Assembly (NCBI RefSeq): GCF_003325455.1
Contig: NZ_CP025198.1
Span: 992,001-1,056,000 of the forward strand
Source: Acidipropionibacterium virtanenii
GTDB lineage: Bacteria > Actinomycetota > Actinomycetes > Propionibacteriales > Propionibacteriaceae
Reading direction: 5' to 3'
Length of the DNA stretch: 64,000 nucleotides
Shown here: piece by piece, positions 1-64,000 of the stretch
How positions within the stretch are numbered: position 1 is the first letter of the stretch
Layout of the letters: every line of letters begins with the position of its first letter
Position numbers and translations under genes: made by a program
The notes under the pieces: model-generated
Seen by the model: only the letters and a program-made list of their open reading frames with translations
What the model was told of the DNA's origin: nothing
Databases searched by the model: none

Positions 1-2
1 TG

Positions 3-752
3 GGGCTCCAGCGCCGCGCCGACCGGCCGATGGGCGTGGCCGTGCGCACCTACTTCCGTTCCCCGCGCTCCGACGACGACTGCCTCGACAGCTGGCTGGA
101 GCTGTGGGACGGCAGACCCCACGAGTCCGACCTGCTGCCCGGCTACGGGTGGGCCTTCCCCGAGGGGGACGGCACCGTCAACGTCGGCCTGGGGATGCTG
201 GACTCCTCCGACGCCTTCCACAAGACCGACTACCGGGCCCTGATGACCCGCTGGCTGAGCCACACCCCGCCCGAGTGGGGATTCACCCCTGAGAACCAGG
301 AGGGCCCGATCCGCGGAGCCGCGCTCCCGATGGCCTTCAACCGGCAGCCGGCCTATCATCGCGGGCTGATGCTGGTCGGCGATTCCGGCGGCATGGTGAA
401 CCCCTTCAACGGGGAGGGCATCGACTACGCCATGGAGGCCGGGGAGCTGGCCGCCGATGCGATCGCCGAGGCTCATTACCGCGGATCCGGGAGCCGTTCG
501 GCGCTCAAGGCGCTGGAATCGTACCCTCGTGCATTGCGGGCGAGCATCGGTGGCTACTATCGGCTGGGCACGATCTTCGTGAAACTCATCGGTGATCCAC
601 GGATCATGAGGTTGTGCACCACCTACGGGCTGCCGAGGAAGTCGCTCATGCGTGTCGTCAACAAGCTGCTCGCCAACCTCACCGACTCCCGAGGCGGTGA
701 CGCGGCGGACCGCGTCATCAACGCCCTCACCAGGATGGCGCCGTCAGCATGA
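3..752 (+). CDS. Geranylgeranyl reductase family protein, likely menaquinone reductase (5' truncated)
   Basis: The reading frame is already open at the window edge, so the N-terminal Rossmann FAD-binding half is missing. About 249 C-terminal residues are present. The family signature is the FAD-contacting stretch GDSGGMVNPFNGEGIDYAME, typical of geranylgeranyl reductases that hydrogenate polyprenyl chains. It sits directly upstream of nuoA, and a polyprenyl diphosphate synthase follows nuoN, so the likely substrate is the menaquinone side chain, giving a partly saturated menaquinone (MenJ-like). That substrate is inferred from context; archaeal-type lipid reductases share the fold. It probably belongs to the same transcription unit as nuo. 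Confidence 0.85.
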   Translation, partial: GLQRRADRPMGVAVRTYFRSPRSDDDCLDSWLELWDGRPHESDLLPGYGWAFPEGDGTVNVGLGMLDSSDAFHKTDYRALMTRWLSHTPPEWGFTPENQEGPIRGAALPMAFNRQPAYHRGLMLVGDSGGMVNPFNGEGIDYAMEAGELAADAIAEAHYRGSGSRSALKALESYPRALRASIGGYYRLGTIFVKLIGDPRIMRLCTTYGLPRKSLMRVVNKLLANLTDSRGGDAADRVINALTRMAPSA

Positions 753-802
753 TGTCAGAGGTCGGATGCGCGCGATGCGGCGCAGGAAGCTCCGGAGGGG
801 AA

Positions 803-832
803 ATGAACGTCGACCGAGGTGGTAGGTCATGA
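803..832 (+). CDS. Putative 9-residue leader peptide coupled to nuoA
   Basis: A tiny frame encoding MNVDRGGRS begins at ATG 803, behind the strongest ribosome-binding site of this junction (GGAGGGG at 794-800). Its stop TGA (830-832) overlaps the nuoA start ATG (829-831) in the same ATGA configuration used between most nuo genes. nuoA itself has only a weak GAGGTGG-like site, which lies inside this mini-ORF. Ribosomes may therefore load here and re-initiate at nuoA. It is too short for any homology argument, and its translation is an inference. Confidence 0.4.
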
Positions 833-1197
833 ACGCATATGTCGGGCTCATCAGCATGCTGATCATCGCGACGCTGTTCGTCTGCGTGATGATCGGGGTC
901 AACCTGATCTTCAGCCCCAACCGGAAGAACCTGTCGAAGCACCAGAGCTACGAGTGCGGCATCGAACCGACCCCCCAGCCGGTGGGCGGGGGCCGCTTCC
1001 CCGTGAAGTACTACATCGTGGCGATGCTCTTCATCGTCTTCGACATCGAGATCGTCTTCCTCTACCCGTGGGCGGTCTCCTTCAACCGATTCGCCGCGCT
1101 CGGCGTCTTCGCCGTGGTGGAGATGGCGCTGTTCATCGCCGCGGTATTCGTGTCCTATATATACGTGTACCGCCGCCGCGGCCTGGACTGGGACTGA
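829..1197 (+). CDS. nuoA: NADH-quinone oxidoreductase subunit A
   Basis: This 122-residue integral membrane subunit has three predicted transmembrane helices: residues about 4-27, 62-82 and 88-112. The loop between helices 1 and 2 carries the conserved '[11 protein letters not shown]' segment that frames the quinone-entry region of complex I. It is the first gene of the 14-gene nuo operon. The ATG at 829 is chosen because it opens on the hydrophobic first helix and overlaps the stop of a mini-ORF. The length is normal for the family. Confidence 0.95.
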
Positions 1198-1208
1198 GAG
1201 GAGCCGAC

Positions 1209-1805
1209 ATGGCTGAACATGACGCCGATGTGCCGGCCGGAATCATGATGACCTCGATGGAGGCCATCGTCGGCTGGCTGCGCAAGACCTCCTTCTGGCC
1301 CCTGACGATGGGCCTGGCCTGCTGCGCCATCGAGATGATCTCCTACGGCGGGCCTCGCGCCGACGCCGCCCGGTGGGGCCATGAGGTCTTCCGCGCCTCC
1401 CCGCGCCAGGCTGACCTGATGATCGTCTCGGGGCGGGTGAGCCAGAAGATGGCCCCCGTGGTGCGCCAGCTCTACGATCAGATGCCCAACCCCAAGTGGG
1501 TCATCTCGATGGGTGCCTGTGCCTCCTCCGGCGGCATCTTCAACAATTACGCCATCGTCCAGGGCTGCGACCACATCATCCCGGTCGACGTCTATCTGCC
1601 CGGCTGCCCGCCCAGTCCTGACATGCTGATCGACGCCGTCTTCAAGATCCGCGAGCAGATCCAGCACTGGCCGCTGATGGGGCACATGGCCGAGGTCGAG
1701 AAGGCCAAGGAGCAGCTGGCCCTGGCCGCCACCCCGACCCTCGAGATGGAGACGACCACCCCGAGCAAAGAGATAGGCACCGCGGCCAAGGAGATCGGAC
1801 GATGA
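1209..1805 (+). CDS. nuoB: NADH-quinone oxidoreductase subunit B (N2 cluster)
   Basis: This 198-residue peripheral-arm subunit holds the terminal [4Fe-4S] cluster N2 that reduces the quinone. All ligands are present: tandem Cys38-Cys39 in GLACCAIEM, one Cys in GACASSGG and one in the PGCPP motif. ATG 1209 follows a GAGAGGAG ribosome-binding site. A frame open further upstream reads through nuoA and is not coding. A hydrophilic tail of about 35 residues follows the conserved core. The stop overlaps the nuoC start as ATGA. Confidence 0.96.
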
Positions 1806-2511
1806 GCGAACAGACTCCGCAGGCTCCCCAGGGATCGGGTCTGGAGGCAGCCGGCCAGAATCCCGTGATCGAGACGAAATCCGGCATGTGGGGCGGGGCC
1901 TCGGGCTCCTCAGACACCTCCGGGTACAACGGGCTCACCCGGCTGATCGAGATGCCCGGTGACTCCAACCGCCCCTACGGCGGCTGGTTCGACGCCGTCG
2001 CCGACCGGATGGCCGAGCTGGTCCCGGGCTTCTCCGCCGGCCTCACCCTCGTCGACCGCGGCGAGATCACCTTCTTCGTGATCCCCGACAAACTCCTCGA
2101 CCTGGCCCGTGCGCTGCGCGATGACGAGAAGCTGCGCTTCGAGTCCTGCTCCTGTCTCACCTGCGTGCACTACCCGCAGATGAGCGGCAAGGAGATGCAC
2201 GTCGTCTACGACATGCTCTCCTACACCCACAACCGGCGGATCCGCCTCGAGGTGGCGCTGGCCGACGCCGAGGACCAGCACCCGCACCTGCCATCGGTGG
2301 TCCCGGTGTATCCGCACGCCGACTGGCAGGAGCGCGAGGCCTGGGACATGTTCGGAGTGATCTTCGACGGGCACCCGGCGCTCACCCGGATCCTGATGCC
2401 GGACGACTGGCAGGGCCACCCCCAGCGCAAGGACTACCCGCTGGGAGGCGTCCCCGTCGAGTACAAGGGCGCCGTCGTACCGCCGCCTGACCAGCGCAGG
2501 AGCTACAACTG

Positions 2512-2512
<1 letters not shown>
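1802..2512 (+). CDS. nuoC: NADH-quinone oxidoreductase subunit C
   Basis: A 236-residue protein of the 30-kDa subunit family. It packs against NuoD in the Q module of complex I and binds no cofactor. The family signature [16 protein letters not shown] is present, followed by the [10 protein letters not shown] and RKDYPLGG segments. About 45 N-terminal residues are low-complexity (Gly/Ser/Gln) and not part of the core. The start overlaps nuoB by 4 bases, and the stop shares one base with the nuoD ATG (TGATG). Confidence 0.95.
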
Positions 2513-3836
<1,324 letters not shown>

Positions 3837-3840
<4 letters not shown>

Positions 3841-4610
3841 CCGATCCCACACAGTCGTCCTCCTACCCCTATGAGGAGGAGTTCGAGTCGCATTTCGACG
3901 CCCCGTTGGTCGACCAGGACGATCAGTCCACGGCGATCACCGAGCAGACCATGGAGGAGCTGCGCTCCCTGGCCGCCCGCTACCCGGACTCCCGGTCGGC
4001 CCTGCTGCCGATGCTCCACCTGGTGCAGTCGGTCGACGGGCGGGTCTCCCCGGCCGGCGTCGAGGCCTGCGCCGAGGTGCTCGGCATCACCGCCGCCCAG
4101 GTCTCCGGAGTGGCCACCTTCTACACCATGTACAAGCGCCGCCCGGGCGGCACCCACCACATCGGGGTGTGCACCACCGCGCTGTGCGCCATCCTCGGCG
4201 GGGACGTGCTGCTGGACAAGGTGGAGCACAAGCTCGGCATCAAGGAGGGCCAGACCACCCCCGACGGGACGTTCTCCCTGGAGCGCATCGAGTGCAACGC
4301 CGCCTGCGACTTCGCGCCGATCATGATGGTCAATTGGGAGTACATGGACAACATGACCCCCCGGAAGGCCGAGGAGATCCTCGACGCGCTGGCCGCCGGC
4401 GAGGAGGTCCACTCCACCCGTGGCGCCACCATCACCTCCTGGCGGCAGGCCGAGCGGGTGCTCGCCGGATTCCCCGACGGGCGCGCCGATGAGGGCCCCA
4501 CCGCCGGCGAGGCCTCGCTGCGGGGCCTGCGGATCGCCCGGGAGCACGGCTGGCACGCCCCCGATCCGAACAGGCTTCCCCAGCCCGACACCGAGGAGGA
4601 GGGCAAGTGA
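3837..4610 (+). CDS. nuoE: NADH-quinone oxidoreductase subunit E
   Basis: This thioredoxin-fold subunit of the NADH-oxidising module binds [2Fe-2S] cluster N1a. The four ligands are Cys112, Cys117, Cys153 and Cys157 (C-x4-C and C-x3-C). At 257 residues it is about 90 longer than the E. coli protein, with an acidic N-terminal extension of about 30 residues and a Gly/Ala/Arg-rich C-terminal tail of about 55. Such tails are common in actinobacterial NuoE. The stop overlaps the GTG start of nuoF. Confidence 0.95.
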
Positions 4611-5956
4611 GCACCACCGTTCACGCCGGTCCGGGAATCGACCCCCTGACGCCGGTCCTCTCGGCCAACTGGGACGACAACCGCGCCTGGAAACTCACCA
4701 ACTACGAGCGCCGCGGCGGCTACGACGCGCTGCGCAAGGCCGCCACGATGGCTCCCGAGGAGGTCACCTCACTGGTCAAGGACGCGAACCTGCGCGGTCG
4801 CGGCGGGGCGGGATTCCCGACCGGGATGAAGTGGTCCTTCGTCCCCAAGGACAACCCGAACCCCACCTACCTGGTGGTCAACTGCGACGAGTCCGAGCCG
4901 GGCACCTGCAAGGACATGCCGCTGCTGATGGCCTCCCCCCACACCCTGGTCGAGGGAGTGGTGATCGCCTCCTACGCCATCAAGGCCAAGGTCGCCTTCA
5001 TCTACGTCCGCGGCGAGGTGCTGCACATCATCCGCCGCCTCCAGCAGGCGGTCCGCGAGGCCTACTCGGCCGGCTACATCGGCCGCGACATCCTCGGCAC
5101 CGGCTACGACCTGGATGTCGTCGTCCACGCCGGGGCGGGGGCCTACATCTGCGGCGAGGAGACCGCCCTGCTCGACTCCCTGGAGGGACGTCGGGGCCAG
5201 CCCCGGCTGCGTCCGCCATTCCCGGCGGTCGCCGGCCTCTACGCCAGCCCCACCGTCATCAACAACGCCGAGTCGATCGCCTCGGTGCCGGCCGTGGTGG
5301 CCAACGGGCGCGACTGGTTCAAGGCCATGGGCACCGAGAAGTCCGACGGCTTCACCCTCTACTCGCTGTCGGGTCACGTCGCCAATCCGGGGCAGTTCGA
5401 GGCCCCGATGGGCGTCACGCTGCGCTCCCTGCTCGACATGAGCGGCGGGATGAGGGCGGGCCACCGGCTGAAGTTCTTCACCCCGGGAGGGTCATCGACG
5501 CCGATCCTCACCGGCGACGACATCGACCTGCCGCTGGACTACGAGACGATGGCCGCCAACGGCACGATCCTGGGCACGAAGGCCCTGCAGTGCTTCGACG
5601 AGACCACGTCGGTGGTGCGCGCCACGCTGCGCTGGATCGAGTTCTACAAGCACGAGTCCTGCGGCAAGTGCACCCCCTGCCGGGAGGGCACCTGGTGGCT
5701 CGTCCAGATGCTGCGCAAGATCGAGGCCGGCCAGGGCGAGCCCGGTGACGTCGACAAACTGCTCGACGTCAACGAGAACATCGGCGGGCGCTCCTTCTGC
5801 GCCCTCGCCGACGGGGCGGTCGGCTGCATCCGCGGCGCGGTGAAGCATTTCCGCGAGGAGTTCGAGGCCGGCTGCCACGGCACGCCCGCCTGGGAGCTCC
5901 TTCCCTACGACAGGAGCGCCATCTTCAGTGACGCCGAGGTGGGAGCGATCTCATGA
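4607..5956 (+). CDS. nuoF: NADH-quinone oxidoreductase subunit F (NADH/FMN binding)
   Basis: This 449-residue subunit oxidises NADH, carries FMN and [4Fe-4S] cluster N3. Visible motifs are the NADH/FMN glycine loop RGRGGAGFPTGMKW, the GEETALLDSLEG segment, and the N3 ligands in ESCGKCTPCREG plus the later Cys in the RSFCALADG region. The GTG start at 4607 overlaps the nuoE stop (GTGA). The stop overlaps nuoG (ATGA). Confidence 0.96.
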   Translation: MSTTVHAGPGIDPLTPVLSANWDDNRAWKLTNYERRGGYDALRKAATMAPEEVTSLVKDANLRGRGGAGFPTGMKWSFVPKDNPNPTYLVVNCDESEPGTCKDMPLLMASPHTLVEGVVIASYAIKAKVAFIYVRGEVLHIIRRLQQAVREAYSAGYIGRDILGTGYDLDVVVHAGAGAYICGEETALLDSLEGRRGQPRLRPPFPAVAGLYASPTVINNAESIASVPAVVANGRDWFKAMGTEKSDGFTLYSLSGHVANPGQFEAPMGVTLRSLLDMSGGMRAGHRLKFFTPGGSSTPILTGDDIDLPLDYETMAANGTILGTKALQCFDETTSVVRATLRWIEFYKHESCGKCTPCREGTWWLVQMLRKIEAGQGEPGDVDKLLDVNENIGGRSFCALADGAVGCIRGAVKHFREEFEAGCHGTPAWELLPYDRSAIFSDAEVGAIS

Positions 5957-8427
5957 GTGTCGATACCGAGAAGGACGCCGGACAGGTGGCCGCCGAGAAC
6001 CTGGTGACCCTGACCATCGACGGCCAGCCGGTCAGCGTGCCCAAGGGCACCCTGATCATCCGGGCCGCCGAGCGGATGGGCACCGCCATCCCCAGGTTCT
6101 GCGACCATCCGCTGCTGGACCCGGCCGGCGCCTGCCGCCAGTGCCTGGTCGACATCCCCGACGCCGGCAACGGCCGCGGCTTCCCCAAGCCGCAGCCCTC
6201 CTGCACGATGCCGGTGGCCGAGGGCATGATCGTCAAGACCCAGAACACCTCCGAGGTGGCCCGCAAGGCCCAGGAGGGGATGCTGGAGTTCCTGCTCATC
6301 AATCACCCACTCGACTGCCCGATCTGCGACAAGGGCGGCGAGTGCCCGCTGCAGAACCAGTCGATGGCCGACGGCCGCTCCGAGTCCCGCTACGAGGGGG
6401 TCAAGCGCACCTACCCCAAGCCGATCAGCATCTCCGCTCAGATCCTGCTCGACCGCGAGCGCTGCGTGCTGTGCCAGCGCTGCACCCGCTTCTCCGACCA
6501 GATCTCCGGGGACCCCTTCATCAACCTCCAGGAGCGCGGCGCCCGGTCCCAGATCGGCGGCTACGACAAGGACGGGTACGACTCCTACTTCTCCGGAAAT
6601 GTCATCCAGATCTGTCCGGTCGGAGCCCTGACCAGCAAGGACTACCGGTTCCGCTCACGGCCCTTCGACCTTGTCTCCACGAGGACCACCTGCGAGCTGT
6701 GCGCAGCCGGCTGCGAGTTGCGCACCGATCACCGGCACTATCAGGTGACCCGCCGGCTGGCCGGCAACCTGCCCGAGGTCAACGAGGAGTGGAACTGCGA
6801 CAAGGGCCGCTTCGCCTTCCGGTACGGCCGAGGCAACGACCGCATCACCCGGCCGCTGGTGCGCCGCGACGGCGTCCTGCGGCCCGCCTCCTGGGCCGAG
6901 ACCATCGACGCCGCGGTGGGTGGTCTGAAGGCCGCCGGCGACCACGTCGGCGTGCTCACCGGCGGACGGCTCACGGTTGAGACCGGTCTCGCCTGGTCGC
7001 GCTTCACCCGGGCGGTGCTGGGCACCAACAACATCGACTTCCGCTCGCGTCCGGCATCCGCCGAGGAGGCGTCCTTCCTGGCCGCCGAGGTGGCCGGGCG
7101 GAGCCTGGCCGAATCGGTCACCTACGCCGACCTGGAGAAGGCCGGACGGGTCGTCCTGGTGGATCTGGAACCCGAGGACGAGAGCCCCGCGGTGTTCCTG
7201 AGGCTGCGCAAGGCGTGGCTCAAGCACCGGGTACCGGTCACCGTGATCGGATCCCACCTCACCCGCGGCTCGGTCAAGATGGGCGCCACCCTGGAGCCCA
7301 CCGCCCCCGGCGACGAGGCCGCATCCCTGGTGCGGATGGTCGAGGCCGAGCAGATCGACGACTCCACCGTGCTGCTGGTGGGGGAGCGGGCGGCCACCAG
7401 CCCCGGCACCCTCACCGCCCTGGTCGACGCCGCCCGCGTCACCGGCGCCCGACTCGCCTGGGTGCCCCGGCGGGCCGGCGACGTCGGCGCGGTGGAGACC
7501 GGGTGCCTTCCGGGCCTGCTGCCGGGCGGTCGCCCGGTCAGCGACACCCGGGCCCGTGTCGACATGGCGACCCTGTGGGGTGCCGGGTCGCTGCCGTCGA
7601 CCCCGGGCATGGACGCCGGGCAGATGCTCGCCTCCGTCGGCACCGAGGGCGGAGTCCGGGCCCTGATGGTCTCCGGCGTCCAGGCCCGCGACCTCGCCGA
7701 CCCGCAGGCGGCCCGCCGGGCCCTGGAGGCCGTCGACTTCCTGGTGAGCCTGGAGCAGCGGGCCTCCGAGGTGACCGAGCGCGCCGATGTCGTGCTGCCG
7801 GTGAGCCTGCTGGAGGAGACCTCCGGCACCTTCCTCAACTGGGAGCACCGTCCCGGACGGGTCCGGGTCATCAACAAGGAGGCCCCCACCCCGATGAACG
7901 AGATCCGGGTGCTGGCCGCACTGGCCGACGCGATGGGCTCGGATCTGGGGATGCGCACCGTCGTCGACGCCCACAACGCCTGGAACGAGATCGATCCCTG
8001 GCAGGGCCCGCGCCCCGCACTCGCCGACCCCGGGACGGCCGAGGAGGCCGCGCGGCTGCGCGACTCCGCCCACTCCTCCGGGGGGTTCAAGGTCGACCTG
8101 TGGCACCAGATGCTCGACGACTCCGCCGCCCTGTCCGGTGCCGTCCACCTCATCGAGAGCGCCCGACCCGCCCAGGTGCGCGTCTCGGTGGCCGCTGCCG
8201 AGAGGATCGGCGCCGCCGACGGCCAGGCCGTCGCGGTGACCGGGCCGGCCGGCTCGGTGGAACTACCGCTGATCGTGGAGCCCACGATGCTCGACGAGGT
8301 GGCATGGCTGCCCTCGTCGGGCCCCGTGTCCGCGGCGAGGGGAGACTCCTCGCTGCGCGAGATCCTCGGGGTGTCTCCCGGTGATCCGGTCGAGATCTCC
8401 ATCAAGTCCGAGGGAGGCGCGGCATGA
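5953..8427 (+). CDS. nuoG: NADH-quinone oxidoreductase subunit G
   Basis: The large 824-residue iron-sulfur subunit. Order of domains: a plant-type [2Fe-2S] domain (N1b; Cys in RFCDHPLL and ACRQC), a His-Cys [4Fe-4S] segment (N5), a ferredoxin-like pair (CVLCQRC and CPVGAL, N4), then a degenerate molybdopterin-oxidoreductase domain from about residue 245. At its start lies Cys247-x2-Cys250-x3-Cys254-x27-Cys282, the pattern that binds the extra cluster N7 in the E. coli and Thermus enzymes. The stop overlaps nuoH (ATGA). Confidence 0.96.
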
Positions 8428-9797
8428 GCCCGCTCGAGAGTGCCCTGTTCGGTACCGACCCCTGGTGGATCACCGTCATCAAGGTGGTCGTGCTCTTCGT
8501 CGTCCTGCTGATGTGGACCCTGTTCAACGTGTGGTTCGAGCGCAGGGTGCTGGGACGGATGCAGAACCGGCTCGGCCCCATCATGAACACGGCCTTCATC
8601 CGTGGTATGGGCCAGGCCATCGGCGACGGCATCAAGCTGATCTTCAAGGAGGTCGTCACTCCCAAGGGCGCCGACAAGATCGTCTTCTACCTGGCACCCG
8701 TGATCTCCGGCATCGCCTGCTTCACCTCCTGGGCGGTCATTCCGCTGGGCGGCCAGGTGTCCATGTTCGGCCACCAGACCCGCCTCCAGATCACCGACGT
8801 CCCCGTCGCCGCCCTGTTCATCCTCTCCATCGCCGGGATCGGCATCTACGGCATCGTGCTGGCCGGATGGTCCTCGGCCAGCACCTACTCCCTGCTGGGC
8901 TCGCTGCGCTCCAGCGCCCAGATGATCTCCTACGAGGTCGCCATGGGACTGTCGCTGGCCGCGGTCTTCATGTTCTCCGGGTCGATGGCCACCTCCGACA
9001 TCGTCGCCGCCCAGGCCAGGCCGCTGGTCCTCGGCGGGTTCAACACCCACATCCCCGGCCACTACTGGCTGCTGCTGCTGCCCAGCTTCGTGATCTACGT
9101 CATCACGATGTTCGGCGAGTCCAACCGGACCCCCTTCGACATGTCGGAGTGCGAGCAGGAGCTGGTCTCGGGGTACAGCACCGAGTACTCCGGCTTCCCC
9201 TACGGCATGTACTACCTGGCCGAGTACATCAACATGGCCACCCTCTCGGCGGTCTGCACCACCCTGTTCCTCGGAGGATTCGGGGCGCCCTGGCCGTTCA
9301 ACCTCATCGGCTTCATGGATTCGGGCTGGTTCGGCCTCGTGTGGTTCTTCCTCAAGACCCAGCTGGTGATCTTCTTCTTCGTGTGGGTGCGTGCCGCCGT
9401 CCCGAGGGTCACCTACGAGTCCCTCATGGCGCTGGGCTGGAAGGTGCTCATCCCGGTGTCCCTGGTGTGGGTGCTGCTGCTCGCCTTCTGGCGCACCGCC
9501 GGGGCCCAGGGCTGGCTCGCCAGCCCGGTCTTCGTCGGGGCGGTCGTGGTGATCGTGCTCGGTCTGATCGGATTCATCATGTTCGGCGGCTCCGAGAAGG
9601 AGCCTCCCGCACCCGAACCCGAGGCCTTCGACGCCTTCGCCGGCGGCTACCCGGTGCCCCCGCTGCCCGGCCAGAAGCTGCCCGACAGTTACGACGTCGT
9701 CCACTCCGAGGCCGCCCCGGCCGGCGCCGCCGCAGGACCGTCAGACGGCGATCCGTCCGCCACTCAGAAGTCCGCCACCCAGAACGGAGCCAACTGA
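8424..9797 (+). CDS. nuoH: NADH-quinone oxidoreductase subunit H
   Basis: The eight-helix membrane subunit that connects the peripheral arm to the proton-pumping arm and lines the quinone tunnel. Recognisable pieces are the N-terminal '[15 protein letters not shown]' loop and the '[19 protein letters not shown]' acidic loop involved in coupling. At 457 residues it exceeds the E. coli subunit by about 130. Most of the excess is a soluble Pro/Ala/Glu-rich C-terminal tail (about residues 390-457). The stop shares a base with the nuoI ATG. Confidence 0.95.
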
Positions 9798-10348
9798 TGG
9801 GAGCCTGGTCTGGGTTCGGAATCACCTTCCGGACCATGTTCAGAAAGACCTTCACCCAGGGGTACCCGGAGAAGGGCAAGGAGAAGGTGATGCCGCCCCG
9901 GTTCCACGGGCGGCACCAGCTGAACCGCTGGCCCGACGGGCTGGAGAAGTGCGTCGGCTGCGAGCTGTGCGCCTGGGCCTGCCCCGCCGACGCCATCTAC
10001 GTCGAGGGCGGGGACAACACCGAGGAGGAGAGGTACTCCCCGGGGGAGCGGTACGGCCGCGTCTACCAGATCAACTATCTGCGCTGCATCCTGTGCGGAC
10101 TGTGCATCGAGGCCTGCCCCACCCGGGCGCTGACCATGACCAATGACTTCAAGATGGCCGACACCACGCGGGCCAAGCTCATCTGGACCAAGGCGGAGCT
10201 GCTCGCCCCGCTGGTCTCCGGGATGGAGCAGCCGCCCCACCCGCGGCGTCTGGGCGACGACGAGAAGTCCTACTTCCTCGGCCTTCCGCCCACCGGCGCA
10301 CCTGATACGAGAACCGGCGCATCGAACACCGAGGGGGAGACCCGATGA
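9797..10348 (+). CDS. nuoI: NADH-quinone oxidoreductase subunit I
   Basis: A 183-residue 8Fe ferredoxin-type subunit holding clusters N6a and N6b, the last relay before N2. Two complete CxxCxxCxxxCP motifs are visible, beginning CVGCELC and CILCGLC. The ATG at 9797 is set by the TGATG junction with nuoH. A longer frame open upstream runs across nuoH and has no coding character. The stop overlaps nuoJ (ATGA). Confidence 0.96.
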
Positions 10349-11172
10349 TCGTCATGGTCGCAGCGGCCCAGTGGGCCTTCTGGCTGCTCGCCCCGCTGAT
10401 GGTGCTCGGGGCCCTGGGCATGATCCTCGCCCGCCGGGTCGTGCACTCGGCCTTCTGCCTGGCCGTCGTGATGATCTGCCTGGCCGTGCAGTACGCCGCC
10501 CAGGAGGCGCCCTTCCTCTTCGTGGTGCAGATCATCGTCTACACCGGCGCCGTGCTGATGCTCTTCCTCTTCGTCGTGATGATGATCGGTGTCGACGCCA
10601 AGGACAGCGTCTCCGAGGTGCTCAAGGGACACCGGGTCGCCTCGATCCTGGTCGCCCTGGTGCTGGCCGCCATGATCGTGGTGGCCGTTGGCAACGCCGT
10701 CACCGCCGGGCAGCTCGGCATCGACCGGGCCACCGGCCTGGCCGCCGCCAACGCCGAAGGCGGCAACAACGTCAACTCACTGGCCGACCTGCTCTTCAGC
10801 AGGTACGTCATCCCCTTCGAGGCCACCTCGGCGCTGCTCATCACCGCGGCGCTGGGAGCCATGGTGCTCGCCCACGGCGAGCGGCTGCGCGGCAAGAAGA
10901 GGCAGCGGGAGCGCTACGGCGAGCGGATGAAGGCCTACGCCGAGTCCGGCGCCCATCCCGGGCCTAAGCCCAACTCCGGCGTCTACGCCCGAAGCAATGC
11001 GATCGGCGCCCCGGCCCTGCTGCCCGACGGCACCGTCGCTCCCGACTCCATCTCGGAGGCGCTGCGCTCGCGCGGCGGCATCGTCGACGCCGGGGAGCTC
11101 AAGGCCCCCACCGAGCGGGCCTTCGCCACCGTGACCGCCGGGCGGGCCGAGGTCGAAGGAGAACTCGAATGA
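10345..11172 (+). CDS. nuoJ: NADH-quinone oxidoreductase subunit J
   Basis: A membrane subunit with five hydrophobic segments in the first 180 residues. Segment 3 contains the '[22 protein letters not shown]' stretch, counterpart of the pi-bulge helix implicated in coupling. At 275 residues it carries about 90 extra charged residues at the C-terminus, facing the cytoplasm by prediction. It overlaps nuoI upstream and nuoK downstream (both ATGA). Confidence 0.95.
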
Positions 11173-11468
11173 ACCCGAACGACTACCTGATCCTGTCGGC
11201 GATCCTCTTCGCCATCGGCATCCTCGGGTTCCTGTTCCGCCGTAATGCCATCGTCGCGTTCATGTCGGTCGAGCTGATGCTCAACGCCGTCAACCTCACG
11301 ATGGTGACCTTCTCCCACGTGCACGGCGGCCTGGACGGCCAGATCGGCGCGTTCTTCGTGATGATCGTCGCCGCCGCCGAGGTCGTGGTGGGGCTGGCCA
11401 TCATCGTCACCATCTTCCGCTCCCGTCGCACCACCTCGGTCGACGACGTCAACCTGATGAAGTACTGA
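11169..11468 (+). CDS. nuoK: NADH-quinone oxidoreductase subunit K
   Basis: A 99-residue three-helix subunit, MrpC-like, of the proton-translocating arm. The two membrane-embedded glutamates of the family are present as Glu35 (in SVELMLNA) and Glu71 (in AAAEVVVGL). The length is canonical. The ATG overlaps the nuoJ stop. The nuoL start lies 11 bases downstream behind a GAGGAG site that includes the nuoK stop. Confidence 0.96.
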
Positions 11469-11479
11469 GGAGTGTCGGC

Positions 11480-13387
11480 GTGTACCTTCTCGAAACCCTG
11501 ACCCCGGTCGCCGCCGGCGGCCTGTTCAGCTACGCCTGGCTGCTCATCGCGGTACCGGCCGTCTGCGCCGCCCTGCTGCTGATCCTCGGCCGCGCGTCCG
11601 ACGCCTGGGGGCATCTGATGGCCACCCTGGCCCCGATCGCCTCCTTCATCATCGCCCTGCTGCTGTTCCTCGACATGCTCGGACGCGACGCCGCACAGCG
11701 CGCCGTGCGGGTACCGGTCTACGACTTCGTCGACGTCGGCTCCTGGCATCTGGACGTCGGGCTGCAGATCGACCAGCTGTCGATCGTCTTCGTGCTGCTG
11801 GTGACCTTCGTCGGCTCGCTGATCCACATCTACTCCATCGGTTACATGGCCCACGACCCGAACAGGCGCCGGTTCTTCGCCTACCTCAACCTGTTCATCG
11901 CCGCCATGCTCACCCTCGTGCTGGCCGACAACTACCTGGTGCTCTTCGTCGGATGGGAGGGCGTGGGCCTGGCCTCCTACCTCCTGATCGGCTTCTGGTA
12001 CGAGCGGCCCACCGCCGCCGCGGCCGGCAACAAGGCCTTCATCATGAACCGGATCGGCGACCTGGGCCTCACCATGGCGATCTTCACCATGCTGGCCCAG
12101 TTCGGTTCGGCTCGCTTCACCGACGTCTCCGCCGGAGCCGCGTCGTTGAGCCCGGGATGGGCCACCCTGCTCGGCTTCATGCTGCTGCTGGCCGCCTGCG
12201 GCAAGTCCGCCCAGGTGCCGCTGCAGGACTGGCTGATGGATGCCATGGAGGGCCCCACACCGGTCTCGGCGCTCATCCACGCCGCCACCATGGTGACCGC
12301 CGGCGTCTACCTGGTGGTCCGCTCCCACGCCGTCTACGAGCACACCTACGCCGCCTCCCTGGCGGTCGCGATCGTCGGCACCGTCACCCTGCTGGCTGGA
12401 GCCTGGATCGGCTCGACCAAGAAGGACATCAAGAGGGTGCTGGCCGGATCCACCATGAGCCAGATCGGCTACATGATGCTGGCAGCCGGTCTCGGGCCCG
12501 CCGGGGCCGCATTCGCGATCTTCCACCTGCTCACCCACGGCGCCTTCAAGGCCAACATGTTCCTGGGCGCCGGATCGGTGATGCACGGGACCGGCGACGA
12601 CACCGACGTGTACCATTTCGGGGCGCTGTCCAAGGTGATGCCGATCACCTTCTGGACCTTCGCCTGCGGCTACCTGGCGATCATCGGCTTCCCCGGAACC
12701 GCCGGCTACTTCTCCAAGGACCACATCATCGAGGTGGCCTTCGAGCGCGGCCCGGTGTTCGGCATCCTGGCGCTGCTGGGCGCGGGCATCACCGCCTACT
12801 ACATGACCCGCCTCATGGTGCTGACCTTCCTCGGTCGCAAGCGCTGGCGCGAGGAGGTCCACCCCCACGAGTCCCCGGCCACCATGACGGTGCCGCTGGT
12901 GGTGCTGGCCTTCCTGTCGATCATCGCCGGAGCGGCGATGAACAACTGGATCGGCGACTGGCTGGCCCCGGCCACCGGATCCCATGTCGAGCCCACCGGA
13001 CTGCTGCACCTGTCGGCGATCGGGGCCGTGACCCTGGTGGTGGTCGCCGCCGGCATCGTCCTGGGCTGGCTGCTCAACCGCGGCGAGGTTCCCGGCGAGG
13101 AGCCGGCCACCAGCAACCCGATCGCGCTGGTAGGCCGCAACGACCTGTACGGGCGCACCATCAACAACGCCCTCGTCGTGCGGCCCGGCCGCTCGGCCGC
13201 CCACACTCTGGCAGCGGCCGACAAGGGCGTCGTCGACGGTGCGGTGATGGGCGGATCCGGCCTCGTGGCCGGTGTGGCCGCCGGGCTGCGCAGACTGCAG
13301 AACGGCTATGTGCGCACCTACGGGCTGACGACGGCCATCGGTGTCGTACTGGTGGGCGTCGTCGTGATCCTCGGCCGGATGGCCTGA
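11480..13387 (+). CDS. nuoL: NADH-quinone oxidoreductase subunit L
   Basis: The 635-residue distal antiporter-like proton pump. It has a multi-helix core with the conserved 'HAATMVTAGVYLV' and 'LTHGAFKANMFLGAG' segments, and a long C-terminal part corresponding to the lateral helix. Translation starts at GTG 11480 behind GAGGAG (11467-11472). A GTG 7 bases upstream is out of frame. It ends 13 bases before nuoM. Confidence 0.95.
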   Translation: MYLLETLTPVAAGGLFSYAWLLIAVPAVCAALLLILGRASDAWGHLMATLAPIASFIIALLLFLDMLGRDAAQRAVRVPVYDFVDVGSWHLDVGLQIDQLSIVFVLLVTFVGSLIHIYSIGYMAHDPNRRRFFAYLNLFIAAMLTLVLADNYLVLFVGWEGVGLASYLLIGFWYERPTAAAAGNKAFIMNRIGDLGLTMAIFTMLAQFGSARFTDVSAGAASLSPGWATLLGFMLLLAACGKSAQVPLQDWLMDAMEGPTPVSALIHAATMVTAGVYLVVRSHAVYEHTYAASLAVAIVGTVTLLAGAWIGSTKKDIKRVLAGSTMSQIGYMMLAAGLGPAGAAFAIFHLLTHGAFKANMFLGAGSVMHGTGDDTDVYHFGALSKVMPITFWTFACGYLAIIGFPGTAGYFSKDHIIEVAFERGPVFGILALLGAGITAYYMTRLMVLTFLGRKRWREEVHPHESPATMTVPLVVLAFLSIIAGAAMNNWIGDWLAPATGSHVEPTGLLHLSAIGAVTLVVVAAGIVLGWLLNRGEVPGEEPATSNPIALVGRNDLYGRTINNALVVRPGRSAAHTLAAADKGVVDGAVMGGSGLVAGVAAGLRRLQNGYVRTYGLTTAIGVVLVGVVVILGRMA

Positions 13388-13400
13388 GGGAGGAGATGAG

Positions 13401-14921
13401 ATGAGTTTCCCGATCCTCACCGTCCTGGCACTGCTGCCGGTCCTGGCGGGCGTGGTCGTGCTCCTGATGAAGGGGCGCGCCGCCCGGCTGACCGGAATGG
13501 TGGTCTCCCTGGCAATCCTGGTTCTCGGCGTCGTCGCCTTCGTGGCGGCCGCCCGGGGAACCGACCTGGCCGAGACGCACAGCTGGATCCCGGCGGTCGG
13601 CGCGTGGTACGCGCTGGGCTCGGACCCGCTGTCGATGACGATGGTGCTGCTGACCGTCGCCCTGGTGCCCGTCGTCCTGGGCGCCGAATGGCATGTCGGA
13701 GAGCGCACCGCGGCGACCGGAGGGCTGCCGACATCGGCCTTCTTCGGCCTGGCGCTGATCCTGGAGGGCCTGGCCCTCTACTGCTTCGTCTCGGTCGACG
13801 TCCTGCTGTTCTACCTGTTCTTCGAGGCCACCCTCATCCCGATGTACTTCCTCATCTCCGGATGGGGAGGGCCCCGGCGCCGCCAGGCTGCCGTCAAGTT
13901 CCTCATCTACTCGCTGGCCGGCGGCCTGGTGATGCTCTTCGCGGTGATCGGGGTGGGCGTCCACTCCGGATCCTCGGGGAAGACCTCCTTCCTGCTCAGC
14001 GACCTGGCGAAGGTGAGCTTCGACGGCTCGATCGGGCGCTACCTGTTCATCGGCTTCTTCGTGGCCTTCGCGATCAAGGCGCCGATGGTGCCGGTACACA
14101 CCTGGCTGCCCGACACCGCCGAACAGGCCACCCCCGGGGCATCCACCCTGCTGGTCGGCATCCTCGACAAGATCGGCACCTTCGGAATGCTGAGGCTGTG
14201 CCTGGGCCTGTTCCCGCAGGCCTCGGCCTGGGCGACGCCGGTGGTCCTGGTGCTGGCCGTCGTCTCGATCCTGTGGGGGGCCGCGATGGCCGCCACCTCG
14301 AAGGACCTCATGAGGCTGGTCTCCTACACCTCGGTGAGCCACTTCGGCTTCATGGTGCTGGGCATCTTCGCGGTGACCACCTCCTCGATCACCGGGTCGA
14401 TCTTCTACATGTTCAACCACGGATTCTCCACGGCGGCCCTGTTCCTGGTCCTCGGGTTCCTGGTGCACCGCCGCGGGTCCGCCGACGTCAACGCCTTCGG
14501 CGGGGCGCAGAAGACCGCACCGGTGCTGGCCGGACTCTTCCTGGTAGCCGGACTGGCTACCCTCGGACTGCCCGGAATGTCCAGTTTCGTCAGTGAATTC
14601 CTCTCCCTGGCCGGAGCCTGGGGACGCCACCCGGTATACGTCGCGGTGGCCACCATCGGCATGGTGCTGGCCGCGGTCTACGTACTGCGCGCCTACAAGC
14701 GCACCATGACCGGGCCGGTCACCGATGATGTCGCCGCACACGTGGACAAGGACGCGAGCGGCCGGGAGAAGCTCGTGCTGGCACCGCTGGTCATCGTGCT
14801 GCTGGTCCTCGGGTTCTTCCCGAAGCCGATCCTCAGCGTCATCGAACCGGCTGCCCGGGCCACCATGTCACAGGTCGGAGCGACCGATCCCGCCCCGGTC
14901 GCCAAGGAGGGTGTCAAGTGA
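13401..14921 (+). CDS. nuoM: NADH-quinone oxidoreductase subunit M
   Basis: A 506-residue antiporter-like subunit. Characteristic membrane residues are in 'FFEATLIPMYFLI' (the conserved Glu) and 'APMVPVHTWLPDTAEQATP' (His/Lys path). The start at 13401 follows GGGAGGAG at 13388-13395. The stop overlaps the GTG of nuoN. The length is normal. Confidence 0.95.
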   Translation: MSFPILTVLALLPVLAGVVVLLMKGRAARLTGMVVSLAILVLGVVAFVAAARGTDLAETHSWIPAVGAWYALGSDPLSMTMVLLTVALVPVVLGAEWHVGERTAATGGLPTSAFFGLALILEGLALYCFVSVDVLLFYLFFEATLIPMYFLISGWGGPRRRQAAVKFLIYSLAGGLVMLFAVIGVGVHSGSSGKTSFLLSDLAKVSFDGSIGRYLFIGFFVAFAIKAPMVPVHTWLPDTAEQATPGASTLLVGILDKIGTFGMLRLCLGLFPQASAWATPVVLVLAVVSILWGAAMAATSKDLMRLVSYTSVSHFGFMVLGIFAVTTSSITGSIFYMFNHGFSTAALFLVLGFLVHRRGSADVNAFGGAQKTAPVLAGLFLVAGLATLGLPGMSSFVSEFLSLAGAWGRHPVYVAVATIGMVLAAVYVLRAYKRTMTGPVTDDVAAHVDKDASGREKLVLAPLVIVLLVLGFFPKPILSVIEPAARATMSQVGATDPAPVAKEGVK

Positions 14922-16558
14922 TCTCCACTGTGTTACTCGCGTCCGCGCAGGGGTTGTCCGCGGCGGGCTCGCTCCCGGCATCTCCGATGGAGGTGAGCGC
15001 GCCGACCATCGAGTACGGCCTGCTGGCACCGCTGTTCATCATCATGGCGGCGGCGTGCGTGTCGGTGCTCGTGGAGGCCCTCGCGCCGCGCGATGCGCGT
15101 CGCGGGGCCCAGTTGGCCATCACCGCGATCGGCCTGCTGGCTGCCCTCGGCTCCACCCTGAGCTCCTGGAGCGGGGCCCGCTTCCAATTGGTCGCCGAAC
15201 AGGCGATCGCCCTGGACGCCCCGAGCTATGCGACCTGGACGCTGCTCATCGTCTTCTCCCTGGCGGTCGTGGCGCTGTTCGCCGAGCGCTCCGGAAGCAC
15301 CGAGACGGCCTTCGTGGCCAGCGCCTCCACCGTTCCCGGGTCGCAGCCGGAGCGAGAGGCCGTCGCCGCCCATCTTCAGCACACCGAGGTGTACCCGCTG
15401 ATGATGTTCTCGCTGCTGGGGATGATGATCTTCGCCTCCTCGAACGAGCTCATCGTGATGTTCGTGGCTCTGGAGATCTTCTCCCTGCCGCTCTATCTGC
15501 TGTGCGCGATGGCCAGGCGGCGCCGGCTGCTCTCCCAGGAGGCGGCGCTGAAGTACTTCCTGCTGGGCGCCCTCTCCTCGGCCATCTTCCTCTACGGCAT
15601 CGCGCTGCTCTACGGCGTCTCCGGCTCCTTCAGCCTGGCTGCTGTCGACGCCGCCGTCGCCGGCCAGGCGGGATCCTCCAGGATCGTGCTGGCCGGCATG
15701 GTGATGGTCTCGGTCGGACTGCTGTTCAAAGTGGGTGCCGTGCCGTTCCACAACTGGGTCCCCGACGTCTACATGGGAGCCCCCACCCCGGTGACCGCGT
15801 TCATGTCGGTGGCCACCAAGATCGCCGGCGTCGTCGGGCTGACGCGAGTCCTCTACGTGGGTCTGGGAGGCCTGCGCTGGGACTGGCAGGTCCTGCTTGC
15901 GGTCGTCGCCGTGGCCACCATCGTCATCGGCTCGGTGGTCGGCCTCGTCGAGACCGAGATGAAGCGGCTGCTGGCCTATTCCTCCATCTCCCACGCCGGA
16001 TTCATCCTGGTGGCGGTCGCCGGGGCCTTCACCGCTCAGACCGGAATGGCGCAGGGCAGCTTCGGCTCCTGGTCGTCCGTGATGGTCTACCTCACCGGCT
16101 ACGGTCTGGCCACCATCGGCATGTTCGTCATCATCGCGATGATCCGCCGTGCCGGAGGCGAGTCGACCGAACTGGCCTCCTGGGCCGGCCTGGGCCGCAG
16201 CCATCCCTGGCTCGGCGCCCTGGTGACCCTGTTCATGCTGAGCTTCGCCGGGATCCCGCTCACCGCCGGATTCATCGGGAAGCTCATGGTCTTCACCGCA
16301 GGCTGGCGCGGGGGCCTCGCCTGGCTCTCGCTCATCGGCATCCTGTTCAGCCTGGTCGCCGCGTACTACTACCTGCGCGTGATCTGGGTGATGTTCTTCC
16401 GCACCCCCGGCCGCGCCGCCGAGGAGGTGGAGGTCGCCCCGCTCAGCACCGGCGGGTGGATCGTGCTGATCGTGTGCGCCCTGGGCACGCTGGGGCTGGG
16501 TATCGTCCCGCAGCCCCTGATCGAGATGTTCGACAACGCCAGTACATTCCTCCGATAG
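14918..16558 (+). CDS. nuoN: NADH-quinone oxidoreductase subunit N
   Basis: A 546-residue antiporter-like subunit next to NuoK in the assembled complex. Signature segments are 'GAVPFHNWVPDVYMGAPTP' and 'LLAYSSISHAGFIL'. The GTG start (14918) overlaps the nuoM stop and follows AAGGAGGG (14904-14911). This is the last gene of the complex I set. A short GNRA-loop hairpin begins directly after its TAG. Confidence 0.95.
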   Translation: MISTVLLASAQGLSAAGSLPASPMEVSAPTIEYGLLAPLFIIMAAACVSVLVEALAPRDARRGAQLAITAIGLLAALGSTLSSWSGARFQLVAEQAIALDAPSYATWTLLIVFSLAVVALFAERSGSTETAFVASASTVPGSQPEREAVAAHLQHTEVYPLMMFSLLGMMIFASSNELIVMFVALEIFSLPLYLLCAMARRRRLLSQEAALKYFLLGALSSAIFLYGIALLYGVSGSFSLAAVDAAVAGQAGSSRIVLAGMVMVSVGLLFKVGAVPFHNWVPDVYMGAPTPVTAFMSVATKIAGVVGLTRVLYVGLGGLRWDWQVLLAVVAVATIVIGSVVGLVETEMKRLLAYSSISHAGFILVAVAGAFTAQTGMAQGSFGSWSSVMVYLTGYGLATIGMFVIIAMIRRAGGESTELASWAGLGRSHPWLGALVTLFMLSFAGIPLTAGFIGKLMVFTAGWRGGLAWLSLIGILFSLVAAYYYLRVIWVMFFRTPGRAAEEVEVAPLSTGGWIVLIVCALGTLGLGIVPQPLIEMFDNASTFLR

Positions 16559-16559
16559 A

Positions 16560-16577
16560 GGAGGGGGCAACCCCTCC
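16560..16577 (+). terminator. Short GNRA-tetraloop hairpin after nuoN
   Basis: GGAGGGG (16560-16566), loop GCAA, CCCCTCC (16571-16577): a perfect 7-bp stem immediately after the nuoN stop. There is no T-run, so it may stabilise the 3' end or weakly terminate. Similar hairpins occur at 34348 and 57812. Confidence 0.45.
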
Positions 16578-16784
16578 ACGCTCGCCAGGGCTCGCTTCCT
16601 CCCCGAACGGGTCGAGTTGGTGCTGGCCGGGGTAGGCGTCGCCGGTCGGCCGCTGCGGCTCGGGTGGGCGCAGGCGGACCCCAATGATTAGGCTGGGGCC
16701 TGTACGTCCACCCTCCGTCGCCGCCTGGCGCCGGTCGTGGCGACAATGAGCACCGGGACCGTCCCCGGCTGGAACAGGAGCATC

Positions 16785-17759
16785 GTGTCGCAACCCGTCA
16801 GCAGCGAGTTCACCGAGCTGGTGAGCGCCAAGCTCGAGCTGGTCGAGCAGGAACTCTCCCGTCAGGCCGGTGCCGACACGCCCTTCATCGACCAGGCCGC
16901 CACTCACATCATCGCCGCCGGCGGCAAGCGGTTCCGCCCGCTGCTCGTCGTGCTGTGCTCGCGATTCGGCGGTGAGGTCCGTGACGAGGATCTCGTTCGT
17001 GCCGCGGTGGTGATGGAACTCACCCACGTCGCCAGCCTCTACCACGACGACGTGATGGACGAGGCCGACCTGCGACGGGGAGCGGAGTCCGCCAACCACC
17101 GGTACGGGAACTCGGTGGCCATCATGGTCGGCGACTACCTCTTCGCCCGAGCCTCCGAGACGGTCGCCGAACTGGGCACCGACTACGTCCGACTCCAGGC
17201 CCGCACCTTCGCCCGCCTCGTACAGGGACAGATCGCCGAGACCAGGGGGCCGGCGGAGGGGGACGACCCGCTCAAGCACTACCTCAGCGTCGTCGCCGAC
17301 AAGACCGGATCCCTCATCGCGGCCGCCGCTGTCTTCGGCGGCATGGTCTCGGGCGCCGCCCCCGAGACTCTCGAGGCCCTGGGGCGTTTCGGTGAGGAGA
17401 TCGGCGAGGTCTTCCAGCTCTCCGACGACCTCATCGACATCACCTCCACCCGCACCGGCAAGACCCCCGGCACCGACCTGCGGGAAGGGGTGGCCACACT
17501 TCCCGTGCTGCTCCTCAGCAGGTCGACCGACCCCGGCGACGAGGAACTCAAGGACCTGCTCGCCGCAGACCTGACCGGCGATGAGGCACTCGAGCGAGCC
17601 CTGGAAGGACTGCGCAACAGTCATGTCGTCGACGAGGCCCGCGCCGACATCCAGCGTCGCGCCGACCTGGCCCGTGAGCAACTGCTGAGACTTCCGGACA
17701 GCGAGCCGCGTCAGGCCCTGTCAGCGCTGTGCGACGAGGTGGTCTCCCGCTCCTCCTGA
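16785..17759 (+). CDS. Long-chain polyprenyl diphosphate synthase (menaquinone side chain)
   Basis: A trans-prenyltransferase of about 324 residues that extends farnesyl- or geranylgeranyl-PP with isopentenyl-PP. Both Asp-rich Mg-binding motifs are present: DDVMDEADLRRG (first) and QLSDDLIDI (second). The fifth residue before the first motif is Ala, which in this family goes with long-chain products. Its position after nuoN and the reductase before nuoA suggest it builds the menaquinone tail. Start choice: GTG 16785 has AGGAG 4 bases upstream; in-frame ATG 16746 and GTG 16737 lack a ribosome-binding site but cannot be excluded. Exact chain length cannot be read from sequence. Confidence 0.88.
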   Translation: MSQPVSSEFTELVSAKLELVEQELSRQAGADTPFIDQAATHIIAAGGKRFRPLLVVLCSRFGGEVRDEDLVRAAVVMELTHVASLYHDDVMDEADLRRGAESANHRYGNSVAIMVGDYLFARASETVAELGTDYVRLQARTFARLVQGQIAETRGPAEGDDPLKHYLSVVADKTGSLIAAAAVFGGMVSGAAPETLEALGRFGEEIGEVFQLSDDLIDITSTRTGKTPGTDLREGVATLPVLLLSRSTDPGDEELKDLLAADLTGDEALERALEGLRNSHVVDEARADIQRRADLAREQLLRLPDSEPRQALSALCDEVVSRSS

Positions 17760-17820
17760 GCGGTCCCGGGCCGGACCCCCTGTCTCCGCCCGGTGGCCGT
17801 GATCCTGGCAGGATGGGGTC

Positions 17821-18678
17821 ATGGATCAAGCGCTGCGTCCCCGTCGTTCCCCCCTGTTCATGCCCGGAGCCAACGCCCGGGCGCTGGAGAAGGCCAAGAG
17901 CCTGCCCTGCGACGCCATCATCATCGATCTGGAGGACGCCGTCGCCCCCGACGCGAAGGAGGAGGCGCGACGCCGTGCCGCCGAGACGGTGGCGTCGCAC
18001 CCCTACGGCGACCGTGAGGTGATCATCCGCGTCAACGGCATGGACACCCCCTGGTATCACGATGACCTGGCCGCAGCGGTCGCCGCCGGCCCCGATGCCG
18101 TCGCCGTGCCCAAGGTCGGGTCAGCCGACCAGGTCCGCACCATCGCCGCCGATATGGACGGTGCCGGTGCGCCGTCCGGCATGGGGTTGTGGGCGATGAT
18201 CGAGACCCCGCGGGCGGTCCTGGAGTGCCTGGCCATCGCCGAGGCCTCGCCGCGGCTGGCAGTGCTCGTGATGGGCACCAACGACCTCACCAAGGAGCTC
18301 CAGGCCCAGCACGTGCCGGGACGCGCCCCCGTCACCACCGCCCTGCAGATGTGCGTCCTGGCCGCCCGCGCGGCCGGCAGAGTGATCCTCGACGGGGTCT
18401 ACAACGACGTCCGCGATGCCGAGGGTTTTCGCGCACAGGCCGAGGAGGCGTACCTCATGGGATTCGACGGCAAGACCCTCATCCACCCCTCCCAGGTGGG
18501 GCCTGCCAACGAGATATTCGCACCCTCGCAGGCCGAGATCGCCGATGCCCGGGGGGTTCTCGAGGCCTGGGAGGCCGGAGACGGCTCCGGGGTCGTCACC
18601 TACAACGGCCGGATGATCGAGAACCTTCATGTTGATACCGCACGGAGGATCCTGGCGCTTGCCGAGGCGATCTCCTGA
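17821..18678 (+). CDS. HpcH/HpaI aldolase / CitE-like acyl-CoA lyase
   Basis: A 285-residue TIM-barrel protein of the citrate-lyase-beta/malyl-CoA-lyase group. Motifs in order: SPLFMPG near the N-terminus, the metal-binding DLEDAV (Glu/Asp), RVN, VPKVGS, MIETP (second metal ligand region), MGTNDLTKEL, and GFDGKTLIHPSQ near the end. These proteins cleave or form C-C bonds in malyl-, methylmalyl- or citramalyl-CoA. No citrate lyase alpha or gamma genes are nearby, so it is more likely a stand-alone CitE-like enzyme than part of citrate lyase. The substrate is unknown. It has its own 61-base upstream gap and a GGATGGGG site close to ATG. Confidence 0.82.
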   Translation: MDQALRPRRSPLFMPGANARALEKAKSLPCDAIIIDLEDAVAPDAKEEARRRAAETVASHPYGDREVIIRVNGMDTPWYHDDLAAAVAAGPDAVAVPKVGSADQVRTIAADMDGAGAPSGMGLWAMIETPRAVLECLAIAEASPRLAVLVMGTNDLTKELQAQHVPGRAPVTTALQMCVLAARAAGRVILDGVYNDVRDAEGFRAQAEEAYLMGFDGKTLIHPSQVGPANEIFAPSQAEIADARGVLEAWEAGDGSGVVTYNGRMIENLHVDTARRILALAEAIS

Positions 18679-19121
18679 TTGAGATCCCCGGGCGGGTGGC
18701 TCGGGGCCCCGACATATGTGGCGCCGACTTCCTCCTGGAAGTGGTGCAATTCGAGGGAATGGGCGCAGACCGGACCAGAAGCACGGAATTCATTCCGGTC
18801 GCCGTGTCTCGGGAATTCTGTCGATGGCAAGGCGGCGCGGCGCCATAGGGTGTCATCACTACTGGATCGGCCTGCCGGGAAGGTACGACGGGGCCTTCCC
18901 ACGAATTGACCAGTTCTCCAGAGCCTCCTGCAACGCCTATGGCTGACACTACCGGCCGCGGCTGTCGTCAGGCGTCCAGCGTCTGATGGGCGGGCCTGTG
19001 ACCACCGGCCACCACGGATCGAGAGGTATCGGGCGTCCACGGGCGGGTCTGTTCCCAGCCTGTTCCTCGCGCTGCACGATGAGCGCATCCAAGACGCTGC
19101 GTATTCGCCCGGTGCCGTGGA
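18679..19121. other. Intergenic stretch without a recognisable gene
   Basis: Open frames here on both strands show mixed codon use and no family motif. It contains two GAATTC palindromes (about 18785-18820) and is locally less GC-rich than the flanking genes. Taken with the remnant-like frame at 19122-19316 it may be the decayed body of a gene once transcribed on the minus strand. Confidence 0.4.
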
Positions 19122-19316
19122 TCATGGATTCGCACACGGATCGCCTCCTTGGGGCGCAGCGGCTCTCAACCCGAGGCAGGCCCCGGTACCCGCCACGAGC
19201 CCCCGCAGGTTGTCAGGGGACAAGCCACAGGCCAGAGCCTGCCGCCTCGAGACGACCTGGCACTGGGCGTCGGCGATCGCGACCAGACTCTCGGGGACTC
19301 GTGTCGGTGCGGACAT
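19122..19316 (-). pseudogene. Possible truncated AbiEi/DUF559-like N-terminal fragment
   Basis: A 64-codon frame starts 9 bases after the M13 peptidase stop on the same strand. Residues about 10-45, ending QVVSRRQALACGLSPDNLRG, resemble the short helix-turn-helix that opens AbiEi-type antitoxins and related DUF559 proteins ('V(S/T)R.QAL..GLS...'). The third-position GC bias holds for about 48 codons, then collapses. The adjacent frame stays open to 18949, as if a frameshift had occurred. The rest of such a protein is not found. A functional small protein is possible; a decayed gene is my preferred reading. Confidence 0.35.
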
Positions 19317-19325
19317 GCCCGTGTA

Positions 19326-21335
19326 CTACCAGATCGTGACCCGCTGTGCCGGATCGAGCCACAGACCGTCCCCGGGCTGCACGTCGAAGGCCTCGTAGAA
19401 GGCGTCGACGTTGCGCACGATCTGGTTGCAGCGCAGTTCGTCGGGGGAGTGCGGGTCGGTGGCGATCCGCGAGCGCAGCGCCTCGTCACGGTACTTGCCC
19501 TGCCAGATCGTCGCATAGGACAGGAAGAAGCGCTGCTGCCAGGTGAGTCCGTCCACGGGGGCGGGCGGATTGTCACCGAAGGAGATCCGCAGGGCCAGAT
19601 AGGCGATGCCCACCCCGCCCAGGTCCCCGATGTTCTCGCCGATGGTCAGCGCGCCGTTGACGTGCGGGCCGTCGGGCCGCAGCTGGTCGGGAATCAGGGC
19701 GTCGTACTGGGCGATGAGGGCCTTGGTGCGCTGCTCGAAGGCAGCACGGTCCTCGGCGGTCCACCAGTCCCGCAGGCGTCCGTGACCGTCGCAGGTGGAG
19801 CCCTGGTCGTCGAAGCCGTGACCGATCTCGTGACCGATCACCGCTCCGATGCCTCCGTAGTTCACGGCGTCATCGGCCTCCACGTTGAAGAACGGGGGCT
19901 GGAGAATCGCTGCGGGGAAGACGATCTCGTTGCGCAGCGGGTGGTAGTAGGCGTTCACGGTCTGGGGGAACATCAGCCATTCGTTCGGGTCCATCGGACC
20001 CGAGAGCTTCTCGATGGTGCGGTCCAGCTCGAAGGAGGAGGCCGCCTGCACGGCATCGAGGAGGTTCCCGGCCGGCAGCTGGAGCCCGCCGAAATCACGC
20101 CAGGTGTCCGGGTAGCCGATCTTCGGGCGGAAGTTCGCCAGTTTCGTGAGAGCCTCCGCCCGGGTGTTCTCGCCCATCCAGTCCAACCCGGTGATCGAGA
20201 TCCGGTAGGCCTCCAGGACGTTGCCGACCAGCTCGTCCATCCGCTGCTTGGCGGCCGGCGGGAAGTGCCGGGCCACATAGAACTTGCCGAGAGCCTCTCC
20301 CAGGACCGATTCCACGAACCCCACCCCGCGCTTCCAGCGGGCCCGCAGCACCGGCGTCCCCGACAGCGTGCGCCCGTAGAAGTCGAAATTCTGCTCCACC
20401 AGATCCGAGGACAGGAATGGCGAATAGGCCCGGATCACCCGCCAGGCGGCCCACGCCTTCCAGTCGCTCAGCCGCTCCTCGGTGACCAGCGGCTCCACCT
20501 CGTCGAAGAAGCTCGGCTGGTTGACGACCACCGTCCTCAGCACTCCCTCGGGAATGGCCGCCGCCTCGCGCCAGGCCTCCAGGAAGAGCCCCGGATGGGT
20601 GGCTGCCAGATCCTCGAAGGAGGTGGGATTGTAGGACGCCTTCATGTCGCGGCAGCGCACCTGGTCCCAGTGGTGGGAGGCGATCTCGGTCTCCAACTCC
20701 ATGATCCGGGCCGCCGTGGCGTCTGCGTCGCGGTCGTCGGTGCTGTCGGGGCCGGCCACCCCGACCAGCCGCAGCGACCGGCTGATGTGGGCCGTGTAGG
20801 CCGCCCGGATCTCCGCCTTGTCGTCATCGCGGTAGTAGGCCTCATCGGGCAGCCCGATGCCCGCCTGTCCTGTCCAGGGGACGTAACGGTCCGGGTCGGC
20901 GGGGTCGGAGTCCTCCTCCAGATAGAACAGCCCGCCGACGCCGTGGCGCCCGGCCCAGCCGAGGAAAGACATCAGAGCCTCCGGCGAGTCGATCGCGTCC
21001 ACCCGGTCCAGAACCGGCCGCAACGGCTGTGCCCCGGCCTGCTCGACGGCGTCGGTGTCCATGAAGCGACGGTAGAACCCGGCCAGCAGCTCGGCCTCGT
21101 GCTCAGTGGCCTCCGGGGTGTCGGCGAGGAGATCCGCGCCACGACCGGCGGCCAGCTCCTCCAGAATCTCGTGGACGGCGGCCTCGGAGGCGTCCCTCAG
21201 CACACGGAAGGCGCCTGTCGAGGCCTGGTCCTCAGGAATCGTGGCCCCGGCAAGCCACGTCCCGTTGACGTGACGGTAGAGGTCGTCGGCAGGTCGCACG
21301 GAGGAATCGAGATCATGGAACAGCGCTTGAGTCAT
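19326..21335 (-). CDS. M13 family zinc metalloendopeptidase (neprilysin/PepO-like)
   Basis: 669 residues with the full M13 signature: substrate-binding NAYYHP, zinc-binding H502-E503-I-G-H506, and third zinc ligand Glu567 in ENIGD with the supporting Asp571. The C-terminus ends in RVTIW, close to the family's final Trp. No signal peptide or transmembrane anchor is visible, as in other bacterial PepO-type members, so it is probably cytoplasmic and cleaves peptides. The ATG at 21335 is 17 bases after korB, suggesting cotranscription with korAB. Confidence 0.92.
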   Translation of the reverse strand: MTQALFHDLDSSVRPADDLYRHVNGTWLAGATIPEDQASTGAFRVLRDASEAAVHEILEELAAGRGADLLADTPEATEHEAELLAGFYRRFMDTDAVEQAGAQPLRPVLDRVDAIDSPEALMSFLGWAGRHGVGGLFYLEEDSDPADPDRYVPWTGQAGIGLPDEAYYRDDDKAEIRAAYTAHISRSLRLVGVAGPDSTDDRDADATAARIMELETEIASHHWDQVRCRDMKASYNPTSFEDLAATHPGLFLEAWREAAAIPEGVLRTVVVNQPSFFDEVEPLVTEERLSDWKAWAAWRVIRAYSPFLSSDLVEQNFDFYGRTLSGTPVLRARWKRGVGFVESVLGEALGKFYVARHFPPAAKQRMDELVGNVLEAYRISITGLDWMGENTRAEALTKLANFRPKIGYPDTWRDFGGLQLPAGNLLDAVQAASSFELDRTIEKLSGPMDPNEWLMFPQTVNAYYHPLRNEIVFPAAILQPPFFNVEADDAVNYGGIGAVIGHEIGHGFDDQGSTCDGHGRLRDWWTAEDRAAFEQRTKALIAQYDALIPDQLRPDGPHVNGALTIGENIGDLGGVGIAYLALRISFGDNPPAPVDGLTWQQRFFLSYATIWQGKYRDEALRSRIATDPHSPDELRCNQIVRNVDAFYEAFDVQPGDGLWLDPAQRVTIW

Positions 21336-21352
21336 GACCCCACTGTATTGAT

Positions 21353-22495
21353 TCAGTTCTCGGTGACCCGGCCGTCCTCGGAGACCTCCCAGTTGTCGAC
21401 CCCGTTGATGAGATTCTGGAGATCCTCGTCCTGGGCCTCGGTGCCGGTCCGCTCACCCATCGCCCGGGCGACCTGCTCACGGGCCAGATCGTCGTAGGCC
21501 GGGCGCGTCACCTCCCGGAAGACGCCGACCGGGGTCTGGGCGATCTCGCCGGAGTCGCACAGGTGTGCCAGCTCGAACGCCAGCGACGGGTCCTCGCGGT
21601 GGGCGTCGTGCACGAGCACATGGTCGATACCCGCCTCGGCGACATCCGCCACCCTCAGCGAGCCGCTCACCGGGTCGCGCACCACACCGCGGGCCCTGTC
21701 GGCCCCCAGCAGCACCGGCTCACCGTCGGCCAGCTTCACCAGATGGTCGGCGGCGTCAGGGCCCTTGAGATCCTCGAAGGCGCCGTCATTGAAGATCGGG
21801 CAGTTCTGGTAGATCTCCACGAAGGAGGTGCCGCGGTGCTTGGCCGCCGCGGTCATCGTCGCGTCCAGGGTCTTGCGGTCGGAGTCGATGACCCGGGCCA
21901 CGAAGGAGCAGCCCGCCCCCAGCGCCAGCGAGACCGGGTTGAACGGGTAGTCCAGGGACCCCATCGGGGAGGACTTCGTCACCTTGCCCTGCTCGGAGGT
22001 GGGGGAGTACTGACCCTTCGTGAGCCCGTAGATCTCGTTGTTGAACAACAGGATCGTCAGGTTCACGTTGCGACGCATCGCGTGAATGAGGTGGTTGCCA
22101 CCGATGGACAGGGCATCACCGTCACCGGTCACCACGAAGACCGCCAGATCGGGCCGCGAGATCGCCAGGCCGGTGGCGATGGCCGGGGCCCGGCCATGGA
22201 TCGAGTGCATCCCGTAGGCATCCATGTAGTACGGGAACCGCGACGAGCACCCGATACCGGAGATGACGACGGCGTCCTCCTTGGCGATCCCCAGCTCGGG
22301 GAGCACGCCCTGGAAGGTGGACAGGATCGAGTAGTCACCGCAGCCGGGGCACCAGCGCACATCCTGGTCGGACGCGAAGTCGCGGCGCTTCAGCGGGCTG
22401 AGGGCCAGGGGGACGCCGGCCAGCCCGCCCTCGGCGGGCAGGGAGTGGCCGTTGCGGGGCCGCATCGGCGACGGCTGGATCTGATCTGTGGTCAT
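21353..22495 (-). CDS. korB: 2-oxoglutarate:ferredoxin oxidoreductase, beta subunit
   Basis: This 380-residue subunit binds thiamine diphosphate and a [4Fe-4S] cluster and pairs with KorA to oxidise 2-oxoglutarate to succinyl-CoA, reducing ferredoxin. Visible: Cys49 and Cys52 in WCPGCGDYS, a third conserved Cys in GIGCSSRFPYY, and the TPP motif VTGDGDALSIGGNH followed by NNEIYGLTKGQYSPT. The ATG at 22495 overlaps the korA stop (ATGA). Longer upstream reading in this frame is antisense-like and rejected. This enzyme gives many actinobacteria a CO2-releasing TCA step that yields low-potential electrons. Confidence 0.93.
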   Translation of the reverse strand: MTTDQIQPSPMRPRNGHSLPAEGGLAGVPLALSPLKRRDFASDQDVRWCPGCGDYSILSTFQGVLPELGIAKEDAVVISGIGCSSRFPYYMDAYGMHSIHGRAPAIATGLAISRPDLAVFVVTGDGDALSIGGNHLIHAMRRNVNLTILLFNNEIYGLTKGQYSPTSEQGKVTKSSPMGSLDYPFNPVSLALGAGCSFVARVIDSDRKTLDATMTAAAKHRGTSFVEIYQNCPIFNDGAFEDLKGPDAADHLVKLADGEPVLLGADRARGVVRDPVSGSLRVADVAEAGIDHVLVHDAHREDPSLAFELAHLCDSGEIAQTPVGVFREVTRPAYDDLAREQVARAMGERTGTEAQDEDLQNLINGVDNWEVSEDGRVTEN

Positions 22496-24441
22496 CGTGC
22501 CTCCTTCTTCGAGGCGGTTGAGGAGGTGAAGTCGGAGCAGTGCCCGCACAGCGCGTCGCACAGGTCCACCGGGGAGATCGGCAGTCCGCGCACCCGCGAG
22601 ATGGTCCTGATGTCGACCAGGTACTTGGCGCGCAGCAGCATGGCGAGCTGCCCGGTGTTCATTTCGGGCACCACCACCCGCCGGTAGCGTCGCAACACCT
22701 CGCCGAGATTGTCGGGGAAGGGGTTGATGTGACGCAGGTGGGCCTGGGCGATCCTCTCGCCCTTGTCGCGTACGCGGCGCACCCCGGCGGTGATCGGCCC
22801 GAAGGTGGAGCCCCAACCGAGCACCAGCACATCGGCGTCACCGGTCGGATCATCGACCTCGACGTCGCCGATGTCGCGGGAGATACCCGCGATCCGAGCC
22901 GCGCGGGTCCGCACCATCTCCTCGTGGTTGTTCGGGTTGTACGAGATGCTGCCGATATTGGCGGCCTTCTCCAGCCCGCCGATCCGGTGTTCCAGGCCCT
23001 TGGTGCCGGGCAGCGCCCACGGCCTCGCGAGGGTCTCGGGATCCCGCTTGTACGGCAGGAACCGGTCGGAGCCGTCGGCCGCCTTCGCGTTGGGTCCGGT
23101 GGCGAACCCGGGATCCACCCGTTCGATGTCGGCCAGCGCGGGGATCCTCCACGGCTCGGCGCCGTTCCCCAGGTAGCCGTCGGAGAGCATCACCACCGGG
23201 GTGCGGTACTTGATGGCGATCCGGCAGGCCTCCACCGCGGTGTCGAAGCAGTCCAAGGGGGACTTCGCGGCGATCACCGGGACCGGCGACTCGCCGTTGC
23301 GCCCGAACATCGCCTGCAGCAGATCGGCCTGCTCGGGTTTGGTCGGCATGCCGGTGGACGGCCCGGAGCGCTGCACATCGACGATGACCAGCGGAAGCTC
23401 GGTCATCACAGCCAGGCCGATCGTCTCCGCCTTGAGCGACATCCCGGGGCCGGACGTCGTGGTGACGCCCAGGGAACCGCCGAAGGACGCGCCCAGGGCC
23501 GCGCCGATGCCGCCGATCTCGTCCTCGGCCTGAAAGGTGAGGACGTTGAGATCCTTGTGCTTGGACAGCTCGTGCAGGATGTCGGAGGCGGGGGTGATCG
23601 GGTAGGACCCGAGGAAGAGTTGCAGCCCCGCACGATTGGCTCCGGTGATGAGACCCAGTGCGGTGGCCTGATTGCCGGTGATCTGACGGTAGAGGCCGGC
23701 CGGCGTCGGGGCCGGGGCCACCTCGTAGCGCACCGTGAACAGCTCGCAGGTCTCGCCATAGGCGTGCCCGGCCTTGAGCGCGGCGATATTGGCGTCGCGG
23801 ATGTCGGGCTTGGCGGCGAACTTGGTCCTGAGGAACCTCTCCGAGGGCTCCAGCGGGCGCCCGTACAGCCAGCTGAGCAGGCCCAGGGCGAACATGTTCT
23901 TCGACCGCTCGGAGTTCTTGCGGCCGAGATCGAAGCCCTCCACGGCGCCGACCGCCAGCGCGGTGAGATCCAGCTCGACGACCTGGTAGGACTCAAGGGT
24001 GCCGTCGGTGCGCGGATCCTCGGCGAAGTTGGCCTTCTTGAGGTTGCGCTTGGTGAACTCCGCGCTGTCCAGGACGATGAGCGCCCCTCGTCGCACCTCG
24101 CCGAGGTTGGCGGCCAGTGCGGCGGGGTTCATCGCCACCAGCACGTCCGGCTGGTCGCCGGGGGTGGCGATGTCGTAGTTGGCGAAATGGACCTGGAAGC
24201 TCGAGACGCCGGGGATCGTGCCCTGTGGGGCGCGGATCTCCGCCGGGAAGCTCGGCAGGGTTGAGATGTCATTGCCGTGCACCGCCGACTCGGCGGTGAA
24301 CCTGTCACCGGTCAGCTGCATGCCGTCACCGGAGTCACCCGCGAACCGGATGACGACCCGGTCCAGGGTCTGGACGGCGAGTGGCGGCGTCTGCGTGCTG
24401 ACCGGCGAATCTGTTGTCGACGGCTCTGTGACTGAGGGCAC
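22492..24441 (-). CDS. korA: 2-oxoglutarate:ferredoxin oxidoreductase, alpha (gamma-alpha fused) subunit
   Basis: About 649 residues. The N-terminal gamma domain begins with RFAGDSGDG (about residues 32-40) and is fused to the alpha domain containing GSYPITPASDILHEL and the CoA/TPP-facing segments. This is the fused architecture known from mycobacterial KorA. The GTG at 24441 is preferred because an AAAGAGG site lies 5 bases upstream; ATG 24459 is in frame but has no ribosome-binding site. It is divergently transcribed from a NuoB-like gene across a 297-base gap. Substrate (2-oxoglutarate rather than pyruvate) is by family resemblance. Confidence 0.92.
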   Translation of the reverse strand: MPSVTEPSTTDSPVSTQTPPLAVQTLDRVVIRFAGDSGDGMQLTGDRFTAESAVHGNDISTLPSFPAEIRAPQGTIPGVSSFQVHFANYDIATPGDQPDVLVAMNPAALAANLGEVRRGALIVLDSAEFTKRNLKKANFAEDPRTDGTLESYQVVELDLTALAVGAVEGFDLGRKNSERSKNMFALGLLSWLYGRPLEPSERFLRTKFAAKPDIRDANIAALKAGHAYGETCELFTVRYEVAPAPTPAGLYRQITGNQATALGLITGANRAGLQLFLGSYPITPASDILHELSKHKDLNVLTFQAEDEIGGIGAALGASFGGSLGVTTTSGPGMSLKAETIGLAVMTELPLVIVDVQRSGPSTGMPTKPEQADLLQAMFGRNGESPVPVIAAKSPLDCFDTAVEACRIAIKYRTPVVMLSDGYLGNGAEPWRIPALADIERVDPGFATGPNAKAADGSDRFLPYKRDPETLARPWALPGTKGLEHRIGGLEKAANIGSISYNPNNHEEMVRTRAARIAGISRDIGDVEVDDPTGDADVLVLGWGSTFGPITAGVRRVRDKGERIAQAHLRHINPFPDNLGEVLRRYRRVVVPEMNTGQLAMLLRAKYLVDIRTISRVRGLPISPVDLCDALCGHCSDFTSSTASKKEAR

Positions 24442-24738
24442 TGAGACCTCTTTCCTCATGTGTGGCCGTATGGAGGACCTCTGGTGAGTCCACGAAGGGC
24501 TTGTGGTGGCGGGATCGACGCGGTCTGATCCGGCCTCCGGACTGACGCGCACATACCCTCACCGACCAAATACCGAGGCTACCATCGGCGATTTTCCAGA
24601 CCAGGATGGAGCCCACATCTCAGGACCCTGGTCCACATCGCGGAATAGCGTGGGGTCCAGATCTCAGGATCCGGGCCGAGGGCCCAGCGGCCCGGTCTCC
24701 GCGGAATGCGACGACATGGGCGCGGATAGGGTGAGACA
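24442..24738. promoter_or_regulatory. Divergent korA / nuoB-like control region with direct repeats
   Basis: No gene is seen in this 297-base gap, which must contain promoters for both directions. Two near-identical direct repeats, ATCTCAGGA-CC-GG, lie at 24617-24631 and 24661-24675, 44 bases apart start to start. The first overlaps an inverted repeat GGACC-CT-GGTCC (24623-24634). The spacing is close to four helical turns, as expected of paired operator sites. No regulator gene is adjacent. Confidence 0.45.
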
Positions 24739-25188
24739 GTGCATTATCTCGACTGGTTCGCGGATTCCACGATGGTCGTCACCGACCTCGCGCTGGCGTG
24801 CTGCGGCGTCGAGAGTGGCCTGGCCGTCCCGCTGAAGGCGAAATCGGTCGTCGAGCCTCCGGCCGGGGCCCGCCGTGTCGTGGTGGTCTCGGGAACCATC
24901 TCGTCGGCTCTGGCCCCCGCCGTGGTCGATGCGATCGGGAGGATTGCCGAGGACTGTGCTCGCTGCGCCGCCCAGCGGCCCGTCGTCCTCGCATTCGGCG
25001 CCTGTGCCTGCGGTGGGGGCCCCTACTGGGACTCACTGCCCGTGCTGAACGGCATGGACGCGCTGCCGACCACCGGCGCCGCCCCCATCCCGGTGGACCG
25101 CTGGATTCCGGGCTGCCCTCCACCGGCCCGGGAACTGGCGCGTGTCATCGACGAGATCCACCGGCAGACCGTGGCGGGAGCCGCATGA
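24739..25188 (+). CDS. NuoB-like iron-sulfur protein (short paralogue)
   Basis: 149 residues, a compact version of the NuoB/hydrogenase-small-subunit fold. All cluster N2-type ligands are kept: tandem Cys21-Cys22 in LACCGVE, Cys89 in GACACGGGPY and Cys126 in PGCPP. It is about 50 residues shorter than the nuoB product at 1209 and clearly divergent from it, so it is not a recent duplicate. The GTG start follows AGGGTGAGAC (24728-24737). It is the first of five ATGA-coupled genes. No NuoD-like partner, which normally completes the site beside this cluster, is encoded nearby. Function unknown; electron transfer is inferred. Confidence 0.85.
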   Translation: MHYLDWFADSTMVVTDLALACCGVESGLAVPLKAKSVVEPPAGARRVVVVSGTISSALAPAVVDAIGRIAEDCARCAAQRPVVLAFGACACGGGPYWDSLPVLNGMDALPTTGAAPIPVDRWIPGCPPPARELARVIDEIHRQTVAGAA

Positions 25189-25688
25189 GTGCCGCCGGCC
25201 TCGAGCCGGACGAGGTCGCCGACGTGACACCGCAGCAGTGGCGCGACGCCGTGACCGCGGCCATCGCCTCCGGATGTCGCTGGTTGAGCCTGATCACCGC
25301 CTGGGACGCGTCCTGCGAATCGGCGACGCGAGGTGCGGGCCGACGAGGTGCCCGCGGTCGGGCGGATGCACGACCGGAGATGGTCGTGTGCTGCCGGCTC
25401 CTCGACCGTGAGGCGGGCCGTGCCATTCGTCTGGAGACCCGGATCCCCTGGGATGAGCGGGACGGCTACCGGTTGCCGTCGGTGCGCGATCTGGTGGCCG
25501 GGGCGGCCTGGTACGAGCGCGAGATCGCCGATCAGTTCGGAATCACCGTTGACGGCGCAGACCCGCGTCCTCCGGTCATCCACCCCGGCCGGTCCGCGAC
25601 GCCGGCCGCCCCGATGAGACGATCAGTCGAACTCCCGGGCCGCGCCGGCGGACCGCCCGGAGGCCGTGAGCGGGGGAGGCGGAGATGA
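25185..25688 (+). CDS. NuoC-like protein (short paralogue)
   Basis: 167 residues. The only strongly conserved block is [22 protein letters not shown], matching the 30-kDa signature [16 protein letters not shown]. The segment that follows in true NuoC ([19 protein letters not shown]) is reduced to 'PVIHPG' and then an Arg/Gly/Pro-rich tail. It overlaps the NuoB-like gene (ATGA) upstream and the ferredoxin gene downstream (ATGA). In complex I and group 4 hydrogenases, NuoC-like proteins scaffold NuoB and NuoD; here it may scaffold the small NuoB-like protein. Confidence 0.8.
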
Positions 25689-26014
25689 GCCATGGTTCGA
25701 TCGGCCTCATCGCGCAGCGATGCACCTCCTGCATGATCTGCGCACGGCAGTGCCCGGCATGGTGCATCCATATCGACTCCCACACCGAACGTATCGGCGA
25801 TCCGGATGACCGGAGACCCCGCAGCGTCAAGGTCCTCGATCGCTTCGAGATCGACTGGGGCGTGTGCATGTACTGCGGTATCTGCATCGCCGACTGCCCC
25901 TTCGACGCTCTGGAATGGCGTGCCGGCCACAACCCCGCGGCCGAGGCGCGCCCCGGCCTGCGACAGGCCTGGACGGGCGGCGGGACCACCGACGGTTCCG
26001 GCGGGTCGCTATGA
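25685..26014 (+). CDS. NuoI-like 2[4Fe-4S] ferredoxin protein
   Basis: 109 residues with two complete cluster motifs, [12 protein letters not shown] (about 13-24) and [12 protein letters not shown] (about 61-72), spaced as in NuoI/HycF rather than in bacterial ferredoxins. Between them lies the '[13 protein letters not shown]' strand typical of NuoI-type proteins. It ends in a Gly/Ser-rich tail. ATGA overlaps on both sides bind it to the NuoC-like gene and to the mannosyltransferase gene. With KorAB next door, a natural guess is that it accepts electrons from reduced ferredoxin or from KorB. Confidence 0.85.
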
Positions 26015-27606
26015 GAGGGGCCGTGACACCTGACCGAGGCGTTCCGGCCACTCATCCGGGCCACCTGACGAGGTCGCTGCGGATCAGCGGTCTGGCCTAC
26101 CTGTCGGCGCTGCGGAGCCCCGTGGTGTGGGAGGGATTCATCGGCGGTTCCATGATCGTCGTCGGGTCACTCACCTCGGCCTACCTTCCGGCGAACTCGC
26201 CCTGGTGGTCCCGGCTCGGGACACTCGGCCTCGACGGGCCGGCCTGGCGGGTGGTCGGCACCATCCTGGTACTCGCCGGGGTGGTGCTTCTCATCGACTC
26301 CTGGCTGCGGCTGCGCCCGGGACGTCAGTGGGAGAGACCGCGCGGTATCCGGGCCGGGATGCATCCCTGGGCGGTACTCGGCGTGTGGGGGCTGCCCTTC
26401 CTTCTCGCTCCGCCCATCTTCAGCCACGACGCCTACTCCTATGCTGCCCAGGGATGGCTCGTCGTCAACGACATCAGCCCCTACGACGGATATCCGGGCC
26501 TGCTGCCCGGGGCCTTCGCCGACCAGGTGTCACAGGAGTGGCGCTACACCAAGACCCCTTACGGACCGTTGGCCATCCAGATCCAGCACCTGATGGTCAA
26601 CCTCGTGGGACAGAATCCGTACTGGTCGGCCGTCGCCATGCGGATCCCGGCGGTGCTCGGCGTCATCCTCATCGGCGTGCTCCTGTCACGGATCGCCCGG
26701 CGCACCGGCCACGACCCCTATTTCGCCGCCTGGTTCGGCACTCTCAACCCGATCCTGCTGATCGACTACGTGGGTGGAGCCCACAACGACTCCCTCATGA
26801 TGGGCCTGATGGTGCTCGGGCTCCTCGTCGCCACTCTCGCCGCCCCCTCCTGGATACCGGCCGCGCTCATCGTCGGAGTCGCGGCGTCGATCAAGCAGCC
26901 GGCCTTCATGGCCGCTCTGGCGCTGCCATTCCTGCGTCATCCGATGACGTCGTGGCGGTGGGCCCAGCTGCGCCCGGCGCTGGGCCGGATGATCGCATCC
27001 CTGGCCCTGTCGGTCGGATCCTTCTCGCTGGTCTCCTGGCTCACCGGGTTGGGTTTCGGCTGGTATCACGCCGTGGACGTCCCCGGCATGGTCATCACCG
27101 TCTCCCCCTCGACCCTCATCGGGCTGGGGGCCCGCCAGATTCTGAACCTCTTCGGCGCCACCGGTGCCGCGGTCGGCGCGATCAAGGTGAGCCAGACCAT
27201 CGGCCTGCTCTGCGGTCTGGTGGTGGTGGCGGTGATCGCCGTCAAGGAGTTGCCTCGGCGTCCGCTCACCTTCCTGGCCTGGGGTTATCTCATCGTCACT
27301 CTCGCGGCCCCGGCGCTGCACTCCTGGTACGTGATGTGGGGTGCGCTCCTGCTGCCGATGGTCGACGACGCCGTCCGCTACGTCCGCAGCGCCACCTGGG
27401 CCACCGTGGCCCTGCTGGCCTACGCCGCGGTGAACCTGTCGTGGCGCAACGGAGCAGTCGCCATCGGTGTCGCCGCGGTGGTGGTGCTCGCGGTGCACAA
27501 TCTGTGGCACGAGCGCAGCACCGGGGAGGGCCGATGGGGCCTCGGCGCGCTGCGCGCAGCCGGAGAGCGGCACAGAGTCAGGAACCGTCGCAGGAGGAAT
27601 CAATGA
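26011..27606 (+). CDS. Polyprenol-phosphate-mannose-dependent mannosyltransferase, MptB-like
   Basis: 531 residues with about 12 hydrophobic segments, a GT-C-fold membrane enzyme. The first large extracytoplasmic loop has the diagnostic [14 protein letters not shown] with likely catalytic Asp140, and further conserved blocks YGPLAIQI and [11 protein letters not shown]. MptB-family enzymes add alpha-1,6-mannose to lipomannan cores on the outer membrane face using C50-type polyprenyl-phosphate mannose. ATG 26011 overlaps the NuoI-like stop; GTG 26032 is a possible later start. Being in an operon with iron-sulfur proteins is odd and may only reflect shared transcription. Confidence 0.8.
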
Positions 27607-28535
27607 CAGATGTGGAGATCGGCAGGACCGAGGACCGGCTGAAGATCCGGCTCGACCGCCCCAGGGCGATCAACTCGCTCACCGGTGCGATGCTCCACCG
27701 GATCGGGGAGGCGCTGCCCGGCGCTGCCCGGGTGGAGCTGTCGGGAGTGGGGGAGAAGGGCTTCTGCTCGGGAGCCGACATCCGGGAGCTGCGCTCCCTG
27801 GCGCTGGCGGACACCGAGGCGGCGATCGCATGGCTGGACGCCGAGTACGACGTCGACCTGGCTGTCGCCCGGCTGGGCAGGGGGGTGGCGCGCCTGCACG
27901 GGGTGAGCATGGGCGGCGGCCTCGGCCTGTCCCTGCGTCTGGACCGGGTGGAGACCACTGAGGACCTGGTGCTGGCGATGCCCGAGACCGGCATCGGGCT
28001 GTGGCCCGACGTCGGCGCCTGCTGGGAACTCTCCCGGGCTCCCAGGCTGGCCGGACGGCACCTGGCCATGACCGGCATGTCCATCGACGCGGCCTCGGCC
28101 CTGTGGGCCGGACTCGTCGACGGCGTCGTCGATGGGTCCGGGAACGCCCTCGATGTCGATCCGCTCGACAGCGAACTGGCCGCGCAGGCCGGATGGATCC
28201 AGGACTGCTACCGGTTCAATGATCCGCTGAGCATCCTCCGAGCTCTGGAGTCACGTCCCGAGCCGCAGGCCGCAGCGGCCGCGGACCTCATCTCCACACG
28301 ATCCCCGTTGTCGGTCGCCGTGGCCCTGGAGGCCGTCCAGCGGGCCGAGCAGGCCTCCGGGCTCGAGGAGGTGCTGGCCACCGACAGGCGGCTCGGGCGG
28401 TCCTTCATGCGGGATTCGGACTTCTGCGAGGGGGTCAGGGCCCAGCTCGTCGACAAGGACCATGATCCGCACTGGCGCCACTCCTCGGTGGCCGAGGTCA
28501 CCCGCTCCGAGGTCGAGGCCATGTTCGACGTCTGA
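27603..28535 (+). CDS. Enoyl-CoA hydratase/isomerase family, 3-hydroxyisobutyryl-CoA hydrolase-like
   Basis: 310 residues with a crotonase fold: oxyanion-hole segments GFCSGADIREL (about 53-63) and HGVSMGGGLGLS (about 99-110). Glu129 in MPETGIGLWPDVG and Asp136 match the catalytic pair of 3-hydroxyisobutyryl-CoA hydrolases, and the 'PETGIGL.PDVG' block separates these from ordinary hydratases. The usual role is valine degradation. It is somewhat shorter than typical family members (about 340). ATG 27603 overlaps the MptB-like stop. Its stop directly abuts the stop of the convergent exonuclease gene, with no intergenic base. Confidence 0.85.
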   Translation: MTDVEIGRTEDRLKIRLDRPRAINSLTGAMLHRIGEALPGAARVELSGVGEKGFCSGADIRELRSLALADTEAAIAWLDAEYDVDLAVARLGRGVARLHGVSMGGGLGLSLRLDRVETTEDLVLAMPETGIGLWPDVGACWELSRAPRLAGRHLAMTGMSIDAASALWAGLVDGVVDGSGNALDVDPLDSELAAQAGWIQDCYRFNDPLSILRALESRPEPQAAAAADLISTRSPLSVAVALEAVQRAEQASGLEEVLATDRRLGRSFMRDSDFCEGVRAQLVDKDHDPHWRHSSVAEVTRSEVEAMFDV

Positions 28536-29423
28536 TCAGATCTCATAATCCACGACCACGGGGGCGTGATCGGAGATGCGCTGCTCGTAGCTGGCATCCC
28601 GGTCGGTGCCCCCGGAGACGGCGGCCCTGGCAAGGGTTGGCGAGGCGAGGTGGTAGTCGATGCGCCATCCGGCGTCATTGGTGAAGGCCTGGCCGCGCCA
28701 GCTCCACCACGAGTACGGGCCATCCTGGTCGGGATGCAGGGTGCGCACGACATCGATCAGGGTGCGCGGCGACAGGATCGAGGTGAACCAGCTGCGCTCC
28801 TCGGGGAGGAAGCCCTCGTTCTTCTGGTTCGACCGCCAGTTCTTGAGGTCGGCATTCTCGTGGGCGATGTTGAAGTCCCCCATCACCAGGAACTCGCGTC
28901 CCCTGGCCGCGGCCTCCCTCCGGGCGGAGGTGAGATGTCGTGCGAAACCTGCCAGGAAGCGCATCTTGCGGGCCTGCTTGGCCTGGGCCTTCCCATCGGA
29001 AGGATCGGGGCTGGCGCCCTTGGGCAGGTAGAGGCTGGCGACAGTCAGTGGGGTCTCGGCCAGGTCCACCTCGACATAGCGCCCCTCGTCGGCGAAGGAG
29101 CGCAGATCGCGAGCCAGGCCGGAGACCGAGCCGTCGCGCACCTCGGCCTCGGAACCGGGCCCGGAGAGGATGAGCTCGGGCCCCCACGCCCGCACCTGGG
29201 CCGGCGCGTGACGCGTCAGCAGGGCGACGCCGTTGCGGCCGGCAAGGTGACCGGGCTGCCAGGCGACGTGGTAGTCGCCGAAGGCCTGCTCGGGCAGGTC
29301 CGCCGGGCGGCACCTCACCTCCTGAAGAGCGACGACGTCGCACCCGCGGTCGGCCAGCCAGTCGGAGAAGCCGCGCTTGCCCGCGGCCCTGATGCCATTG
29401 AGATTGAAGGTGGCGATGCGCAT
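28536..29423 (-). CDS. xth: Exodeoxyribonuclease III / AP endonuclease
   Basis: 295 residues of the exonuclease-endonuclease-phosphatase family. Motifs: N-terminal MRIATFNLNGIR, metal-binding Glu35 in LQEV, GDFNIAH for phosphate binding, RIDYHLAS and the C-terminal catalytic SDHAPVV. It removes 3' blocks and incises abasic sites in base-excision repair. The single methionine start at 29423 gives full-length family alignment. The 3' end is convergent with the hydrolase gene. Confidence 0.93.
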   Translation of the reverse strand: MRIATFNLNGIRAAGKRGFSDWLADRGCDVVALQEVRCRPADLPEQAFGDYHVAWQPGHLAGRNGVALLTRHAPAQVRAWGPELILSGPGSEAEVRDGSVSGLARDLRSFADEGRYVEVDLAETPLTVASLYLPKGASPDPSDGKAQAKQARKMRFLAGFARHLTSARREAAARGREFLVMGDFNIAHENADLKNWRSNQKNEGFLPEERSWFTSILSPRTLIDVVRTLHPDQDGPYSWWSWRGQAFTNDAGWRIDYHLASPTLARAAVSGGTDRDASYEQRISDHAPVVVDYEI

Positions 29424-29508
29424 GCCACCACCTTCCCATGTGGGGGCGACACCGTCTCGACTCCTAGACCTGTTGAAGAGCGTGATACGGACGCCGTAGG
29501 GCGGCTGC

Positions 29509-30003
29509 TCAGCGATAGTTCACGAATTGGACCGCGAAATCGTAGTCGGCCTCCGTGATGAGCCGCTGGACCGCCTGCAGGTCGTCGCGCTTCTTCGAGG
29601 AGATGCGCAGCTCGTCTCCCTGGATCTGCGTCTTGACACCCTTGGGGCCGGAATCGCGCACGAGCTTGGAGACCTTCCTGGCGTTCTCGGCGGAGATGCC
29701 CTCGCGCACGGCGCAGTCGATGTGCCAGGTCTTGCCGGATACCCGTGGCTCGCCGGTGTCGAGGGCCTTGAGGCTCACCTTGCGGCGCACCAGTTTCGAC
29801 TGGAGGACGTCCAGGGCGGCCTTCACCTTCTCCTCGGTCGCCGAGACGATCGCGATCGCCTCGTCGCCGGACCATGCCACGGAGGTGTCGGTGCCCTTGA
29901 AGTCGAATCGCTGGCGCACCTCGCGGGCCGCCTGGTTGATGGCGTTGTCGACCTCCTGATGGTCGACCTTGCTGACGACGTCGAAGGAACTCTCGGATGC
30001 CAT
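29509..30003 (-). CDS. YajQ family nucleotide-binding protein
   Basis: 164 residues, the normal YajQ length, with family blocks [10 protein letters not shown] at the N-terminus, [41 protein letters not shown] and the terminal [12 protein letters not shown]. YajQ proteins bind nucleotides including cyclic di-GMP in some species; their role in actinobacteria is unclear. ATG 30003 is preceded by AGGAGG at the right distance; a 17-codon upstream extension in frame lacks support. Confidence 0.92.
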
Positions 30004-30126
30004 GGGCCCTCCTCGGGCGGGGGTGCGTGCACCAGAAGCGTAGTGCCTTGCCAATCCGCTCGGGGAGGTCGGGGAGGCAGGAGCGCAGCGACGCCGAGGG
30101 GTCGGCCCCCTGTTGATAGCACGCGA

Positions 30127-30157
30127 TTGGCGTTGCCTGGCTGGGGGCTGCTAAGGT
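30127..30157 (+). promoter_or_regulatory. Probable promoter of tRNA-Tyr
   Basis: TTGGCG (30127-30132) and TAAGGT (30152-30157) are separated by 19 bases, 26 bases ahead of the tRNA. The spacer is slightly long, so this is a moderate call. Confidence 0.45.
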
Positions 30158-30183
30158 CTTTCCTCGCTGGCAGACGCCAGCGA

Positions 30184-30266
30184 GGCAGGTTGCCCGAGCG
30201 GCCAATGGGAGCGGTCTGTAAAACCGTCGGCTTACGCCTACGTTGGTTCAAATCCAACACCTGCCA
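30184..30266 (+). tRNA. tRNA-Tyr (GTA)
   Basis: 83-nt class II tRNA. The acceptor stem GGCAGGT pairs with ACCTGCC (30259-30265), with discriminator A. The anticodon loop CTGTAAA has anticodon GTA. A long variable arm and the T-arm GGTTCAAATCC are visible. The 3' CCA is not encoded. Confidence 0.95.
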
Positions 30267-30271
30267 CGCGT

Positions 30272-30296
30272 CCCCCGGATCGGATGGATCCGGGGG
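30272..30296 (+). terminator. Hairpin terminator after tRNA-Tyr
   Basis: CCCCCGGATC (30272-30281), 5-nt loop, GATCCGGGGG (30287-30296): a perfect 10-bp stem followed by TTG. It separates tRNA-Tyr from the tRNA-Thr unit. Confidence 0.65.
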
Positions 30297-30408
30297 TTGC
30301 ACAGCCCTGAGGGGCCCCGCATCGGCAGATGGGGGGAGTCGACGGGTTCCGGGACGGCTCTCGTACGGATGGCGGGAGAAGGGCCGGAAAAACAGGTGAC
30401 AAGGAAAG

Positions 30409-30438
30409 TTGCGAAGCAGGCTTCGGCCCGTGTAGCTT
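30409..30438 (+). promoter_or_regulatory. Probable promoter of tRNA-Thr/tRNA-Met/rpmG
   Basis: TTGCGA (30409-30414) and TAGCTT (30433-30438) with an 18-base spacer, about 12 bases ahead of tRNA-Thr. Confidence 0.55.
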
Positions 30439-30449
30439 TCTACGTCGTT

Positions 30450-30522
30450 GCCCCTTTAGCTCAGTCGGTAGAGCGTCTCCATGGTAAGGAGAAGGTCAGC
30501 AGTTCGAATCTGCTAGGGGGCT
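30450..30522 (+). tRNA. tRNA-Thr (GGT)
   Basis: 73 nt. The acceptor GCCCCTT pairs with AGGGGGC with one G-T pair. D-arm TAGCTCAGTCGGTAGAGC, anticodon loop ATGGTAA (anticodon GGT), T-arm CAGTTCGAATCTG. CCA is not encoded. Confidence 0.95.
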
Positions 30523-30587
30523 CTGAGTGGGAGTCGGCCCCATCGCCCGTGGGTTCCGGTTGCGTCAGCAGCGTCGGCGATCACAAT

Positions 30588-30662
30588 GGCGAGGTAGCTC
30601 AGGGGTAGAGCAAGCGGCTCATAATCGCTGTGTCGCGGGTTCGATTCCCGCCCTCGCTACCA
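30588..30662 (+). tRNA. tRNA-Met (CAT)
   Basis: 75 nt including an encoded CCA (30660-30662). Acceptor GGCGAGG, with a G1-T72 wobble at the end of the 3' strand CCTCGCT. Anticodon CAT. The A-T and G-T rich acceptor end differs from initiator tRNAs (which start CGCGG), so it is an elongator. It lies 56 bases before rpmG and is probably cotranscribed. Confidence 0.93.
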
Positions 30663-30718
30663 CAGGGGTAACCGCCCCGCCACTCAGCAGGCTCGAACAG
30701 CTCTCGAAAGTAGGAATC

Positions 30719-30889
30719 ATGGCCAAGAAGTCCGGCGATGTCCGACCGAAGATCACCCTTGCCTGCACAGTGTGCAAGGAGCGTACGTACATCACCAAGA
30801 AGAACCGCCGTAACAACCCCGATCGTCTCGAGCTGAGCAAGTTCTGCCCGCGCTGCGGCAAGCACACCGCTCACCGCGAGACCCGCTGA
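30719..30889 (+). CDS. rpmG: 50S ribosomal protein L33 (zinc-binding form)
   Basis: 56 residues with two CxxC pairs (CTVC and CPRC), the zinc-ribbon version of L33. ATG 30719 follows AGGA at 6 bases. The same arrangement, tRNA-Thr, tRNA-Met, rpmG, then MaoC-type genes, is found in other actinobacteria. A very strong terminator follows. Confidence 0.95.
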
Positions 30890-30910
30890 GTCCAGGCGTC
30901 CGACCTCTGA

Positions 30911-30949
30911 CAGGTCCGGAGACTCCCGTCACGGGAGTCTCCGGACCTG
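30911..30949 (+). terminator. Strong terminator after rpmG
   Basis: A near-continuous 19-bp inverted repeat, arms 30911-30929 and 30931-30949 (outer bases CAGGTCCGG / CCGGACCTG), with only one base between arms, so the real loop uses the inner 3-5 bases. It is followed by TTGTG. Confidence 0.8.
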
Positions 30950-31009
30950 TTGTGCCTCCCGGGCGGCACGGCTGGTTCGGGCTCTCTGTGCTGGATTAGG
31001 CTTCGTGAC

Positions 31010-31459
31010 ATGCCTCCCACATCTGAGCAGACGCCCGGGTTGAGCGCCGAGCACGTCGGACGCCGGTATCCGGCGACCGAGCCGTACATCGTCTCGGCCG
31101 CCAAGATCTCCGAGTTCGCGACCGCACTGGCTGACGATTCCTCCGCGTACCGCGGCCCGGACCCGGTCGCCCCGCCGACCTTCGCCATGGTGATCGCGGC
31201 CCAGGCGTGGTCGCAGCTCTTCGATGATGCCGATCTGGGGCTGCGTCTGGACCACACGATCCACGCCGACCAGTCCTTCGAATGGGTGAGGCCGTTGAGG
31301 GCCGGGGACGCCGTCACCGCCACCCTGGAGATCACCTCGGTGCGCAACCGTCGTGGCACCGACATCATCGGGCTCGAGGTGAGCCTCGACGCTCCCGACG
31401 GCGAGCATCTGGCCACGGCCACCTCGACGCTGTGGCACACCGGGGAGGACGCCGCATGA
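31010..31459 (+). CDS. MaoC/FAS1-like dehydratase subunit, HadA-like
   Basis: 149 residues with a hot-dog fold of the FAS1 dehydratase type: the N-terminal 'VGRRYPATEPYIVSAAKISEFATAL' and the mid-domain 'HADQSFEWVRPLRAGDAVTATLEI'. It lacks the catalytic D-x4-H motif, which sits in the next gene, as in mycobacterial HadAB where A is the non-catalytic partner. A TAGGCT hexamer at 30997-31002, 7 bases before the ATG, with no ribosome-binding site, suggests a leaderless mRNA. The stop overlaps the next gene (ATGA). Confidence 0.8.
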   Translation: MPPTSEQTPGLSAEHVGRRYPATEPYIVSAAKISEFATALADDSSAYRGPDPVAPPTFAMVIAAQAWSQLFDDADLGLRLDHTIHADQSFEWVRPLRAGDAVTATLEITSVRNRRGTDIIGLEVSLDAPDGEHLATATSTLWHTGEDAA

Positions 31460-31911
31460 ACGACCGCACTGAACCGCTGGCCGAGGGACAGACCTTCGGT
31501 CCGCGCCGCATCGGCGTGGACCGGTCGCGCATCGTCCGGTACGCCGGAGCATCCACCGACTTCAACCCGATCCACTGGTCGGACCGCCATGCGGTCGCGG
31601 CCGGCATGGACGGCGTCGTGGCCCACGGCATGTGGACCATGGGCGCCGCGCTGGGGGCGGTCGTCGGGTGGCTCGGGGACCCCGCGGCGATCCGATCCCA
31701 GCGGGCCCGCTTCACCCGACCGGTGCTCGTCCCCGACACCGACGAGGGCACATCGGTCGAGGTGTCCGGGACGGTCATCAGGGCCGATGAGGACATGGCG
31801 ACCATCAGGCTCGACGTCACCCATGACGGCCGGTCCGTGCTGGGCCGGGTGGAGGTCGTCGTCGACAACCGGGCGCCTCGGGCCCGTGGGAAGGAGCAGC
31901 CCCATGACTGA
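31456..31911 (+). CDS. MaoC-like (R)-specific hydratase/dehydratase subunit, HadB-like
   Basis: 151 residues with the R-hydratase motif DFNPIHWSD (Asp and His catalytic) near residue 35 and 'GVVAHGMWTMGAALGA' after it. Together with the preceding gene it should form a heterodimeric (3R)-hydroxyacyl-thioester dehydratase. Mycobacterial hadAB occupy the same locus (rpmG, hadABC, trpT, secE). This organism is unlikely to make mycolic acids, so the acyl substrate is uncertain. It overlaps murB by 8 bases. Confidence 0.82.
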   Translation: MNDRTEPLAEGQTFGPRRIGVDRSRIVRYAGASTDFNPIHWSDRHAVAAGMDGVVAHGMWTMGAALGAVVGWLGDPAAIRSQRARFTRPVLVPDTDEGTSVEVSGTVIRADEDMATIRLDVTHDGRSVLGRVEVVVDNRAPRARGKEQPHD

Positions 31912-33058
31912 CGGTATTCAGAGCCCCAGCGTGGTCATCGGCATCGACGGCAGCGATCCGGACTGCGAGACCACTGAGAGCTGCTCGCTGACCCACTTCG
32001 ACTACGCGATGACCAACCATCCGCGGCTGCCGGTATCGGGTGCCGGGGTGCCCCTGGCCGGGCTGACGACCCTGCGCGTCGGGGGTCCGGCCGCCCGCCT
32101 GGTGATCGCCCCCACGACCGACGACCTGGTGGAGACCGTGCGCGACTGCGACCGGCGCGGGGAGCCCTGCCTGGTACTCGGCGGGGGCTCCAATGTGCTG
32201 ATCGGCGACGACGGCTTCGACGGCACCGTCGTCCGGGTGGCGACCACCGGGATGTCGGCGGAGGTGTCCAACTGCGGCGGGGCGCTGGCGACGATCGCGG
32301 CCGGGGAGCCCTGGGACGGATTCGTGCAGCACTGCATCGCCAGCGAGTGGCGCGGTCCCGAGGCCCTGTCGGGAATCCCGGGGCTGGTGGGCTCGACCCC
32401 TATCCAGAATGTGGGTGCCTACGGCGTCGAGATCTCCGAGTTCGTGGCCAGGGTGCGCACCTGGGACCGACGCGACGACGAGCAGCACACCTTCATGAGC
32501 ACCGAGTGCGGATTCTCCTACCGCGACAGCCGCTTCAAGGCCGATCCGGAGCGCTACATCGTGCTCGACGTCACGATGCAGTTCCTGCTCGGCGATCTGT
32601 CCCTGCCGATCCGCTACAAGGAGCTGGCCCGCCGGCTGGGCGTCGAGCCGGGGGAGCGGGCGCTGGCCAGCACCGTCCGCGAGACGGTGCTGGGGATCCG
32701 GGCCGGCAAGGGCATGGTGCTCGACGAAGCGGATCACGACACGTGGAGTGCCGGATCCTTCTTCACCAACCCGATCATCGAGGCCGACCAGGTGCCGCAG
32801 GGCGCCCCGGCCTTCCCGCAGGCGGACGGCCGGGTGAAGACCTCGGCCGCCTGGCTCATCGACCACGCCGGGTTCGGCAGGGGATATGCGCTGGAGGGCC
32901 GGCCGGCGAGCCTGTCCACCAAGCACGTGCTGGCCCTCACCAATCGCGGCGGGGCCACCGCGGCAGACATCGCCGCTCTGGCGAGGACGGTCATCGACGG
33001 GGTCGACAAGGCGTACGGGATCGTCCTCGTCCCTGAACCGAGGTTCATCGGGATGTGA
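31904..33058 (+). CDS. murB: UDP-N-acetylenolpyruvoylglucosamine reductase
   Basis: 384 residues; reduces UDP-GlcNAc-enolpyruvate to UDP-MurNAc in peptidoglycan synthesis, FAD and NADPH dependent. Motifs: LVLGGGSNVLIGD (FAD), GIPGLVGSTPIQNVGAYG, YRDSRFK (the tyrosine-loop found in type I MurB), catalytic Ser in AGSFFTNP and the terminal Glu region VPEPRFIG. About 40 extra residues precede the core. ATG 31904 has AAGGAG (31891-31896); a shorter version starting at a later ATG (32009) is possible. Confidence 0.93.
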   Translation: MTDGIQSPSVVIGIDGSDPDCETTESCSLTHFDYAMTNHPRLPVSGAGVPLAGLTTLRVGGPAARLVIAPTTDDLVETVRDCDRRGEPCLVLGGGSNVLIGDDGFDGTVVRVATTGMSAEVSNCGGALATIAAGEPWDGFVQHCIASEWRGPEALSGIPGLVGSTPIQNVGAYGVEISEFVARVRTWDRRDDEQHTFMSTECGFSYRDSRFKADPERYIVLDVTMQFLLGDLSLPIRYKELARRLGVEPGERALASTVRETVLGIRAGKGMVLDEADHDTWSAGSFFTNPIIEADQVPQGAPAFPQADGRVKTSAAWLIDHAGFGRGYALEGRPASLSTKHVLALTNRGGATAADIAALARTVIDGVDKAYGIVLVPEPRFIGM

Positions 33059-33078
33059 GCGTGTGGGAGTATGCCCCC

Positions 33079-34344
33079 ATGACGATCGAGCTGTCACAGA
33101 TGTCCCACGACGAGCTGTCCGCCCTTCTCGACGAGCAGAGATCACTCCATGCCGAACTCGAGGCCCGGGGTCTCACTCTCGACATCACCCGGGGCAAGCC
33201 GTCGCCGCGGCAGCTCGATCTCTCGCGTGAACTGCTGTCGATGAGGGTGCCGCGCCATGCGGCAGACGGTCAGGACGTCCGCAACTACGGCGGTGCGAAG
33301 GGGCTGCCCGAGATCCGCAGGATCTTCGCGGAGCTGCTGGGGGTCGACGTCGACCACATCCTGGCCGCCGACAACTCCAGTCTGGCGATCATGCACGACC
33401 TGCTGAGCTTCGCGATGCTGCACAGGCTGCCCGGTGCCGAGGCGCCCTGGTTCGGCCGGCGGATCAAGTTCATCGCCCCGGTCCCCGGATACGACCGCCA
33501 CTTCTCGATCTGCGAGCATCTGGGCATCGAGATGATCCCCGTGGAGATGGGCGAGCACGGCCCCGACATGGACGAGGTGGAGAGGCTGGCTTCCGATCCG
33601 TCGGTCAAGGGCATGTGGGTGGTGCCGATGTACGCCAACCCCAATGGCGTCGTCTACGACGAGGAGACCGCCAGGCGCCTGGTCTCCATGGATGCGGCCC
33701 CCGACTTCCGGATCTGGTGGGACAACGCCTACGCCCTGCACCACCTGACCGACGCCGAGCCGGCCCCGCTGCCGATCCTGCAGATGGCTCAGGAGGCCGG
33801 CAACCCCGACCGGATTCTCATGCTGGCGTCCACCTCGAAGATCACCCATGCCGGGGACGGGGTGGCCTTCCTGGCGTCGTCGACGGGGAACCTCGACTGG
33901 TATCTCAAGCACTCGGCGGTTCGCAGTATCGGGCCCGACAAGGTGAATCAGCTTCGTCACGCGCTGTACCTCAAGGACGCCGAGGGGGTTCGCGCGCTGA
34001 TGCGCAAGCATCGCGCGCTGCTGGCCCCGAAGTTCCAGATCGTCGACACGGTGCTCAGGCGTCGGCTCGGTGGCACCGGGATCGCCCGGTGGACCCATCC
34101 CGCCGGGGGCTACTTCGTCACCCTGGACGTGATCGACGGGACGGCCAGCCGGGTGGTGCAGCTCGCCAAGGAGGCGGGGATCGCCCTCACCCCGGCGGGA
34201 TCCTCTCACCCGCTCCACGACGACCCGCATGATCGCACGATCAGGCTGGCTCCGAGCTTCCCGAGCGAGGGGGAGCTCTCGGCGGCGATGGACGGGGTGG
34301 CCACCTGCGTCCTGCTCGCGGCCGCCGAGAAACTGCTGAGTTGA
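33079..34344 (+). CDS. PLP-dependent aminotransferase, aspartate aminotransferase type Ic-like
   Basis: A fold-type I aminotransferase of about 421 residues. The N-terminal substrate loop LDITRGKPSPRQLDLS is diagnostic of the actinobacterial subgroup typified by the Corynebacterium glutamicum aspartate aminotransferase. PLP Lys is in ASTSKITHAGDGVAF and the cofactor Asn/Tyr in WWDNAYALHHL. ATG 33079 gives the usual family N-terminus with GGGAG upstream; a GTG at 33055 overlapping the murB stop is an alternative. Aspartate/glutamate specificity is inferred from the subgroup. Confidence 0.85.
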   Translation: MTIELSQMSHDELSALLDEQRSLHAELEARGLTLDITRGKPSPRQLDLSRELLSMRVPRHAADGQDVRNYGGAKGLPEIRRIFAELLGVDVDHILAADNSSLAIMHDLLSFAMLHRLPGAEAPWFGRRIKFIAPVPGYDRHFSICEHLGIEMIPVEMGEHGPDMDEVERLASDPSVKGMWVVPMYANPNGVVYDEETARRLVSMDAAPDFRIWWDNAYALHHLTDAEPAPLPILQMAQEAGNPDRILMLASTSKITHAGDGVAFLASSTGNLDWYLKHSAVRSIGPDKVNQLRHALYLKDAEGVRALMRKHRALLAPKFQIVDTVLRRRLGGTGIARWTHPAGGYFVTLDVIDGTASRVVQLAKEAGIALTPAGSSHPLHDDPHDRTIRLAPSFPSEGELSAAMDGVATCVLLAAAEKLLS

Positions 34345-34501
34345 TCGGAGGAGGGCGACCCCTCCGCGTCGCTGCGCTCCTGCCACCCCGAGCGATCCCT
34401 TTCACGTCGTGAAGGTCAGCGTCGCTGGCCACGCGCTGCGGATGAGGTCTGCGACCGCGCCCGGAGACCCGTCGTCCCCTCCTCTGACAGATCGGACGAA
34501 G
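34345..34501. other. Intergenic region with hairpin and short inverted repeat
   Basis: The region begins with an imperfect GC hairpin (about 34348-34366) resembling that after nuoN. It also contains TTCAC-GTC-GTGAA (34401-34413), an operator-like inverted repeat with no evident regulator. No coding sequence is seen. Confidence 0.4.
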
Positions 34502-34531
34502 TTGGCAACGTGAGAGGAGTGCCCCTATACT
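34502..34531 (+). promoter_or_regulatory. Promoter of tRNA-Trp (and probably secE-nusG)
   Basis: TTGGCA (34502-34507) and TATACT (34526-34531), spacer 18. This is a near-consensus vegetative promoter and the best-looking one in the window. Confidence 0.7.
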
Positions 34532-34569
34532 TTCTGTGCTGTCGGCATTCGTACCGCGAGGGCCGACGA

Positions 34570-34642
<73 letters not shown>

Positions 34643-34742
34643 CGATGCAGGATGAGTTCCTGTACGCAGTCGCGGTCGCGACCACCCGATCGGGCTGGCA
34701 GACTGGCAGCATCGAATCTGGCAGACGACCCGAAGGACAAGC

Positions 34743-35357
34743 GTGACAGACGAGCAGCATCCTCGCGGAGCTGATGGGCAGACCCCGTCCTCGGATGATC
34801 CGCTTGCCCCCACCGGCGAGGAACTGGTCTCCGGCCGGCTCCCCGACACCGAGGGGTACGAGGTGGTCGACGATGAGGCCGAGGAACTGGCCGAGTCGGA
34901 GGGAGAGCCCGATCTCACGCCCGACAAGGGCGATCCCGAGGACATGGTGATCGACGATCCCGAGCAGCTGGGGGAGGCGGAGGACGCCGCCCGTAAGGCG
35001 CGGTCCAGCCGCCCTCGTCGCCGGACGGCCGCTGTGAAGGCCGCTGAGGAGGACTCCTCCGAGAGCGAGACCGACGAGGCCGAGAGCCCGCACGTGCCGC
35101 GCCGCGAGATCACCAAGGCTCCGACCCGCAGGGCGAAGCTCGGGAAGGACGACGACCAGGATGAGGGCGGTCGCGCCAACCCGGTGAAGTTCACGAAGCA
35201 GTCGGTGGCCGAGCTCAAGAAGGTCAAGTGGCCCACTGCTGCCGAGACCGGCCAGTACTTCCTGGTTGTGCTCGTCTTCGTGCTCCTCATCATCGCGGTG
35301 GTGGGTGGCCTGGACGCCCTCTTCGCGTGGGGTCTGCTGAAGACTCTCGGCAACTGA
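34743..35357 (+). CDS. secE: Preprotein translocase subunit SecE with long acidic N-terminal extension
   Basis: The last 60 or so residues are the SecE core: FTKQSVAELKKVKWPTAAET amphipathic helix followed by one transmembrane helix (about 175-198). The first 140 residues are an Asp/Glu-rich, probably disordered cytoplasmic extension; most bacterial SecE of this type are 60-130 residues in all. The GTG start at 34743 has GAAGGA upstream. SecE stabilises SecY in the membrane channel. Confidence 0.92.
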   Translation: MTDEQHPRGADGQTPSSDDPLAPTGEELVSGRLPDTEGYEVVDDEAEELAESEGEPDLTPDKGDPEDMVIDDPEQLGEAEDAARKARSSRPRRRTAAVKAAEEDSSESETDEAESPHVPRREITKAPTRRAKLGKDDDQDEGGRANPVKFTKQSVAELKKVKWPTAAETGQYFLVVLVFVLLIIAVVGGLDALFAWGLLKTLGN

Positions 35358-35417
35358 CGAAGGGTCTGCGCCGAGCGCGAATGGCGCAGACCCCACACAA
35401 CGACGGAGAATTGACCG

Positions 35418-36371
35418 GTGACTGACAGCCCAGAATTCAACGACGCGGGACTCGACAAGCCCGAGGATGACGACAAGGATGCGAGCGCGACCGAGCCGCA
35501 GATCGACCTCGATGCGTTCTCTGCCGACGAATCGGACTCCTCCCAGGAGGAGACCGACGACATCCAGATCGATCTGGGTGCGCTGGCCGACGACGAGAAG
35601 CCGGCCGAGGACGCCCCGCTCAACCTCGATTTCGACGTCGAGGAGTCCGGGCCGGCCGATGAGGACGTCGCCCGCAACCTGGGTATCGGCCAGGCCCTGG
35701 ACGACGAGGAGGAGGAGCCCGTCGAGGACGAGGCCTCCCAGGAGACCCAGGACGCCGTCGATGCCGCTGTTGAGAGACTGAAGGACGACCTGACATCCAA
35801 GTTCGGTCAGTGGTACGTGCTGCACACCTACTCAGGCATGGAGAACAAGGTCAAGCAGAACCTCGACGCCCGGGTGCAGACCCTCAACATGGAGGACTAC
35901 ATCTACGAGACGGTCGTGCCCACCGAGGAGGTCGTGGAGATCCGCAACGGGGCCCGCAAGACGATCACCCGGGTCTACCTGCCCGGCTACGTCCTGGTGC
36001 GCATGGACCTCACCGACGAGTCATGGGGAACCGTTCGCCACACTCCCTCGGTCACCGGTTTCGTGGGCCAGTCCACCACGCCGGTCCCGCTGACCTTCGA
36101 CGAGGTCGTCAAGATGCTGACCCCCTCGGTCATCGCCCAGGTGAACCACGACATGGCCGGCCAGGCCCCCTCCCCGAAGGCCAGGCGCAAGGTCGAGGTG
36201 GCCGACTACGAGGTGGGGGAGTCGGTTCAGATCACCGACGGCGCCTTCGCCGGGGTGCCTGCCACCATCACCGAGATCAACGTCAACAACCAGCGCGTCA
36301 AGGCGTCGGTCGAGATCCTCGGCCGATCCACCCCGGTGGACCTGGAGTTCAACCAGATCGAGAAGATCTGA
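35418..36371 (+). CDS. nusG: Transcription termination/antitermination factor NusG
   Basis: 317 residues. The NGN domain begins near residue 130 (FGQWYVLHTYSGMENKVKQN) and the KOW domain ends the protein (VQITDGAFAGVPATI...INVNNQRVKASVEILGR). About 125 N-terminal residues are acidic and low-complexity, much like the SecE extension encoded just upstream. NusG binds RNA polymerase and links it to Rho or ribosomal protein S10. The GTG start is followed by the acidic tract; no alternative start near the core is better supported. Confidence 0.93.
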   Translation: MTDSPEFNDAGLDKPEDDDKDASATEPQIDLDAFSADESDSSQEETDDIQIDLGALADDEKPAEDAPLNLDFDVEESGPADEDVARNLGIGQALDDEEEEPVEDEASQETQDAVDAAVERLKDDLTSKFGQWYVLHTYSGMENKVKQNLDARVQTLNMEDYIYETVVPTEEVVEIRNGARKTITRVYLPGYVLVRMDLTDESWGTVRHTPSVTGFVGQSTTPVPLTFDEVVKMLTPSVIAQVNHDMAGQAPSPKARRKVEVADYEVGESVQITDGAFAGVPATITEINVNNQRVKASVEILGRSTPVDLEFNQIEKI

Positions 36372-36387
36372 ATCCCCGATTCGCGAG

Positions 36388-36418
36388 CGCCGGCCGAGTC
36401 ACGTAAACTCGGTCGGCG
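36388..36418 (+). terminator. Hairpin between nusG and rplK
   Basis: CGCCGGCCGAGT (36388-36399), 7-nt loop, ACTCGGTCGGCG (36407-36418); a 12-bp stem with one G-T pair. No T-run. It probably separates or attenuates the secE-nusG and rplK-rplA units. Confidence 0.55.
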
Positions 36419-36508
36419 CGTGCGTGTGCAGCCGGTCGTCACGGCTGGACCACGTGCAGTCTCCTGGCCAGACGGGCCGGGAGGAAGTTCAACCGAAGGA
36501 CCCATCAC

Positions 36509-36940
36509 ATGCCTCCGAAGAAGAAAGTAGCGGCGCTCGTCAAGGTCGCCCTGCAGGCCGGTCAGGCCACTCCGGCCCCTCCGGTCGGTACCGCCCTCGG
36601 TCCTCATGGTGTCAACATCATGGAGTTCTGCAAGGCCTACAACGCCCAGACCGAGTCGCAGCGCGGCAACGTCGTCCCCGCAGAGATCACCATCTACGAG
36701 GATCGCAGCTTCACCTTCGTCCTGAAGACCCCGCCGGCCGCCGAACTCATCAAGAAGGCCGCCGGTATCTCCAAGGGCACCGAGAACCCGCTGACCCACA
36801 AGGTCGGCAAGATCTCCAAGGACCAGGTGCGCGAGATCGCCCAGACCAAGATGCCCGACCTCAATGCCAATGGCATCGAGGCGGCCATGAAGATCGTCGA
36901 GGGCAGCGCCCGTTCGATGGGCGTCACCGTAGAGGGCTGA
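36509..36940 (+). CDS. rplK: 50S ribosomal protein L11
   Basis: 143 residues, canonical length. The N-terminal domain has [20 protein letters not shown] and the C-terminal rRNA-binding domain [29 protein letters not shown]. It forms the GTPase-associated centre of the 50S subunit with 23S rRNA. ATG 36509 lies behind GAAGGA. Confidence 0.97.
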
Positions 36941-37042
36941 TCCCCTCACGAGCGCGACGTCCGGCAGGACGACGTCGCGACCTGATCAATTCCGTGGGAG
37001 GGCTTGCGCAGCCCTGACCACACCTGGTGAAAGGAACCAGAT

Positions 37043-37741
37043 ATGAAGCGCAGCAAGGGATACCGCGCAGCGGCCGCGAAGCGTGACGCCGACGAGCTCT
37101 ACGGCCCCGAGGCCGGAATGGCCGTCGTCGAGGACGTGGCCTCCGCGAAGTTCGACGAGAGCGTCGACGTCGTGATCCGTCTCGGCGTCGATCCGAAGAA
37201 GGCCGACCAGATGGTGCGCGGCACCGTCAATCTCCCTCACGGCACTGGCAAGACGGCACGGGTCCTCGTCTTCGCCACCGGTGAGAAGGCCGAGGCGGCC
37301 CGCGAGGCGGGCGCCGATGAGGTCGGTGACGACGATCTCATCGCCAAGGTCCAGGGCGGGTACCTGGACTTCGACTCGGTGGTCGCCACCCCCGACATGA
37401 TGGGCAAGGTCGGCCGCCTGGGCCGGGTGCTCGGCCCTCGTGGCCTGATGCCGAACCCCAAGACCGGCACCGTGACCATGGATGTCGCCAAGGCCGTCGC
37501 AGACATCAAGGGCGGCAAGATCGAGTTCCGCACCGATCGCTACGCCAATCTCCACCTGCTGATCGGCAAGGTGTCCTTCGGGCCCACCAAGCTGGTGGAC
37601 AACTACTACGCCGCCCTGGACGAGGTGCTGCGGCTCAAGCCGTCCTCCTCCAAGGGCCGCTACCTGAGGAAGATCACCGTCTCCTCGACCATGGGCCCCG
37701 GCGTCCAGCTGGATCCTGCGGCCGCCCGCGTGACCGAGTGA
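37043..37741 (+). CDS. rplA: 50S ribosomal protein L1
   Basis: 232 residues, normal for L1. Core blocks are [20 protein letters not shown], the [17 protein letters not shown] loop and [22 protein letters not shown]1 lines the E-site stalk. It forms a two-gene unit with rplK; a strong terminator follows. Confidence 0.97.
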
Positions 37742-37760
37742 TCTCGTCCCGCTGATCACC

Positions 37761-37793
37761 GACGAGCCCCCGCTCCTGTGGCGGGGGCTCGTC
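37761..37793 (+). terminator. Terminator after rplA
   Basis: GACGAGCCCCCGC (37761-37773), 7-nt loop, GCGGGGGCTCGTC (37781-37793), a perfect 13-bp stem 19 bases after the rplA stop. Confidence 0.75.
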
Positions 37794-37856
37794 GCATGTC
37801 AGGCTCCCGGATATCCCGCGACGCAGTGGTGACGGACGCCGAGCCACCGCTCGAAG

Positions 37857-37886
37857 TTGCAAGGGGCCGTCCCTTTGCAGTAGGTT
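37857..37886 (+). promoter_or_regulatory. Probable rplJ-rplL promoter
   Basis: TTGCAA (37857-37862), 18-base spacer, TAGGTT (37881-37886). Placed between the rplA terminator and the rplJ leader attenuator, as expected for an independent rplJL promoter. Confidence 0.5.
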
Positions 37887-38129
37887 CAGTCTCACCAATG
37901 ACCGCTGGTCGGGTTCGCCCGCCAAGCATCCGCCGAGGATGGCCCGCGCAGGTTCTGAGTGCTTTTCGCCCCTGTGGGCGTGCCCCGTGCCTGTGCGCCG
38001 GGGCTTTTTTCATGTTCCGGTCCATCTCTGCGCAGGCCCTGGCCGATGCCGGGCCGGCCGGTGGTCGAAGGTACAAGGCGCCGAGGGTCCGCCCCCGGCG
38101 CGCCGTACGAGAAGTGGGAAGGAGACCCA
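37887..38129 (+). promoter_or_regulatory. rplJ leader with intrinsic attenuator (L10-leader type)
   Basis: An untranslated leader of about 240 bases. It contains a textbook intrinsic terminator, GCCCCG (37982-37987), 11-nt loop, CGGGGC (37999-38004), then six T (38005-38010), 119 bases before the rplJ ATG. A competing hairpin CGCCC-CTGT-GGGCG (about 37969-37982) ends on the terminator's first bases, so the two look mutually exclusive. rplJ leaders in many bacteria are bound by the L10-L12 complex for feedback; the same role is inferred here. Confidence 0.65.
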
Positions 38130-38708
38130 ATGGCGAGGTCCGACAAGGCAGCCGCCATCGCGTCGCTCAAGGAGAAGTTCTCCTCGGCCGACGCGACCGT
38201 GCTGACCGATTACCGTGGCCTGACCGTGGCGGCGATGCAGACTCTGCGTCGTTCCCTCGGAGAAGGCAGCACCTACGCCGTTGCGAAGAACACTCTCACC
38301 CGCATCGCCGCCAATGAGGCCGGGATCGAGGGACTCGACGACAAGCTCGTCGGTCCCACCGCCCTGACCTTCATCAGCGGCGACGTGGCCACCGCGGCCA
38401 AGGGTCTGAGGGACTTCGCGAAGGACAACCCGCTGCTGGTCATCAAAGGCGGCTACATGGACGGTCGCGTCCTGTCAGCCGATGAGGTCAAGAAGCTCGC
38501 CGATCTCGAGTCCCGCGAGGTCCTCCTCGCCAAGCTCGCCGGTGGCCTCAAGGCCAACCTCACGAAGGCCGCACAGGTCTTCAGCGCCCTGCCCGCCAAG
38601 GCCGCTCGCGGCTTCGGCGCCCTGCAGGACAAGGCCGCCGCCGATCCCTCAGTGATCGGCGGAGCCGGAGAGGCTTCCGACCAGGAGCCCGAGAACGCAG
38701 ACGCCTGA
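38130..38708 (+). CDS. rplJ: 50S ribosomal protein L10
   Basis: 192 residues. N-terminal rRNA-binding domain with [18 protein letters not shown] and the KNTLTRIA segment, then the L12-binding C-terminal helix. The last 20 residues form a non-conserved Glu-rich tail. ATG 38130 follows GGAAGGAG; the upstream frame in phase lies in the leader and is not coding. Confidence 0.96.
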
Positions 38709-38778
38709 GGCGTCCATCGCCCAGGAGAACCCCGGCGGGTCGCAGGCCCGCCAACCCATTCATGAAAGGACGCCCAAC

Positions 38779-39165
38779 ATGGCGAAGCTCAGCAACGACG
38801 AGCTCCTTGACGCTTTCAAGGAGATGACCCTCATCGAGCTCTCCGAGTTCGTGAAGCAGTTCGAGGAGACCTTCGACGTCTCCGCCGCCGCCCCGGTGGC
38901 AGTTGCCGCCGCCGCCCCGGCTGCCGGTGGCGAGGCCCCGGCCGAGGAGGAGAAGGACGAGTTCGACGTCATTCTCGATGCCGCCGGCGACAAGAAGATC
39001 CAGGTCATCAAGGAGGTGCGCGCCCTCACCAGCCTCGGCCTCAAGGACGCCAAGGACCTCGTCGAGGCCGCCCCCAAGGCGGTCCTCGAGAAGGCCAAGA
39101 AGGAGGACGCCGAGAAGGCGAAGGAGGCCCTCGAGGCCGCCGGCGCCACCGTCACCCTCAAGTGA
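38779..39165 (+). CDS. rplL: 50S ribosomal protein L7/L12
   Basis: 128 residues: N-terminal dimerisation helix [23 protein letters not shown], Ala/Pro-rich hinge (about 38-55), and the factor-binding C-terminal domain with [24 protein letters not shown]. It makes the stalk that recruits elongation factors. It follows rplJ by 70 bases and shares its transcript. Confidence 0.97.
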
Positions 39166-39221
39166 TGATCGGCTGATCCTTTCCGGGATCACACCCCGGA
39201 GCCTGCGACGGCTCCCGGTGC

Positions 39222-39257
39222 ATGAAGGCCCTCCCGCCCCGGCGGGAGGGCCTTCAT
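39222..39257 (+). terminator. Strong terminator after rplL
   Basis: A perfect 17-bp stem with a 2-base gap: arms 39222-39238 and 39241-39257 (inner bases CTCCCGCC / GGCGGGAG). It ends the rplJ-rplL transcript ahead of the rpoB promoter. Confidence 0.8.
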
Positions 39258-39494
39258 CGTCCCCGCCGCGTCATGGGGCGGGGAGCAGGGCTGCGCGCCG
39301 TGCTTGCGCGGAGGGCCGGTTTGAGGCACAGTGCAGGTACGGCATTGGCGCCGCGCACTTGTGAAGTGCTACTCTGGGGTCTATTCTGTCTTCTTGCCCC
39401 ACAGACAGCGAAAGCCCGTGCTTGACATGGGCCTTTCTGCATGCCACCGGACTGGTGCTCACGCCAGTTCAGGAGTTCTCGGAAGGACCGCACC
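39258..39494 (+). promoter_or_regulatory. rpoB promoter and 5' leader
   Basis: TTGTGA (39359-39364) and TATTCT (39382-39387) are separated by 17 bases, 108 bases ahead of the rpoB start. A TTGACA at 39422 has no partner -10. No gene is seen in the region. Confidence 0.6.
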
Positions 39495-42977
<3,483 letters not shown>

Positions 42978-42984
42978 ACGACGC

Positions 42985-43017
42985 CCCCCGGCCGGTCCAT
43001 CGGGGACCGGCCCGGGG
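42985..43017 (+). terminator. Hairpin in the rpoB-rpoC gap
   Basis: GGCCGGTCC (42990-42998), 5-nt loop, GGACCGGCC (43004-43012), extended by CCCC/GGGG after one mismatch. rpoC has no separate promoter that I can see, so this is more likely a pause, partial terminator or processing site than a full stop. Confidence 0.45.
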
Positions 43018-43151
43018 TCTGCGTCATCTGGTCCCTTCACAGGGGGTGACGGCGGGCCCGGACAACCCGCCGCCGCGTGAACCCCCGAACTGGAACCTCT
43101 CCTGACGAGGAGGGGCTACCGCCCACCACCGGTGGGGGAAAGAGAAGTACA

Positions 43152-47030
<3,879 letters not shown>

Positions 47031-47086
47031 TTCCTGGTTCTCCTACTGCTGATCCCGTTCTGCCGGTACCGACCGGCGGATCGGAC

Positions 47087-47127
47087 TGACGGCGGGCCCG
47101 CCCCTCCCGGGGGCGGGCCCGCCGTCA
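47087..47127 (+). terminator. Terminator after rpoC
   Basis: Perfect 18-bp stem, arms 47087-47104 and 47110-47127 (outer bases TGACGGCGG / CCGCCGTCA), 5-nt loop. It ends the rpoBC transcript. Confidence 0.8.
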
Positions 47128-47273
47128 GGTCCTGGGAAGATCCGAGGACAGATGCCACAGCTGTGGGCCGGGTCGGCAAAGGTGCAGGTGCGAAGATCGC
47201 CATCTCCGCATCCTGTGACACTCTCATCGATAACGTCTGGGTATCGTCTGAGAATCCAGAAAGGCCGATATCA

Positions 47274-48209
47274 ATGTTGCGATCCAAGTCTCTTCTCGGT
47301 GGAGTGGCTGGTCTGGCGCTGCTCATCACCCCACTGGCCGGGGTGAACGCCTATGCCACCGACCCCACGCCGTCTCCCGGGGCGAGTGCGTCGACGCCGT
47401 CCGGCACCCCGTCGGCCTCCCCGACCCCGACCCGGTCCGAGACGTCGCCGTCGACTCAGGAGGACACTCCGTCGCCGTCGGAGACCTCGACGTCGTCGGA
47501 GACTCCGACACCGTCGACCACGCCTTCCACGTCGTCGTCCACCCCGGCCAAGGTCGCTGCGCCGACGCTGACGGCCAGCGGGAATGTCGATGTGGGACAG
47601 ACGGTGACGATCAGGGTGTCCGGTTGCACGGCTCCGGCCGACGGCATCCTGCTGCGCGTCCTGGACGCGAAGGGCAAGAAGACCGACTACCCGATCGCCG
47701 CCCTCGACGGGTCGCAGTCGGTGAAGACGACCGTGGCCGGATGGTACGCGGCCCAGGCGGTGTGCACCACAGGAGACACGCAGGCCAGCGATCCGAGCAA
47801 CAAGGCGAGCTTCTTCGCCTACCCGACCGGTATCGACTTCTCCCCGACGTCATGGAGGCAGGGTCAGGCCCTGACGTTGACCACCTACGGTTTCCAGGCC
47901 GGTGAGAGCGTCAGGGTGAAGGTGGTCCATCAGAAGACCGGGAAGGTGTACTGGAACACCACCCGGACGGCCAGTGCCTCGGGCGACGAGCGGAAGAACG
48001 TGTTCAGCAATGTGGTGCTGCCCACCGGGCCGGCGGGCAACTACGACATCACCATGACCGGTTCCCAGTCGGGCAAGGTGCGCAGCTCGGTCTTCTACTG
48101 GCAGAGCCCGGACTCCAACGGCAATGGTGGCGGCAATCCCGGCACCACCCCGAAGGTTCCCGCCCACCACAGCAGCGACCGTCCCGGTCTGCCGAGCACC
48201 GGCGTCTGA
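47274..48209 (+). CDS. Secreted Ser/Thr/Pro-rich protein ending in LPSTGV
   Basis: 311 residues. A signal peptide is evident: basic MLRSK, hydrophobic core to about residue 22, and cleavage after AYA (28). Residues 29-92 are a Ser/Thr/Pro/Glu wall-spanning type linker. Residues about 95-285 form a beta-rich region in which 'VDVGQTVTIRVSGCTAPADG' and 'WRQGQALTLTTYGFQAGESV' look like two related immunoglobulin-like repeats. The protein ends exactly at LPSTGV (306-311): a sortase LPxTG motif without the usual hydrophobic helix and charged tail. Other frames downstream do not supply the missing part. GAAAGG lies 8 bases before ATG 47274. Function unknown. Confidence 0.8.
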   Translation: MLRSKSLLGGVAGLALLITPLAGVNAYATDPTPSPGASASTPSGTPSASPTPTRSETSPSTQEDTPSPSETSTSSETPTPSTTPSTSSSTPAKVAAPTLTASGNVDVGQTVTIRVSGCTAPADGILLRVLDAKGKKTDYPIAALDGSQSVKTTVAGWYAAQAVCTTGDTQASDPSNKASFFAYPTGIDFSPTSWRQGQALTLTTYGFQAGESVRVKVVHQKTGKVYWNTTRTASASGDERKNVFSNVVLPTGPAGNYDITMTGSQSGKVRSSVFYWQSPDSNGNGGGNPGTTPKVPAHHSSDRPGLPSTGV

Positions 48210-48260
48210 CCAGAATCGCTCGCGGCAACTCAATACGCTCGGAACCCGGTAGCTGAATCT

Positions 48261-48290
48261 GTGGGGCGTCCCGGTCGCGGGGCGCCCCAC
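48261..48290 (+). terminator. Terminator after the LPSTG protein gene
   Basis: GTGGGGCG (48261-48268) and CGCCCCAC (48283-48290) with an inner CCC/GGG extension, 52 bases after the stop. Confidence 0.65.
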
Positions 48291-48372
48291 AGTGCTGCCC
48301 CGGGCGACTCGCCGGGCCGTCCCGGGCACCTCACCGGGCGTCGTGAGGACGGCGTCTCGCCCGGCGTCCCTG

Positions 48373-48702
48373 TCAACGGCCCGGCAGCTCCAGCCCGATG
48401 CTGTCGCGGACCTGTTCCATGAGGGCCAGGCGCTCCGTGGTCCAGCGCTGGGGGAGTGCGCAGCGGGTGATATCCGCGGTGGCGTCCAGGAAGGCCGACA
48501 GTTCGAAATTCATGTCCCGGACGCGCCGACGGGCAATCCTGATCGTGCGGCTCGTCCGGCCGGTGCGCACCTCGATGACGTTCGGGTCCTCGATCGCGTC
48601 GACGGTGATGGTGCCGCCCGAGGTCGCAAGGAGTCGTCTCTTTGCCTCTTTAGAAGACAGAGGATATCCTTTAATACCGTGTCCGGTGCGTCCGGACACC
48701 AT
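48373..48702 (-). CDS. Hypothetical protein, 109 residues
   Basis: I do not recognise the family. From about codon 26 onward the frame has the strong third-position G/C bias of real genes here (for example the stretch encoding GGTITVDAIEDPNVIEVRTG), and the product is a plausible soluble, Arg-rich protein with no signal peptide. The first 25 codons are AT-rich (att aaa gga tat) and coincide with the str operon promoter on the other strand, so the true start is uncertain. No ribosome-binding site precedes ATG 48702 or GTG 48699. It faces away from rpsL and toward the LPSTG gene. Confidence 0.5.
   Translation of the reverse strand: MVSGRTGHGIKGYPLSSKEAKRRLLATSGGTITVDAIEDPNVIEVRTGRTSRTIRIARRRVRDMNFELSAFLDATADITRCALPQRWTTERLALMEQVRDSIGLELPGR
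48642..48677 (+). promoter_or_regulatory. Promoter(s) of the str operon (rpsL-rpsG-fusA-tuf)
   Basis: Two overlapping candidates: TTGCCT (48642-48647) with TATCCT (48665-48670), spacer 17; and TTTAGA (48649-48654) with TAATAC (48672-48677), spacer 17. They lie in the most AT-rich patch of the region, about 200 bases before rpsL. Confidence 0.6.
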
Positions 48703-48877
48703 GTGCGTGCCCTGGCATGGCGGTCAGACCTCTTGAGTTGCTGCGAGACGGTCCGTCAGTGCGGAGTTCGTACGGTATCTGCGCTACCAGAGCGAGGGAC
48801 AGCGGTGATCCCGACGCCGGTGGCTGCAGGTGCGCAAGCCAGGGATCCGAATACCCAACGGAAAGAGATACCAGCCG

Positions 48878-49249
48878 GTGCCTACAATCCAGCAGTTGGT
48901 CCGCAAGGGCCGCACTGACAAGCTCAGTAAGAACAGCACGCCTGCCTTGAAGGGCTCCCCGCAGCGTCGTGGAGTGTGCACCCGCGTGTACACCACCACC
49001 CCGAAGAAGCCGAACTCGGCTCTTCGCAAGGTCGCTCGTGTTCGCCTCTCCTCGGGCATTGAGGTCACGGCCTACATCCCCGGGATCGGGCACAACCTGC
49101 AGGAGCACTCGATGGTGCTCGTGCGCGGTGGCCGCGTGAAGGATCTGCCCGGTGTCCGTTACAAGATCGTTCGCGGCTCGCTGGACACCCAGGGTGTCAA
49201 GGGACGCAAGCAGGCCCGTAGCCGCTACGGCGCCAAGAAGGAGAAGTGA
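48878..49249 (+). CDS. rpsL: 30S ribosomal protein S12
   Basis: 123 residues. GTG 48878 gives the standard (M)[11 protein letters not shown] start with GAAAGAGA upstream; a longer in-frame reading from 48830 is unsupported. The streptomycin-region lysines are wild type: [12 protein letters not shown] and [13 protein letters not shown]12 sits at the decoding centre. Confidence 0.97.
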
Positions 49250-49252
49250 GCC

Positions 49253-49723
49253 ATGCCTCGTAAGGGACCGGCGCCCAAGCGCCCCATCATGGTCGACCCC
49301 GTCTACGGGTCGCCCGTCGTCTCCCAGCTGGTGAGCAAGATCCTTCAGGACGGCAAGAAGACTGTCGCCCAGGACATCGTGTACAGCGCCCTCGAGGGGT
49401 GCCGCGCCAAGACGAACACCGATCCGGTGCAGACCCTCAAGCGCGCCCTCGACAACATCAAGCCCTCCCTGGAGGTCAAGTCCCGCCGTGTCGGCGGCGC
49501 CACCTACCAGGTGCCGGTCGAGGTCAAGCCCGCCCGTGCCACCACGCTGTCGATGCGCTGGCTGGTCGCCTTCTCCCGCGAGCGTCGCGAGAAGACGATG
49601 GCCGAGCGGCTCATGAATGAGATCCTCGACGCGTCGAACGGTCTCGGTGCCTCCGTCAAGCGGCGTGAGGACACCCACAAGATGGCTGAGGCCAACAGGG
49701 CCTTCGCCCACTACCGCTGGTGA
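49253..49723 (+). CDS. rpsG: 30S ribosomal protein S7
   Basis: 156 residues, canonical. [11 protein letters not shown] start, then the rRNA-binding core with [29 protein letters not shown] and [19 protein letters not shown]. It starts 3 bases after rpsL; the GAGAAG within the rpsL 3' end serves as ribosome-binding site. Confidence 0.97.
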
Positions 49724-49762
49724 TCGCGCGCCCCCTCACCGGTCGGTGAGGGGGCACGATCA
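49721..49762 (+). terminator. Hairpin between rpsG and fusA
   Basis: Inner stem GCCCCCTCACC (49730-49740) / GGTGAGGGGGC (49745-49755), loop GGTC; outer bases TGATCG / CGATCA continue it with small bulges. It begins at the rpsG stop. It likely reduces read-through, leaving a 160-base leader before fusA. Confidence 0.6.
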
Positions 49763-49917
49763 TGTTCTGAGGATTCGCCGGCTCCGGTCCAGCCCGGCTT
49801 CCGGCGGATTCCAGCCGACTTCCCACGCGGGCTCCCGGTTACAGGTTCACCTCGGGCTCCTGCGTCGAGCATCATCCCTGCCCAGACCACTCAACAGAGA
49901 ATTTGAGGTTGAACACT

Positions 49918-52017
49918 GTGGCCGACAAGACCATAGACCTGACCAAGGTCCGCAACATCGGCATCATGGCCCACATCGATGCCGGCAAGACCACCACGAC
50001 CGAGCGCATCCTCTACTACACCGGAAAGTCCTACAAGATCGGCGAGGTCCACGACGGAGCCGCCACCATGGACTGGATGGAGCAGGAGCAGGAGCGAGGG
50101 ATCACCATCACCTCGGCCGCCACCACCACGTTCTGGCATGACGTCCAGATCAACATCATCGACACCCCCGGGCACGTCGACTTCACCGTCGAGGTGGAGC
50201 GCGCGCTGCGCGTGCTCGACGGCGCCGTGGCCGTCTTCGACGGTGTGGCCGGTGTCGAGCCGCAGTCGATGACGGTGTGGCGCCAGGCCACCCGTTACGG
50301 CGTCCCGCGCATCTGTTACGTCAACAAGATGGACCGCACGGGTGCCTCCTTCGAGCACTGCGTCGACACCATCAAGGAGCGCCTGCACGCCATCCCGGTG
50401 CTGCTGCAGCTGCCGATCGGTGCGGAGGAGAACTTCCTCGGAATCATCGACCTGATCGAGATGAACGCCAAGACCTGGCGCGGTGAGACCGAGCTCGGTC
50501 AGCATTATGAGACCGAGGAGATCCCGGCCGAGCTCAAGGACGCCGCCGAGGCCGCTCGCGCCGAGATGCTGGAGACCGTCGCGGAGAACGACGAGGAGTT
50601 CATGGAGGTCTACCTCGATGATCCCGACTCGATCACCGAGGCGCAGCTGAAGGCCGCGATCCGCCGCGGCGTGCTCGCCAACGCCTTCACCGCAGTGACC
50701 TGCGGCACGTCCTTCAAGAACAAGGGCGTCCAGCCCCTGCTCGACGCCATCGTCGACTATCTGCCCTCGCCCGAGGACGTCCCGGCCATCGTCGGTTTCA
50801 AGCCCGGCGACGAGTCGGTCAAGCTGGAGCGCAGGCCCACCGAGGACGAGCCGATGTCGGTGCTGGCCTTCAAGATCGCCTCGGATCCGCACCTGGGCAA
50901 GCTGACCTATGTGCGCGTCTACTCCGGCGTCCTCAAGGCGGGCGAGCAGGTGCTCAACGCCACGAAGGGCAAGCGCGAGCGGATCGGCAAGATCTACCTC
51001 ATGCACGCCAACAAGCGTCAGGAGGTCGACGAGATGGGTGCCGGCATGATCGGCGCCGTGATGGGCCTCAAGGACACCACCACCGGTGAGACGCTGTGCG
51101 ACTCCTCGGCCCCGATCGTTCTGGAGTCGATGGATTTCCCGAACCCGGTCATCGAGCAGGCCATCGAGCCGAAGTCGAAGGCCGACCAGGAGAAGCTGGG
51201 TGTGGCCATCCAGCGTCTCGTCGAGGAGGACCCGACCTTCCGCGTCCACACCGACGAGGAGACCGGCCAGACCATCATCGCCGGCATGGGCGAACTGCAC
51301 CTCGACGTGTTCATCGACCGGATGAAGCGCGAGTTCCACGTCGAGGCGAATATCGGCAAGCCGCAGGTGGCCTACCGCGAGACCATCCACAAGAAGGTCG
51401 ACAAGCTCGAGTACACGCACAAGAAGCAGACCGGCGGTTCCGGCCAGTTCGCCCGCGTGATCATCTCGATCGAGCCGACCGAGGCCGGCTCCGGATACGA
51501 ATTCGTCAACGCCGTCACCGGCGGCCGTATCCCCAAGGAGTACATCCCCTCGGTGGACGCCGGAGTGAAGGAAGCCATGCAGTTCGGCGTCCTCGCGGGC
51601 TACCCGATGGAGGATCTCAAGTGCACCCTCCTCGACGGCGCCTACCATGAGGTCGACTCCTCGGAGATGGCCTTCAAGATCGCCGGTTCGATGGCCTTCA
51701 AGGAGGCCGCCCGCAAGGCGCAGCCCGGCATCCTCGAGCCGCTGATGGCCGTTGAGGTCACCACCCCCGAGGACTACCTGGGCACCGTGATCGGCGACCT
51801 GAACGCCCGCCGCGGCCAGATTCAGGAGATGGTCGACGAGCACGGGAACAAGGTCGTCCGGGCCCTGGTCCCGCTGGCCGAGATGTTCGGCTACGTGGGC
51901 GACCTGCGGTCCAAGACCTCGGGCCAGGCGTCGTACTCGATGGAGTTCGACTCCTACGGCGAGACCCCGGCCAATGTGGCCGAGGAGATCATCGCCAAGG
52001 CCAACGGAGGAAAGTGA
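49918..52017 (+). CDS. fusA: Elongation factor G
   Basis: 699 residues. GTG 49918 is chosen to give the family N-terminus ([28 protein letters not shown]). GTPase motifs: AHIDAGKTT (P-loop), [11 protein letters not shown] (switch I), DTPGHVDF and NKMDRTGA. The C-terminal domains IV-V are complete. Catalyses ribosome translocation. It is preceded by a leader of about 160 bases after the rpsG hairpin, with only a weak TTGAGG ribosome-binding site. Confidence 0.97.
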
Positions 52018-52079
52018 TCGCGGCCCTCTGAGCTGAACCGATCTCATGACGGCGCGCGTCGCGATGGCGGCGCCGTCCG

Positions 52080-52111
52080 CCCGGGCGGGAGGGGCGATCT
52101 TCCCGCCCGGG
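52080..52111 (+). terminator. Hairpin terminator between fusA and tuf
   Basis: CCCGGGCGGGA (52080-52090), 10-nt loop, TCCCGCCCGGG (52101-52111), perfect 11-bp stem. Confidence 0.65.
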
Positions 52112-52335
52112 TCCTCGTCAAGGGCGTCCCGGCCGACGCGAGTCGGCACCGGGGCCCTTGGCACTGCGCTAGACTGCCGTTCCGGTTTGACTGGTCGCAG
52201 TTGATGCAGCAAACTTGGGTGAGTTCCCTGACCTCTGGTCAGGGCCGTCCAGAAGATGTCCGTGGGATCGCCTGCGGGCAGACCACATGACGCGTACCGC
52301 GCAAGAGCGGGCGACATTTTCGTAAAGGAGCCCCA
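52112..52335 (+). promoter_or_regulatory. tuf upstream region with leader hairpin
   Basis: The rest of the 318-base fusA-tuf gap. A compact perfect hairpin CCCTGACC-TCT-GGTCAGGG lies at 52226-52244, 92 bases before the start codon, suggesting a structured tuf leader. A TAGACT at about 52171 is a possible -10 but has no clear -35. AAAGGAG (52324-52330) is the tuf ribosome-binding site. Confidence 0.5.
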
Positions 52336-53529
52336 GTGGCAAAGGCCAAGTTCGAGCGGACCAAGCCGCACGTCAACATCGGCACCATCGGACACATCGA
52401 CCACGGCAAGACGACCCTGACCGCGGCGATCTCCAAGGTGCTGCACGACAAGGACCCGGAGCTGAATCCGCAGACCGAGGCGTTCGACATGATCGACAAG
52501 GCCCCTGAGGAGCGCCAGCGCGGTATCACGATCTCGATCGCTCACATCGAGTACCAGACCGAGAAGCGGCACTACGCGCACGTCGACTGCCCCGGACACG
52601 CGGACTACGTGAAGAACATGATCACCGGTGCCGCTCAGATGGACGGCGCCATCCTCGTCGTGGCCGCGACCGACGGCCCGATGCCGCAGACCCGCGAGCA
52701 CGTGCTGCTCGCCCGCCAGGTCGGCGTTCCCGCCATCGTCGTCGCCCTCAACAAGTGCGACATGGTCGATGACGAGGAGCTCATCGAGCTCGTCGAGATG
52801 GAGGTCCGGGAGCTGCTGAGCGCCCAGGAGTTCGACGGCGACAACTGCCCGGTCGTCCGCGTGTCGGCCTTCCAGGCCCTGCAGGGCGACGAGAAGTGGA
52901 CCCAGTCCATTCTCGACCTGATGGACGCCGTGGACGAGTACATCCCGACTCCGACCCGCGAGCTGGACAAGCCCTTCCTCATGCCCATCGAGGACGTCTT
53001 CACCATCACCGGCCGCGGCACCGTGGTCACCGGTCGTGTGGAGCGCGGCATCGTCAAGACCGGCGACGAGGTCGAGATGGTCGGCATCCGTGCGACCACC
53101 AAGACCACCGTCACCGGTGTCGAGATGTTCCGCAAGATCCTCGACGAGGGCGAGGCCGGCGACAACATCGGCGTGCTGCTGCGCGGCACCAAGAAGGAGG
53201 ATGTGGAGCGCGGCATGGTGCTGAGCAAGCCCGGCACCACCACCGGCCACACCGAGTTCAAGGGCCAGGTCTACGTGCTGAAGAAGGACGAGGGCGGCCG
53301 TCACAAGCCGTTCTTCTCCCACTACAGCCCGCAGTTCTACTTCCGCACCACGGACATCACCGGCACCGTCGAACTGCCCGAGGGCACTGAGATGGTCATG
53401 CCCGGTGACAACACCGAGATGACCGTCGAGCTGATCCACCCCATCGCCATGGAGGAGCAGCTGAAGTTCGCCATCCGCGAGGGTGGCCGGACCGTCGGAT
53501 CCGGTCGCGTGACCGAGATCCTCAAGTGA
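52336..53529 (+). CDS. tuf: Elongation factor Tu
   Basis: 397 residues from GTG 52336. G-domain motifs [45 protein letters not shown]; domains II and III complete to the terminal GRVTEILK. Delivers aminoacyl-tRNA to the ribosome. Preceded by a good AAAGGAG. In most actinobacteria rpsJ follows soon after; here 6.4 kb of other genes intervene. Confidence 0.97.
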
Positions 53530-53587
53530 TCCTCCGGATCAAGGATCCTCAGGTGAGTCTGTGACTCTCTGATCCCCGGCAGGGGAT

Positions 53588-53623
53588 GAAGGAGGCCCGT
53601 CCCGTCAGGGGCGGGCCTCCTTC
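53588..53623 (+). terminator. Terminator after tuf
   Basis: GAAGGAGGCCCG (53588-53599) pairs with CGGGCCTCCTTC (53612-53623), and the inner CCC/GGG lengthens the stem. It lies between convergent tuf and the membrane hydrolase gene and could serve both strands. Confidence 0.75.
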
Positions 53624-53676
53624 GCGTCCCCGGCCCTTGCTCCTGCCCTCGTCCCCGGGCCCGACGTCTTCGGGGT

Positions 53677-55509
53677 TCAGTCGGAGCCTTTGATGGTCTT
53701 CGGCAGGTCCTCGGCGATGGCCTGTTTCTGCGCCTGGGTGATGTGGTCGGTACCCAGGACGGACGACCACACCCAGATGAGTTCTTGGTGGTAGCTGTGC
53801 CCGTGGCCTCCCGGGGCGGAGACGGCGATGGCCATGTCGGCGGTCACCTGCCAGAAGGAGGACCACGGCGTCCAGGAGATCCGCGGATTGGTGTCGATGC
53901 CGGCGCGTTCGCGGATCCAGTCGGGCTCACGCCAGATGAGACTGGGCTGCCACCACGTCACGGGATCCGAGGAGTGCTGCACGTAGGCGATCCGAGGGCT
54001 CTTCCACTGCGGATACGACGCCCCCCAGCGGTCCCGGTCGATGTACCTGATCCCCGGGATGAAGCGGATGTGGGAACCGCTGCCGATCACCGGCGCGATC
54101 TCGGGCGAACCCTGCCGTCGCGATGAGGTGAGTTCGTTCCAGATCGGGGTGATCCCTGGCGAACCTGTCCAGACCGCACCGTCGACCTTCGACATCATGT
54201 CGTCGGCGGAGCTGAAGGCGGACTGTCCGCCGTAGGCCCCCAGAGAGACCCCGGAGGTGTACAGCCTGGGTCGGCGCGCCGGATCGAGACGGTCCCAGTA
54301 TCCGTGGATGACGTTGAACAGCGCCTTGGCCCCCTCCTTCGGCGACTCCCGGTCCAGCAGGAAGGCACCCGGACTGCCCAGATAGCTGTACTGCATCGAC
54401 GCCGTCGCACAGTCCCCGCCGGTCAGGTATTCCACGGAGGAGACCGACCATTCCTCGACCCATCCTGAACCGGTGGTGTTGTAGATCACCAGGACCTTGC
54501 GATCGAAGGCATGGGTACGGATGAGTTCGTCCAGCACGGCATGAGCAGCTGTATTGAGGTTCCGATCGGCGGGGAGTCCGGCATAGGCCCTGATCGGAAC
54601 CATGGCCGACCTGCCGGTGACCTTCCGTATCTGGGCCGCCGTGGGCCCCGAGGCGACGAAGTCCTGCCCCTTGCGTCCCAGGCTCGCCCAGGACCGGGTG
54701 GAGCCCGGGCCGCCTGACCGCAGGGCGGAGGTGGGTCGGTGGACCCCCGGCGTGGTCTGCCGGTTGACGGTCTCCATCTGGTGGGCGACGGCGTTGGCCG
54801 CAGTGCGGACGACGACGTTGTTGGTGGCCAGCAGGGCCAGCGCCAGGGCGACCACGAAGACCGATGTTGCCAGCAGCGGTTGGGTGATGAACCGGTGGAC
54901 GCCGGTGTAGAGGCGGTGGATCGCGTGGCTGACAGTGCGGATCAGCAGCAGCACCGCGACGAAGGCGAGGATGCCGGAGAGGGCGCCGAAGATCTGGGTC
55001 AGCCAGAAGTGCCGCTTGAGGTTGACCGTCCGTGAGACGTCGCGCTGCTGCTGGATGGCCCAGAACCACACGCCCACGGAGATGGCCAGCACGGCGGCAT
55101 ATCCGAGCCACCGGATGATGCGGACCGCCCGTGCCGCAGCGGTGACCCGGAGACTGATGAGGCGGGCGAGATGTCGCAGCGCGTACCCGATGAGATGCCC
55201 CGTCCCGTAGGCGAAGAGCATCGACATCGCGACATTGATGAGGATCATCCACCAGGTGCGAGGGATGAGGCTGGGGCTCAACGCCGACCAGAATCCGAAC
55301 AGGGCGCCGATCAGCCCGCCGAGACTTGCGTGGCGCAGCACGTACCGGGCCAGCGTCCGCTCGGCCGTGACCCATTCCTCCTCGACCCGCTCGAGGGGGG
55401 CGACCGTGACCCCGGTCGGGCCGGGCGCACGGACCACCGTGACCTCCTCGGGCGCGTCACGGTCCTGGCCGCCGGTCGGCGGTCCGGCGGTGTGAGGGGT
55501 GTCGCTCAC
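53677..55509 (-). CDS. Membrane alpha/beta-hydrolase family protein (Abhydrolase_9 type)
   Basis: 610 residues. The N-terminal 260 residues contain about five transmembrane helices with the 'LFGFWSALSPSLIPRTWWMI' signature segment of this family; the C-terminal half is an alpha/beta-hydrolase domain with nucleophile Ser422 in SGVSLGAYGGQ and a late GGHGHSYHQEL His. Such proteins are common in actinobacteria, substrate unknown. Its start overlaps the upstream DinB-like gene by 4 bases, so the two are coupled. Confidence 0.85.
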   Translation of the reverse strand: MSDTPHTAGPPTGGQDRDAPEEVTVVRAPGPTGVTVAPLERVEEEWVTAERTLARYVLRHASLGGLIGALFGFWSALSPSLIPRTWWMILINVAMSMLFAYGTGHLIGYALRHLARLISLRVTAAARAVRIIRWLGYAAVLAISVGVWFWAIQQQRDVSRTVNLKRHFWLTQIFGALSGILAFVAVLLLIRTVSHAIHRLYTGVHRFITQPLLATSVFVVALALALLATNNVVVRTAANAVAHQMETVNRQTTPGVHRPTSALRSGGPGSTRSWASLGRKGQDFVASGPTAAQIRKVTGRSAMVPIRAYAGLPADRNLNTAAHAVLDELIRTHAFDRKVLVIYNTTGSGWVEEWSVSSVEYLTGGDCATASMQYSYLGSPGAFLLDRESPKEGAKALFNVIHGYWDRLDPARRPRLYTSGVSLGAYGGQSAFSSADDMMSKVDGAVWTGSPGITPIWNELTSSRRQGSPEIAPVIGSGSHIRFIPGIRYIDRDRWGASYPQWKSPRIAYVQHSSDPVTWWQPSLIWREPDWIRERAGIDTNPRISWTPWSSFWQVTADMAIAVSAPGGHGHSYHQELIWVWSSVLGTDHITQAQKQAIAEDLPKTIKGSD

Positions 55510-56033
55510 TCAGCTGTGGCCCGTTCCGCCACGCCTCGCACCAGGGCCGCCTGGCCGATGTGCTGAAGGGCGTCGGCCAGGATCGAGACGAGGCGGACCG
55601 ACAGCGTGACCGGTGGGTTCCAGGCGGCGTCGATGATCCGTCCGAGGTCGTCGACGCCGAGGCCGTCGATGAGGGCGTCGGTCTCGTCGCAGGTCTCGGT
55701 GAGGTACTCCAGCAGGTCGTCGACGGGGGCCACGACGTAGATGACGTCGTCGGGGTTCTGGCCGTAGCCGGTGGCTCCTGAACCCAGCCGGGCGGGCGGC
55801 AGTGACAGCCCGAGCCGGTCGGCCCATTCGTCCCAGAGCTGGGGCCCGCCGAGGGCCTGATGGATCTGGGAGTCGATCTCCCGGGCCGTGTGCCACAGCA
55901 GCCAGCAGATGGTGTTGGTGCCAGGGTTCACCTGATAGCGGGCGTGCTCCTCGGCCAGGCCGTCGCACACCGAGGCCGCCTCGTCGCGGATGCGTCCGAC
56001 GAGGTCATGCAGGATTACGGTCGCGTCGCTCAT
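55506..56033 (-). CDS. DinB/DUF664-like four-helix protein
   Basis: 175 residues. Two of the family's metal-ligand-type His segments are visible, LLWHTAREIDSQ (about 47) and DALQHIGQAALVRG near the C-terminus. Related actinobacterial proteins include mycothiol-dependent transferases and uncharacterised DUF664 proteins. The specific reaction cannot be assigned. Coupled (ATGA) to the membrane hydrolase downstream, and 52 bases from the glnS stop upstream. Confidence 0.75.
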   Translation of the reverse strand: MSDATVILHDLVGRIRDEAASVCDGLAEEHARYQVNPGTNTICWLLWHTAREIDSQIHQALGGPQLWDEWADRLGLSLPPARLGSGATGYGQNPDDVIYVVAPVDDLLEYLTETCDETDALIDGLGVDDLGRIIDAAWNPPVTLSVRLVSILADALQHIGQAALVRGVAERATAE

Positions 56034-56085
56034 GCCGTCACTCTATCGGGGGACGTCCACGAGGCCGGTGGAGGCGGCGCCGGGC

Positions 56086-57786
<1,701 letters not shown>

Positions 57787-57879
57787 GATCCGAAAATTAC
57801 CAGTAGCGCGGGGGGCGTCGCCCCTCCAGGGATCGTGGGAGCGCCTTCCGGGGCCATGTCCACTAGAATCGCGGCCATC
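57787..57879. promoter_or_regulatory. Divergent glnS / gltX promoter region
   Basis: On the minus strand TAATTT (57799-57794) sits 7 bases before glnS ATG. On the plus strand TAGAAT (57864-57869) sits 10 bases before gltX ATG. A GGGGC-GTC-GCCCC hairpin (57812-57824) lies between. Neither gene has a Shine-Dalgarno sequence. Confidence 0.55.
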
Positions 57880-59361
57880 ATGACTGATTCCCCGCACGCA
57901 CCCGCACGCACCCGAGTCGCCCCCTCACCGACCGGAGATCCCCACGTCGGCACCGCCTACATGGCTCTCTTCGACAAGGCCTGGGCGCGTCAGACCGGGG
58001 GGCAGTTCGTGCTTCGCATCGAGGACACCGATCGCAACCGCCTGGTGGCGGGGTCGGAGCAGCAGATCTACGACTCCCTCGACTGGTTGGGGCTGGGCCC
58101 CGACGAGAGCCCGCTGGTGGGCGGGCCGTACGCGCCGTACAAGCAGTCCGAGCGCGTGGAGACCTACCGGCCCTACGTCGATCAGCTCATCGCCGACGGC
58201 CACGCCTACTACTGCTGGTGCTCGCAGGACAGGCTCGCCGGGCTGCGCAGGGAGAGGGCCGAGGCCCACTCCTCGGACACCGGTTACGACCGGATGTGCC
58301 TGGGCATGACGAGGCAGGAGCGGGCGAAGCTGCCCGGATTCACCGAGACCCCGGTGGTGCGGATGCGGATCCCCGACGACGTCGAGCTGGCCTTCCACGA
58401 TCTCATCCGGGGCGAGGTGAAGGCCCCGCATCCCGATGACCAGGTGATCCTCAAGGCGGACGGCTTCCCCACCTACCACCTGGCCGTCGTCGTCGACGAC
58501 CACCTGATGGGCATCGACACCGTCGTGCGCGGGGAGGAGTGGATCTCCTCGACCCCCAAGCATCTGCTGCTCTACAAGTGGCTGGGCTGGCAGGCTCCGC
58601 AGTTCGCTCACATGCCGCTGCTGCGCAACGCCGACAGGTCCAAGATCTCCAAGCGCAAGAACCCGGCCGCGCGGCTGATGTGGTTCCGTGAGCAGGGTTA
58701 CCTGCCCGAGGCGCTGCGCAACTTCCTGCAGCTGCTGGCCTACCCGACCATCGCCGAGGGTGCTGAGATGGAGGGCTTCGAGTCCTTCGTCCGGAGGTTC
58801 CGCTGGGAGGACGTCTCCACCGGCGGCCCGGTCTTCGACACGACGAAGCTCGACTGGCTCAACGGTATGTACATCCGTTCTCTGGGCGTCGGGGAACTGG
58901 CCGACCGGGTGCTGAGGTATGCGGTGGAGGCGGGTCAGCTCTGCGATCCGTCGGACGCCGATGTCGTCACCCTGCGTGCTGCGATGCCACTGATCCAGGA
59001 GCGGTTGACGCTGCTGTCCGAGGCTGTGCCGAAGCTGGCCTTCCTGCTGGAGGCCGATGATCAGCTGGCCTTCGACGAGGACTCGGTGGCCAGGCTGAAG
59101 GGAGATCCGGCGGCGATCATCGCGGCGGCGATCGAGGTGCTCGGTGATCTGGACGAGTTCACCGCCGAGCCGGTCCAGGCCGCCCTGCGCGCCGGGATCT
59201 GCGAGACGATGGAGATCAAGCCCAGGGTGGCCTTCGCCCCGATCCGGGTGGCGGTGACGGGCTCGCGGGTCTCCCCGCCGCTCTTCGAGTCGATGGAGAT
59301 CCTCGGCAGGGACTCCACGCTGACCCGGCTCCGTCGCTTCGCCGAGACCCTCGCGCGCTGA
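57880..59361 (+). CDS. gltX: Glutamyl-tRNA synthetase
   Basis: 493 residues, class I synthetase. HIGH-type motif PHVGTAYMAL (21-30) and KMSKS-type KISKR at 255-259; LRIEDTDRNR for the ATP/amino-acid pocket. With GlnRS encoded next to it, a discriminating enzyme is expected, but this cannot be read directly. ATG 57880 gives the family start; in-frame GTG 57835 lacks support. Confidence 0.95.
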   Translation: MTDSPHAPARTRVAPSPTGDPHVGTAYMALFDKAWARQTGGQFVLRIEDTDRNRLVAGSEQQIYDSLDWLGLGPDESPLVGGPYAPYKQSERVETYRPYVDQLIADGHAYYCWCSQDRLAGLRRERAEAHSSDTGYDRMCLGMTRQERAKLPGFTETPVVRMRIPDDVELAFHDLIRGEVKAPHPDDQVILKADGFPTYHLAVVVDDHLMGIDTVVRGEEWISSTPKHLLLYKWLGWQAPQFAHMPLLRNADRSKISKRKNPAARLMWFREQGYLPEALRNFLQLLAYPTIAEGAEMEGFESFVRRFRWEDVSTGGPVFDTTKLDWLNGMYIRSLGVGELADRVLRYAVEAGQLCDPSDADVVTLRAAMPLIQERLTLLSEAVPKLAFLLEADDQLAFDEDSVARLKGDPAAIIAAAIEVLGDLDEFTAEPVQAALRAGICETMEIKPRVAFAPIRVAVTGSRVSPPLFESMEILGRDSTLTRLRRFAETLAR

Positions 59362-59395
59362 CCCTGGCGGGACCCCGACTCCCGGGCCTCGAGGT

Positions 59396-59471
59396 GGGGT
59401 TTTCTCCTCCCAACACGCCGTCCCGCGTCCCGCCAGAGCCCGGCCACGGCGTGTTGGGAGGAGAAATCCCC
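59396..59471. repeat. 26-base inverted repeat downstream of gltX
   Basis: Arms 59396-59421 and 59446-59471 match in 25 of 26 positions around a 24-base GC-rich centre. Core of each arm: TTCTCCTCCCAACACGCCGT and its complement. It starts 35 bases after the gltX stop and could be its terminator, but the arms are longer and less GC-pure than other terminators here, so a dispersed repeat element is possible. Confidence 0.6.
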
Positions 59472-59979
59472 GCGACTTCCCCCCGGATGGGGATCCCTCC
59501 CCTTCAATTTGGCGTCAGCCAGCGTGTGTGAGAGACTGTTCAGGTTGCTCCGAACGGGCCTCGTCGTGTCACCGGATGATTCTGTGGAAACATCCGAGAC
59601 GTAACGTCGCCCCGACCACCAGCTCCGAGTGGTACCGCCGTCGTGGCGGATCCTCCCGAAGCTAGGCCCACAGCCGGGTGATCGAGCCTCGGAGGAAGCA
59701 CAAATGCACAGTGTTCCCCGGTACATGTCCTTCCTGGATTCTTCTGGTGAGCTCGGTGTTGTGCGGCCTCGGATGCCCGACACACCCGACCTCGGGGGTC
59801 GGTGGTAGGAGCCGAAGGAGCCCTGTGGGTCACCCGGTGCCAGGCCTTGACGGTCGGGCGGTGGGCGGTCCATGTGGATCTGACAATGCGGGGTCCGGCG
59901 CCAGCCGGGTCCCATGCCGGAACCCTCTGGGCGTGCCGGAGTTATCCGGGCGCGGCAGGGACGAGTAGAAGGAACAACT
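59472..59979 (+). promoter_or_regulatory. S10 operon upstream region, no gene seen
   Basis: About 500 bases with no credible coding frame. TTGGCG (59509-59514) and GAGACT (59532-59537), spacer 17, could be a promoter, giving a leader of about 440 bases. TTGACG at 59847 has no good -10. The AGAAGGA just before rpsJ is its ribosome-binding site. Confidence 0.4.
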
Positions 59980-60291
59980 GTGGCGGGACAAAAGATCCGC
60001 ATCAGGCTGCGGGCCTACGACCACGAGGTCATCGACTCGTCGGCGCGCAAAATCGTCGACACGGTGACCCGTACGGGGGCCAAGGTTGCAGGCCCGGTGC
60101 CGCTTCCGACCGAGAAGAACGTGTTCTGTGTGATCCGTTCACCCCACAAGTACAAGGACAGCCGCGAGCACTTCGAGATGCGCACCCACAAGCGGCTCAT
60201 CGACATCCTCGACCCGACCCCGAAGACGGTTGACTCGCTCATGCGTCTCGACCTTCCGGCCGGCGTCGACATCGAGATCAAGCTTCCGTGA
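59980..60291 (+). CDS. rpsJ: 30S ribosomal protein S10
   Basis: 103 residues from GTG 59980, product (M)[25 protein letters not shown], standard S10 with the NusG/NusB-facing loop region intact. GAAGGA is 6 bases upstream. First gene of the S10 operon. A longer in-frame reading from 59914 is non-conserved. Confidence 0.97.
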
Positions 60292-60302
60292 GGTTGAGCA
60301 GC

Positions 60303-60974
60303 ATGACCAATGAACGCACTGTGAAGGGCGTGCTGGGCACCAAGCTCGGCATGACCCAGCTGTGGGACGAGAACAATCGCATCGTCCCCGTGACCGTGAT
60401 CCAGGCCGGGCCCTGTGTGGTGACCCAGGTGCGCACCCCCGAGACCGACGGCTACTCCGCCGTCCAGCTCGGTTTCGGCGCCGTCAAGGCCAAGAACGTG
60501 ACCAAGCCGGAGGCCGGCCACTTCGAGCGTGCCGGGGTCACCCCCCGCAAGCACCTCGTCGAGCTGCGTACCGCCGACGCGTCCGAGTACACCCTCGGCC
60601 AGGAGGTCACCGCCGACGTCTTCGAGATCGCCGAGCTGGTCGACGTCACCGGGACCACCAAGGGTCATGGGACCGCCGGCGTCATGAAGCGCCACGGTTT
60701 CAAGGGCCTGCGCGCCACCCACGGCGTGCACCGCAAGCACCGCTCCCCGGGCTCCATCGGTGGATGCGCCACCCCCGGCAAGGTGCTCAAGGGTATGAGG
60801 ATGGCCGGCCGGATGGGCAATGACCGGGTCACCGTCCAGAACCTGCCGATCCACTCGGTCGACTCCGAGCGCGGGATCATCCTGGTCCGGGGCGCCGTTC
60901 CCGGCCCGAAGGGCTCCCTCCTCGTCGTCCGCAGCGCCGCCAAGCAGGCCGCCAAGAATGGGGATGCCGCATGA
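60303..60974 (+). CDS. rplC: 50S ribosomal protein L3
   Basis: 223 residues. Core segments [16 protein letters not shown] and the peptidyl-transferase-facing loop [30 protein letters not shown] 60303 is 11 bases after rpsJ; a GTG at 60288 overlapping the rpsJ stop is less likely. The stop overlaps rplD (ATGA). Confidence 0.97.
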
Positions 60975-61864
60975 GCGAGAACAAGACCATCGACGTGCTG
61001 ACCGCCAAGGGCACCAAGTCCGGCTCCGTCGAGCTGCCGGGCGATGTCTTCGACGTGGCCACCAACGTCCCTCTGATCCACCAGGTGGTGGTGGCCCAGC
61101 AGGCCGCGGCCCGTCAGGGCACCCACTCCACCAAGACCCGCGGCGAGGTCGCCGGCGGCGGCAAGAAGCCGTGGCGCCAGAAGGGCACCGGCCGTGCCCG
61201 ACAGGGTTCCACCCGTTCCCCCCAGTGGGTCGGCGGTGGCATCGTGTTCGGCCCCCAGCCGCGCTCCTACGCCCAGCGCACCCCCAAGAAGATGGTGGCC
61301 GCCGCCCTGCGCGGTGCCCTGTCCGACCGGGCCCGCGACGGGCAGATCGTCGTGCTGGCCTCCCTGGTCGAGGGTGACAGGCCGTCGACCAAGGCCGCCA
61401 AGTCGGCGCTGTCGAAGCTCGGCGATCCCAAGCGGATCCTCGTCGTTCTCGACCGCGCGGACGAGACGTCCTGGCTTTCGGTGCGCAACCTCGCCGAGGT
61501 GCACGTCATCGTCGCCGACCAGCTCAACGCCTACGACGTCCTCAAGGCCGATCAGATCGTCTTCACCCGTGCCGCCCTCGCGGCATTCGTGGGTGACGAC
61601 GCGGCCGAGGCCGAGGTGCCCGAGACCGACGAGGCCGACCTGCACCCCTTCGGCGCCGATTCCTTCCGCGGTGACAACCCGCCCGAGGGATTCGACATCA
61701 AGGGCAACGAGAGCTCGATGAAGTTCCACACCCCGGAGTCGCCCTGGTACGGACGCACGATCGCCGAGGTCTGGTTCGCCACCACCGCGGCCGCCGAGGC
61801 TGCGGGATTCGTCAACGCCGTCAAGTCCGACAAGGGCTCTGCTGCTGAGGAGGACGCCAAGTGA
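60971..61864 (+). CDS. rplD: 50S ribosomal protein L4 with extra C-terminal domain
   Basis: 297 residues. Residues 1-207 are a complete L4 ([37 protein letters not shown]). After an acidic linker (208-240), residues about 241-285 form an added small domain: [20 protein letters not shown], then [16 protein letters not shown]. This pattern (IKGN...YH/FHTP.S..Y..T.AE.WF.T...A..AGF) resembles the small 'sunset'-type domain attached to various actinobacterial proteins. The tail ends in Ser/Glu/Lys. Typical L4 is about 205-225 residues. Overlaps rplC (ATGA) and rplW (GTGA). Confidence 0.95.
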
Positions 61865-62169
61865 GCGATCTCAAGATCCGCGACCCGCGCGACATCATCC
61901 TGGCGCCGGTCGTCTCCGAGAAGAGCTACGGCCTGCTCGACCAGAACGCGTACACGTTCCTGGTGAGGCCGACCGCCAACAAGACCGAGATCAAGATCGC
62001 CATCGAGCAGATCTTCGACGTCAAGGTCACCGCCGTGAACACGATGAACCGCAAGGGCAAGACGCGCCGCACCCGTGACGGGCTCGGCAAGCGCAAGGAC
62101 ACCAAGCGCGCCATCGTGACCGTGGCCGAGGGAGATCGCATCGATATCTTCGCCGGCCAGGGCGAGTGA
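61861..62169 (+). CDS. rplW: 50S ribosomal protein L23
   Basis: 102 residues from GTG 61861, overlapping the rplD stop. Core [23 protein letters not shown] and the tip loop [26 protein letters not shown]23 surrounds the peptide exit and docks trigger factor and SRP. Confidence 0.96.
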
Positions 62170-62202
62170 GCCCGAGGCTAGGAAGACAAGGAACGAAGAT
62201 CC

Positions 62203-63039
<837 letters not shown>

Positions 63040-63054
63040 TTGGGAGTCTGAGGA

Positions 63055-63336
63055 ATGCCACGCAGTCTGAAGAAGGGCCCCTTCGTTGACGGGCATCTGG
63101 CCAAGAAGGTCGATGCGCAGAACGAGGCGGGTACGCACAACGTCATCAAGACCTGGTCGCGTCGTTCGATGGTGACCCCCGACATGATCGGGCACACCAT
63201 CGGCGTGCACGACGGTCGCAAGCATGTTCCGGTCTTCGTCACCGAGGCCATGGTCGGTCACAAGCTCGGGGAGTTCGCCCCGACTCGGACCTTCCGCGGT
63301 CACGTGAAGGACGACAAGAAGGCGCGCAGGCGCTGA
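63055..63336 (+). CDS. rpsS: 30S ribosomal protein S19
   Basis: 93 residues, full length: [43 protein letters not shown], and [24 protein letters not shown]. Binds 16S rRNA in the head with S13. Confidence 0.97.
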
Positions 63337-63354
63337 CGAGAGGGAAGCTGATTC

Positions 63355-63819
63355 ATGAGCAACACTGAGAATGAGCCCAGCCGTCGCCGCGCCGCGCTGC
63401 TCGGTGACCGGGCTGGCTCCTTCGCCATCGCCCGTCACATCCGCATGAGCGCGAGCAAGTGCCGCCGTGTGGTGGACCTGGTCCGCGGGATGGACGCCTC
63501 CGAGGCGGTCGACCTGCTGAAGTTCCAGCCCCAGGCGGCGGCCGAGCCGGTGCGCAAGGTGGTGGCCTCCGCGGTCGCCAACGCCGAGCAGACCGAGGGC
63601 CTTCGTGGCGACGACCTGTATATCTCGCAGGCCTTCGTCGACGAGGGCACCACGATGCGGCGGATCCGCCCCCGTGCCAAGGGGTCGGCCAGTCGTATCC
63701 TCAAGCGCGGCGCCCACATCACTGTGGTCGTCGAGCCCAAGGACGCCCGTCCCGAGCCCAAGAAGGCCAAGAAGGGCCGTCCGACCACCGTCAAGACCGA
63801 GACCGAGAAGGGAGCCTGA
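63355..63819 (+). CDS. rplV: 50S ribosomal protein L22
   Basis: 154 residues. The core (about 20-125) includes [20 protein letters not shown] and the tunnel loop [21 protein letters not shown] short N-terminal extension and a Lys/Pro/Glu-rich tail of about 25 residues make it longer than the usual 110-115. Confidence 0.96.
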
Positions 63820-63822
63820 CAC

Positions 63823-64000
63823 ATGGGCCAGAAGATCAACCCCCATGGTTTCCGTCTCGGTGTGACGACCGATCACAAGACCCGCTGGTACGCCGAGAAG
63901 CAGTACGCCGAGCTCGTGGGTGAAGACGACAAGATCCGCGCATGGCTCAAGAAGAACCTTGAGCGCGCGGGCATCTCGTCCATCGAGATCGAGCGTCGCT
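63823..64000 (+). CDS. rpsC: 30S ribosomal protein S3 (3' truncated by window end)
   Basis: The first 59 codons: [20 protein letters not shown], then [19 protein letters not shown], the standard S3 N-terminus. It starts 3 bases after the rplV stop, in the usual S10-operon order. Confidence 0.95.

Follow-up and report, generated by a model that had tools for sequence, protein, structure and literature searches.

A NuoB-, NuoC- and NuoI-like gene trio beside korAB in Acidipropionibacterium virtanenii, a distant NuoD2, and a candidate soluble module derived from a complex I-like enzyme

The trio and its neighbours

The window analysed here is a stretch of 64,000 nucleotides from Acidipropionibacterium virtanenii. 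Within it, three plus-strand open reading frames (trioB, trioC and trioI; together 24739–26014), joined by two ATGA overlaps, lie beside a divergently transcribed korAB pair, whose product oxidises 2-oxoglutarate, and are separate from a complete nuo operon. The relevant features are:

829–16558, plus strand: main nuoA–N operon (Nuo1), which includes a NuoB, C, D and I of its own (subunit names by position; blastp)
21353–22495, minus strand: korB, beta subunit (TPP_enzyme_C; TIGR02177 249.5 bits, just below the cut-off of 261.9)
22492–24441, minus strand: korA, 2-oxoacid:acceptor oxidoreductase alpha subunit (POR, POR_N and PFOR_II; TIGR03710 656 bits, cut-off 483)
24739–25188, plus strand: trioB, NuoB-like, 149 aa, GTG start (Pfam, alignment, AlphaFold2/Foldseek)
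25185–25688, plus strand: trioC, NuoC-like, 167 aa, ATGA overlap with trioB (Pfam, alignment)
25685–26014, plus strand: trioI, NuoI-like, 109 aa, ATGA overlap with trioC (Pfam, alignment)

The original prediction described three ATGA-coupled NuoB-, NuoC- and NuoI-like genes that keep all of their cluster ligands, with korAB next door and a separate complete nuo operon, and each of these points is borne out. Specifically, the three products exceed the Pfam cut-offs for Oxidored_q6 (trioB, 42.3 bits; cut-off 27), Complex1_30kDa (trioC, 51.9 bits; cut-off 22.5) and Fer4 (trioI, 36.6 bits; cut-off 21.1). All three miss the NCBIfam cut-offs for NuoB, NuoC and NuoI, and we therefore regard them as divergent members of these families. 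The AlphaFold2 model of trioB has a mean pLDDT of 93.8, and the best 50 Foldseek matches listed for it are complex I or related NDH structures, headed by complex I NuoB chains.

The four N2 ligands of trioB (Cys21, 22, 89 and 126) do not vary among the 21 rows of one alignment, and neither do the eight cysteines of trioI (13, 16, 19 and 23; 61, 64, 67 and 71), which lie in two CxxCxxCxxxCP motifs, among the 19 rows of another. The same alignments place trioI without the N-terminal segment of NuoI and trioB without the PRxA quinone loop. Loss of cluster ligands across homologues, a check that the original prediction had posed for itself, was not what we found: among loci with a B gene the CC pair and the third cysteine are present in 55/55 and GCP in 54/55, and the two NuoI motifs occur in 51/56 loci. 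The five loci without both motifs are three contig ends, one locus with a distant I gene (L184) and one chance locus (L179).

We considered, and rejected, trioI as a KorD/PorD delta subunit, since its 34.3 bits against TIGR02179 fall under the cut-off of 60.05 and it scores higher on the NuoI model TIGR01971 (52.8 bits; cut-off 113). Neighbourhood genes were read with a simple gene caller, which missed trioC in the window and the trio genes in L031. Two smaller observations concern the surroundings and trioC: a peptidase family M13 protein (19326–21203, minus strand) sits beside korB here and in several relatives, and a basic C-terminal tail (RRR..PPGVPDP..WG), common in the alignment to Nuo2 (see below) and most trio NuoC proteins, is absent from the trioC of the window and of its congener.

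A distant NuoD2 that co-occurs with the trio

The prediction that the trio has no NuoD holds at the locus and fails for the genome, as genome-wide NuoD and profile searches found a second, divergent NuoD homologue. This NuoD2 (384 aa; Pfam Complex1_49kDa 139 bits, cut-off 24) lies outside the window on the same chromosome (C1:751697–752851, minus strand), at a distance of 263,888 bases from the trio; with it, the genome encodes a homologue of each subunit of the complex I Q-module (NuoB-C-D-I) outside Nuo1. Its AlphaFold2 model has a mean pLDDT of 91.4, and the best 50 Foldseek matches listed are, again, complex I or related NDH structures. NuoD2 is flanked by genes with Pterin_bind, FolB and HPPK domains and by a Clp ATPase, and its neighbours are similar in most relatives fetched. 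A Pfam NuoD search across 96 genomes (this one and relatives) returned extra divergent NuoD matches in trio genomes.

Group 4 [NiFe] hydrogenases are ferredoxin-linked enzymes whose small and large subunits are homologous to NuoB and NuoD. Differing from these, the A. virtanenii NuoD2 has three cysteines and no CxxC, and hence no NiFe site, on which ground we ruled out a group 4 hydrogenase remnant; the trio also has no membrane subunits.

Trio and NuoD2 come and go together. In the window's family, a NuoD2 profile search and a trioB search of 57 genomes gave 23 with both, none with the trio only, two with NuoD2 only and 32 with neither; the 23 include G044, whose trioB is cut by a contig edge, and some of the 32 are incomplete (e.g., G048 77%, G013 71%, G006 82%). 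G056 (90% complete) carries an intact NuoD2 and no trio was found in it, its trioB match being a chance one that we discarded. In G037, which has no trio, NuoD2 is frame-broken (L290:4615–5516: shortened and split over two frames). Trio presence varies inside six genera: NuoD2 tracks it cleanly in g1, g11 and g18, a broken NuoD2 copy persists in a trio-less species of g13, the g25 species without trio and NuoD2 is just 77% complete, and G056 makes g29 discordant. Two further families of the same order have a trioB-like gene and NuoD2 in 24/24 genomes, the NuoD2 of G057 being in two pieces, and in a third neither is present (15/15).

At class level we sampled 246 genomes, scored for the motif GGPYWD of NuoB, which is absent from the window's main NuoB. 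The motif occurs in 101 genomes and NuoD2 in at least 99 (two partial); among the NuoD2 matches listed, at least 95 genomes have both, six the motif only, at least four NuoD2 only and 141 neither (Fisher p = 4e-55, with relatedness ignored and NuoD2 counted among the matches listed). The motif-only genomes are four that are 72–85% complete, G099 (93% complete, with a real trio) and G203, whose motif we set aside as a chance match with no nuo-like gene around it. Wherever both lie on one contig (22 genomes), at least 73 kb separate them. A NuoD elsewhere that is tied to the trio in relatives, another check raised at the outset, thus exists by co-occurrence and not by linkage.

Both parts of this set are under purifying selection. 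Between two trio-bearing congeners, dN/dS is 0.25 for trioB, 0.27 for trioC, 0.25 for trioI and 0.21 for NuoD2. For comparison, KorA and KorB each give 0.08, the neighbouring gene at 26122 gives 0.10 and the enoyl-CoA hydratase at 27603 gives 0.22; by this measure, the trio changes at roughly three times the pace of KorAB.

Membrane arm and quinone site

The absence of a membrane partner for the trio, as originally predicted, extends to the whole genome: a genome-wide search found a single NuoH and no second membrane arm, and the three antiporter-like proteins found are NuoL, M and N of Nuo1. In Streptomyces and others, the same locus position holds a complex of the 11-subunit type without NuoEFG, Nuo2 (A, B, C and H–N, with D2 unlinked). 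Among the named matches listed, Streptomyces and Actinomadura loci carry A-B-C-H-N adjoining korAB; these named matches are Nuo2 loci, ordinary NuoB loci and one named trio (L073, Actinosynnema pretiosum), with no trio from the window's family among them. We fetched five of the 24 neighbourhoods from the two other families of the order. In one family (L025–L027) A-B-C-H-I-J-K-L-M-N lies near korAB (C not called in L026), and in the other (L023, L024) nuo genes are scattered among unrelated genes; no NuoD was found near any of the five loci (best tblastn E with the A. virtanenii NuoD, 3.5). A single row of A-B-C-D2-H-I-J-K-L-M-N is present in L089, L096, L097, L099 and L103, from Acidimicrobiia or unplaced Actinomycetota.

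The separation of Streptomyces nuoD2 from nuo2 is already published, and NuoC2 goes unlisted in the available parts of those descriptions (PMC3765725, PMC8388888). A Complex1_30kDa protein (L085:7709–8632; 115.8 bits) lies behind NuoB2 in a Streptomyces nuo2 locus, and a NuoC-like gene holds the same position in L080, L084, L091, L093 and L095 (54–62% to the N2_C reference where called), so that nuo2 plus nuoD2 would form a full 11-subunit set.

The membrane-less form is widespread. Nuo2-type NuoH was accepted in 60 of the 246 class-sample genomes (62 matches; two NuoH matches of 45–46% identity were set aside), 59 of which carry the GGPYWD motif. Forty-two motif genomes do not have this NuoH; two belong to the window's family and were already covered, and for the remaining 40 we retrieved the neighbourhoods. 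In 34 of these, B, C and I occur without any paralogue of A, H or J–N, and the rest comprise one with B and I in which C was undetected, three contig ends, one chance match and one intermediate (G124). Trios without a membrane arm are found in 15 families, the window's included, with open frames and cluster ligands kept across them. Judged by the membrane subunits that Nuo2 has of its own (A, H and J–N), the A. virtanenii genome falls outside it, and the trio looks like Nuo2 minus that arm.

Quinone-site features decay where the membrane arm, scored as NuoH2, is absent. For NuoD we used the numbering of Thermus thermophilus Nqo4, in which we take His38 and Tyr87 to be quinone-site residues, as we take the NuoB loop to have a quinone-site role; a phmmer alignment that starts by pairing residue 24 of NuoD2 with residue 26 of Nqo4 (2fug_4) agrees with this numbering. 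The Tyr87 position is Trp in 111/111 NuoD2 proteins. The His38 position is His in 62/62 NuoD2 proteins with NuoH2 as against 33/49 without, and the Thr37–His38 pair is kept in 62/62 as against 9/49 (the 49 include G162, G111, G204 and G271). On the NuoB side, 34–35 residues separate the CC ligands from the SGT motif in Nuo2 loci, with PRxA in 29/29, as against 26–43 residues and PRxA in 3/50 in trio loci; in four recent or cut cases the segment is still 34 residues long with PRxA. Of these quinone-site features the A. virtanenii genome has none: its NuoD2 has Pro at position 38 and Trp at 87, and trioB is without the PRxA loop. Such losses are experiments of nature that point out the NuoB and NuoD residues involved in quinone chemistry, which are fixed with NuoH2 and drift without it.

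One genome appears to have been caught with its membrane arm midway through loss. In G124 (one contig, 3.1 Mb) B, C and I are full-length and J–N are absent; NuoA measures 93 aa and NuoH 123 aa, the latter pieced together from three segments of the normal protein, all in frame. At L161:9311–11763, in-frame deletions inside NuoA and NuoH account for the shortening, and the B, C and I genes around them are intact. On the NuoD2 tree—a quick tree that carried long-branch and composition warnings—G124 branches among NuoH2 genomes, and NuoH2 presence and absence require at least three changes (G162 and G111, at contig ends, and G204 and G271, with no trio seen, were left out of this count). From the G124 intermediate and the complete row in outer loci we infer that the direction of change is loss. 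The identity and descent of the trio are, on these grounds, well supported.

By the common view, complex I arose when a soluble hydrogenase-like module was joined to a membrane antiporter one. Here evolution seems to have gone in reverse no fewer than three times by the NuoD2 tree, with G124 midway, and the finding widens from one locus to repeated loss of the membrane arm, with the core retained, from an actinobacterial complex I-like enzyme.

A candidate soluble B-C-D-I module and its rivals

We consider it probable that the trio joins with the unlinked NuoD2 in a soluble B-C-D-I module, derived from Nuo2 by loss of the membrane arm, that passes low-potential electrons to a non-quinone acceptor. 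The four proteins would assemble in one soluble complex; reduced ferredoxin or KorAB would feed electrons into the pair of [4Fe-4S] clusters in trioI, the N2-type cluster in trioB would receive them next, and a soluble non-quinone acceptor would take them up at a remodelled B/D2 interface, with electron transfer in this presumed direction and no proton pumping. As far as gene content and conserved residues can tell, the small soluble-looking electron-transfer unit of the original prediction, distinct from the main nuo operon and beside korAB, thus finds support. The broader generalization, that a ferredoxin-fed complex I has lost its proton-pumping arm time and again in Actinobacteria and that the four subunits retained serve as a new soluble oxidoreductase with a non-quinone acceptor, the trio and NuoD2 being one case, has in our judgement about an even chance of being right. 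Several observations pull against the soluble module: some trio genomes have no KorAB or POR_N protein, KorA occurs in many relatives without the trio, G056 has NuoD2 without the trio, His38 survives in part of the NuoD2 proteins without NuoH2, and the trio evolves faster than KorAB.

Each of the rival explanations is less likely than a soluble B-C-D2-I module. The trio and NuoD2 could dock on the membrane arm of Nuo1 (A, H, J–N) in place of its peripheral arm and yield a ferredoxin-fed proton pump, close to the docking on complex I that had been proposed originally; that arm is always at hand, and the Nuo2 ancestor was itself a membrane complex. A trio using NuoH1 should have kept its quinone-site features and the NuoI N-terminal segment, however, and since the NuoB loop and Thr37–His38 decay where NuoH2 is absent and trioI has no such segment, we find this docking unlikely. 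A module that merely holds clusters, as a redox sensor, a store or an assembly factor, would be in keeping with the absence of a linked acceptor or flavin subunit from the neighbourhoods read and with a module that outlives all POR_N proteins in seven genomes, but three cluster sites kept as a chain would exceed a sensor's need, and we hold such a role to be quite improbable. Least credible, and very unlikely in our view, is a decaying, functionless relic of Nuo2: loss of the membrane arm, evolution fast relative to KorAB, the broken NuoD2 of trio-less G037 and loss in part of six genera all fit decay, whereas dN/dS values of 0.21–0.27, open frames and ligands across 15 families, and the joint loss of trio and NuoD2 though they are unlinked argue against it.

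The trio could also be a KorAB-specific acceptor, i.e., a ferredoxin-like partner whose role is lost without KorAB. The two adjoin divergently in the window and in relatives: korAB shares a stretch with the trio in 15/15 family loci fetched (L028–L042; about 7 kb off in L039 and L041), and korA or korB similarity is found in 23/35 class-sample trio stretches. On the contrary, neither KorA nor any POR_N-family protein, and hence no further 2-oxoacid:ferredoxin oxidoreductase, was found in seven trio genomes that are 96–99% complete (G157, G214, G223, G250, G267, G275 and G299), one of which, G275 (L188), keeps a whole trio beside mere kor fragments; KorA is found without the trio in many relatives, three congeners among them; and NuoB, C and D would be superfluous for a plain ferredoxin partner. 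KorAB is therefore not obligatory for the trio: as its only partner it is ruled out, it cannot be the B-C-D-I module's only reason to exist, and an exclusively KorAB-bound role strikes us as improbable. The dependence on KorAB that the original prediction entertained accordingly stands as adjacency throughout the family stretches and fails as a requirement. KorAB may be a frequent donor to the module, yet one not required for its retention. The trio bears, all the same, on where actinobacterial KorAB electrons go, a destination called unclear for M. tuberculosis in the available part of one account (PMC2773412).

Comparison with known systems sharpens these distinctions. Streptomyces nuo2 plus nuoD2 shares orthologous B, I and D2, an unlinked NuoD2, korAB nearby and, by our present reading, a NuoC2 behind B2; it differs in keeping the membrane arm (A, H, J–N), Thr37–His38 and the NuoB loop. 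Those 11-subunit complex I-like enzymes for which ferredoxin has been proposed as the donor (e.g., in Desulfitobacterium), as the available part of their description presents them (PMC11238625), resemble the trio in having no NuoEFG and in electrons that would enter at NuoI from ferredoxin; they retain the membrane arm and quinone reduction, whereas the trio module has neither the arm nor an intact quinone site. With 14-subunit complex I (NuoA–N) the module shares the B, C, D and I folds, complex I chains being the best PDB matches of trioB and NuoD2, and it differs in having no E, F, G or membrane arm and in the Trp at the Tyr87 position of NuoD2. No description of the membrane-less form was found in the literature searched, which did not extend to subscription papers and preprints.

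Some further loci deserve mention. In two g11 genomes (L039:11531–16237 and L041) the trio and korAB are separated by genes for a sulfite/nitrite reductase of the ferredoxin-dependent type by Pfam, for two PAPS-reductase-family proteins and for a GTPase; seen in no more than these two genomes, they were rejected as general trio partners, and the ferredoxin-linked reductase is a possible clue to the acceptor. A separate cluster encoding NuoB-, NuoL-, NuoH-, NuoM- and NuoD-like proteins occurs in L057, L058 and L059 (G009, G032 and G028); the NuoD-like protein of L057 also matches NiFeSe_Hases (54.9 bits), and the cluster is probably a group 4 hydrogenase or a relative. Outside the window (G000:C1:3023558–3024238), the A. 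virtanenii genome encodes another POR_N protein; its open frame runs to 1643 residues, and it is probably a pyruvate:ferredoxin oxidoreductase. Finally, the KorA matches in G108:C181 and G198:C6 contain two and one internal TGA codons, respectively, and the trio does not adjoin korAB there.
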